Part shown: one piece after another, positions 1 to 64,000 of the stretch | Layout of the letters: the number at the start of each line of letters is the position of its first letter | How positions within the stretch are numbered: position 1 is the stretch's first letter | Source of the DNA: Nibricoccus aquaticus | Lineage (GTDB): Bacteria > Verrucomicrobiota > Verrucomicrobiia > Opitutales > Opitutaceae | DNA length: 64,000 nt | Reading direction: 5' to 3' | Assembly (NCBI RefSeq): GCF_002310495.1 | Contig: NZ_CP023344.1 | Span: forward strand, 3,799,501-3,863,500 | The notes under the pieces: model-generated | What the model saw: only the letters and a program-made list of their open reading frames with translations | Databases searched by the model: none | What the model was told of the DNA's origin: nothing | Made by a program: the position numbers and the translations under genes

Positions 1-1
1 G

Positions 2-811
2 CTCGTCGCGGGGTATGACCGCGTGTTCGAGATCGGGCGGAATTTCCGCAATGAAGGCGTGTCGCGCCGGCACAATCCGGAGTTCACGATGCTGGAGGTT
101 TATCAGGCCTACAGCGACTATCGTGGCATGATGACGCTGGTGCAGGAGTTGATGCGGCATCTGGTGCGCGATGTGGTTAAGCCGACGGAAGCGGAGGGCG
201 AAGGTGAGAATGCGCCGCGCCGTGCGACGATGAAGATCAAGCATGCGGCGAGCGGGCAGGACATCGATTTCGGTGCCGAGTGGCGCGAGGTGAAGTACAA
301 GGATCTGATCATCGAGAAGACGGGCGACGCGCAGTGGTTTTCGCGCTCGAAGGAAGAGAAGATCGCGGGCGTGCAGAAGCTCGGGCTCTTCGCGGACGTG
401 AAGTGGGAGGAGTTTGAGCTGACGAACGAAATTTTCGGAAAGCTGATCGAGCCGACGTTGATCCAGCCGACGTTTGTGACGCATCTGCCGAAGGAGCTTT
501 GCCCACTCGCGAAGATCACGCCGGACGATCCCACGACGATCGATGTGTTTGAGCTGATCATCGGCGGCATGGAGATCGCGCCCGCTTACTCGGAGCAGAA
601 CGATCCGGATGTGCAGCGGCAGATGTTCGAAGCGCAGGCGGGCGAGGAAAAGCAGAACATCGATCAGGATTTCCTGCTCGCACTTGAACACGGGATGCCG
701 CCGGCGGGTGGCATGGGCATCGGGATCGACCGGTTGTGCATTTTGCTCACGGGGGCGGAGAGCATTCGCGATGTGATTCTTTATCCGCAGCTGCGGAACG
801 CGCAGGCGTGA
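2..811 (+). CDS. lysS: Lysyl-tRNA synthetase, class II, C-terminal part
   Basis: This is the catalytic C-terminal part of class II lysyl-tRNA synthetase, which charges tRNA-Lys in the cytoplasm. The reading frame is open from the window edge, so the anticodon-binding N-terminus lies outside. Class II motif 2 is visible near the beginning as FRNEG followed by NPEFTMLE. Motif 3 is present near the end as GMGIGIDRL, followed by the typical ending DVILYPQLRN. About 269 residues are present of a usual length near 500. The identification rests on these motifs and on the end-to-end match to the family's C-terminus. An envelope gene group follows on the same strand after a gap holding a short repeat array. 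Confidence 0.95.
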   Translation, partial: LVAGYDRVFEIGRNFRNEGVSRRHNPEFTMLEVYQAYSDYRGMMTLVQELMRHLVRDVVKPTEAEGEGENAPRRATMKIKHAASGQDIDFGAEWREVKYKDLIIEKTGDAQWFSRSKEEKIAGVQKLGLFADVKWEEFELTNEIFGKLIEPTLIQPTFVTHLPKELCPLAKITPDDPTTIDVFELIIGGMEIAPAYSEQNDPDVQRQMFEAQAGEEKQNIDQDFLLALEHGMPPAGGMGIGIDRLCILLTGAESIRDVILYPQLRNAQA

Positions 812-837
812 GGATTTAATTTTCTATCCTTCGATCC

Positions 838-880
838 GTGACACAGAGAACACAGAGCGCCGACACTGAGGGCACAGAGG
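838..880. repeat. 9-nt quasi-tandem array (ACACAGAG type)
   Basis: The gap between lysS and the permease gene contains about four imperfect copies of a 9-nt unit of the form NNCACAGAG, broken by three extra bases. The same unit recurs in inverted orientation in front of lpxB. No protein-coding or RNA function is apparent. Confidence 0.75.
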
Positions 881-958
881 CTCTCAAGAGTTCGTGCGTT
901 CTCTGGCGGACTTATGCCGCACAGCCTCAGGCGTGCTGAGGCCCTACAACTGATTCCG

Positions 959-2191
959 ATGCCCTGGTATCTTTATCTCGCCCTGAAGCAGCTGTTCCCG
1001 ACGGGGAAGCGGCTGACGTTTTTCACGGTGATTTCGGTGCTGGGGGTGACCCTGGGTGTGTGGGTGATGATCGTGTTTCCCGGCGTCATGGGAGGTTTTG
1101 GCCACAAATATCGCGGCCTCATCGTGGACACTCAGGGAGACATCCAAGTCCGGGCGAGCGGACTGGTGCGGTCGGCGGAAGTTTTGCAGCATTTGGCGAA
1201 GATTCCGGGTGTGATCGCCTCGACGCCGTTTGCGGAAGGCATCGTGATGTTGAGCAACGGCAACAGGCCGTCGTTTCCTGGTATTCAGGGAATCGATCTC
1301 GGTCACGTGGAGGACGTCATTCCGCTGCGACGGCACATTGTGCGAGGATCGCTCGATGATCTGGATGACGACACGGTGATCCTCAGCGCCGGTCTCGCCA
1401 ACTCGATTGGTGCGTGGATTGGCAGCAAGGTGCAGGTCGTGTCTCCGGCGACATTGGAGAAGATGCAGCGGGATGAGGTGATGCTGCCGACAGAGCTGAC
1501 GGTCGTGGGCATTTTTGAAATCGGGCATCAACAGCTCGATAGCTCCGTCGCTATTGTGACGCTGAGACGGATGCAGGATCTCTACGATCTCGGAAAAAAC
1601 GTACATGGCTTCAATGTGAAGCTCTCTCCGAACGAAGATGTGATCGAAGCGGCGAAGCGGATCAATGCGACGCTGCCACCGATGAGTGGACTGAGGGCGC
1701 GTACGTGGATGGAGGCGAATGAATCATTTTTGCTAGCGCTTCAGTTTGAGAAAATGATGGTCACTTTGATCACTGCATTTGTGACACTGGTGGCGGTTTT
1801 TTTGATTACCTCGTTGCTCCTGACCTCAATCGTTCGTCGGACTAAGGAAATCGGTGTGCTCGCGTCTTTGGGGGCAAAGCCCACTCAAGTGGCGTTGTGT
1901 TTTTGTTTTCAAGGAATGCTGGTCGGGGTGTTCGGTACGGTGCTTGGCGTCACGTTGGGTCTGCTGACGTTGAAGAATGTGGATGCCATCCTGCAGGGGT
2001 TGCTGCGGATCGCGGGCGATTGGGAGGCGATGGTTGCGATCTATCAGTTCAGCCAGGTTCCGGCGTACATAACCGCATCTGAGATCGTGAGTGTCTGCGC
2101 GTACGTGGTGGGACTTTCTACGCTCGCTGGATTTATCGCGGCGTGGCGGGCGGCGAAACTCAAACCGGTGGAGGCGCTGCGCAGTGAGTGA
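959..2191 (+). CDS. LolC/LolE-type ABC transporter permease
   Basis: This is an inner-membrane permease of the LolC/LolE (MacB/FtsX) family, which with LolD releases lipoproteins from the inner membrane for transport to the outer membrane. The protein has the family plan. One N-terminal membrane segment lies at about residues 20-42, a large periplasmic domain follows, and three C-terminal segments lie at about 265-290, 305-335 and 375-400. The start at MPWYLYLALKQLF matches the usual N-terminus. An ATG 45 bases upstream, with a weak purine stretch before it, is also possible. The stop overlaps the start of the ATPase gene by 8 bases, which indicates translational coupling. Whether it acts as LolC, LolE or a combined homodimeric form cannot be told from sequence. 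Confidence 0.85.
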   Translation: MPWYLYLALKQLFPTGKRLTFFTVISVLGVTLGVWVMIVFPGVMGGFGHKYRGLIVDTQGDIQVRASGLVRSAEVLQHLAKIPGVIASTPFAEGIVMLSNGNRPSFPGIQGIDLGHVEDVIPLRRHIVRGSLDDLDDDTVILSAGLANSIGAWIGSKVQVVSPATLEKMQRDEVMLPTELTVVGIFEIGHQQLDSSVAIVTLRRMQDLYDLGKNVHGFNVKLSPNEDVIEAAKRINATLPPMSGLRARTWMEANESFLLALQFEKMMVTLITAFVTLVAVFLITSLLLTSIVRRTKEIGVLASLGAKPTQVALCFCFQGMLVGVFGTVLGVTLGLLTLKNVDAILQGLLRIAGDWEAMVAIYQFSQVPAYITASEIVSVCAYVVGLSTLAGFIAAWRAAKLKPVEALRSE

Positions 2192-2891
2192 TCCTATTTT
2201 GAAGGTTAGTGGAGTGCGGAAGAGTTATGCGAGCGGGGATCGGCGGATCGAGGTGTTGCGCGATGTGACGTTTGCGATCGCGGCGGGGGAGAGTGTGAGC
2301 ATTCGCGGAGAGTCGGGGTCGGGGAAATCGACGTTGCTGAATTTATTCGCAGGGCTCGATGCGCCGGATGGCGGGAAGGTCGAGCTGGCGGGGAGTGCGG
2401 TGATCGATCATGCGGCGCGGGTAAAATTTATCGGGATCGTGTTTCAGTCGTTTTATCTGATCCCGGAATTGAACGCGTTGGAGAATGTGCTGATGGCGGC
2501 GCGGGTGGCGGGGAAAGTCGGCGCGGTGGAGAAGGCGCGAGCGATGGAGTTGTTGAAGAAGGTCGGACTGGCGGAGCGGGCGCAGCATGTGCCGTCGCAG
2601 CTCTCGGGCGGCGAGCGTCAGCGCGTGGCGGTGGCGCGGGCGTTGATCAATTCGCCGAAGCTGTTGCTGGCAGATGAGCCGACGGGGAATCTCGATGAGA
2701 AGACGGGTGAGAGCGTGATTGAAATTTTGTTGGGGCTGTGCGCGGAGACGCAGACAGCGCTGGTGCTAGTGACGCATAATGCGGCGCACGCGGCGCGATG
2801 TGCGCGGCGGTTTGTGCTGCACGAAGGGGTGCTGAATGCGGTGGAGTCTTCCGGTGGAGCGACGCCTCCAGCATTGCCAGCGACGCGGTGA
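2184..2891 (+). CDS. lolD: ABC transporter ATP-binding protein, LolD type
   Basis: This is the ATPase partner of the preceding permease, powering lipoprotein release in a Lol-type exporter. All ABC motifs are present: Walker A GESGSGKST at residues 42-50, the signature LSGGERQRVAVARAL, Walker B LLLADEPTGNLD and the switch histidine in LVLVTHN. The GTG start was chosen because it gives the normal N-terminus (SDPILKVSGV) and has a GGTGGAGG ribosome site about 10 bases upstream, inside the permease gene. The longer frame running back into the permease is a shadow. The protein is 235 residues, normal for LolD. The oxidoreductase gene begins directly after its stop codon, so the genes are probably one transcript. 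Confidence 0.88.
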   Translation: MSDPILKVSGVRKSYASGDRRIEVLRDVTFAIAAGESVSIRGESGSGKSTLLNLFAGLDAPDGGKVELAGSAVIDHAARVKFIGIVFQSFYLIPELNALENVLMAARVAGKVGAVEKARAMELLKKVGLAERAQHVPSQLSGGERQRVAVARALINSPKLLLADEPTGNLDEKTGESVIEILLGLCAETQTALVLVTHNAAHAARCARRFVLHEGVLNAVESSGGATPPALPATR

Positions 2892-3902
2892 ATGCGTGCG
2901 ATGGGCGGCATGTTTGGCTTTTCTTCTCCCAAGGTAGTTTGTGGCGTCGTTGGCGTGGGCTCGCTCGGGCAGCATCACGCGCGGATTTATTCGACGATGT
3001 CGGGCGTGGAGTTCGCGGGCATTTTTGAGACGAGCGATGCGCGGGCGGCGGAAATTTGTGAGAAATTTAAGTGTAAGCGCTTCGCGACGATCGCGGAACT
3101 GGGCGAAGCGTGTGACGCGGTGTCGGTCGTGGTGCCGACGGATAAACACGCAGAGGTGGCGATTCCGCTGCTGGAGCAGAAATGCCATTTGTTGATCGAG
3201 AAGCCGATCTGCGCGTCGCTCGAGGAAGCGGAGCAAGTGCTGGCTGCGGCGCAGAAGAACGGGTGCATCGTCCAGGTCGGGCACATCGAGCACTTCAATC
3301 CGGTGATGAGTTTCCTGGAGAAGGAGGCGGACCGGCCGGCGTACATCACGACAGAGCGGCTGGCGCCTTATCAGACGCGCGGGACGGAAGTCGGCGTGGT
3401 GCTGGATTTGATGATCCACGACATCGGCATCGTGCTGGCGCTGGTGAAATCGCCGATCAAGAAGATCGATAGCGTGGGCATTAACGTTCTTTCGAAGACC
3501 GAGGACATCGCGAATGCGCGCATCGAATTCGAGAACGGCTGTGTGGCGAATCTGAGCGCGAGCCGGATGAGCATGAAGAAGAACCGGGAGATCCGGGTGT
3601 TTCAGGACAACGCGTACTTGTCGCTCGATTTCATGAATCAGAAAGGGCACCTCGTGAAGAAGAGCGATCTGATCGCGTACGGAGTTAAGATGAAGATCGG
3701 TCTGGCGAAGCCGGGTGACACGAGTTCGGTGCCGGTGAAGGAAATTCCCATCGAGAAGGGCGAGCCGCTCGCGCTGGAGCTGGCGGATTTTGTTTCGAGC
3801 GTGAAGGAGGCGAAGCAGCCGAAGGTCGGCGGGGCGCTGGCGAAGAGCGCGCTGGAAGTGGCGATCACGATCACGGAGCAGATAAAGAACGCGAAACGGT
3901 AA
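2892..3902 (+). CDS. Gfo/Idh/MocA family oxidoreductase
   Basis: This is an NAD(P)-dependent oxidoreductase of the Gfo/Idh/MocA family, which acts on sugars and sugar nucleotides. The N-terminal Rossmann motif GVVGVGSLGQHH is at residues 18-29, the family EKP motif at 103-105, and a C-terminal alpha/beta domain contains DLMIHDI. The substrate cannot be read from the sequence. Its place between lolD and lpxB suggests a lipid A or cell-surface sugar. GnnA, which oxidises UDP-GlcNAc at C3 for lipid A in Acidithiobacillus and Leptospira, belongs to this family, but the GnnB aminotransferase partner is not seen nearby. The ATG directly follows the lolD stop. ATGs 9 and 18 bases further on are alternatives. 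Confidence 0.85.
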   Translation: MRAMGGMFGFSSPKVVCGVVGVGSLGQHHARIYSTMSGVEFAGIFETSDARAAEICEKFKCKRFATIAELGEACDAVSVVVPTDKHAEVAIPLLEQKCHLLIEKPICASLEEAEQVLAAAQKNGCIVQVGHIEHFNPVMSFLEKEADRPAYITTERLAPYQTRGTEVGVVLDLMIHDIGIVLALVKSPIKKIDSVGINVLSKTEDIANARIEFENGCVANLSASRMSMKKNREIRVFQDNAYLSLDFMNQKGHLVKKSDLIAYGVKMKIGLAKPGDTSSVPVKEIPIEKGEPLALELADFVSSVKEAKQPKVGGALAKSALEVAITITEQIKNAKR

Positions 3903-3909
3903 CGGAAAA

Positions 3910-4000
3910 TTGAACCACGGAGACACAGAGAGCACAGAGATTGGAACAGTCGTTTCGGAGCGTGTCCGGACTCGGTGTTCTCTGTGCCTCTGTGGTTGAA
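3910..4000. repeat. Inverted pair of CACAGAG arrays in front of lpxB
   Basis: Two arms of about 30 bases, at 3910-3939 and 3971-4000, are inverted copies of the 9-nt CACAGAG-type repeat. They match at about 25 of 30 positions, with a 31-base spacer. The transcript could fold into a long imperfect hairpin ending 2 bases before the annotated lpxB ATG. It resembles a REP or BIME-like element and may act in mRNA stability or attenuation. That role is inference. Confidence 0.75.
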
Positions 4001-4002
4001 AT

Positions 4003-5151
4003 ATGAGTCAGGAAAAACAGCCGATTTCGTTTTTGCCGCCGGAGGATGGGCGGGTGGATTTGTTGATCATCGCAGGTGAACACTCGGGGGATCAGCATGC
4101 GGCGAAGGTGGTGCGGGATCTTCATTGGCAGCGGCCGGGTCTGGCGATTGCGGCGCTGGGTGGACCGGAGCTGGCTAAGGCAGGGGCGCAGTTGTTGCAC
4201 GACATGACGGCGTCGTCGGTCGTGGGGTTTGTCGAGGTGCTGAAAAATTATTCGTTCTTCAAAGCGCTGTTCGACGAGACGCTGCGGTGGATCGCGGAGC
4301 ACAAGCCGCGGGCGGTGATGTTTGTGGATTATCCCGGGATGAATTTGCGGATCGCGAAGGCGCTGCATGAGCGCGGGCTTTCGGTGAAGGGAGGCGGGAA
4401 GATCAAATTGCTGTTCTATATCTCGCCGCAGATCTGGGCGTGGAAGGCGAAGCGGCGGTTCACGATGGCGGAGCATCTGGATGCGCTGGCGGTGATTTTT
4501 CCGTTCGAGGTGGAGTGCTACGCGGACACGACGTTGCGGCCGGAGTTTGTGGGGCATCCGTTTCTCGCGGAGGAACACGTGGGGCCGGTGAAGTACGATC
4601 CGGCGGCTCCGGTGTTGTTGCTGCCGGGAAGTCGGAAGCAGGCGGTGGGACGGATTTTTCCGGTGATGTTGCGCGGTTTCGAGAAGTACGCGGAGCGCGA
4701 GGCGGTGGTGATTTATCCGAGCGATGAAATCGAAGCGGTGCTGCGGGCGGCGAATCCGCCGAAGAACGTGCGGTTGTTGAAACCGGCGGAAGGGGAGATC
4801 GTGGCGGCGTCGGCGGTGCTGACGAGTTCGGGGACGATGTCGATGCACTGCGCGCTGGCGGGGATTCCGGGCGCGGTGGTTTACCGGGCGAATCCGCTGA
4901 CGTATTTGCTCGGGCGAATGCTGGTGAAGGTGCCGTATCTGGGCATCGCGAATCTGCTGCTGAAGGAGCCGATGTATCCCGAGTATATCCAGGGAGCGGC
5001 GACGCCGGAGGCTTTGGCTAAGGAGCTGCGTGCGTGTGTGGGCGATCCGGCGCGGCGGGCGGAGACGGAGGCGCGGGCGGAGAAGTTGCGGGCGATCTTG
5101 CGGCGGCCGGCGAGTGGAACGGCGGCGGACTGGGTGCTGCGGCGTCTGTGA
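4003..5151 (+). CDS. lpxB: Lipid-A-disaccharide synthase
   Basis: LpxB joins UDP-diacylglucosamine and lipid X to form the lipid A disaccharide at the cytoplasmic face of the inner membrane, so this organism makes lipid A. Family landmarks run throughout: LLIIAGEHSGDQHA near the start, VVGFVEVL, the FVDYPGMNLRIAK segment, ISPQIWAWKAKR, the FVGHPF segment and LLPGSRKQ. The length of 382 residues equals that of the E. coli enzyme. The ATG has no ribosome site and sits just behind a long hairpin. A GTG at 4054, in frame and preceded by GGAGG, is a credible alternative start that would still keep the nucleotide-sugar fold. Confidence 0.95.
   Translation: MSQEKQPISFLPPEDGRVDLLIIAGEHSGDQHAAKVVRDLHWQRPGLAIAALGGPELAKAGAQLLHDMTASSVVGFVEVLKNYSFFKALFDETLRWIAEHKPRAVMFVDYPGMNLRIAKALHERGLSVKGGGKIKLLFYISPQIWAWKAKRRFTMAEHLDALAVIFPFEVECYADTTLRPEFVGHPFLAEEHVGPVKYDPAAPVLLLPGSRKQAVGRIFPVMLRGFEKYAEREAVVIYPSDEIEAVLRAANPPKNVRLLKPAEGEIVAASAVLTSSGTMSMHCALAGIPGAVVYRANPLTYLLGRMLVKVPYLGIANLLLKEPMYPEYIQGAATPEALAKELRACVGDPARRAETEARAEKLRAILRRPASGTAADWVLRRL
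4041..4045 (+). promoter_or_regulatory. Possible internal ribosome site for lpxB
   Basis: GGAGG lies 8 bases before the in-frame GTG at 4054, whereas the upstream ATG at 4003 has no Shine-Dalgarno sequence. If used, LpxB would begin at VDLLIIAGEHSGD and be 365 residues long. Confidence 0.4.
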
Positions 5152-5158
5152 GGACAGG

Positions 5159-5193
5159 CACACCGCGGAGGCGCGGAGAGCGCGGAGTACGGA
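5159..5193. repeat. 9-nt quasi-tandem array (GCGCGGAG type)
   Basis: Downstream of lpxB, three to four copies of a unit of the form NGCGCGGAG are arranged head to tail. The unit has the same length and GAG ending as the CACAGAG-type repeat with A replaced by G and C, as if it were a GC-shifted relative. Confidence 0.65.
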
Positions 5194-5296
5194 CCGCGCA
5201 TCGAAGGGCTTACGTTGCCGTGATTGTGAGCGAACGTGGGAGAATGGATTATCCGCTCGTCGCTAGTGGGAAGATTTTTCTAGATCAGGAGCGCCC

Positions 5297-6127
5297 ATGA
5301 CGAGCCCCGCGAAACCGGTTCAGCAGAGAGTGTTTTCCCGGTTGTGGCGGCAGCCGTGGTTTCGGCGGCAGTTCTATAACGTCCTCGGGATTTTTTTCCG
5401 GGGGAAGACGCAGTGGCGGATGATGAATTGCGGGTTCGTGCCGGAGCGGCCGACGGAAAACTGGCCGGAGGAGTATCGGGCGGAGCGGCACTCGTATGAG
5501 TTATACGCGCAGCTGGTGGCGGGGACGGAGATCGGCGGGCGCGAGGTGCTGGAGATCGGTGCGGGGCGGGGCGGCGGGGCGCGGTTTGTCCATGCGACGA
5601 TGGGACCGAGGCGGCTGGTGGCGCTGGATTATGCGGCGAGCACGGTGCGGTGGTGCCGGAAGAAATTCGGGAGGCCGGGGCTGGAGTTTGTGTGCAGCGA
5701 TGCGAACGGGATGCCGTTTGGGGCGGGGACTTTCGATGTGATGATCGCGGTGGAGGTAACGCACTGTCTGGTGGAGAAGGCGGCGTTTTTGCGCGAGGCG
5801 GCGCGGGTGTTGAAGCGGGGAGGGCGGTTGTTGATCGCGGATTTTTTTTATCTGCGGGCGGATGCGATGCACGCGTTGGAGAAGTTCGAGCGGGCGGTCG
5901 AAGGATCGGAGTTCAAGATCGTGGCGGTCGATGACTGGACGAGCGGGGTGATCGCGGCGATTGAGGCGGATTCGGCGCGGCGGGCGGCGGAGATCCAGGC
6001 GAGCGTGCCGGGGTTTTTGCGAGAGGTGTCGCTGGGGTTTACGAGCACGACGGCGAGTTCGACGTACGTGGCGATGAGCGCGGGGCGGACGGTTTACCGG
6101 CGGTATGTGCTGGAGCGGAGAAGTTGA
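5297..6127 (+). CDS. Class I SAM-dependent methyltransferase
   Basis: This is a soluble Rossmann-fold methyltransferase of 276 residues. SAM motif I is visible as VLEIGAGRGGG around residues 84-94. Later landmarks are the acidic turn VALDYAA, the AFLREAARVLKRGGRLLIADFF segment typical of motifs III-IV, and a C-terminal region of unknown substrate role. The pattern recalls lipid or glycolipid methyltransferases of the phthiotriol type, but the substrate is not determined. It follows lpxB on the same strand after a 145-base gap holding a repeat array, so cotranscription is uncertain. It is convergent with hemA. An AGGAG-like site lies before the ATG. Confidence 0.8.
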   Translation: MTSPAKPVQQRVFSRLWRQPWFRRQFYNVLGIFFRGKTQWRMMNCGFVPERPTENWPEEYRAERHSYELYAQLVAGTEIGGREVLEIGAGRGGGARFVHATMGPRRLVALDYAASTVRWCRKKFGRPGLEFVCSDANGMPFGAGTFDVMIAVEVTHCLVEKAAFLREAARVLKRGGRLLIADFFYLRADAMHALEKFERAVEGSEFKIVAVDDWTSGVIAAIEADSARRAAEIQASVPGFLREVSLGFTSTTASSTYVAMSAGRTVYRRYVLERRS

Positions 6128-6148
6128 CGGCGGATTTCGGAGTTGGGC

Positions 6149-6180
6149 TCACGCAAAGGCGCGAAGGCGCAAAGTCAGGA
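6149..6180. repeat. 8-9-nt array (CGCAAAGG type) covering the hemA stop
   Basis: Three head-to-tail units of the type CGCAAAGG or CGCGAAGG lie between the convergent methyltransferase and hemA genes. The hemA stop codon falls inside the array. The same word recurs at about 8388-8400. Confidence 0.75.
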
Positions 6181-7239
6181 GGCGGAGCGGAGCGGGGCGT
6201 GGGGCTCGATTTGGTGCCAGAGGGCGGTGGATTTTTCGCGGGCGAGGAGGCGGGCTTTGGCGACTGCGGCTTCGCGGGCGGCGAGGTTTTCGTCGGCGAT
6301 CTTGGCGAGGTCGTCGAGGTTGTAGGTGAAGACGTTTTCGACTTCGGCGACGGCGGGTTCGACGTCGCGGGGCATGGCGAGGTCGATGAAGAAGAGGGGC
6401 TGGGCGCGGCGCTTTTTCATCGCGGCGGCAACGGTGTCGCGCGTGACGACGGCGTGGGGGGCGGCGGTGGAGCAGACGACGATGTCGAAGTCGGCGAAGT
6501 GGTGCGGGGCGGTTTCGAAGGGGAGGGCGGCGCCGTTGAAGATTTTGGCGAGCTCCATGGCGCGTTCCATCGTGCGGCTGGCGACGGTGAGGGAGGCCGC
6601 GCCGCGGCTCTGGAAGGCTTTGGCGGTTTTCTCGCCGATGTCGCCTGCGCCGAGGAGGAGGATGCGGGTGGAAGAGAGGTCGCCGAAGATTTTTTGGGCG
6701 AGGTCGACGGCGACGTTGGCGATGCTGATCTGGCCTTCGGTGATGGCGGTGTGGGAGCGGATGTACTTCGCGTGCTGGAAGGTTTTTTGGAAGACGCGGT
6801 TGAGGATGGGGCCGACAGTGCGGCGGGTCTGGGCGTCGGCGTAGGCGTCTTTGATCTGACCGAGGATTTCGGTTTCGCCGAGCATCTGGGATTGGAGGCC
6901 GGAGGAAACTTCGAGGAGGTGGCGGAGGGCGTCGGGGCCGAGCGCGTGCTGACGGATTTGAGTGAAGGCGTGGGGCGGAAAATTTTGGAAGGCGCAGAAC
7001 TCGGCCTGGAGGCGGGCGATGGTGTCGGTCGCGGAGGCGATGCCGTAGAATTCGACGCGGTTGCAGGTGTTAAGGACGGTGAACTCGCGGAGGCCGGGGA
7101 GGGCGGCGAGTTTTTGTTGGAAGGCGGCGAGTTTGTCGGGCGTGAGCGCGAGTTTTTCGCGGAGCTCAAGCGGCGCGGTGTGGTGGCTGGCGCCGAGGAG
7201 AAACAGCGCCGCCGGTGTGGACTGCGGGGCGTCGCTCAT
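6175..7239 (-). CDS. hemA: Glutamyl-tRNA reductase
   Basis: HemA reduces glutamyl-tRNA to glutamate-1-semialdehyde, the first committed step of C5-pathway haem synthesis in the cytoplasm. The catalytic cysteine is C59 in NTCNR. The conserved block SSGLQSQMLGETEILGQIK spans about residues 112-130, and the NADPH motif GAGDIG is at 197-202. The length of 354 residues is short beside the roughly 418 of E. coli. The chain ends soon after NLDDLAKI, so most of the C-terminal dimerisation helix is absent, and the stop codon lies in a short repeat. The gene is transcribed with the upstream HemX/CcsA-like gene, overlapping it by ATGA. Short HemA forms may be normal in related phyla. Confidence 0.94.
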   Translation of the reverse strand: MSDAPQSTPAALFLLGASHHTAPLELREKLALTPDKLAAFQQKLAALPGLREFTVLNTCNRVEFYGIASATDTIARLQAEFCAFQNFPPHAFTQIRQHALGPDALRHLLEVSSGLQSQMLGETEILGQIKDAYADAQTRRTVGPILNRVFQKTFQHAKYIRSHTAITEGQISIANVAVDLAQKIFGDLSSTRILLLGAGDIGEKTAKAFQSRGAASLTVASRTMERAMELAKIFNGAALPFETAPHHFADFDIVVCSTAAPHAVVTRDTVAAAMKKRRAQPLFFIDLAMPRDVEPAVAEVENVFTYNLDDLAKIADENLAAREAAVAKARLLAREKSTALWHQIEPHAPLRSAS

Positions 7240-8153
7240 TGGGCGGAAGTAGCGAGTAGCGAGTAGCGAGTAGTGAGTAGGGCGGAGGTCGCGGGCGCCG
7301 ACTCGGATGAGCGGGGGACGGTGTGGGGGGCGGGCTCGGGGGTGAGGGGCTTGCGGCTGGAGTTGACGATCGGAAGGGAAATGAGAGCGGCGGCGAAGAG
7401 GAGGATGCAGGTCCAGGCGAGGCGTTTGGCGAGGAGGCGGTTGAGGATGCGCAGGCCGAAGGTGACGGCGTAGGCGAGCCAGATGGCGAGGGTGATGATG
7501 AGCTTGGGAGCGTTGACGGAGCTGGTGTCGCGCAGCCAGTAAACGGAGCCGACGGCGAGGGAGGCCGTCATGAGGAAGACGCCGGCTTTTAGGAGCCGGA
7601 GGTTGATGTGGTCGAGGTCGAGGATCGACGGGAGGAAGGAGAAGAGGCCGCGGAGGCGGTGGTTTTTCAGGCTGTAGATCTGGAGCAGATACATGGTCGC
7701 GGTGAGCGCGAGGAGGGCGAAGACGCCGTAGCTAAAGATGGCGAGGGCGGCGTGGAACTCGATCCAGGCGTTGGGGAAGGTGCCGACGCGGCGGACGGCA
7801 TCGAACGAGGGAATGGCGAGCGAGAGGAGGGTGAGCGTGGCGGCGAGGCAGGAGGTGAAGTAGCCGAGGAGGCTGAGGCGGAAGGTGGCGCCGATGACGA
7901 GGTAGAGGGAGGTGGCGGACCAGGCGGTGAATTGGAAAATTTCGAAGTGGTTGCCGATGGGGCAGCCTTTGACGGCGAGGCCGCGAAGGTAGAGGCCGAA
8001 GGTCTGGATGAAGAAGCCGACGCTGATCAGGAAATACATCGCGGCGCGCGAGTGGCGGCGCTGGCGGAGGACGGAGATGGTGCCCAGCACGAGGCCCGCG
8101 AAGTAGAACACGGCGGCGAACCAGAGCCAGGTGCGGTCGGTGAGGGCGGGCAT
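7236..8153 (-). CDS. HemX/CcsA-like cytochrome c assembly membrane protein
   Basis: This is a multi-pass membrane protein of the CcmC/CcsA/HemX superfamily, with about eight hydrophobic segments. Conserved histidines sit in PIGNHFEIFQF, EFHAALAIFSYG and DLDHINLRLLK, as expected for haem-handling members. It is coupled to hemA by a 4-base overlap, the usual context for HemX-type proteins, which influence HemA level or take part in cytochrome maturation. Which role applies here cannot be told. The last dozen residues (about 291-302) are encoded by a 7-nt tandem array and look like low-complexity extension, not conserved protein. Confidence 0.82.
   Translation of the reverse strand: MPALTDRTWLWFAAVFYFAGLVLGTISVLRQRRHSRAAMYFLISVGFFIQTFGLYLRGLAVKGCPIGNHFEIFQFTAWSATSLYLVIGATFRLSLLGYFTSCLAATLTLLSLAIPSFDAVRRVGTFPNAWIEFHAALAIFSYGVFALLALTATMYLLQIYSLKNHRLRGLFSFLPSILDLDHINLRLLKAGVFLMTASLAVGSVYWLRDTSSVNAPKLIITLAIWLAYAVTFGLRILNRLLAKRLAWTCILLFAAALISLPIVNSSRKPLTPEPAPHTVPRSSESAPATSALLTTRYSLLATSAQ
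7248..7282. repeat. 7-nt tandem array GCGAGTA inside the 3' end of the HemX/CcsA gene
   Basis: Three copies of GCGAGTA and one GTGAGTA follow each other without gaps. The array is read in frame on the minus strand as the extreme C-terminus of the membrane protein, immediately before the hemA start. Confidence 0.85.
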
Positions 8154-8243
8154 TGTCGGAAGGAAAAGTGCGATGCGGAAAGACGGAGACGTTAGGTGCG
8201 GGGTGGGTGGGAGTGCAAGTGGCGGGGCGGGGGCGGCAGAAGA

Positions 8244-8292
8244 GAATTATGAATTAAGAATGGAGAGTTGAGAATGAGGAATGGAGAAACGG
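8244..8292. repeat. 7-nt array GAATTAT/GAATGGA
   Basis: Seven consecutive 7-nt units occupy the gap between the HemX/CcsA-like gene and the methyltransferase gene. They begin as GAATTAT and GAATTAA and drift to GAATGGA, GAGTTGA and GAATGAG. Every unit begins with GA, so the period is clear although the words diverge. Confidence 0.8.
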
Positions 8293-8330
8293 AGATCGAT
8301 GTGGAGGGTGAGCGGAGGTGGATGGGGTTT

Positions 8331-8410
8331 TCTTGGCGGCTTTGCGGCTTGGCGTGTACCGCTCCGATCTGAGCCGGCATGACTCACGCAAAGGCGCAAA
8401 GCCGCCAAGG
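8331..8410. repeat. Inverted repeat with CGCAAAG-type arms
   Basis: Arms at about 8331-8356 and 8383-8410 are inverted copies sharing 15 identical bases (CTTGGCGGCTTTGCG) and most of the next ten, with a spacer near 26 bases. The right arm carries the CGCAAAGG word also found at the hemA stop. Lying just downstream of the minus-strand methyltransferase, it could form a 3' hairpin protecting or ending that transcript. Confidence 0.7.
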
Positions 8411-8428
8411 TCGGAAGGCAGAAACGTG

Positions 8429-9241
8429 TTAGGTGCGGACTGCGGACCAGAAGCGGCATTCGTCGGAGAAGTCGCGGACGGCGCGGGATTCTTTGGCGAT
8501 GTCGCGGCGGAGGGAGTCGAAGGTGTGGGTCCAGCCGGTGGCGGCGAGGTCTTCGAGGATTTCGGCGCGGTCGGGGAGGTGCATGAAGGTGCGGCCGGTT
8601 TCGTCTTCGAAGTAGCGGTCGCCGAAATCGACGAGGCGCGGGTCTTGCGTGCCGTTTTCCCAGCGGAGTATTTCGAGGCGCCAGAGGGCGCGTTCGGTGG
8701 GCGAGACATCGCGGTCGTGCGTGGTGAAGAGGAGCGGCGCGCCGGTGCGGCAGACAGCGTGGAGTTCGCGGAGGGCGGCGCGGCGGTGGTCGCGGCCGGG
8801 GATCTGCATGAGGCCGTTGAAGAGGAACAGAGCGCCCGCGAAGGCGGGAGCTGGTTGAGAGTTGAGAGCTGAGGGTTGAGAGACGGAAGAAGACGAGGAG
8901 TCGTGCAGTACGGACGTGAGCTTGGTGGCGTCGGCGTGGAGGAAGTGGATGGCGGTGACGCCTTGGTCGGTGGCGAGCTGGCGGGCCTGGTCGAGGAGTT
9001 CTTCGGCGAAGTCGAAGGCGGTGAGGTCGCGATAGCCGAGGTGCCAGAGGCCGAGGGTGGCGCGTCCGGCGCCGCAACCGGCTTCGAGGAGCGGCGCGGT
9101 TTTGTCGGGGAAGAAACGTTCGATCAGGATGCGCTCGGATTCCCAGAGGCCGAGGAAGTGTGCGGCGCGGGTGTAGTGGACGACGGTGACCGGGTCGTTG
9201 AAGTCGTCGCGGACGGTGGCGGCGGAGATTTTAGCGCTCAC
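8429..9241 (-). CDS. Class I SAM-dependent methyltransferase with repeat-encoded insert
   Basis: This is a Rossmann-fold methyltransferase of 270 residues. SAM motif I is LLEAGCGAGRATLG, followed by the acidic motif TAFDFAEELLDQAR and a GLMQIPGRDHRRAALRELH helix. The GTG at 9241 was chosen because it overlaps the stop of the upstream HEPN gene as GTGA, a classic coupling arrangement. A GTG 18 bases upstream is possible. Residues of about 113-137, rich in serine, alanine, glutamine and proline, interrupt the fold between two core strands. They are partly encoded by a 7-nt repeat array, so the insert is probably a surface loop added by the repeat. The substrate is unknown. Confidence 0.8.
   Translation of the reverse strand: MSAKISAATVRDDFNDPVTVVHYTRAAHFLGLWESERILIERFFPDKTAPLLEAGCGAGRATLGLWHLGYRDLTAFDFAEELLDQARQLATDQGVTAIHFLHADATKLTSVLHDSSSSSVSQPSALNSQPAPAFAGALFLFNGLMQIPGRDHRRAALRELHAVCRTGAPLLFTTHDRDVSPTERALWRLEILRWENGTQDPRLVDFGDRYFEDETGRTFMHLPDRAEILEDLAATGWTHTFDSLRRDIAKESRAVRDFSDECRFWSAVRT
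8853..8887. repeat. 7-nt array GGTTGAG within a methyltransferase gene
   Basis: Five successive 7-nt units, GGTTGAG with variants AGTTGAG and AGCTGAG and a last unit AGACGGA, lie inside the minus-strand methyltransferase coding sequence. They are translated in frame into a Ser/Gln/Pro-rich loop. Confidence 0.85.
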
Positions 9242-9903
9242 TCCCAAAACTTCTCCCACTCGTGCTTTTTAAAAACACCTTTTGCTTCAGCCTCGTCGTA
9301 GCACTCCGCTTTGCAGAGTGTAGCGAAAAGAGTGTCGGCGTCGTCTCTAGTCGTGAGCGCACTCCACATAAATGAGCCTCCTGTATAGTGCGTGTGAACC
9401 AGACCTAAGAATTCCTCAATCGATTCGATCGCGAGGCGGATATCTCGAAGTGTAAGGCCAGGGAGAGGCTCCGATTCCGGCTTCACGATGGTGACCAAGT
9501 CGAAGTGAGAAACTTTTTTGTGCCGGTGTGCCCTCACCGCTTCAGCGAGTTTTTCCACCTTCTCGTACTCATTCCGGAGAGCGATGGTTATCTCCACTTG
9601 CTTTTCCTGAGCCAATTTGGAGATGAGCTGCAAAAGCGTTAAATTGTCTTTTTTGCCGGTGCTCGCAGGGTCCGTGAGGCGCGCGATCGAAAGTATGAGA
9701 TCAAAAACCAAAATGTTTTGGATCTCGCCGAAAAAAAGACCTCCAGCTTTGGCCAGCTTTTTAGTCCTCACGTCACTGTCCATAAATAGCTGGCGAAAAA
9801 ATATCCACTTGCTGCGCGTGCGCAGAGCTTCCCCTGCAAGATAGCCGTAGATTACGCCGGCATCCTTAGGCATTTTTGCCGGAGGCTCTAGGAACGAAGG
9901 CAT
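9238..9903 (-). CDS. AbiU2-like HEPN domain protein
   Basis: This 221-residue protein resembles the AbiU2 class of HEPN proteins. It has long helices with the pattern FFGEIQNILVFDLILSIARLTDP at residues 58-80 and the HEPN RNase signature R-x5-H at R127 to H133, in VRAHRHKKVSH. HEPN proteins of this kind are RNA-cleaving toxins or abortive-infection effectors, but some members are inactive, so toxicity is inference. The longer frame upstream of the ATG is a shadow of the RNA methyltransferase gene. The DNA is visibly richer in A and T than its neighbours, which suggests acquisition. It lies 19 bases after the RNA methyltransferase stop and overlaps the start of the next methyltransferase. Confidence 0.68.
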   Translation of the reverse strand: MPSFLEPPAKMPKDAGVIYGYLAGEALRTRSKWIFFRQLFMDSDVRTKKLAKAGGLFFGEIQNILVFDLILSIARLTDPASTGKKDNLTLLQLISKLAQEKQVEITIALRNEYEKVEKLAEAVRAHRHKKVSHFDLVTIVKPESEPLPGLTLRDIRLAIESIEEFLGLVHTHYTGGSFMWSALTTRDDADTLFATLCKAECYDEAEAKGVFKKHEWEKFWE

Positions 9904-9922
9904 TCGACTAGACAGTGAACCG

Positions 9923-11143
9923 TTATTTTTTCCGCCAGGTGGCGATGAACATGCCGTTCGCGTCGAGTTGGTGGGGCCAGAGGAACGCTTGGGTTTCGGC
10001 GAAGATGTTCGTTTCGCCGACGGTGCAGGCGGGGCTGGCGAGTTTCTCGGTGGCGCCTTGTTGGGCGGGCGGAAAGACGGGGACGGGCTCCAACTCGGGG
10101 TGAGCCTCGGTGAAGGCGTTGGCGACGGCGGTGGTCTCGCTTTTGGTGAGCGTGCAGACGGCGTAGATGAGGCGGCCACCGGGTTTCAGGGAGCCGGCGA
10201 CGTTGTCGAGGAGGCTGCGTTGGATGACGGCGAGTTCGGCGACGTCTTTGGTGGAGGCGGTCCAGCGCGCGTGGGGGTTGCGCTGCCAGGTGCCGGTGCC
10301 GCTGCACGGGGCGTCGACGAGGATGCCGTCGAATTTGGTTTTGGTGGGGAGCTTGGCGGAGCCGTCCCACGGGGCGGTGCGGACGTTGAAGAGTTTGGCG
10401 CGGGCGAAGCGTTTCTTCAAAGTCTGGATACGGCGCTCGGAGCGGTCGCTGGCCCAGAGGACGCCTTTGTTGGCCATCTGATCGGCGAGGTGGAGGGATT
10501 TGCCGCCTTCACCGGCGCAGGTGTCCCACCAGGTCTGGCCGGGGAGCGGGGCTGCGGCTTGGCCGACGAGTTGGGAGGCGAGGTCCTGGATTTCGAAGGC
10601 GCCTTCGTGGAACTGCGGGGTGACGAAGAGATCGTGGTGGCCGCGGTAGCGGACGGCGTCGGAGTGGGCGGTGACGTGCGACCAGTGGCCGTTGCCGACG
10701 GCGGCGGGATTGTGGCTGAGGACGTCGGAGTCGCCGAGTTGGGCGGCGAGTTTGTGGGCGGTGCCGGGGCGGGCGCGGAGCCAGAGGGATTGGTTGCGCT
10801 GGATCTGGCGGAGGGTGTCGACGGGCCAGTCGATCTCGGCGCGGGTCCATTCGGGGACGGCGAGGGCGGCGAGGGCTTCGGGTTTGATGACCGAAGGGTT
10901 TTTGGTGAAGCGCTCGTGGAGAGCCCAGGCCTGCTCGAGTTGTTTCTGGGCGGACTGCTTGGTGTCGAGCCATTGGAGCCAGCGGAAGTAGGTGAAGACG
11001 GTCTGGCTGATAGCGCGTTTTTCGCGGCCGCCGAGGTGGCGGGCGTGGATGAAGTATTTGCGCAGGGCGGCGTCGGCAGGGAGGTCGGAAGCGATGGTGA
11101 CGAGGACGCGGGCGGCGTTGTTGAACGTGGCGGAGTCGGACAT
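9923..11143 (-). CDS. RsmB/NOP family RNA cytosine-C5 methyltransferase
   Basis: This 406-residue protein is an RNA m5C methyltransferase of the RsmB/NOP2/Sun family, which methylates rRNA or tRNA in the cytoplasm. An N-terminal helical domain of the NusB-like kind precedes the catalytic domain. SAM binding is seen in WWDTCAGEGGKSLHLA. The two family cysteines lie near residue 280 in DAPCSGTGTW and near residue 330 in AVCTLTKSE. The last segment, GMFIATWRKK, is the usual end. The start at MSDSATFNNAARVL was chosen because the preceding 73 codons have no family similarity. Which RNA position is modified is not determined. It leads the three-gene minus-strand run with the HEPN and methyltransferase genes. 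Confidence 0.88.
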   Translation of the reverse strand: MSDSATFNNAARVLVTIASDLPADAALRKYFIHARHLGGREKRAISQTVFTYFRWLQWLDTKQSAQKQLEQAWALHERFTKNPSVIKPEALAALAVPEWTRAEIDWPVDTLRQIQRNQSLWLRARPGTAHKLAAQLGDSDVLSHNPAAVGNGHWSHVTAHSDAVRYRGHHDLFVTPQFHEGAFEIQDLASQLVGQAAAPLPGQTWWDTCAGEGGKSLHLADQMANKGVLWASDRSERRIQTLKKRFARAKLFNVRTAPWDGSAKLPTKTKFDGILVDAPCSGTGTWQRNPHARWTASTKDVAELAVIQRSLLDNVAGSLKPGGRLIYAVCTLTKSETTAVANAFTEAHPELEPVPVFPPAQQGATEKLASPACTVGETNIFAETQAFLWPHQLDANGMFIATWRKK

Positions 11144-11398
11144 GGTTTGGGGCGACGAAACACGGGAAGGCGGTGAAAGGGAAGGGCGGAGTCCGCAGCG
11201 CGCGGGGCGCGCTGCGGACTGGTCAATTAACGAACGGTGACCAATGCCCGCGAGGTGAAGGCGGGCGGTAAGTTGGACGAGTGGCGGATGCTGAAGGAAA
11301 ATGACTGTCCACACGTCGGTTACGGGGAATGACCCGAGGTAGCGGGCCAAGTCTAGCCCCATGGCGAAAACTCGCAGGGTGGGCTACCGATATCGTCT

Positions 11399-11866
11399 AT
11401 GAAAACCTCATCATCGAACACTCAAGTTCCTCAACGCACCGAGTCCTTTAATTCGCCTCATCGGGAAACTCCGGCCGAAGCGCGCCAGCCGCAGCGGCCT
11501 CAATCGATTGAACAGGCTGCACCGATGGCAGGTGCTGGAGGATCAAGCGACTCGAAGGTTTCGCCTCCTCGTACGCGCACTGAGCAGATGCCGCGCACTC
11601 AAGAGCAGATTAAAACGGGCTCGAAGCAGGATGTGCGCGAGGAGGTAGAGCATGAAGAGATCGCGCGCCGTGCGCACGAGCTCTGGGAGCAGGACGGACG
11701 GCAGGACGGCCGCGATCAAGAGCATTGGATCGAGGCGGAAAAGCAGCTGCGGGGATCGGCTCCTTCTAGAGGCCCGGCTGATTTCGAACGAGGCGACGCA
11801 CATGCACAGGCTAGGGCGATCAAGGCGTCGGCTGAAAAACGCGCGAATGGACAGACGCGGAACTGA
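11399..11866 (+). CDS. DUF2934 domain protein
   Basis: This is a small hydrophilic protein of 155 residues. The first 75 residues are low-complexity, rich in proline, glutamine, serine and threonine, and look disordered. The DUF2934 motif follows at about residues 88-115, with RAHELWEQDGRQDGRDQEHW and then IEAEKQL. The function of DUF2934 is unknown. The motif is common in proteobacteria, planctomycetes and verrucomicrobia, usually in short cytoplasmic proteins. The gene stands alone, divergent from the RNA methyltransferase, and a terminator-like hairpin lies about 130 bases after it. Confidence 0.75.
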   Translation: MKTSSSNTQVPQRTESFNSPHRETPAEARQPQRPQSIEQAAPMAGAGGSSDSKVSPPRTRTEQMPRTQEQIKTGSKQDVREEVEHEEIARRAHELWEQDGRQDGRDQEHWIEAEKQLRGSAPSRGPADFERGDAHAQARAIKASAEKRANGQTRN

Positions 11867-11997
11867 TCAAAACGTGAGCGTCTGTTGCGGGGTTCATCCG
11901 TTTGGTTGAGGTCTTCCGCGATTTGGGGCGCAAAGGCCTTACGCGAGGGGAAGCCTTACCTGCATTGAGACGCTGCGTGAGGTCGGCAGTGTTGTGG

Positions 11998-12031
11998 AAT
12001 CCCGGTCGCTAGAAGCGGCTGGGATTTTTTG
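11998..12031 (+). terminator. Probable rho-independent terminator
   Basis: An imperfect stem pairs TCCCGGTCGCT with AGCGGCTGGGA around a short AGA loop and is followed by TTTTTT. It ends the transcript of the DUF2934 gene. The rest of the 282-base gap up to the next gene shows no other clear feature. Confidence 0.6.
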
Positions 12032-12148
12032 TGAGGCAGATTAGGCGGGCTGGGGTGGCGCGGGAGTTTTTCGACTGAATGCCGGCGCACGGAGGGTTGT
12101 GTTGCAAACGGCTGGTGCGTGGTGGCGGGCGGTGATTAGCTGTGCGCC

Positions 12149-12841
12149 ATGTTTAAGGAGCGAACACCTCGGTGGGTTTTGATGGGAGCGTTTTTGCTCA
12201 CGCTGGGAGCGGGGGCGGTGAATGCGATCGGGTTTCTTGGCGTGCATCACCAGGGGATCTCGCATTTGACAGGGACGATTTCGCTGGTGAGCACGCGGGT
12301 GGCGGCGGCGAATTGGGAGGGGGCGGTGGCGGCGGGGTTGATTGTGGGGAGTTTTTTCTTCGGCTCGTTTTTGAGCGCGGTGATCATCCGGCAAAACACG
12401 CTGCACATGGGGCGGCGGTATGGCGTGGTGCTGGTGATGGAGTCGGCGTTGTTGTTTGGTGCGGTGTATTTGTTTGAGGGAGGGACGGTGGCGGGGGCTT
12501 ATCTGGCGTCGATGGCGTGCGGGTTACAGAATGCGATGGCGACGAGCTACAGCGGGGCGGTGATCCGGAGCACACACATGACGGGCATCGTGACGGATAT
12601 CGGGATCGCGTGCGGGCACTGGGTGCGGGGGCATCCGGTGGACTGGTTTCGGATGCGGCTGTATGGGGTGTTACTCGGGGGATTCGCGCTGGGAGGAGTG
12701 GCGGGGGCGGCGGGGTATGCGCGGATCGGGTACCGGACGCTGGTGTTTCCGGCGGTGCTCAGCGGGGTGAGCGGGCTGGGGTACGCGACATATAAGCACT
12801 GGCAGCGGATGAAGCACCGCGCTGGGAGCGCGGTGCAGTGA
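12149..12841 (+). CDS. YoaK/DUF1275 family membrane protein
   Basis: This is a polytopic inner-membrane protein of the DUF1275 (YoaK) family, 230 residues with about six hydrophobic segments. The family features AGAVNAIGFL near the start, the HLTGTISLV segment, ACGLQNAMATSYSGAVIRSTHMTG and the final membrane hairpin are all present. Members are presumed transporters, but the substrate is unknown. It is convergent with ruvC across a 7-nt repeat array and has no evident operon partner. Confidence 0.85.
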   Translation: MFKERTPRWVLMGAFLLTLGAGAVNAIGFLGVHHQGISHLTGTISLVSTRVAAANWEGAVAAGLIVGSFFFGSFLSAVIIRQNTLHMGRRYGVVLVMESALLFGAVYLFEGGTVAGAYLASMACGLQNAMATSYSGAVIRSTHMTGIVTDIGIACGHWVRGHPVDWFRMRLYGVLLGGFALGGVAGAAGYARIGYRTLVFPAVLSGVSGLGYATYKHWQRMKHRAGSAVQ

Positions 12842-12863
12842 CCCGTGAGTTCAGACGGACGAG

Positions 12864-12905
12864 TAACGCTCAACGTTTATCTTTTAACGCTGAACGCTCA
12901 ATGGA
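12864..12905. repeat. 7-nt array TAACGCT
   Basis: Six successive 7-nt units of TAACGCT type, including CAACGTT, TATCTTT and GAACGCT, fill the space between the convergent YoaK and ruvC genes. The same word recurs at about 13755 and 14720. Confidence 0.8.
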
Positions 12906-12910
12906 CGGAG

Positions 12911-13537
12911 CTACTCGCGCCAGGTGAACGCGTGGCAGAGGGCGACGCCGGCGGCGTCGGCTTCGTCGAAGGCGAGGGGGCGGCCGTGGCCCAGCATGCT
13001 CATGACGGTGCGGGCCATCTGCTCTTTGCTGGCGCGGCCGGCGCCGACGACGGCTTGTTTCACGCGGAGGGGGGCGTATTCGAAAATCGGTTTCTCGTGG
13101 AGGGCGGCGGCGGCGATGGCGGCTCCCCGGGCGGCACCGAGGATCTGGGCGGTCTGGAAGTTTTGAACGAAGATGGTCTGTTCGAGGGCGACGTGGCGGA
13201 TGTCCTGGCCGACGACGAAGGCGGTGACGGCGCGGTGGATCTCGGCGAGGGCGACGGACATGGGCTCGCGGGCGGGGACTTTGACCGTGAGGCAGCGCAG
13301 GAGGATGGGCTGGCGGCCGGGGGTGAATTCGATGAGAGCGAGGCCGGTGCCGCGGAGGCTGGGGTCGATGCCGAGGACGCGGCCGGAGAAGGGGGCGCGG
13401 GTGAGGGAGAGCGAGGCGGTGGCTTTAAGGGTGAGGTGCTTGAGGGACGCGGTGGCGGTGAGCGTCGCGGTGGAGGCGGCGGTGATTTTGCCGGAGAGTT
13501 TGGCGGCCCAGAGCTGGCGGACGTTTTGGCGGGGCAT
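12911..13537 (-). CDS. ruvC: Holliday junction resolvase RuvC
   Basis: RuvC cuts Holliday junctions during recombination and repair. The four catalytic acids are seen as D58 in [12 protein letters not shown]119 in ALEQ, and D191 and D194 in [13 protein letters not shown], matching the D, E, D, D set of the E. coli enzyme. The core from residue 53 to the end is normal for the family. A 50-residue N-terminal extension, rich in threonine, alanine and serine, precedes the core. It could be real or reflect a downstream start, and no clear ribosome site helps to choose. ruvA and ruvB are not adjacent. Confidence 0.88.
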
Positions 13538-13641
13538 GGTCGGAGAACGGGCGGAAGGGAGGCGAAGAGAGAAGGGTGAAGGGGGAACGGAGGGAGGCGG
13601 ACAGAGGAGGCGGAAGGAGAGAAGAAGAGACGGAATTTTTT

Positions 13642-13672
13642 AACCACTGATGGGCACTGAGGGACACTGATG
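13642..13672. repeat. 8-10-nt array (CACTGATG type)
   Basis: Three units of about nine bases built on CACTGA lie in the gap between the TSUP transporter and ruvC. A single copy of the same AACCACTGATGG word occurs at 55276-55287. Confidence 0.65.
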
Positions 13673-13697
13673 CCGGAGGGGGAGACGGAAACGGAGT

Positions 13698-13727
13698 TGG
13701 GACAGGATGGACAGGATTTACAGGAAG
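13698..13727. repeat. 9-10-nt array (ACAGGAT type)
   Basis: Three units built on ACAGGAT follow one another upstream of ruvC in a gap of 245 bases that holds only repeats and G-rich sequence. Confidence 0.65.
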
Positions 13728-13754
13728 GGGCGCGGGGGCGGAACGGAGGGGGCG

Positions 13755-13775
13755 TTTAATGCTGAACGTTCGATG
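13755..13775. repeat. Three 7-nt units of the TAACGCT family
   Basis: Three 7-nt units (TTTAATG, CTGAACG, TTCGATG) resemble in word and period the array at 12864-12905. They lie immediately downstream of the TSUP gene. Confidence 0.55.
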
Positions 13776-13782
13776 AGGCGGA

Positions 13783-14577
13783 TCAGGGGAGGATCATGTG
13801 GAGGCCGGAGAGGGCGCTGAGGGTGAGGGCGAGGTTTTCGAAGAGGCGTTGGTTGACGCGGGGGAGGACGGCGCGGCCGGCGAAGGCGCCGAGGAGGACG
13901 GCGGGGGCGAGGAGGAGGTTGAAGGTGGCGGAGTCGGTCGTGATGAGGCCGAGGTCGACCATGAAGGGGACTTTGAACCAGTTTAAGATCATGAAGAAGA
14001 CGGCGGCGGTGCCGACGAATTCCAGTTTGGGGAGGCGCATGGCGAGGAGATAGATGGCCATGAGGGGGCCGGCGGCGTTGGCGATGAGGGTGGTGAAGCC
14101 GGCGAGGATGCCCATCGTCGCGGCGAACCAGAGTTCGTGGTCGGGGGCGGAGGGTGGGAGTGCCGGGGAATCGGATACGGCGGGCGCAGAGGACGGTGGC
14201 GGGCGTTTTGAGCTGGAGCGGCGGTGGAGGTGGAGGGCGACCATCGCGAGGATGATGGTGCCGACGAGGAGGCGGGCCTGGCGGTCGTCGATGCGGCCCA
14301 TCGCGAACCAGCCGAGAAGGACGCCGGCGGCGGTGAAGGGGAAAAGTTTCCAGAGGAATTTCCACTGGATGTGGCGGCGGTAGGCACCGACAGCGACGAG
14401 GTCACCGACGATGAGGAGCGGGAGGATGAGGCCGGAGACTTGTTTGGTGTGGCCGGGAAAAATCTGTGTGAAGAGAGCGACGGCGAGCAGGCTGAGGCCG
14501 CCGATGCCGGTTTTGGAGAAACCGATGATGAGGGCGGCGAGGCCGGCGAGGAGCCATTGCCAGGGGACGAGGGACAT
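13783..14577 (-). CDS. TSUP (TauE/SafE) family anion exporter
   Basis: This is an inner-membrane protein of the TauE/SafE (DUF81, TSUP) family, 264 residues with about eight hydrophobic segments. The family's paired motifs are visible in GLAALIIGFSKTGIGGLSLLAV near the N-terminus and GILAGFTTLIANAAGPLMAIYLLA in the second half, a sign of the internal duplication. Members move sulfite, sulfonates or similar organic anions, but the substrate is not determined here. A Ser/Pro-rich cytoplasmic loop of about 30 residues separates the halves. It is flanked by repeats on both sides and is probably transcribed alone. Confidence 0.85.
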   Translation of the reverse strand: MSLVPWQWLLAGLAALIIGFSKTGIGGLSLLAVALFTQIFPGHTKQVSGLILPLLIVGDLVAVGAYRRHIQWKFLWKLFPFTAAGVLLGWFAMGRIDDRQARLLVGTIILAMVALHLHRRSSSKRPPPSSAPAVSDSPALPPSAPDHELWFAATMGILAGFTTLIANAAGPLMAIYLLAMRLPKLEFVGTAAVFFMILNWFKVPFMVDLGLITTDSATFNLLLAPAVLLGAFAGRAVLPRVNQRLFENLALTLSALSGLHMILP

Positions 14578-14604
14578 TGTTTGCGGAAGGGCTGGGAGGG
14601 TCTC

Positions 14605-14629
14605 GCGAAGGAGGCGAAGGGGGCGAAGG
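14605..14629. repeat. 9-nt tandem array GCGAAGGNG
   Basis: Two full 9-nt units and one partial unit of GCGAAGGAG or GCGAAGGGG lie in the gap upstream of the TSUP gene. The period is exact. Confidence 0.7.
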
Positions 14630-14682
14630 TTTTGGAGGACGATGTTTTGGTGAAGAGGAGGCGGGTGAGGCGGCGGGAGTTT

Positions 14683-14703
14683 GTAGTTGGGAATTGGCAG
14701 TTG
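14683..14703. repeat. 7-nt array GTAGTTG
   Basis: Three 7-nt units (GTAGTTG, GGAATTG, GCAGTTG) share the TTG ending and lie between recF and the TSUP gene. Confidence 0.6.
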
Positions 14704-14719
14704 GGCGGGAGGAGTGGGG

Positions 14720-14747
14720 AACGCTTAACTTTTAACGCTCAATCGGG
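14720..14747. repeat. 7-nt array AACGCTT/AACGCTC
   Basis: Four 7-nt units each beginning with AA (AACGCTT, AACTTTT, AACGCTC, AATCGGG) lie just after the recF stop. They are a third copy of the TAACGCT family. Confidence 0.7.
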
Positions 14748-14769
14748 GGAGGCGGGACGGGCTGTGGTT

Positions 14770-15843
14770 CTAGGAGGGAGCGAAGGAGCCGGTGGTGACG
14801 TTGAAGATTTGCCAGGTGCCGAGGCTGGCGTCGGGGAGGGTGGTGCCGGTGGCGATGACCTGGCGATTTTCGCCGAGGGCGGTCCAGAAGCGGCGGCGGC
14901 GGGCGGGGTCGAGTTCGCCGAGGACGTCGTCGGCGAGGAGGAGCGGTTGCACGCCGGTGCGGGTGGCGAGGTACTCGACCTCGGCGAGGCGGAGGGCGAG
15001 GGCGAGGGAGCGTTGCTGGCCTTCGGAGGCGAAGTCGCGTGCCGGTTTCCCGGATACGGTGAGTTCGCAGTCGTCGCGGTGGGGGCCGGCGAGGGTGGTC
15101 TTCATGACGAGGTCGCGGGGGCGATTCTTCGCGAAGAGGGCGGACCAGGCGGGGGCGTCGAGGGGAGCGGTGTCGGGCGAGTAGGTGAGGGCGGCGGGTT
15201 CGGCGGAGTCGGCGAGGCGGTTGTAGGTTTCGGCGACGTGGGTGCTGAGGGTGGCGATACCGGCGGCGCGGAGGCTGGTGAGCGAGGCGGCGGCGGTGGC
15301 GAGGGGGTGTTCGAAGGCGAGGAGTTCGGAGGCGGAGGCGGTGCGTTTGAGGAGGGCGTTACGGCCGGCGAGGGCGCGGTGGTAGGCTTGAAGGGTGGAG
15401 AAGTAAGTGGCGTCGGTCGCGGCGAGGGCGAGGTCGAGCCAGCGGCGGCGGGCGCCGGGGGAGCCGCGGACGAGGAGTTGATCTTGAGAGGAGAAAACGA
15501 CGGCGGGGAAGTGGCCGAGGTAATCGGCGAGGCGGGGGACGCGTTCGCCGTCGCAGGTGACTTCCTTGCCGCCGGGACGGAGTTTGATGAGGACGCGGGT
15601 GTCGCCGCGGCGCTCGTGAGTGAGCTCGCAGGCGATGGCGGCTTCGGGCTGGCCGTGGGCGATGAGGGCGCGGTTGTCGGCGGTGCGGAAGGAGCGAAGG
15701 GCGAAGAGAAAGCCGGCGGCTTCGAGGAGGTTGGTTTTTCCCTGGGCGTTGGAGCCGACGAAGAAGTGGCGGTCGCCGGTGAGCGCGAGGTCGGCGAAGG
15801 CGACGTTGCGGAAATGCTGGAGGGTGAGGCGGCGCAGGCGCAT
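14770..15843 (-). CDS. recF: DNA replication and repair protein RecF
   Basis: RecF is an SMC-like ATPase that loads RecA at single-strand gaps through RecFOR. Walker A is GSNAQGKTN at residues 30-38. The ABC signature region is [16 protein letters not shown] and Walker B is [12 protein letters not shown]. The length of 357 residues is standard. The ATG overlaps the stop of the cysteine desulfurase gene by one base (TGATG), so the two are probably translated from one mRNA. The usual dnaA-dnaN context is absent, as is common outside gammaproteobacteria. Confidence 0.95.
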
Positions 15844-16991
15844 CAGGGTTTCACCACGTTGGCGGGGGGGATGAGTTCGGTGGCGACTTCGGTGAGGGCG
15901 GCGAGGAGGGCGTGCCAGTCGGACTCGGTGGTGTCCCAGCCGGAGCTGATGCGGATGACGCGGCGGGACTCGTCGATGGAGAGGCCGAGGGCGGTGAGGA
16001 CGTGGGACGGGCCTGCTTTACCGGTGGCGCAGGCGGAGCCGGTGGAGACTTGGAAGCCGCGTTTATCGAGCTTGGCGACCCAGCGGGCGTTTTCGACGTG
16101 GGGGAGGAGGAGCGAGATGGTGTTCCAGAGTCGGTCGGCATCCGGGCAGAGGATACGGGAGCCGGTGATGGCGGAGACGATGGCGCGTTCGAAGTGGTTG
16201 CGGAGATGGAGGCGGGATTCTTCGAGGAAGACTTTGGTTTGTTCGGCGTCGGCGAGGGCAGCGGCGAGGGCGCAGATGGAGGGGACGTCCTCGGTGCCGG
16301 CGCGGTGGGCGTTTTCTTGGGAGCCGCCGGACTGGGCGGAGAAGGACTCGGATTGGTCGGGGAAGACGAGGAGGCCGGTGGCTTTGGGTCCGCCGAATTT
16401 ATGAGCCGAGGCGATGAGCCAGCCGGTGGCGCCGAGGCCGGAGGCGGGGAGTTTGCCGAGCCATTGAGTGGCGTCGCAGAGGAATGGAATGTGTCGGGCG
16501 GCGCAGAGTGCGGCGATCTCGCGCCAGGGCTGGAGGACGCCGGTTTCGTTATTGGCGGCCATGACGGCGAGGGCGGAGGGAGGTGTGTCGGAAGAGAAAA
16601 GCGTGGCGAGGGCGTCGAGGCGGATGAGGCCGGCGGGGGTGAGGGGGAGGAAGTCGATGCGGTCGGGGAAGTGGCGGCGGGCGGCTTCGAGGACGGCGGG
16701 GTGTTCGGTGGGGTTGAGGGCGATGCGGGCGGCGGGCGGGAGGGTGCGTGCCCAGTGATCGAATACGGTGTGGGCGCCTTCGGTGGCGCCGGAGTTGAAG
16801 AGGAGGCGGGCGGGGGGGCAGCCGAGGAACTCGGCGGTGCGTTCGCGGGCGGCGTCGAGGCGGAGGCGGGCACGGGCGCCGTCGCGGGTGGGGCTGGAGG
16901 GGTTGTGCCAGGCTTCGTCGGAGAGGCGCAGCCAGGTCTCGCGCGCGATGGGCGCGAGGGGGGCGGTGGCGTTGTGGTCGAAGTAAGGCAT
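15843..16991 (-). CDS. Cysteine desulfurase, NifS/IscS class
   Basis: This PLP-dependent enzyme removes sulfur from cysteine as a persulfide for Fe-S clusters or thio-cofactors. The PLP lysine is K198 in [10 protein letters not shown], and the cofactor-stacking histidine is in NPTEHP. The catalytic cysteine is C321 in [17 protein letters not shown], a class I loop. The start at [12 protein letters not shown] matches the family. Thirteen upstream codons come partly from a 7-nt repeat and were excluded. At 382 residues it is full length. No scaffold gene such as iscU lies nearby. The gene is coupled to recF. Confidence 0.93.
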
Positions 16992-17016
16992 CGCACGCGC
17001 GGCAGACGCGCGTGAA

Positions 17017-17051
17017 TGACCAGTGACCAATGACCAGTGATCAGTGAAGGA
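17017..17051. repeat. 7-nt array TGACCAG
   Basis: Five consecutive 7-nt units starting with TGA (TGACCAG, TGACCAA, TGATCAG and a final TGAAGGA) lie in the divergent gap between the cysteine desulfurase and gmhA, where promoters for both genes would be expected. Confidence 0.85.
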
Positions 17052-17137
17052 GGAAAATCGGAGATGCCGCCGAGTGTGAATCGTGCGGAATTTTCGCTTC
17101 GCGTTGGGGCGGAGGTTCTATTCAACAGGGCTCATCC

Positions 17138-17692
17138 ATGAGTCTTGAAAAATCCCTGGCCGCGACGGTGAGTGTGTTGCAATCGCTGACGACGATCAGC
17201 GTGGAGATCGAGCAGGCGAACGAGTTGATCTCGGCGACGTTGAAGGCGGGCGGGAAGCTGCTGATCTGCGGGAACGGCGGGAGCGCGGCGGAGGCGCAGC
17301 ATTTTTCCACGGAGCTGGTGGGACGGTATTTTAAGAACAGGAAATCGTTGCCGGCGATTTCGCTGACCGCGGACGGGACGTTGATCTCGTGCATCTGCAA
17401 TGACTATGGGTGGGAGTCGGCTTTTTCGCGGCAGGTGGAAGGGCTGGGCGTCGCGGGGGATCTGGTGATCGTGATCAGCACGAGCGGGAACTCGGCGAAC
17501 ATCCTGGCGGCGCTCAAGGCGGCGCAGGCGATGGGGCTGAAGAGTGTGGCGCTGCTGGGGCGGAGCGGCGGGAAGGCGAAGGGGATGGCGACGGTGGATG
17601 TGATCGTACCCGGTGAGTCAGGGCGGGCGGCGCAGGAGGCGCATTTGTTTTTGATCCATCATTTCTGCGACAAGATCGACGCGGAGAATTGA
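17138..17692 (+). CDS. gmhA: Phosphoheptose isomerase, SIS domain
   Basis: GmhA converts sedoheptulose 7-phosphate to D-glycero-D-manno-heptose 7-phosphate, the first step toward LPS inner-core heptose. The SIS domain is complete in 184 residues, with GKLLICGNGGSAAEAQHF near residues 38-55, ELVGRY, the phosphate-binding VISTSGNSANI and the C-terminal HLFLIHHFCDKID with zinc-site histidines. Other heptose genes are not in the window. Two glycosyltransferase genes follow, which fits an LPS or surface-glycan role. Confidence 0.92.
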   Translation: MSLEKSLAATVSVLQSLTTISVEIEQANELISATLKAGGKLLICGNGGSAAEAQHFSTELVGRYFKNRKSLPAISLTADGTLISCICNDYGWESAFSRQVEGLGVAGDLVIVISTSGNSANILAALKAAQAMGLKSVALLGRSGGKAKGMATVDVIVPGESGRAAQEAHLFLIHHFCDKIDAEN

Positions 17693-17717
17693 GGAGTCGG
17701 GCCGGAGAGAGGCGGCA

Positions 17718-18860
17718 TCAGGCCATGAAGGCAAAGAGCTGCGCGCGGAGTTTTTCCAGGTCGAGGTGCTGACGGGCAAAGGCGGTGGCGGCGTGGGAGG
17801 CAGTGAGCCAGTGGCCGGGGGCGTCGTGGAGGCGGGTGAGCGTGGCGAGCACGTCTTCTTGTTGGGCGACGAGGGAGGCGGCGGGGCTGCCGACTTGAAG
17901 GAGGAAGTCGTGCGTGGCGGTGCCTTCTGTGTGCGGGGCGATGACGGGGAGGCCGGCGGCGAGGTAATCGGAAATGCGCGCGGGCACGGAGTAGCGCCAG
18001 GGTGTGGAGGCTTCGTGGAGGACGGGGAGCAGGGCAACGGATGCGGCGCGGAGCGTCTCGACGAGTTTCTCTTGAGGAACGACGCCGAGCGGGCGGAGGC
18101 AGGCGCGCACGGAGGGCGGGATGCCGTCGAGGTCTTTGCCCATGTAAACGAGCTCGGTGTGCGGGTGGGTTTGCTGGAATTGTTTCCAGGCGGGCAGAAA
18201 GATGTGTTCGAGAAAACCGGTTTTGCCGGCGTACATGGCGCCGCTAATCAGCACCTGCCAAGGAGCGGGGTTGTCGGCGGGAGGCTGGCGGTCGAGCGGA
18301 CTGAAGCCTGCGGGGATGGGCCAGATGAGCGTGTCGGCGGTGGTAAAAGGACGGATGAGGTCGTGTAACCGGTTGCTCACGACAACGAGGGACTGGGCGC
18401 GGCTGAGCAGCCAGCACAAGTGCGGAGTGGCGGATGGACTGAGCTCATCGTTGTCGAGGAGCAGGTCCATGAGGTGGAGCGTGAAGCGTTTGAGGTTGCC
18501 GGTGTCGAGTGCTCGGCGGGCGAATTCGGCGGTGGGCTCGTCGTAAACGACTACGTGGAGGCTGGTGATGGTGTTTTCAGCGACGGCTTTTTGAGTCTGG
18601 GCGATCCAGGGAGAACGGCGCAGGAGGCCGGGGAGAACGACTTTTCGCCAGCCACGTTGCACGAAGCGGGCACCTCTTGCCCAAGGCCAGTTCGAGTCAC
18701 CTCTGGCGTACTCGACGGGAAAGGTGGGTGGGACGGGAAAGCGCCCGGTACGAAAATAAAGCTGGCGCACGTGTGCGGCCTCTTGCGCGTAAATGCGACG
18801 AAGCACGACGGAGGTGCCGTCCATTTCTCCCAAGGGAAGATGATAGATGAGTGCGCGCAT
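17718..18860 (-). CDS. Glycosyltransferase, probable GT4-like
   Basis: This protein of 380 residues has a two-domain layout of GT-B glycosyltransferases. The C-terminal half carries the pattern VLISGAMYAGKTGFLEH, then ELVYMGKDLDG, PLGVVPQEKLVETLRAASVALLPV and SVPARISDYLAAGLPVIAP, the last resembling the nucleotide-sugar-binding region of GT4 enzymes. The usual EX7E motif is not clear, so the family call is tentative. Neighbouring gmhA and a GT61 protein suggest LPS or surface polysaccharide assembly. It is convergent with gmhA. Confidence 0.68.
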   Translation of the reverse strand: MRALIYHLPLGEMDGTSVVLRRIYAQEAAHVRQLYFRTGRFPVPPTFPVEYARGDSNWPWARGARFVQRGWRKVVLPGLLRRSPWIAQTQKAVAENTITSLHVVVYDEPTAEFARRALDTGNLKRFTLHLMDLLLDNDELSPSATPHLCWLLSRAQSLVVVSNRLHDLIRPFTTADTLIWPIPAGFSPLDRQPPADNPAPWQVLISGAMYAGKTGFLEHIFLPAWKQFQQTHPHTELVYMGKDLDGIPPSVRACLRPLGVVPQEKLVETLRAASVALLPVLHEASTPWRYSVPARISDYLAAGLPVIAPHTEGTATHDFLLQVGSPAASLVAQQEDVLATLTRLHDAPGHWLTASHAATAFARQHLDLEKLRAQLFAFMA

Positions 18861-19023
18861 GGCTGCCGGAAGAATGGGATGGTGTATGAAAAATGCGGGC
18901 GGTTCCTGCCAGAGGAATGATTGGTGTTACTTAAACGCGGATACATGCCAGCATTTTGCGGACCTGATAGCGCTCGCTTTTCAAAGCGGGTGCGGGCTGT
19001 CATGAGCGCCGACAACCTGAGCC

Positions 19024-20196
19024 ATGATTTCACGCCGACTTAAACGACCGCTTTCCCGCCTGCTTGGGTGGGGGCCCTGGAGTTCACGGTTGATCGGGCC
19101 GCCGAAGGCCGGGGTGATGGATGCGCCGGTGAGCGACGCGAAGGCGGGCATCGTGGCTGTGCGCGAGCTGGAGGGGGGCCATGCGCATCCGCCCGCACCG
19201 GTGTCGGCCGACTGGGCGTGGATCGAGCCGGAGTTGCTGACGGAGCTGCATCGGACGCTGTGCCCGGAGATCAAGGCGCTGCGGATCGGGCATTTTCGCA
19301 ATGTGCGCTATTTTCAGCCGACGTTTGCGGTGATCGATGCGAGGGACCGCATCTTGCACGATTTCTCGCAAGGATGGGAAGATGGCGCGCGAGGGGGGAA
19401 CTACGCGTTTGAAGAAGTGCGTTTGAAGAAGCCGCTGAGGTTAAGCGGGCGGTCGCTGCTGCTGGATGTGCGGACGCACTCGCAGAATTATTTTCACTGG
19501 TTGATGGAGGCGCTGCCGCGGGTGGAGCTGGCGCGGGCGGCGGGGTGGCGGGCGGAGGATTTCGATCACGTGCTGGTGTCGGGCGCGCGGAAGCCGTTTC
19601 ACCGGGAAACGCTGGCGATGGCCGGGATCGATGCGGCGAGAATCGTGGACACGGGGGCGCATCCACATATCGAATGCGAGGAGCTAGTGGCGGTGAGCGA
19701 TCTGCGGATGTTCGCGTATGACGCGACGATCGCTGCGCTGAGAAAATTTTATGCGGCGGAGATCGCGGCGGGCGCGGGGAAGGCGGGGCGGAGGATTTTC
19801 GTGAGCCGGGCGGACGCGACGAGCCGGGTGATTGTGAACGAGGATGAGTTGTTTGCGAAGCTGGAGCCGCTGGGTTTTGCCCGGGTGATTCTTGGGTCGA
19901 AGAGTGTGGCGGAGCAGGCGGCGTTGTTCGCGGAGGCCGAGGTCGTGGTGGCGCCACATGGCGCGGCGTTATCGAATCTCGTGTTTTGCCGGAGGGGTGC
20001 GCTGGTGGTGGAAATTCATTATCCACGCTACACGCTGGGGCTGTACTGGCAGATCGCACAGCGGCTGGGGCTGCGCTATGGCGCGGTGCGCGGGCGGGTG
20101 GTGGCGGGGGCGGAGAGTGGTGATCCGCGGCAGGCGAATATGTCGGTGGATGCGGCGGGTGCGGCGGCGTATGTGGCGGACGTGTTACGCGGGTGA
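19024..20196 (+). CDS. Glycosyltransferase family 61 protein (DUF563)
   Basis: This is a 390-residue member of the GT61/DUF563 family. The typical landmarks are NYFHWLMEALPR near residue 157, RRIFVSRADATSRVIVNEDE, the GFARVIL segment and AEAEVVVAPHGAALSNLVFC, followed by VVEIHYP. Bacterial members are presumed glycosyltransferases of surface glycans. Donor and acceptor are unknown. The N-terminal 60 residues are variable, with no signal peptide. It is divergent from the preceding glycosyltransferase across 163 bases in which I see no special element, and a strong terminator follows. Confidence 0.85.
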   Translation: MISRRLKRPLSRLLGWGPWSSRLIGPPKAGVMDAPVSDAKAGIVAVRELEGGHAHPPAPVSADWAWIEPELLTELHRTLCPEIKALRIGHFRNVRYFQPTFAVIDARDRILHDFSQGWEDGARGGNYAFEEVRLKKPLRLSGRSLLLDVRTHSQNYFHWLMEALPRVELARAAGWRAEDFDHVLVSGARKPFHRETLAMAGIDAARIVDTGAHPHIECEELVAVSDLRMFAYDATIAALRKFYAAEIAAGAGKAGRRIFVSRADATSRVIVNEDELFAKLEPLGFARVILGSKSVAEQAALFAEAEVVVAPHGAALSNLVFCRRGALVVEIHYPRYTLGLYWQIAQRLGLRYGAVRGRVVAGAESGDPRQANMSVDAAGAAAYVADVLRG

Positions 20197-20227
20197 CGGG
20201 CGGGCGGTAGCAGAACAAGTGGGCATG

Positions 20228-20258
20228 AAAAACCCCGCGCTTGGATGCGCGGGGTTTT
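20228..20258. terminator. Bidirectional rho-independent terminator
   Basis: A hairpin with CCCCGCGC paired to GCGCGGGG around a six-base loop is flanked by an A run on the left and a T run on the right. It can end both the plus-strand GT61 gene and the minus-strand gpmI gene. Confidence 0.92.
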
Positions 20259-20292
20259 GATTTGGATATGCTGAACGGAGGAAGCGCGCGGG

Positions 20293-21885
20293 TTAACTAG
20301 CGATCAGGCTCTGGCCGGTCATCTCGGCGGGTTTGGGGAGGCCCATGAGGTCGAGGACGGTGGGGGCGATGTCGGCGAGGCGGCCGCCGGAGCGCATCTT
20401 GGTTTTTCCCACGGAGTAGCCTTCGCCGATGACGAAGACTTCGACGAGGTTGAGCGTATGCGCGGTGTGGGGACCGTTGGCGACGGGGTCCCACATCTGC
20501 TCGGCGTTACCGTGGTCGGCGCAGACGACGGCGCGGCCGCCCATTTGGGAGACAGCGGCGAGGAGTTCGCCGACGCCGGCGTCGGTGGCTTCGACGGCTT
20601 TGATGGTGGCGGGGAGAGAGCCGGTGTGGCCGACCATGTCGGGATTGGCGAAGTTGACGACGACGAGGCCGTACTTGCCGGAGAGGATGGCGGCTTTGGA
20701 GAGGCTGGTGACCTCGGCGGCGGACATCTCGGGCTGAAGGTCGTAGGTGGCGACCTTCGGACTTGAGGGGCAGGCGCGGTCTTCGCCGGGGAAGGGTGTG
20801 CCACGGTAGTTGTTAAAGAAGAAGGTGACGTGCGGGTTCTTCTCGGTCTCGGCGCAGCGGAACTGCGGGATGCCGGCGTCGGCGACGACAGCGCCGAGGA
20901 TGTTTTTGAGGGACTCGGGCTTGGGCGAGATAACGTTAACCGGGAGACCGGCTTCGTACTCGGTCATCGTGGCGTAGTAGAGATCGAGCTTGGGGCCGCG
21001 ATCGAAGTCTTTGAACCCGTCGATGACGAAAGCCTTGGTGATCTCGCGGGGGCGGTCGCCGCGATAGTTGTAGAAGAGGACGGCGTCGCCGTTGGCGAAG
21101 GTGGCGAGCGGTTTGCCGTCGGCACCGAGTATCCAGGTGGCGGGCACAAACTCGTCGCCCTTTTGCGTCTCGCTGAGCGGCTTGTCGTAATAGGACTGGA
21201 CGGCGGCGGTGGCGCTGGTGGCGGTGGCGACGGAGCTGCGGCCGGCGAGCATGTCGTAGGCTTTTTGTACGCGTTCCCAGCGGTTGTCGCGGTCCATGGC
21301 CCAGAAGCGGCCGCAGACGGTGGCGATTTTGCCGAGGCCGATTTTTGCGGCTTCGGCTTCGATCTGGCGGATGTATTCGAGACCGCCGGTGGGGGCGGTG
21401 TCGCGGCCGTCGGTGAAGCTGTGGATGAACACCTGTGCGGGCGTGAGGCCGTCTTCCTTCGCCTGGCGCAGAATGCCGTAGAGGTGCTCCAACATGCCGT
21501 GAACGCCGCCGTCGGAGGCGATGCCCATGACGTGGAGTTTGGCACCGGGTTTCGCTTTCACGCGGGCGACGGCGGTTTTCCAGACGGGGTTCTGTGCGAG
21601 GCGTTTTTCGGAGAAGAGTTTGTTCAGGCGGACGAGCTCTTGATCGACGATGCGGCCGGCGCCGATGTTTTCGTGACCGACTTCGGAGTTGCCCATCTGG
21701 CCGTCGGGTAGGCCGACATCGAGGCCGCTGGCGGAGACGAGCGCGTGCGGGTAAGCGGCGTGGAGTTTGTCGTCGGCGGCTTTCTTCGCGAGGTGGACGG
21801 CGTTGAAGGCGTTTTGGTCGGCGTGGGGGTTTTTGCCCCAGCCGTCGCGGATGATGAGAAGAACGGGTTTGCGCGGAGTGCTCAT
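20293..21885 (-). CDS. gpmI: 2,3-bisphosphoglycerate-independent phosphoglycerate mutase
   Basis: GpmI interconverts 3- and 2-phosphoglycerate in glycolysis and gluconeogenesis. It belongs to the alkaline phosphatase superfamily and needs manganese. The first metal aspartate is D14 in IIRDGWG, and the phosphorylated serine is S67 in GQMGNSEVGH. Later metal-site motifs include HSFTDGRDT, VNFANPDMVGHTG and CADHGNAE. At 530 residues it is full length. The ATG that begins STPRKPVLL was preferred over one 60 bases upstream because it gives the normal N-terminus. It is transcribed alone, ending at a bidirectional terminator. Confidence 0.95.
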   Translation of the reverse strand: MSTPRKPVLLIIRDGWGKNPHADQNAFNAVHLAKKAADDKLHAAYPHALVSASGLDVGLPDGQMGNSEVGHENIGAGRIVDQELVRLNKLFSEKRLAQNPVWKTAVARVKAKPGAKLHVMGIASDGGVHGMLEHLYGILRQAKEDGLTPAQVFIHSFTDGRDTAPTGGLEYIRQIEAEAAKIGLGKIATVCGRFWAMDRDNRWERVQKAYDMLAGRSSVATATSATAAVQSYYDKPLSETQKGDEFVPATWILGADGKPLATFANGDAVLFYNYRGDRPREITKAFVIDGFKDFDRGPKLDLYYATMTEYEAGLPVNVISPKPESLKNILGAVVADAGIPQFRCAETEKNPHVTFFFNNYRGTPFPGEDRACPSSPKVATYDLQPEMSAAEVTSLSKAAILSGKYGLVVVNFANPDMVGHTGSLPATIKAVEATDAGVGELLAAVSQMGGRAVVCADHGNAEQMWDPVANGPHTAHTLNLVEVFVIGEGYSVGKTKMRSGGRLADIAPTVLDLMGLPKPAEMTGQSLIAS

Positions 21886-22026
21886 GGTGAAAGTCGGATG
21901 TTCACGCATGAAGACGGCGGGGCGGAGGCAAAAGGCAAAACTCAACTGGGGCGGGAGGTGAGGGAGTGCGGCGGGTGATAACGCGCATTAAAATTCCGGA
22001 GAATGTGCATTGGCTGATCGGGTTAA

Positions 22027-22920
22027 TCAGCGGCGCGCGGGGGATTTGAGGTGGGCGGGGAGGAATTCGGCGAAGGCTTTGGCGGCGCGGCTGAGCGGGC
22101 GGGTGTTGTGGTGGATGAGGGCGATCTGGCGGACGGGCTTTTCCTTGAGGGTTCGGTAGGTCACGCCGTCGAAGCCGTCGGCGCGTAGTGCCATGGCGGG
22201 CACGAGGGAGATGCCGAGACCGGCGGCGACGAAGGCGTGGACGGTTTCGATCTGGGCGCTGCGGAAACTCACGTTGGGCGCGAAGCCGCGGGACTGGCAG
22301 AACTGGAGGGCCTGACCGCCGAGGCAGTGGCTCTCCTGCATGACGATGAAGGGCTCCTTTTCCAGATCGGCAGCGGAAAGCGTGCGTTTGCGCGTGAGCG
22401 GGTGTTCAGAGGGGAGGGCGAGCCAGAGAGGTTCGATGAACAGTTCGCGGCTGATGACACGGCGGCCTTCAGCGGGGGCGCTGATGATGGCGAGATCGAG
22501 ATCCTTGCTGTCGATGGCACGGCCGAGGTTGGCGGTGGTGTCTTCGTGGATGGATACCTCGATGCCGGGGTGGCGCGCGCCAAAGGCTTTGAGCAGGGCG
22601 GGGAGCAGGTAGGGCGCGACGGTGGGCAGCGCGCCGAGCTCGACTTTGCCGCGGACGAGACCGCGGACGTCGCGCATTTTTTCGCGGGCGGCTTCGAGTT
22701 CGTCGATGACGCGCTCGGCGTGGTGGAGGAAAAGCTCGCCGGCGGGCGTGATGGCGAACTCGCGTTTGTTTCGCTCGAAGAGTTTTTCGCCGAGTTCGTC
22801 TTCCAGCTTCATGATCTGCTGGCTGAGCGAAGGCTGGGCGACGTGGCAGCGTTCGGCGGCGCGGGAGAAATTTTTCGTCTGGGCGACGGCGAGGAAGTAG
22901 CGGAGCTGGTGGATTTCCAT
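22027..22920 (-). CDS. oxyR: OxyR, LysR-type peroxide sensor
   Basis: OxyR is a LysR-type regulator that senses hydrogen peroxide through a disulfide. The N-terminal helix-turn-helix includes FSRAAERCHVAQPSLSQQI at residues 18-36. The redox cysteines are C199 in ESHCLGGQ and C208 in LQFCQ, the same numbers and spacing as the E. coli protein. At 297 residues it is full length. It is divergent from katA, and a four-box OxyR operator begins 2 bases before its start codon, so it probably represses itself while activating katA. The two cysteines together with the operator make this more than a generic LysR call. Confidence 0.93.
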   Translation of the reverse strand: MEIHQLRYFLAVAQTKNFSRAAERCHVAQPSLSQQIMKLEDELGEKLFERNKREFAITPAGELFLHHAERVIDELEAAREKMRDVRGLVRGKVELGALPTVAPYLLPALLKAFGARHPGIEVSIHEDTTANLGRAIDSKDLDLAIISAPAEGRRVISRELFIEPLWLALPSEHPLTRKRTLSAADLEKEPFIVMQESHCLGGQALQFCQSRGFAPNVSFRSAQIETVHAFVAAGLGISLVPAMALRADGFDGVTYRTLKEKPVRQIALIHHNTRPLSRAAKAFAEFLPAHLKSPARR

Positions 22921-22921
22921 G

Positions 22922-22958
22922 ATAGCCGTGGACTATGACCGGCATAGGAACGTTATAT
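22922..22958. promoter_or_regulatory. OxyR operator, four-box
   Basis: The tetranucleotides ATAG, CTAT, ATAG and ATAT lie at 22922, 22933, 22944 and 22955, each separated by exactly seven bases. The known OxyR site is ATAG-N7-CTAT-N7-ATAG-N7-CTAT, so 15 of 16 box positions agree. A TATTAA at 22967-22972 could be the katA minus-10 element, which would put the third box over its minus-35 region, the usual arrangement for OxyR-activated promoters. Confidence 0.88.
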
Positions 22959-22995
22959 TTCAAACCTATTAACGGGGCTGGTAGTCTCGGTGGCC

Positions 22996-24516
22996 ATGTC
23001 GAACGTCTCTACTCCTGTTTCTCTGCAATCCTTCTCGTCGGCTCCCGTGCTGACCACCGCCTCGGGCATCCCGGTTGCGGATAATCAGAACTCACTGACG
23101 GCGGGCCCGCGCGGACCGGTGCTGCTGCAAGATTTTCATCTGCTGGAGAAGCTCGCTCATTTTAACCGCGAGCGCATCCCGGAGCGCGTGGTTCACGCGA
23201 AGGGTTCGGCGGCTTACGGCAAACTGACGATCACGCACGACATCACGAAGTACTCGAAGGCGAAGATCTTTTCCAAGATCGGGAACACCAGCGAGGCGTT
23301 CCTGCGTTTCTCCACAGTCGCGGGGGAGCGCGGTGCGGCGGACGCGGAGCGTGACGTGCGTGGCTTCGCACTGCGTTTCTATACGGAGGAGGGCAACTGG
23401 GACATCGTGGGGAATAACACGCCGGTGTTTTTCATCCGCGATCCGCTGAAGTTTCCGGATTTTATCCACACGCAGAAGCGTGATCCGCAAACGAACCTGA
23501 GGAGCAATGTGGCGGCGTGGGATTTCTGGTCGTTGTCGCCGGAGTCGCTGCACCAGGTGACGATTCTCATGAGCGACCGAGGCATCCCGCAAAATCTGCG
23601 GCAGATGAATGGCTATGGCTCGCACACGTACTCTTTTGTGAACGCGATCGGCGAGCGGTACTGGGTGAAGCTTCACTTCAAGTCGCTCCAGGGGCACGCG
23701 CACTTCACGGATGCGGAGGCGGCGGACGTGGTCGGCAACAATCGAGAATCGTCGCAGGCGGATTTGTTTCATGCGATCGCGGACGGTAATTTCCCGCGCT
23801 GGCGTTTCTGCGTGCAGATCATGACGGACGCGCAGGCGAAGGCGTTTCGTTTCAATCCGTTCGACCTGACGAAGGTATGGCCGCATGGCGAGTTTCCGCT
23901 GATCGACGTGGGGATACTCGAGCTGAACCGTAATCCGCAGAACTACCACGCCGAGGTGGAGCAGGCGGCTTTCTCACCGGCGAATGTGGTTCCCGGTGTC
24001 GGGCACTCGCCGGACAAGGTGCTGCAGTCGCGCATATTTTCCTACGCGGACGCACACCGCTACCGGATCGGGGCGAATTACCAGCAACTGGCGGTCAACG
24101 CTCCGCGGTGCCCGGTTTTCAACTACCAACGCGATGGAGCGATGCGTGTGGATTTCAGCAAGGATGTGTCGCCGAACTATGAGCCGAACTCTTTCGGCGG
24201 GCCCAAGGAGTGTCCGGCGTTCGCGGAACCTCCGCTGCCGCTCGAAGGCGCGGCGGATCGCTACAATCATCGCGAGGGCAACGACGACTACACGCAGCCG
24301 GGAAATCTATTCCGCCTGCTTGCGCCGGACGCGAAGCAGCGGCTGGTGGAAAACATCGGTCGTCACATGACGGGCGTGCCGCGCGAGATCCAGTTGCGCG
24401 CGGTCTGCCATTTTTTCCGCGCCGATCCTGCCTACGGAATGGGCGTCGCGAAGGCGCTGGGCCTGGACATCGGCGAGTTTTTGGCGAAAGCGGCGGGACA
24501 CGCGGCACGCGGTTGA
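22996..24516 (+). CDS. katA: Catalase, monofunctional haem type
   Basis: This catalase breaks down hydrogen peroxide. It has the small-subunit clade architecture in 506 residues. The distal histidine is H67 in [12 protein letters not shown], the distal asparagine is at about 140 in [11 protein letters not shown], and the proximal haem tyrosine is in [14 protein letters not shown]. The ATG was preferred over the GTG six bases upstream. Regulation by OxyR is strongly supported by the operator in the 75-base divergent promoter. Two small ORFs and ferrochelatase follow on the same strand, which would link haem supply to catalase. Confidence 0.95.
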
Positions 24517-24607
24517 TTTTTCAACGAGCTGAACCGGCGCAGACGGAGCAGGGCCCTCCAACTGGTCAGTTTTTACACCCAAACTCTGATTTTATTCCCT
24601 TCATTTT

Positions 24608-24832
24608 ATGAGCCACTCGTCATCGATCCACTCCCTCCACGCCGATTCGCCTGAAGCGGGTCTGCAACTCGCGCGCCGTCTCGCAGAGCGCCAGCTCGCG
24701 CAAAATCCCGAGACGCCCACGCTCGTCGATATGGCGGCGCATCTGCGCGCGTCGTCGGCACCGCACGTCACTGAACTGGCGGCGCAGTTATTCGCCACAG
24801 TGTCGGCGGCGAATGGACACTGGCGGCGCTGA
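24608..24832 (+). CDS. Small helical protein between katA and hemH
   Basis: This 74-residue hydrophilic protein is not recognised. It is predicted mostly helical from its alanine- and leucine-rich heptad-like stretches, for example AGLQLARRLAERQLAQ and VTELAAQLFATVSAA. It has no signal peptide, cysteine or membrane segment. It lies 91 bases after katA and shares its strand, so it could be part of the OxyR-controlled transcript. The reading frame is convincing by codon use (third-position G and C), but no homologue is known to me. Confidence 0.6.
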   Translation: MSHSSSIHSLHADSPEAGLQLARRLAERQLAQNPETPTLVDMAAHLRASSAPHVTELAAQLFATVSAANGHWRR

Positions 24833-24862
24833 GAGCGACCGCGTTTCCCTCTGTTATTAGTC

Positions 24863-24955
24863 ATGAACACAGCACATGCCACGACAGCTAATCCAGCGCT
24901 CACGTCTGACGAATTACGCGCGGGCTCAGCGCTGTGGCTGATGTTTGGCGGTTGA
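24863..24955 (+). CDS. Possible 30-residue small protein
   Basis: This short frame follows the 74-residue gene by 30 bases. It encodes a product with a polar N-terminus and a hydrophobic end (ELRAGSALWLMFGG). It may be a genuine small protein, a leader peptide for hemH or chance. Only position and codon pattern support it. Confidence 0.3.
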   Translation: MNTAHATTANPALTSDELRAGSALWLMFGG

Positions 24956-25019
24956 GCCTGACAACTGGCCCGGCGCAGGCGTTTGACAGCACCGGGCGAT
25001 TTAAGCCAACTCCCACGCG

Positions 25020-26090
25020 ATGCCCAAACGCGCCGTCCTCCTCGTCAACCTTGGTTCGCCTGACTCCACGTCGGTCCCCGATGTGCGCCGTTATCTGCGC
25101 GAGTTTCTCGGCGACGAACGTGTGCTCGATCTTCCAGCCGCCGCGCGCTGGCTGCTGCTCGAAGGCATCATCCTGCGCACACGTCCGAAGAAGTCGGCGC
25201 ACGCCTATTCGGAGATCTGGCGGCCCGAGGGGTCGCCGCTGATCATCACGTCGAAGTCGGTGCAGAAAAAGCTGGCTGCGAAGCTTGGCGACGACACGCC
25301 GGTGTATCTGGCTATGCGGTACGGCAACCCGTCGGTCGCGTCGGTTATCGCGCAGATCGCGGCGGACGGCATCGAGGAGATCCTGTTGTTTCCGCAATAC
25401 CCGCACTACGCGATGTCGTCGTGGGAGACGGTGGTGGTGAAAGTCTTCGAAGAGGCGGCGAAGCTCGCGCCGAAGCTGACGATCACGACGGTGCAGCCGT
25501 TTTACGCGGACAAGGATTACATCGAGGCGCTCTACGAAGTGTCGCAGCCGTACTTCGCACAGGCACACGATCACGTGCTTTTTAGTTATCACGGCATCCC
25601 GGAGCGGCATTTGCGCAAAGCGGATTCGTCGAAGGCGCATTGTCTGACGGTCAAGGATTGCTGCGCGACGTGTTCGACGGCTCATGCCACGTGTTATCGC
25701 GCGCAGGTGCTGGCGACCACGCGGGCTCTGGTGAAGCGGGCGGGCATCGCTGAGGATAAATACTCGGTGTCGTTTCAATCGCGCCTGGCCGGCGAGCCCT
25801 GGCTCACGCCCTACACGGACTTCGAGCTGGTGCGCCTGCCGAAGGAGGCGGGGAAGAAAAACCTGTTAATTCTGTGTCCGGCGTTCGTGTCGGACTGCCT
25901 GGAGACGATCGAAGAAATTTCGGGTGAGGGAAAAGAGATTTTCATGGGTGCAGGCGGAGCGGTGTTTCAGCAGATCCCGTGTTTGAACGATCAGGCTCCG
26001 TACATCGATTTCGTGCATGGGCGGGTGCAGCGCTGGCTCGTAGGGGAAACACCCGAGGCGACGCGCGCGAAGGCGTTTTTAGACGCTTGA
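25020..26090 (+). CDS. hemH: Ferrochelatase with internal cysteine cluster
   Basis: HemH inserts iron into protoporphyrin IX to form protohaem, the last step of that haem pathway. The catalytic histidine is H191 in LFSYHGIPERH, and a conserved metal-site glutamate lies in the LETIEEI segment. The length is 356 residues. Directly after the histidine motif lies a cysteine-rich stretch, C208, C214, C215, C218 and C225, in the position where some bacterial ferrochelatases bind a [2Fe-2S] cluster with internal cysteines. That cluster is inference. Being downstream of katA, it may be induced by peroxide together with catalase. Confidence 0.93.
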   Translation: MPKRAVLLVNLGSPDSTSVPDVRRYLREFLGDERVLDLPAAARWLLLEGIILRTRPKKSAHAYSEIWRPEGSPLIITSKSVQKKLAAKLGDDTPVYLAMRYGNPSVASVIAQIAADGIEEILLFPQYPHYAMSSWETVVVKVFEEAAKLAPKLTITTVQPFYADKDYIEALYEVSQPYFAQAHDHVLFSYHGIPERHLRKADSSKAHCLTVKDCCATCSTAHATCYRAQVLATTRALVKRAGIAEDKYSVSFQSRLAGEPWLTPYTDFELVRLPKEAGKKNLLILCPAFVSDCLETIEEISGEGKEIFMGAGGAVFQQIPCLNDQAPYIDFVHGRVQRWLVGETPEATRAKAFLDA

Positions 26091-26201
26091 ACTTTTTCCG
26101 CCTCACGGTGTCGTTCTGATACTTATTAGCGCGCGGAAAATGAATAACCAAAGTCGAAAAGCGGGAGTCAACCACGGCTCGCCCTCAGGTCTCGGGACCG
26201 G

Positions 26202-28955
26202 GTGGATCAACCGGGTTTGCCCACACGTGCGGGTGGATGCAGCGTGGTGCCCGCCGTGAGCGAACTTTTCACCACTCCGCCGACGCGGTCAGCTGAGCCG
26301 AGCAGGCACCTGCAAAGCCCGGCTTTGTTCACGCTCGATGCGTCGGGAGTGATCGTGAGTGCGAGCGCGGGCGCGGAAAATTTCTGGCAGGCGGAGGCTG
26401 CTCAACTGGCGGGCCGGGCGTTCGTGGATCTGTTTCGCTTCGAGGTGGGCAATGCGCCGGACGCGGCGAGGCATTCGCTGCAATGGGAGTTGTTTTTAGC
26501 GACGGCGCTGAACCGGGCGATCACGTGTGCCGCGCGGCTGGCCGACTCGTCGTCGTGCGATGTGGTTGTTCGCGTGGAGGAGAACCGTGGCGAGGCGGGC
26601 GGTTATTTCGCGTGGGTCGATGATCCGGGGCGGCGCCGCGAAGCGATCCCGCCCATGCTGGTGGATTCAGGGCTCGCTCTGCTCGCGGACCAGGGTTCGG
26701 TGGGGTTTTTCGATCTCAATTTCAAGGCGGGCCAGATTTATTATTCGCCCGCATGGAAGCGTCTGCTCGGCTACACGGACACGGAGCTGGTCAACACGTA
26801 CGACAGCTGGCTGCGGCTGTTGCATCCGGAAGATTCCGCCGCAGCGCCGGATCGGGTGGCGAACCGACGTGCCGATGGCATCCGCAGTTTTTCCGTCGAG
26901 GTGCGCATGAAGCATCGGCGCGGCCACTACGTGTGGGTGAACTGCCTGGGCGCGCAGGTTTTCGGCCTGTCGGGAAGGCTGGAGCGCGTGACGGGGCTCC
27001 AGATCGACATTTCGGAGCGCAAGGAGCACGAGGATCAGACCTATGCGAACGAGGATCGTTTTCACCGTCTGACGGATGGTGGCTGCATGGCCGCATTCGA
27101 CCTGGACTTCACGACGCACCGGCACTGGTTCTCGCCTGCGTGGCGGCAACTGGCGGGCGGATTTGGAACAGATGGGGAGGATGGGCTGGCGTCGTTTCTC
27201 GCGGCGTTGCCACCCGCCGAAGCATCGCGTGGCGCGAAGGCATTTTTCCTGAATCCGGCCCCCGGCAAAGACGCGTACGCCGACGTCGTGCGCCTGCGTG
27301 GTGCGGATAGCCGGGCGGTCCCGGCGTTGATCAGCGCGCACCGCCAGCTTTCGCGCACGGGCGAGTTGCTGCGCGTGGTCGGCTTTTGTTGCGCGCTTCC
27401 GGGCAGCCTCGATGCCTTATCCGATAACCCGATACCGCCGTCGCTGATCGGCGACGCGCTCGATGCGCTCAGCGAAGGGCTGATCATCGCGGACCAGCGA
27501 GGGAAAGTGGTTTACCTGAATGCCAACGCCCAGCGCCTCACCGGCCAGCCGCTGGAGACGGCGCGCTCGCGGCATGTGAGCGAAGTATTTGCCCTCGTGA
27601 ATCGTGAGAATGGACAGCCCGCGCCGGACGCGCTCGACGGGGCGCTCACGGGAGCGGTGCATCCGCCGCTGTGCATCGATCATGCGCTGATCTCGACGAC
27701 GGCGGATGCGGCGCGACCTATTGTCTGGTCGATCCGACAGGTGTGGACGCCCGAAGGCGGTATCGCAGGGCTGGTTCTCGTGTTCCGAGATCCGGAGGAG
27801 ATGACGCTCACGCCCGAAGAGCTGCTTAAAACCAACCGCCTCGAAACGCTCGGCGTCGTTGCGGGCGGACTGGCGCATGATTTCAACAACCTGCTCACGA
27901 CGATTCTCGGCGGCATTTCGCACGCGAAAGACAATCACGACTCGACGTTCCTGCCCGATAGCGAGCGCGCTTGCATGGCGGCCAAGGCGCTGACCAAGCA
28001 GCTGCTCGCGGTCGCCAAAGGCGGCTCGGCGTCGTCAGCGCGGCAGACGATCTCTCCGGTGGAGATTTTGCGCGATGCTGTGCGGCTGGCCCACGCCGGA
28101 GCCAATGCGGAGATCCGTATCGAGGCCGAGGAGACGCTGCCATTGTTGTCGGTTGATCGGGGGCAGATGCTCCAGGTTTTTCAGAATCTGATCATCAACG
28201 CGCTTCAGGCGTTGCCGCTGCATGGCGGGCGCATCCTGCTGCGCGCAGGCGCGGTCACGATGATCGAGGACGCGGAGCTGGCGCTTCCCGCCGGCGAGTA
28301 CATCGAGTTTTCCGTGAGCGACAACGGCTCGGGCATCCCGGCCGAGGTGCTGGAGCGGATCTTCGAGCCGTTCTTCACGACGAAAAAAAATGGCACCGGC
28401 CTCGGCCTGCCCACCGTCCGCAACATCGTGCTGCGCCATGGCGGCGAAGTCCGCGTCCACTCGGCGCAGGACGAAGGAACGCAGTTCATCATTCTCCTCC
28501 CGCAGGCTCCGAAGGCCGTGGAGGTCGTGGAGACGCGGCACACGCCGGCGCTGCGTTTTGGCACCGGCCGCATCTTGCTCATGGATGACGACGCGGACAT
28601 CTGCCGCCTCGCGGGGGGGATGCTCGGGAGTCTCGACTACAAGTACGACACTGCGCGCAACGGCGAGGAGGCCATCGCGCTCTACAAACGTTATCTGAAT
28701 ATAGGGCGCCCGTACGATGCGATCATTCTGGATCTCACCGTCGTCGGCGGCATGGGCGGCGAGGAAACGTTTCGCGAGTTGCACGCGCTCGATCCCGACC
28801 TCTGTGCGATCGCCTGCACCGGCTATGACAGCGAAGAGATGGCGGCCGAACTTCTGGCGCAGGGGTTTCGCGGTTATCTCTCGAAGCCGTTTCGCGTGGC
28901 CGATCTGGGCAAGTCGCTGAAGAAGGCGCTCGCGGCACGTTCGGCCACGGCTTGA
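26202..28955 (+). CDS. PAS-domain hybrid sensor histidine kinase
   Basis: This is a cytoplasmic hybrid histidine kinase of up to 917 residues. Three PAS-like regions are visible at about residues 45-150, 165-275 and 425-530, with a diverged one around 290-390. The kinase core has the phosphorylated histidine H559 in GLAHDFNNLL, the N box QNLIINALQALP and the G boxes SDNGSGIP and GTGLGLPTVRNI. A C-terminal receiver has D844 in ILDLT as the phosphoacceptor and a KPF lysine. No membrane segment is seen, so the signal is probably intracellular. The GTG start is uncertain, and GTGs at 26247 and 26256 are alternatives. No response regulator is adjacent. Confidence 0.88.
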   Translation: MDQPGLPTRAGGCSVVPAVSELFTTPPTRSAEPSRHLQSPALFTLDASGVIVSASAGAENFWQAEAAQLAGRAFVDLFRFEVGNAPDAARHSLQWELFLATALNRAITCAARLADSSSCDVVVRVEENRGEAGGYFAWVDDPGRRREAIPPMLVDSGLALLADQGSVGFFDLNFKAGQIYYSPAWKRLLGYTDTELVNTYDSWLRLLHPEDSAAAPDRVANRRADGIRSFSVEVRMKHRRGHYVWVNCLGAQVFGLSGRLERVTGLQIDISERKEHEDQTYANEDRFHRLTDGGCMAAFDLDFTTHRHWFSPAWRQLAGGFGTDGEDGLASFLAALPPAEASRGAKAFFLNPAPGKDAYADVVRLRGADSRAVPALISAHRQLSRTGELLRVVGFCCALPGSLDALSDNPIPPSLIGDALDALSEGLIIADQRGKVVYLNANAQRLTGQPLETARSRHVSEVFALVNRENGQPAPDALDGALTGAVHPPLCIDHALISTTADAARPIVWSIRQVWTPEGGIAGLVLVFRDPEEMTLTPEELLKTNRLETLGVVAGGLAHDFNNLLTTILGGISHAKDNHDSTFLPDSERACMAAKALTKQLLAVAKGGSASSARQTISPVEILRDAVRLAHAGANAEIRIEAEETLPLLSVDRGQMLQVFQNLIINALQALPLHGGRILLRAGAVTMIEDAELALPAGEYIEFSVSDNGSGIPAEVLERIFEPFFTTKKNGTGLGLPTVRNIVLRHGGEVRVHSAQDEGTQFIILLPQAPKAVEVVETRHTPALRFGTGRILLMDDDADICRLAGGMLGSLDYKYDTARNGEEAIALYKRYLNIGRPYDAIILDLTVVGGMGGEETFRELHALDPDLCAIACTGYDSEEMAAELLAQGFRGYLSKPFRVADLGKSLKKALAARSATA

Positions 28956-29147
28956 GCGCTGCTGGCGCGGAGGCGATAGGGGAATCTCGCCGCCCGAGCC
29001 CACGGCACGCGGGTAATATGTCTCAATAGGCCGGGAACCAAAATCATGTCGGCTCGTGCGATTCGTCGTTAGCATCGCAGACAGCTGATTTTCGCGCGCC
29101 CGACCCGGCGTGATCCTGCTTTTGTTACCCCGTACCCGCCTGCTCCT

Positions 29148-30500
29148 ATGACCACTGCCCGCATTCTCGCCACCACCGGCTTCGCTCTGGCGACCGCCGT
29201 GCTCGTTCACTCCGCGACTCCCATTGCTCCCGTGCCGCAGCAGGCGGCGATGCGCATCGCCACGGTGCAGGTTCGCGTGGCACCCGATCATCGCGACTGG
29301 ACCTACGTCGCGGGCGAGTCCGCGAAGTTTCGCGTCACGGTCACGGCGGACAACACGCCGGTCGATAATGTCACGGTGAGTTACACGGTCGGGCCCGAGT
29401 TGCAGCCTGTGCCGACGCAAACGTCGGCCGTGCCACTGGACGGTCTGGTGATCGACGCGGGGACGATGAAGCAGCCCGGATTTTTGCGCTGCTCCGTTTC
29501 CACAGAGATCGCAGGCAAGACGTACAAAGGCGCGGCGACGGCGGCGTTTTCGCCGGAGAAAATCCAGCCGACGCAGACGGAGCCGGAGGATTTCGATGCG
29601 TTTTGGGCGAAGGGGAAAGATGAACTCTCGAAGATCCCGCTCGATGCGCGCATGACGCTCCTGCCCGAGCAGAGCAGCGGCGCGGTGAATGTTTATCACG
29701 TCAGCTTCCGCACGATCGGCGAAGCGTGGACCGCGCCCGCGCGCGTTTACGGTATTCTCTGCGAGCCGAAGAAACCAGGGAAATATCCAGCGGTGCTCAA
29801 AGTCCCGGGCGCGGGTGTGCGGCCTTATGCCGGCGACAAGGATCTGGCGGCGCGTGGGGCGATCGTGCTCGAGATCGGCATTCACGGCATCCCTGTGAAT
29901 CTCGGTCAGGAAGTGTACGACCAGCTTCTCGCGAGTGCGCTCAATGGCTACTGGTTCAACGGCCTCGATGATCGCGAGCGTTTCTATTATCACCGCGTGA
30001 ATCTGAGCTGCATCCGCTCGAACGATTTTCTCGCCTCGCGAGAGATGTGGAATGGCAAAGACCTCCTCGTGATGGGCGCGAGCCAGGGGGGCTATCTCAG
30101 CATCGCGACGGCCGCGCTCGATCCGCGCGTGACGGGGATCGCGGTGACGCATCCGGCTTTCTGCGACGTGTCCGGTCCGTTGCACGGACGCGCGGGCGGG
30201 TGGCCGCATCCGTTCCGTTCCTGGGGCGGAGAAAAGCCAGCGATGGCGACGCCCGAGAAGATCGAGACGACGCGGTACTACGATGCGGTGAACTTCGCGC
30301 GCCGGGTGAAGGTGCCGGGATTCTACAACTGGGGCTACAACGACGACGTCTGCACGCCGACATCGATCTATGCCGCGTACAATCTCATCACCGCGCCCAA
30401 GACGCTCGGCCTCACGCTGCAACTCGCGCACGATTACACGCCCGAGCAGTGGGAGGCGATCAACACGTGGGTCGTGAACTTCCTCGGACTCGCAAAATGA
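29148..30500 (+). CDS. Acetylxylan esterase, CE7/AXE1 family
   Basis: This exported esterase of 450 residues removes acetyl groups from xylan or related glycans, and CE7 enzymes can also deacetylate cephalosporins. An N-terminal signal peptide (residues 1-23) is followed by a beta-rich domain of about 100 residues and then the AXE1 alpha/beta-hydrolase. The nucleophile is S312 in GASQGG, the acid lies in NWGYNDDVCTPTS, and the histidine is in AHDYTPEQW. It precedes a GH1 glycosidase on the same strand, suggesting plant or algal polysaccharide use. The 192-base gap upstream shows nothing notable. Confidence 0.9.
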   Translation: MTTARILATTGFALATAVLVHSATPIAPVPQQAAMRIATVQVRVAPDHRDWTYVAGESAKFRVTVTADNTPVDNVTVSYTVGPELQPVPTQTSAVPLDGLVIDAGTMKQPGFLRCSVSTEIAGKTYKGAATAAFSPEKIQPTQTEPEDFDAFWAKGKDELSKIPLDARMTLLPEQSSGAVNVYHVSFRTIGEAWTAPARVYGILCEPKKPGKYPAVLKVPGAGVRPYAGDKDLAARGAIVLEIGIHGIPVNLGQEVYDQLLASALNGYWFNGLDDRERFYYHRVNLSCIRSNDFLASREMWNGKDLLVMGASQGGYLSIATAALDPRVTGIAVTHPAFCDVSGPLHGRAGGWPHPFRSWGGEKPAMATPEKIETTRYYDAVNFARRVKVPGFYNWGYNDDVCTPTSIYAAYNLITAPKTLGLTLQLAHDYTPEQWEAINTWVVNFLGLAK

Positions 30501-30573
30501 TCCCACGCCGCGCTCTACTGAATCGCGTGGCGTAGATTTCGCTCTTCACGACCGGTCTTTGATTTTTCCAGCC

Positions 30574-31944
30574 ATGCCATTCCCGAAAAACTTTACCTGG
30601 GGCGCCGCCGCCGCCGCTTATCAAATCGAAGGTGCCGCCGCCGAGGATGGCCGCGGGCCGTCCGTGTGGGACGTGTTCTCGCACCAGCCGGGAAAAGTCT
30701 TCGAGGGGCACAACGGTGACGTCGCGTGCGATCACTATCACCGCTGGCGCGAGGATGTCGGGCTAATGAAGCAGCTTGGGCTACAAGCGTACCGGATGTC
30801 GGTCGCATGGCCGCGCATCCAGCCACTGGGCACGGGCAAACCGAACGCCAAGGGCCTGGCGTTCTACGACAAGCTGATCGACGGCCTGCTCGAAGCGGGG
30901 GTGACGCCTTGGGTGACGTTGTTTCACTGGGATCTGCCTCAGGCGTTGCAGGAGCGCGGGGGATTCGTGAATCGCGACATCGTCGAGTGGTTTGGCGACT
31001 ACGCGGAGATCGTCGCGGCGAAGCTCGGCGATCGCGTGAAGCACTGGATGACGTTTAACGAGCCACCGGTGATCATGGGGCTGGGTTATCACGAAGGGCT
31101 TTTCGCGCCGGGATTGAAACTGTCGTTTGGCGAGTGCCTGAAAGGTGCGCATCACCTGCTAATGGCGCATGGGCGCGGCGTGCAGGCGCTGCGGGCGGGT
31201 TGCGCGGGCAAGGTGAAAATTTCCATCGCGCACACCGGGCGCGAACGCATCCCGGCGACGGATGCGAAGCGCGATATCGAGGCGGCACGGGCGGATTATT
31301 TTTCCAGCACCGAGCGCGGCATGTGGAATCTCGCGTGGTGGATGGACCCGATCATGACGGGGAAATATCCCGCCGATGGATTGAAGGCTTTCGAGAAAGA
31401 TCTGCCCGCGATCACGGCGTCGGACATGAAGCTGATTTCGCAGAAGGTCGATTTCCTAGCGTACAATTGTTACTCGGGCTGGCAGGTCCGCGCTGACGCG
31501 AAGGGGAAGCCGGAAAAACTTCCGGGCGGGTGGGGCATCGGCAATGCGCGCGGCACGCTGCCGTGGCTCAACATCGCACCGATGGCGCCTTACTGGGCGG
31601 CGCGGTTTCAGACGGAGCGTTACGGGCTGCCGCTGGTGTTTTCGGAGAACGGCCTTTGCAACACGGACTTCGTGCATCTCGACGGCGCGGTCCACGATCC
31701 GCAGCGCATCGATTTCATGGCGCGTTATCTGGGTGGAATTAAGAAAGCCATCGATGACGGCGTGCCGGTGGACGGGTATTTTTATTGGTCGATCCTCGAC
31801 AACTTCGAGTGGATGGAAGGTTACAAGGACCGCTTCGGTCTAGTCCACGTGGACTACCAGACGCAGAAGCGTACGCCGAAGGATTCGTTTGCTTGGTATC
31901 GCGACGTGATACGCACCAACGGCGCCGGGCTCGGGGCGATTTGA
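30574..31944 (+). CDS. Glycoside hydrolase family 1, beta-glucosidase
   Basis: This is a GH1 retaining beta-glycosidase of 456 residues, probably cytoplasmic as no signal peptide is seen. The acid/base residue is E163 in TFNEPPV and the nucleophile is E358 in FSENGL. The N-terminal signature FTWGAAAAAYQIEGA and DHYHRW are typical. It would release glucose or related sugars from beta-linked oligosaccharides. The exact specificity is undetermined. The ATG was chosen over an upstream TTG because FPKNFTWGAA is the usual beginning. It follows the acetylxylan esterase by 73 bases and may be cotranscribed. Confidence 0.93.
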   Translation: MPFPKNFTWGAAAAAYQIEGAAAEDGRGPSVWDVFSHQPGKVFEGHNGDVACDHYHRWREDVGLMKQLGLQAYRMSVAWPRIQPLGTGKPNAKGLAFYDKLIDGLLEAGVTPWVTLFHWDLPQALQERGGFVNRDIVEWFGDYAEIVAAKLGDRVKHWMTFNEPPVIMGLGYHEGLFAPGLKLSFGECLKGAHHLLMAHGRGVQALRAGCAGKVKISIAHTGRERIPATDAKRDIEAARADYFSSTERGMWNLAWWMDPIMTGKYPADGLKAFEKDLPAITASDMKLISQKVDFLAYNCYSGWQVRADAKGKPEKLPGGWGIGNARGTLPWLNIAPMAPYWAARFQTERYGLPLVFSENGLCNTDFVHLDGAVHDPQRIDFMARYLGGIKKAIDDGVPVDGYFYWSILDNFEWMEGYKDRFGLVHVDYQTQKRTPKDSFAWYRDVIRTNGAGLGAI

Positions 31945-31993
31945 GCGCTTTCGGAGCGTCCGGCTCAGGCGGATAGAAACCCTGTCTTCGCAT

Positions 31994-32021
31994 TTGACGG
32001 AGGCGGGGCGCGACCTACCGT
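31994..32021 (+). promoter_or_regulatory. Promoter of the 6S RNA gene
   Basis: TTGACG at 31994-31999 and TACCGT at 32016-32021, 16 bases apart, resemble minus-35 and minus-10 elements. The start point would fall about seven bases later, at the beginning of the 6S RNA terminal stem. Confidence 0.6.
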
Positions 32022-32030
32022 CTTCCGCTT

Positions 32031-32211
32031 GATCCTCTGCAGTGTTCGAGGTGCTTTCAATAACTGCTCTTTGCCTTAGATTTATTACGGGAGCTGAGCC
32101 CGCCGTGGAAGATGCTAGGCCGTAAATCGGAAAGCAGACGCTGCGGGGGAGGCGCCCACCTTAACCTAAAAAGGACTAGAGCCTTTGGGCGCACGGCACA
32201 GGCGGAGGATC
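32031..32211 (+). ncRNA. ssrS: 6S RNA
   Basis: This gap carries a probable 6S RNA, which binds housekeeping RNA polymerase in stationary phase. A 10-bp terminal stem joins GATCCTCTGC at the 5' end with GCGGAGGATC at the 3' end. The conserved 5' word TGTTCG, the central sequence GGGAGCTGAGCC, GGCGCCCACC and the 3' ACGGCACAGGCGG side follow the order seen in other 6S RNAs. The length of 181 bases is normal. A promoter lies directly upstream and a T-rich tract (CTTTTTCTTTT) directly downstream. No ORF explains the sequence. The identification is by eye. Confidence 0.75.
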
Positions 32212-32266
32212 AACTTTTTCTTTTCGACCGTCTTTCCCAGACGGTTTCCATCATCCGCACCGCTTC

Positions 32267-32608
32267 ATGAGTCCCACCGTTTATTACATCCTCCACGTCT
32301 TCTCGTTGCTGGTCCTGACCGGCTACACGTTTTACGCGTTTGCCGCGCCGGCGGAGACCCGCAAAAAAATCCTGATGATCACGGGCATCGCGAGTCTCGT
32401 GATGCTGGTGAGCGGGTTTGGGCTCATTTCGAAAGTGTACGCCAATCACTTCAGCGGCTGGATGATCGTGAAGATGGTGTGCTGGCTCGGCCTCTCCGCG
32501 CTGGCGGGCATCGGCTACCGCCGCCGCGAAAAGGCCAAGGTGTTTGCCTCGGTCGCGATCGCGCTGGTCGCCGTCGCGGTGTACATGGTTTACGCGAAAC
32601 CGTTTTGA
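32267..32608 (+). CDS. Small four-helix membrane protein
   Basis: This is an inner-membrane protein of 113 residues with four hydrophobic segments, at about 7-27, 38-58, 66-84 and 91-109, separated by short charged loops. It recalls small integral membrane proteins of the SirB type, but I do not recognise the family with certainty. It follows the 6S RNA and precedes the polymerase gene by only eight bases, so it may be cotranscribed with it. Function unknown. Confidence 0.75.
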   Translation: MSPTVYYILHVFSLLVLTGYTFYAFAAPAETRKKILMITGIASLVMLVSGFGLISKVYANHFSGWMIVKMVCWLGLSALAGIGYRRREKAKVFASVAIALVAVAVYMVYAKPF

Positions 32609-32616
32609 TCGAGGCT

Positions 32617-34821
32617 ATGGAAACGTCCTCGTCTCCGATCTGCGGTCTGTGGATCGATGACGAGGGATTGGCGCACGTCTCGGTCGCGAAGGCCGACGGC
32701 TCACGCGAGGAACGCGTAGAAACGCTGCGGCCGTTCACGTGGTTTTCCGAACCGCCTGCCGATGTGTCGGTGGCGGGAGTCGAGACGGAGCAGCTGAAAG
32801 GCGAGGGCGTTTACAGCCATCTCGCTCACGCGGAAACGCTGGCGGCGCACGAGAACTTTTATGCGCTGCTCAAGACGGCCGGTGTGTCGGCGGACACGAT
32901 CAGGCCGCTGGAAAACGCGTTTTTACTTCAGCGGCGTGAGCGGCTTTTCCGCGAGTTGAGTTTCGCGCAGGTCCGGCGCTGCCAGTTCGACATCGAAACG
33001 GGCTCCAGCGAGGAAGGCCGGTTTAGCGATGCGAGCAAAGCGGGCGACCGTGTGCTGGCGATCGGGCTGCAATTCGGCGCGCGCCAGCGGCTGCTCGTGC
33101 TCGAAGCGATGACCGATGAGGCGGAGAAAAAGCTGTTGCTGGAGTTCAATGCCGTGCTGCTGGCTGAAGATCCGGACGTCATCGAGGGGCACAATCTGTT
33201 CAAGTTCGACTTCGACTATCTGCGGCAGCGGGCAAAGCGGCTCAAGGTGGCGTGCGCGTGGGGGCGTTTTGGGCAGAAGGCGACGTTTCGCAACAGCCGC
33301 TTGAAAGTCGCGGAGCGCTGGGTGGATTTCCCGCGTTGCGATCTGCCGGGGCGGACCGTGATCGACACGTATCTGCTCGTGCAGATGTACGACATCACGA
33401 CGCGTGAGATGACGTCGTACGGGCTGAAAGACGTGGCGGTTTATTTCGGGATCACGAGCGAGGACGCGGCGGAGAGTGGTGGGCGCACGTATCTCGCGGG
33501 CGACAAGATCCACGCGGCGTTCCAACAGGATCGGGAAGCGTTTCTGGCTTATCTGGCGGACGATTTGCGGGAGACGAAAGGGATAGCGGATCTGCTGCTG
33601 CCGACGTATTTCGAGCAGACGAAGACGTTTCCTATCCTGCTTCAGGACGCGACGCTTCGCGGCACGACGGCCAAGATCGACCTGCTGTTTTTGGAGGAGT
33701 ATTACCATGCGCGGCAGGCGTGTCCGTCACCGGCGGAGGTCGCGCCGTTCGAGGGCGGGTACACGCGGAGTTTCAAGGAGGGCGTCTTCAAGCACGTGCT
33801 GCACTTCGACGTGGCGTCGCTCTACCCGAGCCTGTTGCTCCAGATCGCGCGCAATCCGCGCAACGATTCGCTGGGCGTGTTTATCCCGCTTCTGAGCCGG
33901 TTGAGGGAGTACCGGTTGAAGTTTAAGCAGCTGGCCCGCACGGCGGAGACCGAGGAGTTGCGCGCGGAGTACCAGGCGCGTCAGACCAATTTCAAAATCC
34001 TGATCAACTCGTTCTACGGCTATCTCGGTTTCGCGAATGCGCGTTTCGGCGACGGTGAACTCGCCGCCGAAGTGACGAGACGCGGGCGGGAGCTGTTGCA
34101 GGCGTTGATCGACGAGTTCGCCCGTCACGGATGCACGATCCTGGAAGCGGATACGGACGGCATTTATCTGTCGTCGGAGGAATTTTTCGACCGGCCGGAG
34201 GAATTGCTGGCAAAGGTGGAGGCGGTGCTGCCGAAGGGAATCGAGCTGGAATACGACGGGCGGTACACGGCGATGTTTTGCTACAAGGCGAAGAACTACG
34301 CGCTCTATGATGGCACCAAGCTCACGATCCGCGGTTCGGCGCTGCGCTCGCGTGGTATCGAGCCGTACTTGAAGAAGATCAGCGACCGGTTGATCCGGTT
34401 TCTGGTCGGGGCGGAGACAGAATCGCCGCTCGTGCTGGTGGAAGATTTTCGACGTCGCATCGCGGAGCGCTCGGCGTCGGTGGCAGAACTGGCGAAGTCG
34501 GAAGTGCTCAGTTCAAATCCCGATGCGTATGAGCGTGCCATGAACGAAGGTGGTAAACCGCGTCGGGCCTCCGCTGAAGCCGCGCTGCAACTCACGCCGC
34601 GTCCGCGCATGGGCGAGCGCGTGGCCTACTACATCACGGCGAAGGCCAAGGGGAAAACCAGCGACTGGCAGCGGGCGAAACCGGTGGCGTTATACGATGC
34701 TGCGAATGCGCCGTACGACCCGCAGTACTACCTCGATAAACTGGATGACTGGATCGAGCGGTATGGCGTTTTCCTGGGCGTTAGCGCGCCGAAGGAGCAA
34801 GGCGAGTTTTCGCTGGAGTGA
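32617..34821 (+). CDS. Family B DNA polymerase, compact form
   Basis: This is a DNA-directed DNA polymerase of family B (Pol II/archaeal type), 734 residues. The 3'-5' exonuclease domain is intact by motif: Exo I D125 and E127 in FDIETGS, Exo II in EGHNLFKFDFDYL, and Exo III in YLADDLRET. Polymerase motif A is D398 in DVASLYPSL, motif B lies around NFKILINSFYGYLGF, and motif C is D512 and D514 in ADTDGIYL. The ATG at METSSSPI was chosen because the upstream part of the long frame is a shadow of the membrane-protein gene. It is shorter than E. coli Pol II (783 residues). The role is presumably repair or translesion synthesis. Confidence 0.92.
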   Translation: METSSSPICGLWIDDEGLAHVSVAKADGSREERVETLRPFTWFSEPPADVSVAGVETEQLKGEGVYSHLAHAETLAAHENFYALLKTAGVSADTIRPLENAFLLQRRERLFRELSFAQVRRCQFDIETGSSEEGRFSDASKAGDRVLAIGLQFGARQRLLVLEAMTDEAEKKLLLEFNAVLLAEDPDVIEGHNLFKFDFDYLRQRAKRLKVACAWGRFGQKATFRNSRLKVAERWVDFPRCDLPGRTVIDTYLLVQMYDITTREMTSYGLKDVAVYFGITSEDAAESGGRTYLAGDKIHAAFQQDREAFLAYLADDLRETKGIADLLLPTYFEQTKTFPILLQDATLRGTTAKIDLLFLEEYYHARQACPSPAEVAPFEGGYTRSFKEGVFKHVLHFDVASLYPSLLLQIARNPRNDSLGVFIPLLSRLREYRLKFKQLARTAETEELRAEYQARQTNFKILINSFYGYLGFANARFGDGELAAEVTRRGRELLQALIDEFARHGCTILEADTDGIYLSSEEFFDRPEELLAKVEAVLPKGIELEYDGRYTAMFCYKAKNYALYDGTKLTIRGSALRSRGIEPYLKKISDRLIRFLVGAETESPLVLVEDFRRRIAERSASVAELAKSEVLSSNPDAYERAMNEGGKPRRASAEAALQLTPRPRMGERVAYYITAKAKGKTSDWQRAKPVALYDAANAPYDPQYYLDKLDDWIERYGVFLGVSAPKEQGEFSLE

Positions 34822-34870
34822 AACGGGCGGAATCGCGGTGTTAAGCCGCGCCTACAGCTTCGCACGGATG

Positions 34871-36004
34871 TCAGAGCGCCTGCTCGGTGACGGCGTCGAA
34901 GAGGTGCGCTTTGCTCACGTCGAAGCACACTTTGACTGATTGATTCGCTTCATAGTGAGCGGTGGGGAGCACGCGGGCGATGAAGGCGGTCGCGCCGGTG
35001 TGAAGATAAAGATAGGTCTCGGAGCCCATGGGTTCGGAGACCTCGACTTTGACCTCGGCGGTGGCGGCCGGATTCACGGTGGTGGCGGTAAGCGCGTCGT
35101 CGACATTTTCGGGGCGGATGCCGAGGACGACGGGTTTTTCGATGTGAGCGGCGGCTTTGGCCGCGAGGCGCTGATCCAGGGCGATGGAGACAGCGGACGA
35201 GGGCGCGGCGGGGTTTTCTTCGATGAAGACGAGTTTGTCGCCCGCGCGGCGGATAGTGCCTTTGAAGAGGTTCATCTGCGGGCTGCCGATGAAGCCGGCG
35301 ACGAAGAGATTTTTGGGGTGGTTGTAGAGCTCAAGAGGCTCGGCGACCTGCATGATATTACCGTCTTTCATGACACAGATGCGGTCGCCCATGGTCATGG
35401 CCTCGGTCTGGTCGTGGGTGACGTAAATCATCGTGGCTCCGAGGCGGGCGTGGAGTTTCGAGATCTCGGTGCGGGTGGAGACGCGCATCTTGGCGTCGAG
35501 GTTGGAGAGGGGCTCGTCGAAGAGAAAAACCTTGGGCTTGCGAACGATGGCGCGACCCACGGCGACGCGCTGGCGCTGGCCGCCGGAGAGGGCCTTGGGC
35601 TTGCGGTCGAGGTAGGCGTCGAGGCCGAGCATGGCGGAGGCTTCGCGGACGCGGGCGTCGATTTCGGCTTTGGGGAATTTCCGGAGCTTCAGGCCGAAGG
35701 CCATGTTTTCGTACACGCTCATGTGGGGGTAGAGCGCGTAGTTTTGGAAAACCATGGCGATGTCGCGGTCGCGGGGAAGGACGTCATTCACGATCTTGCC
35801 GTCGATGGAGATGGTGCCGCCGGAGATCTCTTCGAGGCCGGCGATCATGCGCAGGGTGGTGGACTTTCCGCAGCCGGAAGGGCCGACCAGCACCATGAAT
35901 TCGCGATCCTCGATGGTGAGGTTGATGCTATTTACCGCAGTAACGCCGGGGCCGTTCTTTTCGGGGTAGGTTTTGACGAGGGTCTCGATGGTGACTTTGG
36001 CCAT
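34871..36004 (-). CDS. Sugar ABC transporter ATPase, MalK/MsmK/UgpC type
   Basis: This is the ATP-binding subunit of a carbohydrate ABC importer, 377 residues. Walker A is GPSGCGKST, the signature [16 protein letters not shown], Walker [17 protein letters not shown], and the switch histidine is in [11 protein letters not shown]-terminal TOBE domain includes [12 protein letters not shown]. Permease and binding-protein genes are absent, which is typical of the shared ATPases that serve several sugar importers. The start at MAKVTIETL fits the family; an upstream in-frame ATG would add 23 basic residues and was not used. It is divergent from the RHH gene. Confidence 0.92.
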
Positions 36005-36131
36005 GAGTGGGGCGCGGCGCGGGTTGCGGGGAAGGGGACGGCGAAAAATCCGGCGCGTATCCAGTCTAGTCAACCGTGGAGATACTGCAAAAATCGTGTT
36101 GCCCCACGCGGGCGCACGGGCATTTGTGTAA

Positions 36132-36147
36132 TGTCTTCACCAAGACA
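36132..36147. promoter_or_regulatory. Palindrome upstream of the tandem RHH gene
   Basis: TGTCTT and AAGACA form a perfect inverted repeat around a four-base centre, 35 bases before the RHH start and partly overlapping a possible minus-10 TGTAAT at 36127-36132. It is a reasonable autoregulatory operator candidate. That use is inference. Confidence 0.5.
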
Positions 36148-36182
36148 CGTAACCCAACGGTCGAGAGAAAAATCAACCAGCC

Positions 36183-36500
36183 ATGGCTAAGAAAAAAACC
36201 AACGCCCCTGCCCCCCTCACGTTTGATCTGCCGGTCTCCCTGATCGGAAAACTCGGTTCGAACCAGAAAAAACTTGGTCTGAAATCCGCCAGCGAAGTCG
36301 TTCGTCTGGCCATCTCTGAATTCAACTTCGAGAAGTACGAGGCCTCCGCCGAAGAGCACCGCCAGATTTCGGTACGTCTGCCTGCCGACATCAAAACCAA
36401 GCTCACCAAGGTCGCCAAAAAGAAGAGCGTCAGCGTCGGCGAACTCCTCCGCGTCGCCATCGACTCGCTGGAAGCCAAGAAGGTCGCCAAGAAAAAGTAA
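36183..36500 (+). CDS. Tandem ribbon-helix-helix-like DNA-binding protein
   Basis: This is a small basic protein of 105 residues with lysine-rich ends (MAKKK and KVAKKK). Two similar segments, at about residues 12-50 and 60-98, each look like a ribbon-helix-helix unit: a short beta strand (LTFDLPVSLI and RQISVRLPADI), a helix, and a second helix starting near a serine (SASEVVRLAISEF and SVGELLRVAIDSL). RHH regulators normally have one unit and dimerise, so this could be a single-chain pseudo-dimer. A palindrome lies in its promoter region and a strong terminator follows. I do not know a named homologue. The product may be a nucleoid or abundant DNA-binding protein. Confidence 0.7.
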   Translation: MAKKKTNAPAPLTFDLPVSLIGKLGSNQKKLGLKSASEVVRLAISEFNFEKYEASAEEHRQISVRLPADIKTKLTKVAKKKSVSVGELLRVAIDSLEAKKVAKKK

Positions 36501-36574
36501 TCTCTCCCGGGGTTACCTACGCGAGCCGGAGCCGCTCGCTGGCAGCCAGTCTGCCAAACCGGCTCACACTTTTC

Positions 36575-36610
36575 GCAAGCGCGCCCGCACACGGCGCGCT
36601 TGCCCTTTTT
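36575..36610 (+). terminator. Strong rho-independent terminator
   Basis: An 11-bp perfect stem (GCAAGCGCGCC with GGCGCGCTTGC), a 7-base loop and a run of five T end the RHH transcript. Confidence 0.93.
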
Positions 36611-36611
36611 A

Positions 36612-36640
36612 GGGCGCGGACTTTTAGTCGGCGCCCTTTT
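36612..36640 (+). terminator. Hairpin with T run directly before the aminotransferase start
   Basis: GGGCGC pairs with GCGCCC, with an inner GAC/GTC pairing, followed by TTTT two bases before the ATG of the aminotransferase. It may be a second terminator or an attenuator. It leaves no room for a Shine-Dalgarno site. Confidence 0.65.
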
Positions 36641-36642
36641 GC

Positions 36643-37836
36643 ATGAGCACCTCTCCACGGCCTCTCTCGTCCTGGGCACAGAATATCTCTCCTTCGCCAA
36701 CCCTCGCGGTTGATGCGAAGGCTAAAGCACTCCTCGCCGCTGGCGAGGACGTTTTGAATTTTGCCGCCGGTGAACCCGATTTCGACACGCCTGAGCACAT
36801 CAAGGAGGCGTGCATCGCCGCTTTGAAGAGCGGCAAAACCAAGTACGCGCCCACGCCCGGCATCGAGCCGCTGCGCCAGGCCGTCGCCGAGCGCTACGCC
36901 GCCGAGTACGGTTTGAAGGTCGCATCCTCGCAGGTCGTGGTTTCCCCGGGTGGGAAGTTTTCCTGCTACCTCGCGATCATGGCAACGTGTTCGCCCGGCG
37001 ATGAAGTGATCATTCCCGCACCGTACTGGGTGAGCTATCCCGAGATGGTGAAGCTCGCGGGTGCGACGCCGAAGGTCGTCCTTGCCGACGACACGACCGG
37101 CTTCCTCCTCACACCTGCGATGCTCGAAGCCGCGATCACGCCGAAGACGAAACTCGTCGTGCTCAACTCGCCGTCGAATCCCTCCGGGGCCGTTTATTCG
37201 CGCGCGCAGCTCGAGGCGCTCGTGGCCGTCGCGGTGAAGCACAATCTCTACATCCTCTCTGACGAGATGTATGAGCATCTCGTGTACGACGGTGCCACGC
37301 CGACCTGCGTCGCCGCGTTGTCGAAGGAAGCCGAAGCGCGCACCATCATCGTCGCTGGTTTCTCGAAGACCTACGCGATGACCGGCTGGCGTCTCGGCAC
37401 GCTCGTCGCGCCCGCGCCCATCGCCAAGGCCTGCGCGGAAATCCAGAGCCAGCAATCGAGCAACGCCACGACCTTTGCCCAGTACGGCGCGCTCGCCGCA
37501 CTCAAGGAAAAGGAAAAGACAGCGGCCGCGCTCAAGGAAATGATGACGGCCTTCGACCGTCGCCGGAAGTTTCTCCACGCCGAGCTCATCAAGATCCCGG
37601 GTGTCACCTGCGTGCTTTCGCAGGGCGCGTTTTATCTTTTCCCGAACATCTCCAGCTTCGGTCTGAAGGATCAGGAGTTCTGCGCGAAGTTGCTGGAGCA
37701 GGAAAAAGTCGCCGCCGTGTTCGGCAGCGCGTTCGGCGCGGAAGGTTATTTGCGCCTCAGCTACGCGACGAGCGACGAGATCCTGGCCAAGGGCGTGGCC
37801 CGGCTCGCGAAGTTCTGTGCTTCGCTGAAGAAGTAA
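36643..37836 (+). CDS. Pyridoxal-phosphate aspartate aminotransferase, class I
   Basis: This class I aminotransferase of 397 residues is closest in pattern to aspartate/prephenate-type enzymes of subgroup I-gamma. The PLP lysine is K242 in [15 protein letters not shown]. Other landmarks are [43 protein letters not shown] and the carboxylate-binding arginine in YLRLSYATS. It would interconvert aspartate and oxaloacetate, possibly also acting on prephenate. The start codon stands right after a hairpin with a T run, so a leaderless or attenuated transcript is possible. A good terminator follows. Confidence 0.92.
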
Positions 37837-37870
37837 CGAGCAGACGACGTCAGTCCGGCGTTTTTATTTC

Positions 37871-37905
37871 AGCCGCGGTGACCCCATGTTCATCGCGGCT
37901 TTTTT
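37871..37905 (+). terminator. Rho-independent terminator
   Basis: AGCCGCG pairs with CGCGGCT across a 16-base loop, followed by TTTTT, 34 bases after the aminotransferase stop. The A-free left side argues for use mainly on the plus strand. Confidence 0.85.
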
Positions 37906-37947
37906 GTGTCCATATACGCCGATCAGAGGCGGGCGGGCCGCGTTGAG

Positions 37948-38865
37948 CTACTTTTTTTCGGGTGGAGGCGGTGGCAGCGTGGCGTGATCCGGGGCGACGA
38001 GGGCGAGGTTGGGCGTGATGTCGGCGTCGAGGCGTTTGCCCGACCAGCGGATGGCACCGAGCACCATAGACTGAAACTGCGGGTTGTCCCAAACGTCTTC
38101 TCGGTGACCGAGCGCGTTAAAGACGACGCGGCCGTTTCCGTGTGCGCGCGCCCATGCGATGGGAAACGGTGGACGCTGGTAGTCGGAGCCGGTCATGCCG
38201 TTTGTCTCCAGCAGGAGCAGGGCGTGGAGGTCGGGGGCGAATTCTTTTAACGAATACCACTCTTCGTGCAGGTGGAGTTCGTCGCCGAGCGATTCCATGC
38301 CGGGGAATTTAGGCGAGAGCACGCGCGCCCGGGCCATTTGCTGCGGGCCGTGGCGGATGAATTCGCCGCCGAGCATTTTGATGAAGGGATCGGAGGCGTC
38401 GCCGTGATGTCGGAATCGCGCGAGGCGGTCGGTGGACGGGACGCCGGCTTTTTCGCTGGTGTGAAACGTGTCGCTGCAACTGTGCAGGCCAACGAAACCT
38501 TTACCGCCGGAGACTGCGTCGAGCAGCGCCTGTTTTCCGTCTGCGGTCATTGCGGGCTGTGCGTCGGTGCCAACGCTGAGGAGATCGCCGCTCGTGTAGA
38601 AGAGCAGCACGTCGAAATTCGCCAGATAGTCGAACGTGAAGAGACTGCCGTCTTTGGTGAAGGTGAAGGCGAGGTCGTGCTCTGCGCCGAGTTTGGTGAG
38701 AATCTTCTCCGAGTAACTCGGCTGGCCATCGGTGCGTTTCACCACGCTGTGTTCGAAGCCGGAGGACTTCGTGAAATAGAGAACGCGTAGTGGCGCGGCG
38801 TTGATCGATAAGGTGAGTCCGAGCCAGAGCAGGCTGGCGGCAATCCGCGCGGGGTAAGGCGACAT
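37948..38865 (-). CDS. Exported ThuA-domain protein
   Basis: This secreted protein of 305 residues has a signal peptide at about residues 1-23 (ending in SINAAP) and a ThuA-like, glutamine-amidotransferase-fold domain over the rest. Typical stretches are LRVLYFTKSSGFEHS, FDVLLFYTSGD, GKGFVGLHSCSDTFH, GGEFIRHGPQQ and HGNGRVVFNALGH. ThuA proteins are linked to trehalose and other sugar use, but their reaction is unknown. They are abundant in Verrucomicrobiota and Planctomycetota. The second ATG was chosen because it begins the signal peptide. A proline run precedes the C-terminus. Confidence 0.85.
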   Translation of the reverse strand: MSPYPARIAASLLWLGLTLSINAAPLRVLYFTKSSGFEHSVVKRTDGQPSYSEKILTKLGAEHDLAFTFTKDGSLFTFDYLANFDVLLFYTSGDLLSVGTDAQPAMTADGKQALLDAVSGGKGFVGLHSCSDTFHTSEKAGVPSTDRLARFRHHGDASDPFIKMLGGEFIRHGPQQMARARVLSPKFPGMESLGDELHLHEEWYSLKEFAPDLHALLLLETNGMTGSDYQRPPFPIAWARAHGNGRVVFNALGHREDVWDNPQFQSMVLGAIRWSGKRLDADITPNLALVAPDHATLPPPPPEKK

Positions 38866-38986
38866 GAGGGCGACGATTCGAGCGATGCACGCCGCAGGCA
38901 ACGATGCGCTGATGCTGACAGTCTCTTTGCGCGAAGGAGCAGCGGGGGTTCTTGCGCCCTGCGTTTAATCGCCTGAAATTTTTGCC

Positions 38987-39658
38987 ATGCCTTTGGAGCT
39001 TATCGCCGACGATGTCTGGACCGATCACGAGCCCATGCGTTTCGCGGGACTGCCGCTTGGCCGCCGTGTGACGGCGATCCGCACGCAGGCCGATGAAGTC
39101 GTGGTTTTTTCTCCACTGAGCTGGTCGCACGCTCGCCAGGCAGAGTTGGAGGCGTTGGGCAAAGTCTCGCTCATGGTGGTTCCGAGCCGCTGGCACGACC
39201 GCTACTTTGATCAATACATGGATAAATTGCCGGGCTGTCGCTTTGCGGGATCAGCGGGAGTGCGGGCTAATCACGAGTCGTGGAATCTGGTGCCGTTGGA
39301 GTCCTGTGCGGAAACGCTGCGCGAGTTCGAGTGGTACACGTTGCCGGGGATGCCGAGCGTGGAGGAGACGGTTTTCTTTCACCGTCCCTCGCGCACGCTG
39401 GTGCTGGCGGATGTGCTGTTTAACCTCGGTCTCGGAGAGACAATGACAACGCGGCTGCTCTTCCGGCTGGCGGGAATCGGGCCCAGCCCCGGGCCGTCGC
39501 GGCTGGAGAAATTTCTTATCCGTGACCGGCGAGCCTTCGCGGAGGGCTGGCGGCGCGTGCTGGCCTGGGATGTGGCGCGGATCGCGGTCGGGCACGGGCA
39601 GGTGATCGACCGCGAGGCGAAACGGGTGTTGCGCGAAGCGTACGCGTACTTGCTCTAA
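38987..39658 (+). CDS. DUF4336 (metallo-beta-lactamase-like) protein
   Basis: This cytoplasmic protein of 223 residues has the pattern of the DUF4336 family, a diverged branch of the metallo-beta-lactamase fold: DDVWTDHEP with MRFAGLPLGRRVTAIR, VVFSPLSW, VVPSRWHDRYF, GSAGVRANH and VLADVLFNLG, and a final VGHGQVI. The complete HXHXDH metal motif is absent, so catalysis is uncertain. It is divergent from the ThuA gene and convergent with a serine hydrolase gene. Confidence 0.72.
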   Translation: MPLELIADDVWTDHEPMRFAGLPLGRRVTAIRTQADEVVVFSPLSWSHARQAELEALGKVSLMVVPSRWHDRYFDQYMDKLPGCRFAGSAGVRANHESWNLVPLESCAETLREFEWYTLPGMPSVEETVFFHRPSRTLVLADVLFNLGLGETMTTRLLFRLAGIGPSPGPSRLEKFLIRDRRAFAEGWRRVLAWDVARIAVGHGQVIDREAKRVLREAYAYLL

Positions 39659-39694
39659 CAGCCGCCAACGCGCCGGAAGTTGCTTCGGGTTGGG

Positions 39695-41086
39695 CTACTC
39701 ACGCGGAGCACGCATCTCGCGGCCGTTTTGTTTTAGCGTGAGTGAGGTGGCGGGGCCGCCGTCGGCGGGCAGTTCAAAGACAATATCGGCGGCGACGCGG
39801 CGTGAGAAAAATATTTCCGGCGCGGCTGCGAAGAGGCGGTCGGCCGGCTGGCCGGTCGGTGTGAGCACGAGCGCGAGATTCTGGCGCTCGAAAGTCAGCG
39901 CGAATTGCGGGCTGATGCGGAAGGTGCCGGTGCAGCGGTCGAGTTGCGCTTCGGTGAGAGCGACCTCGGCGCGATCCCGGTTGGGCATCGGGCGCTCGGC
40001 GATGCCGGCGGCGCGGCGGAAAAGACTTTCCGCTAGACCGCTGCCGACGGGATTGGAGCGATTGGCCAGTAGAAGCGACGCGGTGCCGAGTTCGCGATTG
40101 ATGAAGAGCGCTGAGTGGAAGCCGCCGGTCATACCGTTGTGCCAGCGGGTTTTTCCGTCGCCGGCTAGAAGCCAGCCGAGCGCCTGGCCGCCGGGAAATG
40201 CGGTGGCGGCGAGTGATTGCCGCGTCCACGCGAGCTCGATGGCTTTCGCGAGCGGCGCCGGTGTATTCGCGGGCTGGAGCATGGCGGCGGCGAAGCGCAT
40301 CATGTCGGCGGTCGTGGAGCGGATGCCGCCAGCGCCGGCGAGTGATTGAAATTCCCAATGACTCCAGGGCAGACCGGCGGAGGTGAAGGCGGGAGCGAAA
40401 CGGGCGCGCTGCTCCTCGTTGGGCGTGAGCACGGTGTCGGTCATGCCGAGCGGCCCGGCGATGCGGGTGATGAGGAGTTGCTCGTAGGTCGTGCCGGTTT
40501 TTCGCGCGAGCAAGGTGCCGAGGAGGCCGGCGGCGAGATTGCTGTAGCTGGCTTTGGTGCCGGGCTCGAAATCGAGCTTCACCTGGCGGAGGGTTTTCCA
40601 GAGATCGTTTTCGTCGTAGCTGGCGTAAGGGTTGGTGAAGTTGATGGCTGAGATTTCAGAGGGAATGCGCGGCAGGCCTGACGTGTGGGTGGCGAGCATC
40701 AGCAGCGTGATGCGTTCACCGGCGCCGTCGGGCAGCACGACGTCAGCGGGGAGCAGGCGGGCGATGGGTGTGTCGAGCGTGACTTCGCCGCGCACGACGG
40801 CGTCGGCGAGGAGCAGGCTCGTGAAGACTTTGGTGATGGAGCCGATCTCGTAGAGCGTGCGGTCGTCGGGTGGGGTGGGATTGGCCGTCGAGAGCACGCC
40901 GGCGTGGCCGGTGACGGAGCCGGTGGGTTGGATCGCGCCGAGGGAGACGGCTTGGAGCGATTTGTTTTCGACGAGCGCGGCGACGTGTTGCTTCAGGTCG
41001 GCCTCGGTGAGTGGTGCCGCGTGTGCGGCGGTGGCTGCGAGGACCGAGGCTGCAAGCAGGGCGGAGAATTTTGAAACCAAGTTCAT
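39695..41086 (-). CDS. Exported serine hydrolase, class C beta-lactamase family
   Basis: This periplasmic or secreted member of the beta-lactamase/DD-peptidase fold has 463 residues with a signal peptide at 1-24. The SXXK motif is S83 to K86 in EIGSITKVFT, a YSN tyrosine lies near residue 183 in KASYSNLAAG, and the third motif is the HNGMTGGFH segment. The C-terminal 90 residues form a small beta-rich domain common in these hydrolases. Whether it acts on beta-lactams, peptidoglycan or small esters cannot be told. It appears monocistronic. Confidence 0.87.
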   Translation of the reverse strand: MNLVSKFSALLAASVLAATAAHAAPLTEADLKQHVAALVENKSLQAVSLGAIQPTGSVTGHAGVLSTANPTPPDDRTLYEIGSITKVFTSLLLADAVVRGEVTLDTPIARLLPADVVLPDGAGERITLLMLATHTSGLPRIPSEISAINFTNPYASYDENDLWKTLRQVKLDFEPGTKASYSNLAAGLLGTLLARKTGTTYEQLLITRIAGPLGMTDTVLTPNEEQRARFAPAFTSAGLPWSHWEFQSLAGAGGIRSTTADMMRFAAAMLQPANTPAPLAKAIELAWTRQSLAATAFPGGQALGWLLAGDGKTRWHNGMTGGFHSALFINRELGTASLLLANRSNPVGSGLAESLFRRAAGIAERPMPNRDRAEVALTEAQLDRCTGTFRISPQFALTFERQNLALVLTPTGQPADRLFAAAPEIFFSRRVAADIVFELPADGGPATSLTLKQNGREMRAPRE

Positions 41087-41191
41087 GAGACGAGAGGCGA
41101 AGGGACGGGAATGAATGAGTGCGTGACGCTGAGTTAGAAGCTGCCCGGCGCGTTTCCTTACAGATGGCGATGTCCGGGTGTGCAGTTTCGC

Positions 41192-42130
41192 TCAGACGAG
41201 GTTGATCAGGCTCTCGCGCACGCGGATGGCTTCGGCGGCTGGGGAGTCGCCGAAGAGTCGCTTGAACTCGCGGCTGAACTGCGAGGCGCTCTCGTAGCCG
41301 ACCTGCCCGGCAGCCTCGGCGGCGCTCGTGCGTTCATGGACCATCATGAGACGGGCTTTGTGGAGGCGGACGGTTTTGATGTACTGAAGCGGCGAGGAAG
41401 TGGTGACGGTTTTGAAGTGTGCGTGAAACGTGGAGACGCTCATGCCGGCCTCGCGCGCAAGCGTTTCCATATCGAAGGGATGGGCGCAGTCCGTGTGGAT
41501 GAGGTTAACGATGCGGCTGATTTTGCCGAAGTGACTGTGCGGCGCGGCGAGGGCGCGGAGATTGCCTCCGAGTTTTCCGAGGAGGACGCGGTAGGTGATT
41601 TCGCGCACGATCTGAGGACCGAGAATGCGGGCGTCGTTGGCGGAGCGCAGGCACTCCAGCAGGCGGACGGCTGCGCCGCCCAGGCCCTCGTCCAGCGATG
41701 TGGATTCGATGGCTCGCGGCGCTTCGTCGTAGGGAGGCTGGTGATGTTCGAGTTGCAGGAGGAGCTCTGCGACGAGAGCGGGCGTGATGCCGACTGCGAG
41801 ACCGAGAAAAGGATTTTCCGGCGATCCGTAGGTCTCGCACTCGAACGGCATGGGCACGGTGAGCACGAGGTAGTTGTTCGCGTCGTAAACGAAACGGCGG
41901 TCACCGAGGTAGCCCGATTTGCGGCCTTGCGCGACGATGACGATGCTCGGCTCGTAAGCGATCGGGCTGCGTGGCACGTGCTGCGTGGAGCGCATGAAGC
42001 GCACGCCGGGCAGCAGCGAGCGACTGAAGCCCTGGCCCTGCGCGAGGTCTTTGAGCAGCGCGGCCATGCGGGCGTTCGCGGCGCTGGCGATCGTGACGGA
42101 CTCGACCGGGGACTTGGTTTTGGCGGCCAT
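41192..42130 (-). CDS. AraC family transcriptional regulator
   Basis: This 312-residue regulator has an N-terminal AraC_N-type cupin domain, with PSIVIVAQGRKSGYLGDRRFVYDANNYLVLT, and a C-terminal pair of helix-turn-helix motifs beginning near residue 217, including MSVSTFHAHFKTVT and QVGYESASQFSREFKRLFG. It is divergent from two SDR dehydrogenase genes, which suggests that it controls them and senses their substrate. The 216-base intergenic region holds both promoters, but I cannot assign boxes with confidence. Confidence 0.9.
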   Translation of the reverse strand: MAAKTKSPVESVTIASAANARMAALLKDLAQGQGFSRSLLPGVRFMRSTQHVPRSPIAYEPSIVIVAQGRKSGYLGDRRFVYDANNYLVLTVPMPFECETYGSPENPFLGLAVGITPALVAELLLQLEHHQPPYDEAPRAIESTSLDEGLGGAAVRLLECLRSANDARILGPQIVREITYRVLLGKLGGNLRALAAPHSHFGKISRIVNLIHTDCAHPFDMETLAREAGMSVSTFHAHFKTVTTSSPLQYIKTVRLHKARLMMVHERTSAAEAAGQVGYESASQFSREFKRLFGDSPAAEAIRVRESLINLV

Positions 42131-42346
42131 GGTGACGCGCAGGAATAGGCAATGAAATGGGGCGGATGTACAGCATCGCTCCCGCGCGCTGGAGAATCAG
42201 GCAAGGCTCTCGGAGGACCGGGTATTTCGCCGGCGGCGCGTTGCTGATAATCTCATGACGTTGCCAGACGACATCCGAAGCCCGCTCGAAACCGGCGGTG
42301 TTCATGATGCCAAAAACGAAAACAAAAACATCTCCTCTTAAATATC

Positions 42347-43084
42347 ATGTCCTCCTCCCTCGCTCAAAAGATCGTCCTCATCACCGGCGCCAGCAGTGGC
42401 ATCGGCGAAGCCACCGCCCGTCATCTCGCTGCTCAAGGGGCACGCGTTGTTCTCGGTGCACGGCGCACAGAACGTCTCGAAAAATTAGCATCTGAAATTC
42501 GCGCCGATGGCGGCAGCGCTGATTATCGCGCGCTCGATGTCACCAATCTCGCCGATGTGCAGGCGTTCGCGGACTTCGCGCTCAAGACACACGGACGCAT
42601 CGATGTCATCATCAACAACGCGGGCGTGATGCCGCTCTCGCCACTGGCGGAGCTGAAGGTCGATGAGTGGAACCGGATGATCGACGTGAATATCCGCGGC
42701 GTGCTCCACGGCATTGCGGCTGTGCTGCCGCACATGACGGCGCGCAAGGGCGGGCAGATTATCAATCTCTCGTCCATCGGTGGGCACCGCGTGTGGCCGA
42801 CGTGCGCGGTGTACAGTGGGACGAAGTTCGCCGTCCGGGCGATCTCGGAAGGCCTTCGCCAGGAAACACAGGATATTCGTGTGACGATCATTTCGCCTGG
42901 TGTCGTTGAGTCCGAACTCGCCGACACGATCACCTCGAAGGCGACGGCTGAGGCCATGGCGGATTTCCGGAAAGTCGCGCTCACGCCGGATGCGATCGCG
43001 CGTGCAGTTGCGTATGCGATCGAGCAACCGGCTGACGTGGATGTGAACGAGATCATCGTCCGCCCCGTCGCTAGCATTCACTGA
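42347..43084 (+). CDS. Short-chain dehydrogenase/reductase
   Basis: This classical SDR of 245 residues has the cofactor motif TGASSGIG at about 14-21, the NNAG segment and the catalytic YSGTK, with a serine in NLSSIGG. Arginines after the second strand (GARRTERL) suggest NADP preference. The ending NEIIVRPVASIH is typical of the YdfG-like group. It begins a likely two-gene operon with the next SDR, 34 bases apart, under the divergent AraC regulator. Substrate unknown. Confidence 0.9.
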   Translation: MSSSLAQKIVLITGASSGIGEATARHLAAQGARVVLGARRTERLEKLASEIRADGGSADYRALDVTNLADVQAFADFALKTHGRIDVIINNAGVMPLSPLAELKVDEWNRMIDVNIRGVLHGIAAVLPHMTARKGGQIINLSSIGGHRVWPTCAVYSGTKFAVRAISEGLRQETQDIRVTIISPGVVESELADTITSKATAEAMADFRKVALTPDAIARAVAYAIEQPADVDVNEIIVRPVASIH

Positions 43085-43118
43085 TCCACCGACGGTCATC
43101 GCTCAAGGAACTCGCTTT

Positions 43119-43880
43119 ATGAAACACGAAAAAAAGATCGCTCTCGTTACCGGGAGCAGCCGCGGGCTCGGGCGCAATATCGCTCTCCAGCTGGCTCGCT
43201 CCGGCGCGGACATCGTTGTGACTTATCGCAGGGGAAAAGCCGAAGCCGACGCGGTCGTCGCGGAGATCGAGGCGCTCGGGCGGCGGGCGGTGGCGTTGCC
43301 GATCGACGTCGCGGACGTGAAGAGTTTTGCGGAGTTCGTGGCTGCGCTAAAAGCTGCGCTGACGAGTCACTGGCAACGCGAGCGTTTCGACTTTCTCGTG
43401 AACAATGCGGGCATCGGCATTCACAAGCCGTTCGCTGAAACGACGGAGGCGGACTTCGACAGCCTCATGAACATCCATGTGAAGGGCGTTTATTTTCTCA
43501 CGCAGAAGCTGCTGCCGCTGCTGGCGGATGGTGGCAGGATCGTGAATACGTCCACCGGGCTGGCGCGGTTTTCGGTGACGGGTTACTCGGCGTACGCGGC
43601 GATGAAAGGCGCGGTGGAAGTGATGACGCGTTATCTGGCGAAGGAGCTCGGTGCGCGGCGGATCAGCGCGAACGTCGTCGCTCCGGGAATCATCGAGACT
43701 GATTTCACCAAGCAAACGCTGTCCCGGCCAGGAGCGCGTGAGTATATGGAGGGCAATATCGCACTCGGGCGCGTGGGCGTGCCGGACGACATCGGCGGTG
43801 TGGTGGATTTCCTGTGCTCCGAGGAAGGGCGCTGGGTGAATGCGCAGAGAGTCGAGGCCTCGGGCGGGATGTTTCTGTGA
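43119..43880 (+). CDS. Short-chain dehydrogenase/reductase
   Basis: This classical SDR of 253 residues has TGSSRGLG near residue 11, NNAGIG, the active-site serine in NTSTGLARF and YSAYAAMKG as the YxxxK region with an offset: the Y-x3-K spacing is satisfied by YAAMK. TYRRGKAEAD after the second strand suggests NADP. It follows the previous SDR and is probably cotranscribed. The two proteins differ widely, so they are not a recent duplication. Substrate unknown. Confidence 0.9.
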   Translation: MKHEKKIALVTGSSRGLGRNIALQLARSGADIVVTYRRGKAEADAVVAEIEALGRRAVALPIDVADVKSFAEFVAALKAALTSHWQRERFDFLVNNAGIGIHKPFAETTEADFDSLMNIHVKGVYFLTQKLLPLLADGGRIVNTSTGLARFSVTGYSAYAAMKGAVEVMTRYLAKELGARRISANVVAPGIIETDFTKQTLSRPGAREYMEGNIALGRVGVPDDIGGVVDFLCSEEGRWVNAQRVEASGGMFL

Positions 43881-43905
43881 CGCAGGGCTGACTTTTCGCG
43901 CGGCG

Positions 43906-46254
43906 TCAGCGGACTTGGTCGGCGGCGGCGGAGTGGCCGCGGTCGGCCGCGCGTTTGAACCAGTGGCGTGCGCGTTCTTCGTTGGCCGGGACGAGATCGC
44001 CGGAGCGGAAGAGCTGGCCGAGTGCGTACTGAATGTCGTTGGTGTTTTCTTTGGCGGCCAGTTCGAGGAGGGCGATGGCGCGGTCGGGATCACGCTCGAC
44101 GCCGGGGGCGCCGTTAACGAGGACGCGGGCGGCGAGAAGCGCGGAAGGCCAGTGGCCGTTGTCGGCGGCGATGTGGAAACAGGCCACGGCTTCGCCAGCA
44201 TCGACGGCGGTGCCTCGGCCGTTGAGATAGCATTCGCCGGCGAGGTAGAGTGCGGTGATGTCGCCCAGATCGGCACCGGTTCTTGCGGCGGTGAATCCGG
44301 CGGCTTCGTCGTGTAGTGAAGTGCTGGAGTCGAGGCGCAGGGCGGCGAGTCCGGCGAAGGCGGCGGGGATTTCGGTGGCGGTTCCTGCTTCGTAGATGGC
44401 GAGCGCCTGGGCGGGATCTTTGGCGACGCCAAAACCTTCGCGGTAGAATTGCGCGAGCAGCAGGCGGGCTTCGGTGAGGCCGGTGTCGGCGGCGTGTTTC
44501 AATAAAGAGAAGGCGCTCTCGCGGTCGCTGTCGTCGAGCGGCTCGGATGGGTTGTCCCATGCGTGCAAGGTGGCGGCGTATTCGTACTCGGCTGGCGGGT
44601 AATCGTGATGAGCGGCGATGGAGACGATGGAGCGGGCGCGGGCGAGATCGCGCGGAGCGTAGAGGCCGGTGCGGTAAACGGAGGCGAGCAAGGCGCGTTG
44701 CGGGTAAGTGTCGGACGTTTCGTTGCTGATGATGTCTTCGAGTTGCTGGAGCGCGTAGGGGACTTGTTGAGGAACGGCGGTGCCGACCAGCTGGAGGCGG
44801 TGCAGCTCCAGGTTGGCGGTGTATTCGTGTTCGTCGTAGGCGTAGCGGTCTTTGCTCAGGAGACGTTCGTACGTGCGGACGCCGCGTTCGGAGTCGGCGC
44901 GCACGCGCTGGCCGCCGGTGACGAAGTAGCGGGCGGCACCGAGGAGCTGCGCGGACGTGGCCTTCGGAGAATCGAGGGACGCGAGGTATGCTTGCAGCAG
45001 TGCGGGTTCAAAGTTGTCGCCGTAGAGATTGGCGAGGAGATCGGCGGTGAGGCTGATCCACTTGGGGTCGGTGGGGTTATCCTCCTGGAGTTTTTTCAAG
45101 ATCTGATAAGCGCCGGCCGGGTTGTGCTGCGGACCGGCTTCGAGGACGACGGAGAGATAGGGCAGGGCGCGCGCGGGGGAGAGGCGGGCGAGATTGCGGA
45201 GGGCTTCGGCGGCTTTTTCGCGGTTGGGCTCAACGTGGGCGGCGACCTCTTCGTCGAGGCCGAGGTAGATACGCGTCATGCGCTCGGCTTTGTCGGGGTA
45301 GAGCATCGAACCGAAGTTCCGTTCAATGGAGCGGATGATCTCTTCGTGGTGCTCGGCCCAGCCGCCGGGGCTGGCGATGAGGAGTTCGGTGTAGCGATCC
45401 TCGTGATCGTTATCGACGGCTTTGATCGTGGTGATCTTGTGCATCCGCTGCGTCACGGCGATGGCCTTGGCGGGATCGGCGGGGAGATGCGCGCCCAGGT
45501 AATATTCTTTGAAGAGGATTTTTCCCGCCGCGCGGCTATGCCAGCCGTCGCCCGTCTTGATGACTTGATGGAGGACCGCTTCGCCTTTGGCGGGTGCGGG
45601 GGTAACGCCGTTTTTTTCGTCCCCGAAAATCCATGCGCTGCCTTGAGCGAAGAGTGCGGGCGGGTAGCCGAGAGCGACGGCTTCGGTGAGGTATTTTTGG
45701 AAACGCGCGCGATCAGGCGCGGCGCCGCTGGCGGCGGCGATGCGGGAGAGCTCGTAGGCAGCCTCACCGGCGCGCGGGCTTTTTTTGAGGAAGGCGATCA
45801 TCTCCAGATGCGGGATGGCCTGGAGCGGTTTCTCGAAAGAGAGGTAGTGAAAGGCGAGCGTCTCCTGGGCCTGGCGGTCGCGGTGATCGAGCACTTCGCG
45901 TTCGAGATACTGGGTGTAGGTCAGCGGCTTGGGCGGTGGAGGCGGCGGTGCCGGGGCGCGGTCGGAGTCATAGTCGTAGCGGTTGTACGCTTCGCGGTCG
46001 CGCAGGCGTTGTTCGGCGCGGCGCTCGGCTTCTGATTTCATCCACGACGGTGTTGGCGCGGGGCTGCCGAGATTACTCCACCATTGGGGGACGGCTTCCT
46101 GGGCGCGGCGCTCGCGCTGGATGTTGTAGATGGTGGTGTCTGAGTTGGTCCACGAGGTGTTGTTGCCGTAAACGTCTTTGGCGTGAACCGTTGGATGGCC
46201 GGTAAAGAGGACGAGCAGGGGAACGAGGATTTTCTGAAGGAGACGTGCGCGCAT
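43906..46254 (-). CDS. Exported Sel1-repeat (TPR-like) protein
   Basis: This 782-residue protein has a signal peptide of about 25 residues, a proline-rich linker near 105-114, and long arrays of helical hairpins. The C-terminal 300 residues show clear Sel1-like repeats, for example ARLLLAQFYREGFGVAKDPAQALAIYEAG and ALYLAGECYLNGRGTAVDAGEAVACF. The middle part is made of less regular helices. Sel1 proteins mediate protein-protein interactions, and an envelope location is likely. No partner is evident. It is divergent from the phosphatase gene and convergent with the second SDR. Confidence 0.85.
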   Translation of the reverse strand: MRARLLQKILVPLLVLFTGHPTVHAKDVYGNNTSWTNSDTTIYNIQRERRAQEAVPQWWSNLGSPAPTPSWMKSEAERRAEQRLRDREAYNRYDYDSDRAPAPPPPPPKPLTYTQYLEREVLDHRDRQAQETLAFHYLSFEKPLQAIPHLEMIAFLKKSPRAGEAAYELSRIAAASGAAPDRARFQKYLTEAVALGYPPALFAQGSAWIFGDEKNGVTPAPAKGEAVLHQVIKTGDGWHSRAAGKILFKEYYLGAHLPADPAKAIAVTQRMHKITTIKAVDNDHEDRYTELLIASPGGWAEHHEEIIRSIERNFGSMLYPDKAERMTRIYLGLDEEVAAHVEPNREKAAEALRNLARLSPARALPYLSVVLEAGPQHNPAGAYQILKKLQEDNPTDPKWISLTADLLANLYGDNFEPALLQAYLASLDSPKATSAQLLGAARYFVTGGQRVRADSERGVRTYERLLSKDRYAYDEHEYTANLELHRLQLVGTAVPQQVPYALQQLEDIISNETSDTYPQRALLASVYRTGLYAPRDLARARSIVSIAAHHDYPPAEYEYAATLHAWDNPSEPLDDSDRESAFSLLKHAADTGLTEARLLLAQFYREGFGVAKDPAQALAIYEAGTATEIPAAFAGLAALRLDSSTSLHDEAAGFTAARTGADLGDITALYLAGECYLNGRGTAVDAGEAVACFHIAADNGHWPSALLAARVLVNGAPGVERDPDRAIALLELAAKENTNDIQYALGQLFRSGDLVPANEERARHWFKRAADRGHSAAADQVR

Positions 46255-46373
46255 GGGGAGGGCGGAGACGAGAACGGATTGAGCCGGGGAAGTGGAGAGT
46301 AAATCAGGCGGATATTTTTCGAGCCGGGAGATTTGTTTTGCCGCTACCTGTGAGAGCCGGCGGTCTCCTGTGC

Positions 46374-46856
46374 ATGGACCAAGGCAAGACGCGTGTGCTG
46401 TTTGTGTGCATGGGAAACATCTGTCGTTCGCCGGCGGCTGAATGCGTGATGCGTACGCTCGTAGCGAAGGCGGGGCGGTCGGCGCAGGTGGAGATCGGGT
46501 CGGCTGGAACGATCGGGATGCACGCGGGAGAGCTGCCGGATGCGCGGATGCGCGCGGCGGCTTTGAAACGCGGATACGCTCTTACGAGCCGGGCGAGGAA
46601 ATTCACGGCGGAGGATTTTGCGGCGTACGATCTGATCCTGACGATGGATGAGGAGAACCGGCGCAACGTGCTCGCGCTGGCGAAGACGGAGGAAGACCGG
46701 GCGCGGGTGCGGGCGTTCTGCGAGTTCTGCGAGCGGCATGACGACGAAGAGGTGCCCGATCCGTACTATGGTGGCCCGCAGGGATTCGAGCATGTGCTCG
46801 ATCTGCTGGAGGATGGGTGTCGCGGAATCTTGGAGTCGCTGCGCGAGCGGAAGTAG
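46374..46856 (+). CDS. Low molecular weight protein-tyrosine phosphatase
   Basis: This 160-residue phosphatase has the CX5R loop C12 to R18 in VCMGNICRSP at the N-terminus and the general acid aspartate in VPDPYYGG near residue 126, as in all LMW phosphatases. The start was placed at MDQGKTRVLF because 43 upstream codons have no family similarity. Bacterial relatives act with tyrosine kinases in exopolysaccharide export or on phosphoproteins, but no kinase gene is near. It is convergent with a small membrane-protein gene. Confidence 0.92.
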   Translation: MDQGKTRVLFVCMGNICRSPAAECVMRTLVAKAGRSAQVEIGSAGTIGMHAGELPDARMRAAALKRGYALTSRARKFTAEDFAAYDLILTMDEENRRNVLALAKTEEDRARVRAFCEFCERHDDEEVPDPYYGGPQGFEHVLDLLEDGCRGILESLRERK

Positions 46857-46891
46857 CGCGCGGGTTAAGCCAAGTCTGCGGGAGGCGTTGC

Positions 46892-47059
46892 TCAGTCGTG
46901 GAAGTGACGGTGGAATTTCCACGCTACCCACACGCCGAGCATGGAGCCGAGTCCGCTGATGAGGAATGATCCGATGAAGTCGAAACCCAAGGCTTCTGCT
47001 CCGAGCCAGAAGGCGTAGCCGAAGACGGTGGTCGCAACGAGGATCAAGAGCTTGAGCAC
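46892..47059 (-). CDS. Small two-helix membrane protein
   Basis: This 55-residue frame starts with GTG and encodes two hydrophobic segments, at about residues 2-20 and 28-48. The second is glycine-rich (SFLISGLGSMLGVWVAW), followed by a histidine-rich tail (KFHRHFHD). Glycine spacing of this type suggests tight helix packing. I have a general memory of similar short membrane proteins in verrucomicrobial genomes, but no named family. The frame is uninterrupted and its codon use is like its neighbours, so it is probably real. Confidence 0.65.
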   Translation of the reverse strand: MLKLLILVATTVFGYAFWLGAEALGFDFIGSFLISGLGSMLGVWVAWKFHRHFHD

Positions 47060-47184
47060 GCGGCAAGGCTGGGCTTTTCCCGTGGGGAAGGGAAGCGAGG
47101 TGTCTGCAATTAGTCGTGAAGTGCGCGTGGTGCGGATGCGGCGCGATTGGATAAAAAGTGAAAGCTGGCTATATCGAAGGGCTC

Positions 47185-47210
47185 CGGCGTGAAATCGCGC
47201 CGGGTTTTTA
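47185..47210 (+). terminator. Hairpin with T run directly before the LLM gene start
   Basis: CCGGCG pairs with CGCCGG around an eight-base loop and is followed by GTTTTTATTT. It ends a few bases before the ATG of the flavin oxidoreductase. It looks like a rho-independent terminator, yet it leaves no space for a promoter or Shine-Dalgarno site for the gene behind it. Confidence 0.7.
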
Positions 47211-47213
47211 TTT

Positions 47214-48248
47214 ATGGAAATCGGAGTCGATAGTTTTGTCGCAACGGCCCTCGACCAGTCGAAAGACGGGAGTGTCGGAGACGTCGCGCGTGTGCAGGAA
47301 TTGCTGGAGCAAATCGCGCTGGCCGATCAGGTCGGGCTCGATGTGTTTGGCGTGGGTGAACATCACCGGCCCGATTATGTGGCGTCGGCTCCGGTGGTTT
47401 TGCTCGCGGCGGCGGCGGCGCGAACGAAACGGATCAAGCTAGCGAGCGCGGTGACCGTGCTGAGTTCGGATGATCCGGTGCGCGTGTACCAGCAGTTCGC
47501 CACGCTGGATCTGATCTCGAACGGGCGGGCGGAGATCATTGTGGGGCGCGGCTCATTTATTGAGTCGTACCCGTTGTTCGGATTCGACCTCGATGATTAC
47601 GAGGAGCTGGCGGCTGAGAAGCTGGAGCTGCTGCTGAAGATCCGCGCGCAGACGAAGGTTACTTGGACAGGGAAACATCGCGCGCCGCTGACGGGGCAGG
47701 GCGTTTATCCGCGGGCAGCGCAGCCGTTACTGCCCGTGTATATCGGCGTGGGCGGCACACCGCAGTCGGTGGTACGTGCGGCGACGCTTGGACTGCCGCT
47801 CGTTGTCGCGATCATTGGCGGGCAACCGTCGGCGTTTCGGCCGTTGGTCGATCTCTATCGCGAGACGTGGAAGAAGGCCGGGCATCCGGCGGGGAAATGT
47901 TTCGTGGGGATTCACAACATCGGCTTTGTCGCTGATAGCACCGCGCAAGCGCTGGACGATTTCTGGCCGGGCTATCGCGATATGTTTGGCAGGCTGGGGC
48001 GCGAGCGCGGCTGGCCGGAACCGACACGACCGCAGTTCGACGCGCAATGCAGCCACATCGGAGCGCTGATGGTGGGCGGGCCGGAAGCGCTGGCGGAGAA
48101 GATCGTGAACGAGAGCAAGTCACTCGGCGGCATCTCGCGTCTGACCGTGCTCCTGGATAACCGGTTGCTCACGCACGCGCAGTTGATGCGCGCGATCGAG
48201 TTGCTCGGGACGAAGGTGGCGCCGTTGGTCAAGAAAGCCACCGCGTAA
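47214..48248 (+). CDS. LLM class flavin-dependent oxidoreductase
   Basis: This 344-residue protein belongs to the bacterial luciferase-like family, TIM-barrel enzymes using reduced FMN or F420. Landmarks are ALADQVGLDVFGVGEHHRPDY at residues 35-55, RTKRIKLASAVTVLSSDDPVRV, the NGRAEIIVGRGSF segment, and LPVYIGVGGTPQSVVRAATLGLPLV. The substrate is unknown. Group members include alkane and sulfonate monooxygenases and many uncharacterised enzymes. It has no recognisable ribosome site and follows a terminator-like hairpin. It is convergent with the macroglobulin gene. Confidence 0.9.
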   Translation: MEIGVDSFVATALDQSKDGSVGDVARVQELLEQIALADQVGLDVFGVGEHHRPDYVASAPVVLLAAAAARTKRIKLASAVTVLSSDDPVRVYQQFATLDLISNGRAEIIVGRGSFIESYPLFGFDLDDYEELAAEKLELLLKIRAQTKVTWTGKHRAPLTGQGVYPRAAQPLLPVYIGVGGTPQSVVRAATLGLPLVVAIIGGQPSAFRPLVDLYRETWKKAGHPAGKCFVGIHNIGFVADSTAQALDDFWPGYRDMFGRLGRERGWPEPTRPQFDAQCSHIGALMVGGPEALAEKIVNESKSLGGISRLTVLLDNRLLTHAQLMRAIELLGTKVAPLVKKATA

Positions 48249-48280
48249 AGGCGTGCTCACGCGGTTGGCGGCTACATTCG

Positions 48281-48308
48281 GGAAGCGCGACGAGGGCGTC
48301 GCGCTTCC
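48281..48308. terminator. 12-bp perfect hairpin between convergent genes
   Basis: GGAAGCGCGACG pairs perfectly with CGTCGCGCTTCC around the loop AGGG, between the stops of the LLM gene and the alpha-2-macroglobulin gene. No T run follows on either strand, so it may end or stabilise both transcripts by structure alone. Confidence 0.75.
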
Positions 48309-48320
48309 ATCGGGATAGAG

Positions 48321-51300
48321 CTACTTGATCTCCAGCGCGATGCTCTCGGAGTGGCTGTTGAACTCGGGGGCGTACATGCACTGGATCTCGGCGATGCCGC
48401 TTTGGTAGCGGCCGCGGAGTTGCACGCGGGTCGAGTATTCGAAGACGTACGTGCCCTTCGGTAGGTAATCGATGAAGAAGTGCGATGCGGTGTCGCGCGT
48501 GCTTTCGTAGTAACCGAGTCCGTCTTGGTAGCGGTAGCGGCTGAGGACGTTGACGGGTTCGGTGCCGCTGCCGCGTTGGTCCTTCAAGTGGACGAACTCC
48601 ATGTCGCGGTCGGTGCGGAGTTCGATGCGGACGACGAGTTCGTCGCCGACGGCGAGCGCGCCGGAGACGGGTTTGAGGACGGGCCCCTTGGAGGTGTTTT
48701 CTTTGAGCCAGAGGGTTTTCTTGAGCGTAAGCGGTGTGCCTTCGTGCGGCGTGATTTTCGCGATGTCTTCGAGGTACTGCCAGTGGACGCTGCCCCAGCT
48801 GACGCCGTCGTCGGTTTTGCGGACGGTGATTTCGCCTTGGGTGGGTTTGATCTCCGACGCGGCGAAAGTCTTTTCGTAGAAGCCGGTGCCGGCTTCTACT
48901 TTCTCGGGCTTGATCGTTTCGCCGCCGAGGGAGACTTCGACAAGCGCGTCGCTGGAGAGCAGGTTGTTGCCGCGAACGAGGAGGCCGTAGATGGCGTCGG
49001 CGGTGGCTTTGGTGGTTTTCCAGTTTTGGGTCTGCTTTTGTTTCAGGAGCCAGACTTGGAGGTCTTCGACGGCCTGTTTGTCGTCGGCGATTTCGGAGAA
49101 CGCTTCGATCATGAGCGCCTGGGTTTCGATGGGGGCGCGGTACCACCACCAGCTGAGTTCGGTGTCGCGCCAGAACATGCCAAGTTCTTCGTTGGAGACG
49201 CTGCGCTCCCTGAGTGACTTCACGATGGCGAGTGCGGTGGCTTTGTCGTCGAAGCGTTGGAGCGCGAGGGCGAGGTGGGCCTGGCTCTGGCGGCTGTCGA
49301 CGCGGAGCCAGAATTTGCGCGACTGCTGGAGGAAGAAGTCGGTGGCGGCTTTGTGGGCGGCGGCAATGGGGCGGTCTTTGAGGAAGAAGCTGCGGCCGTA
49401 GAGATAGAGCGCGTCGGTGTAGCCGGGGACGTACTGATCGGGGTGCGGCGACTTGAGAATGTCGGCGTGACGCTTGGTCATCCACGCGTCGAGGCCGGCG
49501 AGGGATTTGATCGCGGGGGCGGTGTCGAGTTCGACGCCGAGGTGACGCAGGCGGCCGAAGCCGGTCGTGATGTAGAGGCTGATGTACTCGCTCGGGCGGC
49601 CGCCGGGGAACCACGGCCAGAGGCCTTCGCTGAGCTGGCGCTCCGAGAGCGTGCGGAGCTGGCGGGCGGATTCTTCGTCGAGGCGGTTGGCATCGAAAAG
49701 CAGGCCGACGTTGCGGCGGGCTTCGCTCTCGGATTTGGCCTGACGGAGCCAGGGCGTTTCTTCGAGGAGGACGGATTTGAGGTTCTGGTTTTTCTCCAGC
49801 GGTGAATCGAGCGCGGGCGTGTTTTTCCAGAGATCGAAGACGCGGCGGATCTTCGGATCGGACGCGGCGATGTGGCGGGCGAGGGCGTTGGCGTAGAGTC
49901 GGTTGAAGACCTGTTCGCTGCACTCGTACGGGTACTCCATCAAGTAGGGCAGGGCCATCACGGCGTACCAGGCGGGCTGCGAGGTCATCTGCACGGTGAG
50001 CGATTGATGCTTGAGCGTGTCGGAGGAACCGGAGTTGAGGAGTTTCGGGAAGGTGAACTGCTTGGTGGATTTTCCGCGGATGGGGAGCGGGAGCGACTCG
50101 GTGACGAGTATCCGGCGGCTGAGGACGGGCAGGAAACCGTCCTCGCCGTCGCTGAGCGTGGTGGAGGCGGCGACGGCTTTGTAGGTCAGGAAGCCGAGGC
50201 CGTCGGGGACGGAGATGCGCCAGGAGTAGCTGCGCGATTGTTTGGCGGGGACGTCGAAGAGCTGCTCGGGTTTTTGATTGGCGAGCGCGGCATCGACAGA
50301 GGCTTGCGTGGCGGCGTCGGTGAAGGTGAGGCGGACGGTGCCGGTCTGCGGCTGGTCGCTCTGGTTGGTGACCTTGACGGTGAATTCGAGTGTGTCGCCT
50401 TCGCGGAGGAAGCGCGGGGGATTGGGCTCTACCATGAGGTCTTTGGCGGTTACGACTTTTTCGGTGATGAAGCCGGAGCGGAGTTGTTTGTCGTGAGCGA
50501 AGCCGAGGAGTTTCCACTCGGTGAGGGCCTCGGGCATGGTGAAGACCATCTTCACGACACCGTCGTCGCCCGAGAGGAGTTGCGGGAAGAAGAAGGCGGT
50601 TTCGTTGAGGTTGGTGCGGACGGTGATTTTGGAGAGGTTGGGGGGAGGTGGGGGAGATTCGGGTGTAACCAAGCCGCCACCAGATTGGCCCAGAACGGTG
50701 TAGCTCTCGGACGCTACCTCTTTTGATTCAGCAAGCATGGCTGCAGGGGCTGGAGCCATAGCACGGTTCTGTTTTCTGAGAGCGCCGCCCCGGCGATCTG
50801 ACGACACGGAGAATGCGTGCAGCTCGATCACGTCTCCATCCATTGCCGATTGGAGAATTGTATGGGGGAAGGATCGGTAGCTCCACGCGAAGGAACGGTT
50901 CTCGGGATGTTTCCAACCGTAGATCGTGTTGAAGTTGCGGAGCTCGTTTTGGAATTCGATGCGGGTGCGGCTGAACTCGGTACGGAAGACACCGAAGGTC
51001 TGCGGCCAGTTGTGGGGCTGGTATTGGTCGAGCGAGACGTCGTAGAGGGCGGCGACCATTTCGGCGGAGGCGCGGCTGGCGTCGGGACCGGAGATGGTGG
51101 CGGTCCAGGTTTCTTTTTCGCCGGGAAGGAGTTTGGAGCGGAAGCGGTCCCACTTCACGGTGAGTTGTTTGTTGGACCAGGGGACGTTGATGACGCGCTC
51201 GTGGGTGTAGGCGCGGTTTTCGCGGATGGAGGTGACGCAGAGGGTGAAGCCGCCGCGCATGGCTTCGGCGACGGGCAACTCGATGAGCGACTGGGTGCGG

Positions 51301-54278
51301 TCGGCGGGGGTCCAGTAGCTCTTGATGGGTTTGCCGGCGCACTCGAGTTCGACGAAGGCGCGGCCTTGATCGTAGCCGGTGCCCCAGAGCGCGGTGAAGT
51401 TTTCGCCGGGTTCGACGGACCACGTGGGAGAGCCGAGGTGATCGGGGATCTTGATGCTGAAGCGGGCGGCGGCGGGATCGAGGACTTGAACGGTGTGGCG
51501 GGCGGTGACGGTTTTGCCGAAGCGGTCTTTGGTCTCGACGGAGGCGCGGTAGATGCCGGGCTTCAGCGTGACGGGGATTTTGGCGAGGCCTGCGGACTTG
51601 GCGTCGGTGGAGAAGGCTTCGCTGGCGACGCGTTCGCCGAGTTCCCAGGAGTCGGGATTGGTGGGATCGACCGGGGGCGTGTCGTTGCCGAAGCGCCACC
51701 AGGAGCGCTCCTGTTGCAGAGACGCGCGCTGAACTTTCTCGGGCTGCTTGAGCGCGTGCAGAGTGAGGGTTCCGGTGGCGGATTGCGGGTCGCTGTCGAG
51801 GGACGTGGTGGCGATGGCGAGTTCGACGGGTTTGTCGGAGGTCTGCCAGTCGTCGGCGGTGAGGGTGGCTTGAAGGGCGGTGTAGCCGCTGCGAACGGAG
51901 CGGTTGCTGGAGCGGGTTTCGCCGGTGGTGTCGGTGATATCGGCGTGAATGTTGAAAACGAATACGGGCTCGTTCTTCTCGGGGACGGCGCGGTCGGGCG
52001 CGGCGGTGAAATCGATCTTGAAGGTGCCGTCGGCGTCGGTGATGGCGGTGCCGTGGGCGATGGATTTGGTGGCGGGCGGCTGGAACCACCAGCACCAGTA
52101 GGGAAGCTGTACGAGGCGTTCGACGCGCCATTTCACTTTTGCGCCGCCGATGCTGGCGCCGGTGTAGGCGGTGGCTTTGCCGGTGACGGTGACGGGCGCA
52201 TCGAGTTTCGCGGCTTCTGCGGGGGCATCGAGGGCTACCTGGAATTTGGGACGTTTGTACTCCTCGACGCTGAAGCCGGTACTGCCGTTGCCGTCGCTGA
52301 CCTGAATGCTCATGCGGCCGGCGAGGCGGTCGCGGGGAGCGGTGAAGACGCCGCTGAAGGAGCCGTAGTCGTTGGTCGTGTGGGTGGCGCGGGCGATCTC
52401 CTGACCGTTGGGGTCTTTGAAGAGGACGGTGACTTTGCGGCGGGCGACCGCGTCGTATTTGGCGGCGTTCTGATCGTAGCGGATGGAGACGCCTTTGTAG
52501 GAGACGGTCTGGCCCGGGCGGTAGATGGCGCGGTCGGTGAAGAAGACGGTCTGGGTCTGAGCGCGTACGCGGTCGTGGTAGCCGTAAGCGTAAACTTCCT
52601 GGCCGCTGGCGACGGCGTGGCCGGCGTGTTCGGCGAGGATGACGAGGGGATTGTTTTCGGTGGAGAACGTGAACTGGCCGTTGGCGTCGGTCGTTTTGGG
52701 CGAGACGGGTTTCATCGCGCCGTCGTTGTTGCGTTTCCAAAGGCGTATCGTGGCTCCTGAGACGGGCTCGCCGGTGAGGGCGTTGAGGACTAGGCCGGAA
52801 TGTTCGGTGCGGTCGTGGCGAAGGCGGAGGACGAGGGCGAGGTCGCTGACCCAGGCTGTGGCGATGCTGATCTGGTTATCGGTCGAGTGGAAGGTCGGGT
52901 CGTAGCTGGCGACTATTGCGTAGAAGCCGGGCCTGAGTGTGGCGGGGGCGGAGAGCGATTCGGTGCGCTCCTTGAAGTCGGTGGTCGCGGGAAGTTCGGC
53001 GCTCCACTGGAGGGCAGGCGGGGTGGCGAGAAGTTGGACGTAGTCGGTGTCGCGACGGCCGTAGTTCCAGCGGGACTTGGTGACGTGGTCGTTGAAATCG
53101 ATGGGGATGGCGCGGAAGTAAACCTGGGTGACGTTGCGGTAGGTCACGTCGAGCGTGGGCCAGGGCGCGTTCCAGACGGACTCAGTTTTCAGCTGGGCGG
53201 AAGGGGCTTCGATTTCCTGGATGAGGTTGAAGCACTGGGCCGCGCCGGCGCTTTTCGGAAAGGCGTCGAGGCCGCGCTGGGCGAGATCGCGGGCTTTGGC
53301 GGGTTCGTCGTCGGCGTTGAGTTGTGTGGCGAGCGCGGCGATGGCGCGGGAAGAGATTTCGTGGCGGTTGGTTTCTTCGATGAAACGCTCGAGGGCGGCT
53401 TTGTAGCGGTCGGTCTTGGTTTCGCCGGTGGCGATGTTGCTGGCGTAGCTGAGGCGGGCGAGGTCGGCGTCGAGGAAGGCGGAGCGGTCTTTGTCCTTCG
53501 CGTGGAAGCGGAGCAGCGATTGGTAGATCGAGATGGCTTTGTGCTTCGGGGAAAAGCCGTCGGCGGGCGGGAGCTGCCAGGCGAGGAATTCGGCGGTGGT
53601 GCCGAGGATCGGGGAGGTGGCGTCGATCTCGAATTCGTTTTCGGAGATGCGGGCGGCTTGTTCGCCGGACTGGTAGAACTGGAGGGCTTCGTACGCGAGG
53701 AAGTCGAAGAGCGTGGGGCGGTAGGTGTCGGGGGCGGTGCCGGGCTGGAGGAGGTCGTCGTATTCGGAGATCGGAGTCGCCTGGAGGAGTTTGTCGCTGG
53801 TGAGGGCGGCGGTGAAATGGCGGTCGATCTCGGCGAGGATGCGGGCGAGATCCCATGTCTGAAGGTCAGCACCCGGGGCTTCGGCGGTGGCGGTGCGTTG
53901 CTGGATGCGCCAGCGGTTTTGCTGGAAGTACTGCCAATACCAGTGTGCGAGGACGCCCTGCATCATGGGCTTCATGGGCTCGGGGGCCTTGGCGAGTTCG
54001 GCTTCGAGGCGTGCGATTTTTTCCTCGGCTTTGCCGCCTTGGATTTCGCCTTCGAGGGCGATTTTGCGGCCGATGGCTTTGATGGCTTCGGCGTAGGCTT
54101 TTTCGGCGAGGGCAGCGGAGATGATGGGGTCGAGGCGCTCGATGGCGGTTTTAGGGAGGCCTTGGGCGGCGGCTTCGTCGACTTGTTTCCATTCCTTGTC
54201 ACGTGGGGCGGCGGGAAGCATGGCCGCGAAAACGAGGGCGATGAGGAAGGCGAGTGAAGCGCGTGGGTTCAGGTTCAT
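48321..54278 (-). CDS. Giant bacterial alpha-2-macroglobulin
   Basis: This is an exported alpha-2-macroglobulin of 1985 residues, far larger than the E. coli protein (about 1650). After a signal peptide at 1-24 comes a helical region to about 330. Several MG-type beta domains follow, including a carboxypeptidase-regulatory-like segment (SGLVLNALTGEPVSGATIR) near 500. The stretch NETAFFFPQLLSGDDGVVKMVF near 1220 marks the A2M core. The thioester motif is CSEQ with C1453 in YPYECSEQVFNR, followed by the helical thioester domain and a receptor-binding-like end. Such proteins trap foreign proteases. There is no lipobox, and the PBP1C gene that accompanies the E. coli form is absent. Confidence 0.92.
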   Translation of the reverse strand: MNLNPRASLAFLIALVFAAMLPAAPRDKEWKQVDEAAAQGLPKTAIERLDPIISAALAEKAYAEAIKAIGRKIALEGEIQGGKAEEKIARLEAELAKAPEPMKPMMQGVLAHWYWQYFQQNRWRIQQRTATAEAPGADLQTWDLARILAEIDRHFTAALTSDKLLQATPISEYDDLLQPGTAPDTYRPTLFDFLAYEALQFYQSGEQAARISENEFEIDATSPILGTTAEFLAWQLPPADGFSPKHKAISIYQSLLRFHAKDKDRSAFLDADLARLSYASNIATGETKTDRYKAALERFIEETNRHEISSRAIAALATQLNADDEPAKARDLAQRGLDAFPKSAGAAQCFNLIQEIEAPSAQLKTESVWNAPWPTLDVTYRNVTQVYFRAIPIDFNDHVTKSRWNYGRRDTDYVQLLATPPALQWSAELPATTDFKERTESLSAPATLRPGFYAIVASYDPTFHSTDNQISIATAWVSDLALVLRLRHDRTEHSGLVLNALTGEPVSGATIRLWKRNNDGAMKPVSPKTTDANGQFTFSTENNPLVILAEHAGHAVASGQEVYAYGYHDRVRAQTQTVFFTDRAIYRPGQTVSYKGVSIRYDQNAAKYDAVARRKVTVLFKDPNGQEIARATHTTNDYGSFSGVFTAPRDRLAGRMSIQVSDGNGSTGFSVEEYKRPKFQVALDAPAEAAKLDAPVTVTGKATAYTGASIGGAKVKWRVERLVQLPYWCWWFQPPATKSIAHGTAITDADGTFKIDFTAAPDRAVPEKNEPVFVFNIHADITDTTGETRSSNRSVRSGYTALQATLTADDWQTSDKPVELAIATTSLDSDPQSATGTLTLHALKQPEKVQRASLQQERSWWRFGNDTPPVDPTNPDSWELGERVASEAFSTDAKSAGLAKIPVTLKPGIYRASVETKDRFGKTVTARHTVQVLDPAAARFSIKIPDHLGSPTWSVEPGENFTALWGTGYDQGRAFVELECAGKPIKSYWTPADRTQSLIELPVAEAMRGGFTLCVTSIRENRAYTHERVINVPWSNKQLTVKWDRFRSKLLPGEKETWTATISGPDASRASAEMVAALYDVSLDQYQPHNWPQTFGVFRTEFSRTRIEFQNELRNFNTIYGWKHPENRSFAWSYRSFPHTILQSAMDGDVIELHAFSVSSDRRGGALRKQNRAMAPAPAAMLAESKEVASESYTVLGQSGGGLVTPESPPPPPNLSKITVRTNLNETAFFFPQLLSGDDGVVKMVFTMPEALTEWKLLGFAHDKQLRSGFITEKVVTAKDLMVEPNPPRFLREGDTLEFTVKVTNQSDQPQTGTVRLTFTDAATQASVDAALANQKPEQLFDVPAKQSRSYSWRISVPDGLGFLTYKAVAASTTLSDGEDGFLPVLSRRILVTESLPLPIRGKSTKQFTFPKLLNSGSSDTLKHQSLTVQMTSQPAWYAVMALPYLMEYPYECSEQVFNRLYANALARHIAASDPKIRRVFDLWKNTPALDSPLEKNQNLKSVLLEETPWLRQAKSESEARRNVGLLFDANRLDEESARQLRTLSERQLSEGLWPWFPGGRPSEYISLYITTGFGRLRHLGVELDTAPAIKSLAGLDAWMTKRHADILKSPHPDQYVPGYTDALYLYGRSFFLKDRPIAAAHKAATDFFLQQSRKFWLRVDSRQSQAHLALALQRFDDKATALAIVKSLRERSVSNEELGMFWRDTELSWWWYRAPIETQALMIEAFSEIADDKQAVEDLQVWLLKQKQTQNWKTTKATADAIYGLLVRGNNLLSSDALVEVSLGGETIKPEKVEAGTGFYEKTFAASEIKPTQGEITVRKTDDGVSWGSVHWQYLEDIAKITPHEGTPLTLKKTLWLKENTSKGPVLKPVSGALAVGDELVVRIELRTDRDMEFVHLKDQRGSGTEPVNVLSRYRYQDGLGYYESTRDTASHFFIDYLPKGTYVFEYSTRVQLRGRYQSGIAEIQCMYAPEFNSHSESIALEIK

Positions 54279-54464
54279 GACGAATCTTGAAAAGGTTTTC
54301 TGGTCCTGCCGGGGCGCGAACGTTACGGACCGGGATTTTCGGAAGGCAACGATTCAACGAAACAGGCGGGGAGTTCTTACGACACAGCGATTCAGGGAAT
54401 GTGCGCGGACGAGTTGCTGGATGGCGCGAGATGCGGAGGGTGCGCGCCTTTCCACTTCATTCGC

Positions 54465-55241
54465 ATGAACCTGAAACTCGAAAACAAGACCGCACTCATC
54501 ACAGGATCGACCAAGGGCATCGGCTTCGCGATTGCCCGCGTCCTCGCCGCAGAAGGGGCGAACGTCATCGTTAATGGACGCAGCAAAGACTCTGCTGATG
54601 AAGCGGCCCGGAAGATCGGATCGAATGCGCGCGGGATCGCGGCGGATGTGAGCACGGCGGCGGGTTGTGCATCGCTCGTGGTGCAGGCGGGGGCGGTGGA
54701 TATTTTGGTGAACAACGCGGGGATTTTTGAGCCGAAGGCGTTCGCGGAGATTCCGGATGCGGACTGGGAGCGGTTTTATCAGGTGAATGTGATGTCGGGC
54801 GTGCGGCTGACGCGGGCGTTTTTCCCGGGGATGCTGGAACGGAACTGGGGGCGCGTGGTGTTTATCTCGTCGGAGAGCGGCGTGCAGATTCCCGAGGAGA
54901 TGATTCACTACGGGATGACGAAGGCGGCGGAGATCGCGCTGGTGAACGGGCTGGCGCGGCTCACGAAGGGAACGGGCGTGACGGTGAATGCGGTGCTGCC
55001 CGGGCCGACGGCGTCGGAGGGGGTGACGGATTTTGTGAACACGCTCGCGACGGATGCGAAGCAGTCGGCGGAGGATTTCGAGAAAGCGTTTTTCCGCAGC
55101 GTGCGGCCGACGTCGTTGCTGCAACGTTTCGCGACGGTGGACGAAGTGGCGGACACGGTGGCGTTTTTGTCTTCACCGCTGGCGAGCGCGACGAATGGGG
55201 CGGCGGTGCGGGTGGATGGCGGAGTGGTGAGGACGACGTGA
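54465..55241 (+). CDS. Short-chain dehydrogenase/reductase
   Basis: This SDR of 258 residues has TGSTKGIG at the cofactor site, NNAGIF, a serine in FISSESG and the YGMTK catalytic motif. NGRSKDSADEAA after the second strand suggests NADP. The long insert before the C-terminus (TDFVNTLATDAKQSAEDFEKAFFRSVRPTSLL) and FLSSPLASATNGAAVRVDGGV resemble oxidoreductases of the FabG/BacC-like group. It is divergent from the macroglobulin gene and followed by a terminator. Substrate unknown. Confidence 0.9.
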   Translation: MNLKLENKTALITGSTKGIGFAIARVLAAEGANVIVNGRSKDSADEAARKIGSNARGIAADVSTAAGCASLVVQAGAVDILVNNAGIFEPKAFAEIPDADWERFYQVNVMSGVRLTRAFFPGMLERNWGRVVFISSESGVQIPEEMIHYGMTKAAEIALVNGLARLTKGTGVTVNAVLPGPTASEGVTDFVNTLATDAKQSAEDFEKAFFRSVRPTSLLQRFATVDEVADTVAFLSSPLASATNGAAVRVDGGVVRTT

Positions 55242-55287
55242 GTTGGCCTGGGCCGTGGACGTTTCGGAGGGAGGTAACCACTGATGG

Positions 55288-55311
55288 AAAAACGCCAATG
55301 GGGCGTTTTTT
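55288..55311 (+). terminator. Rho-independent terminator
   Basis: A 9-bp stem pairs AAAAACGCC with GGCGTTTTT around a five-base loop and is followed by one more T. It ends the SDR transcript 46 bases after its stop codon. Confidence 0.85.
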
Positions 55312-55583
55312 AGGAAGAGCGGCTGCGGCCAATGGCCTTCGCGACCGGGCGGAGACGGCCAATGGCCGCAGTGGGGGATGAACGTGTAGGTATTCCAGGC
55401 GTTAGCGCGTGGAGCATCTGGTGGACGTGAACAGTCTGCTCGAAGCCACGCCATTCGGACGGCAGCAGGATTGGGAGGATTCGCCGAAAGGCTGGCCGCA
55501 GATGCCGACGTACGGTTGAGCGGTGAGAGTCGGTGGAGCGAAGAAGACTGTTGCTTGCCTCGGTTTTCGGCTAGGTCGTTCGA
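55312..55583. other. Gene-free stretch with CGGCCAATGGCC repeats
   Basis: The 342-base gap between the SDR and the ATP-grasp gene contains the terminator and then CGGCCAATGGCC twice, at 55326-55337 and 55356-55367, exactly 30 bases apart. The inner word GCCAATGG also occurs in the terminator at 55294. The rest of the gap shows no convincing ORF, RNA or mobile-element end. Confidence 0.6.
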
Positions 55584-56315
55584 ATGAACACGACCGGGCT
55601 GAACCTTCTCATCTCCGATAAGGCCGATACGGAGCGCGATGCGCTGGCAGATGCGTTTGTTCGCCACGGAGGAGAGGTTCATCGGATCGGACGCTTTTGG
55701 GATCCGCCGGTGTTTCCTCGCGAGACTGTGCGAGTGTACGGAGCGGATTCGTTCTGTTTGGTGCTTCAGCAAAAGCTGGGGTTCGATCTTTGTTTTCCGG
55801 ACGACGAGTTGCTCCTGCGAGTTCCTGAACCGTTCCTGAAGCGGCGGCTCGAGATGAGCACGCTGGCAGAAGTTTCGGGTGGACCGTTTCCGGCGTTCAT
55901 CAAACCGGTCACACCAAAACAATTTCGAGGGGCAGTCTATTCGTCGGCTGACACGCTCTCGGAAGAGTGCCGCGGCTTAACGCCGGACATAAAAGTCTTC
56001 GTCGCCGAGCAAGTGCGGCTCGCAGCGGAGGTGCGTAGCTTCGTGTTGGATGGGCAGGTGCTGGATGCGGCTGTTTACGAAGGAAGCGCAAACGTCGCGG
56101 ATGCGGTAAGATTTGTTCGTGAGGTGATCGATGCCGTGAAGCTCCCGCATGCTGTGGTCGTTGATGTGGGGTTCATCGCTGACCGAGGCTGGGCCGTGGT
56201 TGAGTTCAATGCGGCGTGGGGGGCCGGACTTAATGGCTGCGAAGCGGAAAAGGTTCTGCCAGCGATTATGGCTGCATCTCAGCCGACCTGTAGCGCAAGC
56301 ACGCGCATCCAGTGA
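55584..56315 (+). CDS. ATP-grasp domain protein, R2K-like
   Basis: This 243-residue protein has the C-terminal pattern of the DUF4343/R2K clade of ATP-grasp enzymes. FPAFIKPVTPKQFRG at about 106-120 resembles the ATP-binding lysine strand, and VVDVGFIADRGWAVVEFNAAWGAGLNG near 195-220 carries the metal-binding acidic and asparagine residues. ATP-grasp enzymes join a carboxylate to an amine or thiol. R2K members are found in phage and in peptide-tagging or peptide-maturation settings. The substrate is unknown. It starts a lower-GC pocket shared with the DUF2971 gene 57 bases downstream, suggesting joint transfer. Confidence 0.68.
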   Translation: MNTTGLNLLISDKADTERDALADAFVRHGGEVHRIGRFWDPPVFPRETVRVYGADSFCLVLQQKLGFDLCFPDDELLLRVPEPFLKRRLEMSTLAEVSGGPFPAFIKPVTPKQFRGAVYSSADTLSEECRGLTPDIKVFVAEQVRLAAEVRSFVLDGQVLDAAVYEGSANVADAVRFVREVIDAVKLPHAVVVDVGFIADRGWAVVEFNAAWGAGLNGCEAEKVLPAIMAASQPTCSASTRIQ

Positions 56316-56372
56316 TCGCGAACACATGCGCGTTGTTATTCGTGTGGAGACGAAGTTGGTTCTTATGAAGCC

Positions 56373-57260
56373 ATGAAGATGGACCAGATCATTGATACCA
56401 AAAACTCCGATCAGTACGTCTATCACTACACCAAGATTAGCTCGGTGATAGATCACATACTCCCTAAACGATCTTTGCGTATCGGTAGTTTTTCCAAAAC
56501 GAATGACCCAAAGGAGGTCAAAGAATGGTCGTTTTGGCTCAGCTCAAATAGCTCTTCTGGCGCGCTCGTGAACCAAGATAAGCAACGTCTTTCACAGGCG
56601 TTCTCTACTGAACTCAAAGGTTGCGCACGCGTGATATGCTTTTGTTCGGATCGTCCTCAACTTACGGGAGATCGTATTGCCGATATCTTTGATCGAGGCT
56701 TTGTGAAGCCGCGGATGTGGGCCCAGTATGCGGAAGACCATGCAGGTGTGTGCCTCGTTTTTGATCGAGAGCTCCTTCACCAACGGATGGTCAAAACCTT
56801 TGAACCGCGTTGCAGGATTTCTTCAGGACCGGTTGTTTATCGAAATCGGCCAGTCGTAGGACTGAACACCGATCCCGCTTATGGTATAAACGTGGATGCG
56901 CTGAAGGAATGGGGGCTTCGCAAGTACGCGTTAAAGCATCTGGAGAATTTTCATCATCGGCTCTTTTTTGAAAAAATGTCCGATTGGAGCGCAGAAGAAG
57001 AATACCGCTGGGTAGTTTGGAGTAATACGACAGATGATCTTTATCTCGACTATGGCGCCGCACTAAAAGCGGTCATTTTCGGCGATAAAGTAAGACCTGA
57101 TCTAGCTGAGAAGGTCATGGGTCTTACTCAAGACGATGATGTCTATTGGCACGGATTGAAGTGGCAGAATTGCAGCCCTTGGTACGACTTTGGGAATCTG
57201 AAGTATGATCGGTCGCTTCGTATAAGCGGAGGCTGGGGGCAGCCACCGTTGCCACGGTAA
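56373..57260 (+). CDS. DUF2971 domain protein
   Basis: This 295-residue protein has DUF2971 features. It has the opening DQYVYHYT at residues 13-20, a segment on DPKEVKEW, then WAQYAEDHAGVCLVFDRELL near 127-146 and EEYRWVVWS near 208. DUF2971 proteins are widespread accessory proteins with an ADP-ribosyltransferase-like opening motif and often occur in variable regions or toxin and defence loci, but no activity is proved. The codon use is markedly richer in A and T than that of neighbouring genes, a sign of recent acquisition. It follows the ATP-grasp gene and precedes the GH31 gene on the same strand. An ATG six bases further on is an alternative start. Confidence 0.75.
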   Translation: MKMDQIIDTKNSDQYVYHYTKISSVIDHILPKRSLRIGSFSKTNDPKEVKEWSFWLSSNSSSGALVNQDKQRLSQAFSTELKGCARVICFCSDRPQLTGDRIADIFDRGFVKPRMWAQYAEDHAGVCLVFDRELLHQRMVKTFEPRCRISSGPVVYRNRPVVGLNTDPAYGINVDALKEWGLRKYALKHLENFHHRLFFEKMSDWSAEEEYRWVVWSNTTDDLYLDYGAALKAVIFGDKVRPDLAEKVMGLTQDDDVYWHGLKWQNCSPWYDFGNLKYDRSLRISGGWGQPPLPR

Positions 57261-57301
57261 AATTCGTAGACAACGACGCTGCAGAGGCCTTGCTTGCGGG
57301 C

Positions 57302-59728
57302 ATGATGCGTTACCCCCGCTCGGCTTGTGTTGGTCTTTGGTTGAAGGTTGGCGCACTGGCGCTGGCAGGTGTTTCGCCCTTGGTGGCGGATGTCACGTCG
57401 CAGCCGATCTTGAGTTCGGTCGTGGATGTGAGCCGGGATTTTCGGGACTTCGCGAATTCTTACTTCGTCGTGGATCATGTGGCGGCGTTTGATCCGGCGA
57501 CGGGCGCGGGGAAACTGGGGTGGCGGCGGACGAAGTATCAGTGGGGAATCTCGTTTAACAACACGAGCGCCACGTATGAGAAGGTGCCGGGCAATGAGTG
57601 GCCGACGACCGTTTATGCGGTGGATCCGGAGCTGCCGTTCTCGCTGGAGTTTGTCTCGCCGCGCACGATCCGGTTGCGGATGGCGACGAGTTCGACGGCG
57701 CGGGCGGAGCGGGAAAAGTCGCTCATGCTGGTGCGCGAGCCGCAGCGCGATGGTTCTTGGGAGACGCGGAAGATCGAGGGCGGGTGGGCGTTTAAGAGTG
57801 CGGTGGGCGAGGTGACGTTGCGCGACAAGCCGTGGCGTATCGAGATCCGCGATGCGGCGGGGAAGCTGCTCACGCAGACGTTGACGGAGAAGAGCGAGCT
57901 GCCGTTTTCGTTTGTGCGGCGGGCGTCGGATTATTCGCGGAGTGTGGCGGCGGTGTTTTCGCTGGCGCCGGGGGAGAAGATTTTTGGCGGCGGGGAGTCT
58001 TACACGGAGTTGAACAAGCGCGGGCAGAAGCTGGTGTTGTGGACGCATGATGTGCTCGGGGCGGAGAGTCCGGAGATGTACAAGCCGGTGCCGTTTTTCC
58101 TGAGCAGCCGCGGGTATGGGATGTTCATGCACACGTCGTCGCCGGTGACGTGCGACTTCGGGGCGACGGAGTCGGGGCGCAATGCGCTGACGACCGGGGA
58201 CGATGCGCTGGATCTGTTTATTTTTCTCGGCGATCCGAAGGAGGTGATCGGCGCGTACACGGAGCTGACGGGGCGCGCGGCGATGCCGCCGTTGTGGTCG
58301 TTTGGGTTGTGGATGAGCCGCATCACGTACAAGGCCGAGGCGGAGGTGCGCGAGGTGGCGGCGAAGCTGAGGGAGCATCGCATCCCGAGCGATGTGATCC
58401 ATCTGGACACGGGGTGGTTCGAGACGGACTGGGAGTGCGACTATCGTTTCTCAACGACGCGGTTCACCGATCCGCAGACGATGATCACGGATTTGAAGCG
58501 GGACGGATTCCGGGTGTCGTTATGGCAGCTGCCGTATTTCGTGCCGAAGAACCGGTTGTTTCCCGAGATCGTGACGCGCGGCCTGGCGGTGAAAGATGCG
58601 AAGGGAAATCTGCCGACGGAGGATGCGGTGCTGGATTTTTCGAATACGGAGGCGATCGCGTGGTATCAGGAAAATATCGCGGGGCTGCTGAAGATGGGCG
58701 TGGGCGCGATCAAGGTGGATTTCGGTGAGGCGGCGCCGGGCAACGGGCTGTACACGTCGGGAAGCACGGGGTTTTATGAGCACAATCTGTATCCGCTGCG
58801 TTATCAGAAAGTGGTGGCGGAGGTGACGCGGGCGACGACTGGTGAGGACATCCTCTGGGCGCGCGCGGCGTGGGCGGGGAGCCAGCGTTATCCGATCCAC
58901 TGGAGCGGGGACACGCCGAACACGGACTCGGCGATGGCGGGAACGCTGCGTGGCGGACTGTCGCTGGGCGTGTGCGGATTTTCGTTTTGGAGCCACGACA
59001 TCGGCGGGTTTTTCGGCAAACCGTCGGTCGATCTGTACCGGCGCTGGATGCCGTTTGGGATGCTGGTGTCGCACAGCCGCACGCATGGAGCGCCGCCGCG
59101 CGAGCCGTGGGAATATGGGAAGGCGTTTGAGGATGATTTCCGGAAGGCGGCGGAGCTGAAATACCGGTTGATGCCGTATGTGTACGCGCAGGCGAAGGAT
59201 TCGTCGGAGCGCGGACTGCCGATGATGCGGGCGCTCTTCATCGAGTATCCGGACGATCCCGGCGCATGGCTGGTAGACGACGCGTATCTGTTTGGGTCGA
59301 GCATCCTGGTGGCTCCGCTGCTCGAAGCGGGCGTGACGGCGCGTAACGTTTATCTGCCGGGCGGGCGCTGGATCGATTATCAGACGGGGCGCGTGTACGA
59401 GCGCGGCTGGCAGCGGATCGAGGCGGGGGAAATTCCGGTGATCATGTTGGTGCGCGATGGGACGGTGCTGCCGCACATCGGGCTCGCGCAATCGACGGCG
59501 CAGATGGATTGGACGAAGATCGAGCTGCGTGTTTTCGCGGCGGATGAGAAGACGCGGGCGGCGAGTGGGCTCGTTTGTTTGCCGACGGACAATGAATTGA
59601 AGACGGTGGCGCTGGAGCGGAGTGCGGCGGTGGGCGGGGCAGGTGCGCTGACGGAGTTTGCGTTAAGAGCAGATCCGCTGGGCGCGCGGGTGAAGTGGAC
59701 GGTGCGCGCGGCCGAGGTGAAGAAATGA
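57302..59728 (+). CDS. Glycoside hydrolase family 31, alpha-glucosidase/xylosidase type
   Basis: This exported GH31 enzyme of 808 residues has a signal peptide (about 1-29) and a catalytic barrel. The nucleophile is D473 in AIKVDFGEAAP, the KXDFGE form found in YicI-like alpha-xylosidases. The acid aspartate lies in WSGDTPNTD. Other family motifs are GGGESYTELNKRGQ and SHDIGGFFG. It would remove alpha-linked xylose or glucose from oligosaccharides such as xyloglucan fragments. The ATG was placed at MMRYPRSACV; a TTG lies 12 bases upstream. A signal peptide is less usual for xyloglucan-fragment enzymes that act inside the cell. Confidence 0.92.
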   Translation: MMRYPRSACVGLWLKVGALALAGVSPLVADVTSQPILSSVVDVSRDFRDFANSYFVVDHVAAFDPATGAGKLGWRRTKYQWGISFNNTSATYEKVPGNEWPTTVYAVDPELPFSLEFVSPRTIRLRMATSSTARAEREKSLMLVREPQRDGSWETRKIEGGWAFKSAVGEVTLRDKPWRIEIRDAAGKLLTQTLTEKSELPFSFVRRASDYSRSVAAVFSLAPGEKIFGGGESYTELNKRGQKLVLWTHDVLGAESPEMYKPVPFFLSSRGYGMFMHTSSPVTCDFGATESGRNALTTGDDALDLFIFLGDPKEVIGAYTELTGRAAMPPLWSFGLWMSRITYKAEAEVREVAAKLREHRIPSDVIHLDTGWFETDWECDYRFSTTRFTDPQTMITDLKRDGFRVSLWQLPYFVPKNRLFPEIVTRGLAVKDAKGNLPTEDAVLDFSNTEAIAWYQENIAGLLKMGVGAIKVDFGEAAPGNGLYTSGSTGFYEHNLYPLRYQKVVAEVTRATTGEDILWARAAWAGSQRYPIHWSGDTPNTDSAMAGTLRGGLSLGVCGFSFWSHDIGGFFGKPSVDLYRRWMPFGMLVSHSRTHGAPPREPWEYGKAFEDDFRKAAELKYRLMPYVYAQAKDSSERGLPMMRALFIEYPDDPGAWLVDDAYLFGSSILVAPLLEAGVTARNVYLPGGRWIDYQTGRVYERGWQRIEAGEIPVIMLVRDGTVLPHIGLAQSTAQMDWTKIELRVFAADEKTRAASGLVCLPTDNELKTVALERSAAVGGAGALTEFALRADPLGARVKWTVRAAEVKK

Positions 59729-59836
59729 TACGTGGCGCGCGGTTGAATTTGCTCGGAAGAGCGATCACGGTGCGCGGGCCTGCCGTAGAGGCGGGCTGTT
59801 TGCTGAACCCTTAACCTACTCAAAACGTTTTTGTTT

Positions 59837-60196
59837 ATGACGACTCAGGAAATTGCAGCGCGATTGGTGAGCCTTTGCCGGGAAATGAAGTACGAACAGG
59901 CGCAGACGGAGCTCTACGCGGCGGACGTGGTGAGCATTGAGCCGTACGCGTCGCCACACTTTGCGAAGGAAACGAAGGGGCTGCCGGCAATCATCGAGAA
60001 AGGGCGGAAGTTTATGGGGATGATCGAGACGATGCATCAGTACGCGGTGTCGGAGCCGGTGGTGGCGGGCAGCTCGTTTGCCTGCACGATGCGCATGGAT
60101 GTCACGATGAAGGGCGTGGGGCGCATGGATATGACCGAGCTATGCGTGTACGAGGTGAAGGACGGGAAGATCGTGTCGGAGCAGTTTCACGTGTGA
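59837..60196 (+). CDS. SnoaL-like (NTF2-fold) protein
   Basis: This small cytoplasmic protein of 119 residues matches the SnoaL-like/NTF2 fold: an N-terminal helix, then ELYAADVVSIEPYASPHFAKETKGLPAI, FMGMIETMHQYAVSEPVV and a final strand pair ending DGKIVSEQFHV. Many such proteins are small ligand-binding or isomerase-like enzymes of unknown role. It follows the GH31 gene by 108 bases on the same strand. The ATG was preferred over an upstream TTG. Confidence 0.8.
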   Translation: MTTQEIAARLVSLCREMKYEQAQTELYAADVVSIEPYASPHFAKETKGLPAIIEKGRKFMGMIETMHQYAVSEPVVAGSSFACTMRMDVTMKGVGRMDMTELCVYEVKDGKIVSEQFHV

Positions 60197-60288
60197 CCGA
60201 GCGGGCACGGCGAGCGGGCGATCACGCGACTGTCGGCGGGCAGGGAATCTGATTGCCGGGCGGGCGGTTTATCGACGGCCTTGCGGGC

Positions 60289-60417
60289 ATGGGTGCCAAA
60301 TATTTGCCGACCATTAAAGACCTGAAAGCCAACCAGCGTTTTCAGCAGAAGCAAAAGCCGCTGCCGCAGTTTAAGAAGATGACTGACGCGCAGGTCAAAA
60401 AATCCAAGAGGAAGTAG
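60289..60417 (+). CDS. Small basic protein, 42 residues
   Basis: This short frame encodes a lysine- and glutamine-rich protein, with the stretches IKDLKANQRFQQKQKPLPQF and DAQVKKSKRK. Its net charge is strongly positive, it has no hydrophobic segment, and it resembles small nucleic-acid-binding or ribosome-associated peptides. It is not recognised. The reading frame ends cleanly, and no other ORF fits the 300-base gap in which it lies. Confidence 0.5.
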   Translation: MGAKYLPTIKDLKANQRFQQKQKPLPQFKKMTDAQVKKSKRK

Positions 60418-60498
60418 GCCGCGGCGTGTGCGCGGGGATTTCACGCGGTTCCGATTATGCCGTGGCGCGTGAGGCGTGAGCTGGGAGTCCGGGCTGAT

Positions 60499-61341
60499 TC
60501 AGCGGAGCAACTCCAGGGTGAGGACGCCGGCGTTGTGAACGAAGTGGATGATCATCGCGGGCCACAGTGAGCCGGTGCGGTGGGTGAGCCAGCCGGCGAT
60601 CCAGGCGAGCGGGATGAGAAATATCGCCATCGCGAGGATGTCGAAGTGGATGATGCCGAAGAGGAGTGTGGTGACCCAGATCGCCTGAATGGGCGTCATG
60701 AGGCGTTTGAGTTTTGCGAGCAGCAGTCCGCGGAAGGCGATTTCTTCAAAGAGGGCGGGACAGAGGCCGATCCAGAGATAAAAGGCGGCGATGGGCCAGC
60801 GGGCGATGTGCGCGGGACTGAGCACGGGCTCTATGGGCCAGCCGATTTGTGCGATGGCGTGACGGGCGAGCGTGATGCAGGTGAGTGTGAGAAGCGGAGT
60901 GACCGCAGTGATTATCCAGATGCGCGCACCGGCGGTGCGAGGCCAGGTGAAGAGACCGCGCAGTTCGTGTCGCCAGCACACGACGAAGAAGGCGATGACG
61001 CTGTACGCGATGGAGCCGAGCACGAGTTCGGCGGTGAGGGTGTCGGAGTTTTTGCGATGAAAACACCAGCCCAGAAGAATCAGGATCGGTGTGAGGATGG
61101 CGCCGTAGAAAAGGACGATGCGGCGGACTTCATGGAACTCGCGTTCGATGCGTTCGCGGTTGGCGATGTAGCGATCGACGGGGGCGGGCGGGGTGATCGC
61201 GGGCGCGGGGAGTGCGACGGGAGGGGCGGGTTCCTGGGTCACCGCAGAGTCGGCGGTGAGGGGCGCGAGGGGAGACTGCAGGCCGGGAGATGGCAGCGCT
61301 TCATCCGTTGGCTCGTCGGAGTTTTCCGGGCCAGATGACAT
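60499..61341 (-). CDS. CPBP family intramembrane metalloprotease
   Basis: This is a polytopic inner-membrane protein of 280 residues with the CPBP/ABI motifs: EEIAFRG (EEXXXR) at about 199-205, FGIIHFD near 229 and the HFVHN region near 266. The N-terminal 55 residues are proline-rich and probably cytoplasmic. Members include prenyl-endopeptidases and bacteriocin self-immunity proteins. The substrate is unknown. The gene is followed on the minus strand by no clear partner, and the membrane-protein gene lies 24 bases upstream on the same strand. Confidence 0.85.
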   Translation of the reverse strand: MSSGPENSDEPTDEALPSPGLQSPLAPLTADSAVTQEPAPPVALPAPAITPPAPVDRYIANRERIEREFHEVRRIVLFYGAILTPILILLGWCFHRKNSDTLTAELVLGSIAYSVIAFFVVCWRHELRGLFTWPRTAGARIWIITAVTPLLTLTCITLARHAIAQIGWPIEPVLSPAHIARWPIAAFYLWIGLCPALFEEIAFRGLLLAKLKRLMTPIQAIWVTTLLFGIIHFDILAMAIFLIPLAWIAGWLTHRTGSLWPAMIIHFVHNAGVLTLELLR

Positions 61342-61365
61342 GGAATTCCCGCGGGGATGCGGCGC

Positions 61366-61818
61366 TTACGATTGCGAGGCTTCGAGCTCGGCTTCGCGTT
61401 TTTTAGTGTAGGCTTTTTTCAGCGCGGTGCTGAGGCCGGCAACGAGGATGACTTTGACGATGATGCCGCGGAAAAGGTTGGCGGGCTCGAAAACGGCGTC
61501 GAGCAGGTGGACGGTGAGGAAGATGATGAGCGCGGTGAGCAGGGCGGCGAAGGGGGCTTTTTTGCCCCAGATCCAGAGACCGACGTAGATCGCGGAGAGG
61601 CCAAGCAGGAAAACGAGCATGATGCCGGCAACGTGGGGTTCGACAGAGCCTTGGGTGATGGCAAAGACGACGATGCCGCCGATCGCCTGGAGGATGGCGA
61701 GGGCGAGAATCCATCCGCGGCCGTTGCCGCGTGGCGAGGAGGTGTCGGGGCCGGGATAGGGTTTGGCGGCTGAGGGTTTTAGGGAAGCGAGAGGCGGGGG
61801 CAGGGGCTGGTTTTCCAT
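61366..61818 (-). CDS. Small integral membrane protein
   Basis: This 150-residue protein has a proline-rich N-terminus and about four hydrophobic segments between residues 36 and 130, followed by a charged tail (KKAYTKKREAELEASQS). I do not recognise a named family. It sits upstream of the CPBP protease gene on the same strand, so they may be cotranscribed, and is divergent from the histidine kinase gene. Confidence 0.75.
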   Translation of the reverse strand: MENQPLPPPLASLKPSAAKPYPGPDTSSPRGNGRGWILALAILQAIGGIVVFAITQGSVEPHVAGIMLVFLLGLSAIYVGLWIWGKKAPFAALLTALIIFLTVHLLDAVFEPANLFRGIIVKVILVAGLSTALKKAYTKKREAELEASQS

Positions 61819-61997
61819 GGAGGGGTGCGCGGACGCTGGTGGGGTGGCGGAGGCCGGTCAAACGGGAATCAGACCGTCCGTAATCCTCTGAAAAGTGAAG
61901 CAGTGTTTAAGCGGTGGATGCGTTGAGCCGTTGTGCGGATTGCATCCTTGTCATCGGAGGCTGTGGCCGTCGCAGTCCCGATCTCCTGCTGTCCTCC

Positions 61998-63887
61998 ATG
62001 CTTCGACTCTTCGCACCTTTGCTGGCCCGACTGGATTTCGCCTATCGGGGGCGCTCGCTTTTTATCCTGCAGAAGGCGCGGCTGCTGGCTGCGATCACGC
62101 TGATCGTCCTGGCGTTTCTGCCGCTCAATGTGGCGAAGGTGTTGTGGACGCAGCCGCCGGAGCTGCTGCCGCGCATCGCGGTGAATCTGCTGGTGGGGAT
62201 GGCGGGGCTGATCTGCCTGTGGTTTTTGTTCAAGGGGAGCGTGGAGCGGGCGGGCAACGGGCTGGCGCTGGCGGCGGTGCTGGTGATGAACGGGATGGTT
62301 TTTGGCATTGGCGCTAAGACGGTGGTGCCTTTGGAGCCGCTGGCGCTGGGCATCCAGCTGTTCGCTTTTGACGTGGTGTTTTTGTTGTTCGCGGTGGTGT
62401 TTGCCTCGCGCTGGGTGGCGGTGGCGGTGTTCGGACTGATCATGGCGGGGCAGGCGGGGTTTTATTTTTTCCTGCTGCCTAAGGCGCCGTTCGATCCGGA
62501 GGTGCAGTTCGCGGCGCGGACGTTGTTGCGCGATGGGCTGATCGTGCTGGCGCTGCTTTTCGGTCTCGGGATCACGTTGATCCGGATGATCGCCACGGCG
62601 CATCTGCGGAGTGAGGCGGCGCTGCGGGAGTCGCGCAGTGTTAATGAAAATCTGGAGCGGCTGGTGGCGGAGCGGACGCGCGCGCTGGAGGCGGCGAGTC
62701 GCAAGGCGGAGGATGCGTCGAGGTCGAAGAGCGAATTTCTGGCGAACATGAGCCACGAGATCCGGACGCCGTTAAACGGAATCATCGCGTCGGCGGATTT
62801 GATGGCGCGGCGTGGCGATCTGCCGGCGGAGGTGAATGAGCAGGTGCGGATCGTGGGTGAGTCGGGCGATCTGTTGCTGCGGCTGCTCGGGGATATTTTG
62901 GATTTCTCCAAGATCGAGGCGGGACAGGTGGTGCTGGAGAAGCACGCTTTTGAAGTGGGCACGACGGTGGCCGACACGGTATCGTTGATGAGCCATCGCG
63001 CGGTGGCGGGAGCGGTGGAAATCGGCATGACGATCGAGGACGGACTGGCACGGACGTTTTTCGAGGCGGACAGCCACCGGTTACGGCAGGTGCTGCTGAA
63101 TCTTTTGTCGAACGCGGTGAAGTTCACGCCGGCGGGCGGGCGGGTGGATGTGGCGGTGACGGGCGCGGCGAAAGCGGGCGAGGCGGGGATGACGGCGTTG
63201 CGGTTCGAGGTGCGCGACACGGGGATCGGTATGGACGAAGCGGCGACAGCGAAGATTTTCGAGCGGTTCACGCAGGCGGATTCGTCCACGACGCGGCGTT
63301 TCGGCGGCACGGGGCTGGGGCTGGCGATCAGCTACCGGCTCGTGGAGATGATGGGCGGGCGGCTGGAGGTGGTGAGTGTGCCGGGGAAGGGCTCGGTGTT
63401 TTCATTCACGCTGACGCTGCGCGCGACGCAGGCACCGGCGATGGCTCCGGTGGTGGCGATTGATTTTCAAGGGTCGCTGAAACTGCGCGTGCTGGTGGCG
63501 GAGGATAACGCGGTGAACCGGAAAATCCTGGGTACGCAGCTGGATCAGCTGGGATGTTCGTACGCGATGGTTTTCGATGGGGCGGCGGCGCTGGATGCGC
63601 TTCAGCGGGAGGCGTTGCCCGATGTGATTTTGATGGATTGCCACATGCCGAAGCTCGACGGATGGGAGACGACGCGGCGGCTGCGGACGTGGAAGACATC
63701 CGATCAGCCGATGCAGCGGAAGGCGGCGGCGCTGCCGATCATCGCGCTGACGGCGTCGGCTTATCCGGAGGAGCGGGCGCGGTGTTTTGATTCAGGCATG
63801 AACGGTTTCGTGGCGAAGCCGGTGAAGCTGGCGGAACTGCAGGCGGCGCTGAGCGTGTTTGCGCAGAGCGGGGCGTTGACTCGATAA
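61998..63887 (+). CDS. Membrane-bound hybrid sensor histidine kinase
   Basis: This 629-residue hybrid kinase has six N-terminal membrane segments (about 25-195), a coiled-coil stretch near 215-245, and the kinase core with H253 in FLANMSHEIRTPLNGI. The ATP-binding domain shows the N box QVLLNLLSNAVKFTP, DTGIGM and FGGTGLGLAIS. A receiver domain follows with D547 in DVILMDCHMP and the lysine in KPVKL. It belongs to the BarA/ArcB-like HisKA group, apparently without an Hpt domain. The signal is unknown and no response regulator is beside it. The ATG was chosen over an upstream GTG that would add 28 residues without homology. Confidence 0.9.
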   Translation: MLRLFAPLLARLDFAYRGRSLFILQKARLLAAITLIVLAFLPLNVAKVLWTQPPELLPRIAVNLLVGMAGLICLWFLFKGSVERAGNGLALAAVLVMNGMVFGIGAKTVVPLEPLALGIQLFAFDVVFLLFAVVFASRWVAVAVFGLIMAGQAGFYFFLLPKAPFDPEVQFAARTLLRDGLIVLALLFGLGITLIRMIATAHLRSEAALRESRSVNENLERLVAERTRALEAASRKAEDASRSKSEFLANMSHEIRTPLNGIIASADLMARRGDLPAEVNEQVRIVGESGDLLLRLLGDILDFSKIEAGQVVLEKHAFEVGTTVADTVSLMSHRAVAGAVEIGMTIEDGLARTFFEADSHRLRQVLLNLLSNAVKFTPAGGRVDVAVTGAAKAGEAGMTALRFEVRDTGIGMDEAATAKIFERFTQADSSTTRRFGGTGLGLAISYRLVEMMGGRLEVVSVPGKGSVFSFTLTLRATQAPAMAPVVAIDFQGSLKLRVLVAEDNAVNRKILGTQLDQLGCSYAMVFDGAAALDALQREALPDVILMDCHMPKLDGWETTRRLRTWKTSDQPMQRKAAALPIIALTASAYPEERARCFDSGMNGFVAKPVKLAELQAALSVFAQSGALTR

Positions 63888-63947
63888 GAAGGACGATCGC
63901 GCCGCGCCGCGTAGAGGCTTCGCCCACGCGGTGGACTGAGGTGAAAA

Positions 63948-63967
63948 GGACGACACGGAGGTCGTCC
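63948..63967. repeat. Hairpin GGACGAC/GTCGTCC near the window end
   Basis: A 7-bp perfect inverted repeat around a six-base loop follows the kinase gene by 60 bases, without a T run. It could be a transcript end or part of a dispersed hairpin repeat. Confidence 0.5.
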
Positions 63968-64000
63968 CTCCAGAGGGATGAACCGGACAACGCGCCGGGG

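Follow-up and report, generated by a model that had tools for sequence, protein, structure and literature searches.

What is the role of a chromosomally encoded protein that carries two ribbon-helix-helix (RHH) units and a lysine-rich end in a single chain of 105 residues? The question is raised by a gene at positions 36183-36500 (+ strand) of a 64,000-nucleotide stretch of the Nibricoccus aquaticus genome, here called the window. The gene is present in one copy in this genome, and its product has a net charge of +12. A preliminary description of the locus proposed a single-chain pseudo-dimer acting as a tightly regulated, stand-alone and possibly abundant regulator, with an operator-like palindrome before the gene and a strong terminator behind it. 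The analysis reported here favors, with a probability of about one half, a different role: a lineage-specific nucleoid-associated protein, which would be abundant, of low specificity and architectural, would work beside HU and would not be a local repressor.

The tandem RHH-like architecture and the lysine-rich end of the preliminary description were borne out by the open reading frame, the Pfam RHH_1 match and the fold matches. RHH_1 (PF01402) scores 32.1 bits against a curated cut-off of 20.5, with its best stretch in unit 2 (residues 61-97; 36363-36473, + strand). Two stretches of the protein match at a limiting E value of 10, of which unit 2 alone passes E 0.01, and at this threshold RHH_1 is present in all 70 scanned members (the window protein and 69 relatives). 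The assignment of unit 1 (residues 11-47; 36213-36323, + strand) depends on the structure model and its fold matches, to which conservation can be added; its likeness to unit 2 in a profile-profile comparison is weak (P 0.0014, hhalign probability 7%, 28% identity over 40 columns). Both the profile match and the twofold succession of extended segment, helix and helix place the protein in the RHH_1/CopG-like superfamily. Between the units lies a linker (residues 48-60; 36324-36362, + strand), and 17 residues separate R41 from H59 in 80/80 named homologues, a constancy that would follow from a need to hold the units in a set arrangement. A basic C-terminal tail of eight residues, five of them lysine, follows (36474-36497, + strand). 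Searches of Pfam, NCBIfam and PDB sequences returned no characterized homolog, in agreement with the preliminary description.

In the AlphaFold2 monomer models of the window protein (pLDDT 84.8, pTM 0.47) and of a Coraliomargarita core (pLDDT 90.7, pTM 0.50), helix-helix pairs follow extended segments. The structure alignments comprised 69 and 70 of the 80 named loci plus the window protein. Unit 1 is modeled as a strand, P11-L-T13-F-D15-L, followed by helices 18-31 and 36-46, and unit 2 as a strand, Q61-I-S63-V-R65-L, followed by helices 68-80 and 85-104, the last of which continues into the tail. When structures were aligned one domain at a time, the half containing unit 2 matched CopG, Arc, PutA, NikR and CdbA chains, and that containing unit 1 mainly NikR and MazE9, at Z scores of 3.8-6.9, where values below 8 may mean merely a common arrangement. 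A Foldseek search against the PDB found nothing at or below E 0.001, and whole-length matches to MatP and to a permuted single-chain Arc were set aside because of their large rmsd. The two RHH folds thus appear unit by unit, as helix pairs after extended segments, but the strands are unpaired in both low-pTM monomers, a weak test for a fold in which pairing would occur between units. Taken literally, this is the outcome that the preliminary description had named as refuting its proposal. Since neither model pairs the strands, the proposed one-chain pseudo-dimer is unproven.

RHH proteins are mostly transcription factors. The phage family phrog_876, a PHROG transcriptional repressor, matches across both halves of the protein at E 7.4e-9. 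Both points would suit a local transcription factor, either an autoregulated RHH repressor or a factor controlling the neighboring gene for the aminotransferase or the ABC transporter, or both, a reading that we nevertheless regard as unlikely on the evidence set out below. Viral relatives were absent from a single-protein scan sensitive to close relatives only, phage records gave no match at E 0.01 and a viral fold search gave none at E 0.001. The protein could also be a CopG/RHH antitoxin of a toxin-antitoxin module, given matches to CopG_antitoxin (E 0.002), BrnA and RelB. These fall below the curated cut-offs (19.3 against 28 bits, 25.5 against 60 and 16.2 against 50, respectively), and the genes found beside the window gene and beside many of its homologues encode an ABC ATPase and an aminotransferase, which makes an antitoxin highly improbable.

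Homologs spanning both units occur in 36 of 57 related genomes, and dN/dS is 0.01-0.13 for 14 hand-picked pairs of homologous cores, several with dS near saturation; the gene is therefore real. Conservation across the Opitutaceae, which the preliminary description had proposed to check, holds in 32 of the 37 own-family genomes of this set and in 27 of 30 in a wider class sample. Among the 20 remaining genomes of the 57, each from a different family of the order, four are positive. The search listed 39 matches, 30 of which became loci and alignment rows, and the gene is single-copy in 34 of the 36 genomes that bear it; genomes G020 and G024 have two and three tandem RHH gene matches, respectively. 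Five own-family genomes lack the gene (four without any match, one with weak partial matches only), although some of the genomes without it, here and in the other families, are incomplete. A profile search of 25 genomes, namely these five and the 20 from other families, found no extra full-length match and weak partial matches in one genome. The class sample was positive in 48/286 genomes in total; beside the 27 of the family these are 16 of the 22 from other families of the order, and five genomes outside the order whose matches were all weak and partial. In an overlapping phylum sample, the 37 positives among 288 genomes all lie within the order. The gene is thus restricted to one order, the Opitutales-type Verrucomicrobiota, is patchy beyond its own family and was presumably inherited vertically. 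Named relatives are mostly labeled Opitutaceae, Puniceicoccaceae, Pelagicoccus, Coraliomargarita or just Verrucomicrobia.

Across these homologues the two strands are nearly invariant and differ from each other. In all 30 homologues that were recovered independently of motif patterns, strand 1 has the form P-x-T-x-D/E and strand 2 the form Q-x-S-x-R; each of P11, T13, Q61, S63 and R65 is present in 30/30, and residue 15 is Asp in 29 and Glu in one. The 80 named loci (the best 80 of 83, retrieved with two peptide patterns, which favors members with those motifs) agree apart from T13, found in 78 and replaced by Ser in two, a count biased by the inclusion of HRQISVRL in the retrieval patterns. 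Among the distant loci L150-L155, of which the motif search read L150, L151 and L152 only, L152 has Ser instead of P11. We take the P-T-D/E and Q-S-R residues to face the DNA, and Q61, S63 and R65 to be Arc-like, as Q9, N11 and R13 are in Arc. D/E15 would lie on the side of strand 1 that faces the DNA, where it is unfavorable for a canonical RHH contact. Because the strands differ at nearly fixed DNA-facing positions, a symmetric operator is disfavored; a ribbon formed by pairing of the two units would be asymmetric and should not favor a perfect palindrome. Such strands are ill suited to the palindromic operator of a local repressor.

The palindrome itself is present and perfect, as the preliminary description had stated: TGTCTT-CACC-AAGACA lies at 36132-36147 (+ strand), 35 nt before the ATG. 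Its role as an operator was rejected, since it is not conserved upstream of the homologs and equally good inverted repeats are frequent in shuffled sequence. It is missing from all of the other 80 upstream stretches, each 110 nt long, leaving the window as 1/81, which tells against a local regulator, and the nearest relative, L076 (core 78% identical), retains AAGACA without TGTCTT. With perfect arms of at least 6 nt and a loop of at most 10 nt, a comparable inverted repeat arises in 635 of 2000 dinucleotide shuffles (32%) of the 179-nt upstream stretch, and in 68/2000 when the loop is exactly 4 nt. A genome-wide search, also suggested in the preliminary description, did not extend the palindrome beyond its own locus: the 4.73-Mb genome holds this single perfect copy and three further places at one mismatch. 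Inverted repeats are slightly in excess upstream of the family as a whole (30/81 regions against 19.7 in shuffles), a modest point for local regulation. The palindrome is probably a chance, at most a local, feature.

A different upstream element recurs in the family. TTT-N0-3-R-TTGC is found in 44/81 upstream regions (median distance to the ATG, 73 nt), compared with a mean of 2.9 and a largest count of 8 in shuffles; the pattern was framed after inspecting the same sequences, and the window copy, AAAATCGTGTTGCCC, does not fit it. This variant of the AT-run/TTGC element (36090-36104, + strand, with TTGCCC at 36099-36104) is read as a -35 region. The element may combine an A/T-rich upstream element with a -35 box; a sigma-70 scan found no consensus promoter. 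If AAAATCGTGTTGCCC is a -35 region, the start of transcription would fall close to the palindrome. The related ATTTTCGTTGC was rejected as a gene-specific operator: only two of the 30 loci read (L045 and L051) are a homologue's own upstream region, and the remaining loci lie in or near other ORFs. Exact matches to ATTTTCGTTGC occur at least once in 28 of 38 genomes (0-8 each, none in the window's genome), and 25 own-family genomes hold 41, against six for a reversed control, an excess that may be partly coding sequence (one frame reads I-F-V-A). As it lies mostly away from homologue upstream regions, it is read as a promoter element. An A/T run with CGTTGC is seen about 73 nt before the ATG of homologs such as L045 and L051; the exact 11-mer also occurs in L049, where it precedes an unrelated ORF of 484 aa by 58 nt, possibly a clade-specific promoter type.

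The neighborhood offers some support for a local role. A divergent MalK-type ABC ATPase gene (34871-36004, - strand) precedes the RHH gene, which is followed by the gene for a class I/II aminotransferase (36643-37836, + strand); both neighbors were identified by domain annotation and synteny. Counting loci with enough flank, the aminotransferase lies directly downstream in 49/69, the ABC ATPase upstream in 34/78 and both are present in 23/67. The position is common and neither neighbor is obligatory, which is consistent with the stand-alone gene of the preliminary description and argues against a purely local regulator, as gene order is broken in many homologs that retain the protein. The next-but-one gene upstream (32479-34821, + strand) encodes a family B DNA polymerase with an exonuclease domain (PF00136, PF03104). 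Elsewhere in the window, a gene at 48321-54278 (- strand) encodes a 1985-aa bacterial alpha-2-macroglobulin-like protein with MG2, A2M and bMG10 domains.

Between the RHH and aminotransferase genes, a terminator-like hairpin of 11 pairs followed by a T-rich stretch (36575-36603, + strand) agrees with the terminator of the preliminary description: it has the longest stem in a hairpin scan and the region 36501-36620 folds with z = -2.4, but the scan found three such sites against 2.2 in shuffles. With a purpose-made scanner, similar hairpins were found in 22/49 intergenic gaps, where shuffles predict 8.0; read-through into the aminotransferase gene may thus occur but would not be general. The proposed abundance is weakly supported by a codon adaptation index (CAI) of 0.68, within the range of a 21-gene reference set made up of 20 ribosomal protein genes and that of EF-G (0.55-0.85, median 0.72), all recognized by eye except S19. 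In a window ORF set chosen partly by CAI, 14 of the 49 other called ORFs score higher. Codon usage, in the ribosomal range but unexceptional, would allow high expression. At 6175-16991 (- strand), eight of ten called ORFs have a CAI above 0.75, exceeding the ribosomal median, which may reflect GC3 instead of expression.

The C-terminal tail of the family, basic in most of the homologues read, ranges from a few lysines to 255 residues of histone H1-like KKAA/APKK repeats. Among 71 complete members of the 80 named homologues (the other nine run off the end of a contig, in eight cases within the tail), the tail is at least 30 residues long in 28 and at least 90 in 20, the longest holding 112 Lys/Arg and two Asp/Glu. 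Composition is alike in short and long tails, with 46-47% Lys/Arg (228/499 residues in short tails, 1620/3478 in long ones) and 1-2% Asp/Glu, and the commonest words are KKAA, AAKK, AKKA and KAAK, with APKK also present. In at least one distant homologue, L152, the C-terminal end is acidic, not basic, a point against a nucleoid role. On a tree of 79 cores, from which the truncated loci L074 and L115 were left out, long tails require two changes, the alignment being short, the root arbitrary and the bootstrap not settled. Two close relatives, L125 and L126, have lysine/alanine tails of 255 and 76 residues, respectively, possibly owing to repeat-length variation or assembly error. The length of the protein or its tail is likewise reported to be variable in chlamydial Hc2 (PMC2848022).

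Long tails of this kind are unexpected in local repressors. As many relatives carry them, the protein may help to package the chromosome instead of acting as a switch for a single gene, and an architectural protein of the chromosome is a likelier reading than the tightly regulated regulator of the preliminary description. We infer that the two RHH units form an asymmetric DNA-binding ribbon, within one chain or between two chains, and that the basic core would grip DNA mainly via strand 2. The basic tail would neutralize the backbone, adding sequence-independent contacts, and in long-tailed species it would be expected to behave like other H1-like tails, by bridging or compacting DNA. A more specific proposal, made tentatively and with the balance slightly against it, is that of a single-chain asymmetric tandem-RHH clamp, forming its own class of nucleoid-associated proteins in Opitutales-type Verrucomicrobia, with an H1-like tail lengthened or shortened at least twice, between fewer than 10 and 255 residues. 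Such a clamp would have brought an H1-like tail to bacterial chromatin independently of HU tails and of Chlamydia Hc2.

Basic low-complexity tails bind polyanions generally, so the lysine tail could act on a polyanion other than DNA in an RNA-, polyphosphate- or ribosome-associated protein. The H1-like AlgP is described as affecting the spacing of polyphosphate granules (PMC9239181). Against such a role, to which we give little credence, RHH folds are DNA-binding domains and the Q-S-R of strand 2 is fixed in all 30 pattern-free homologs. Several observations also weigh against a nucleoid-associated protein. The window's own tail is just eight residues, and it is in relatives that H1-like tails are seen. 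Of 38 relatives, 37 have HU and the remaining genome is 67% complete; HU loss was accordingly rejected as an explanation, and there is no packaging gap to fill. The gaps within the family and in most other families would be unusual for an essential packaging protein, and the frequently kept aminotransferase neighbor leaves room for a local role.

By analogy, CdbA of the CdbA/CdbB system of Myxococcus xanthus is the nearest functional precedent for a nucleoid-associated role, DndE and TraY are the nearest architectures and HupB has the nearest tail. CdbA is an RHH protein whose homologs are reported in one order only and whose proposed role is to organize the chromosome; it differs in having one RHH per chain, forming tetramers and binding c-di-GMP, and a short C-terminal tail is mentioned (PMC7156744). 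Unit 2 aligns to CdbA (6sbw) with Z 5.9, rmsd 2.9 and 48 aligned residues, although a Z below 8 may signify a common arrangement, and CdbA is not among the PDB sequence matches of the window protein. DndE, which takes part in DNA phosphorothioation, likewise has two divergent RHH units in one polypeptide; its monomer is, per its authors, equivalent to a canonical dimer, and its divergent strands permit an asymmetric target (PMC10853773). In contrast to DndE, the genes flanking the tandem RHH gene are not Dnd genes, and no Dnd-named family is among the Pfam and NCBIfam matches of the window protein. TraY and EntFR of F-like plasmids also have two RHH domains per protein (PMC5102898), but they are proteins of plasmid conjugation regions, whereas the window gene is chromosomal and kept across an order.

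Hc2 and AlgP are not known to contain an RHH domain. They resemble the family in their lysine/alanine-rich tail or protein (PMC2848022; PMC9239181). Mycobacterial HupB is described as sharing PAKK/KAAK repeats with histone H1 and has a lysine/alanine-rich tail, attached to an HU domain (PMC2932737). Among the matches listed in the open-licence literature, none combines tandem RHH units with an H1-like tail.

If the protein is indeed a nucleoid-associated protein, then a chromatin protein in an order of bacteria common in the environment has so far escaped study. The family would also provide tails of naturally varying length on a constant DNA-binding core, a series in which the contribution of an H1-like tail to DNA compaction would be directly measurable.
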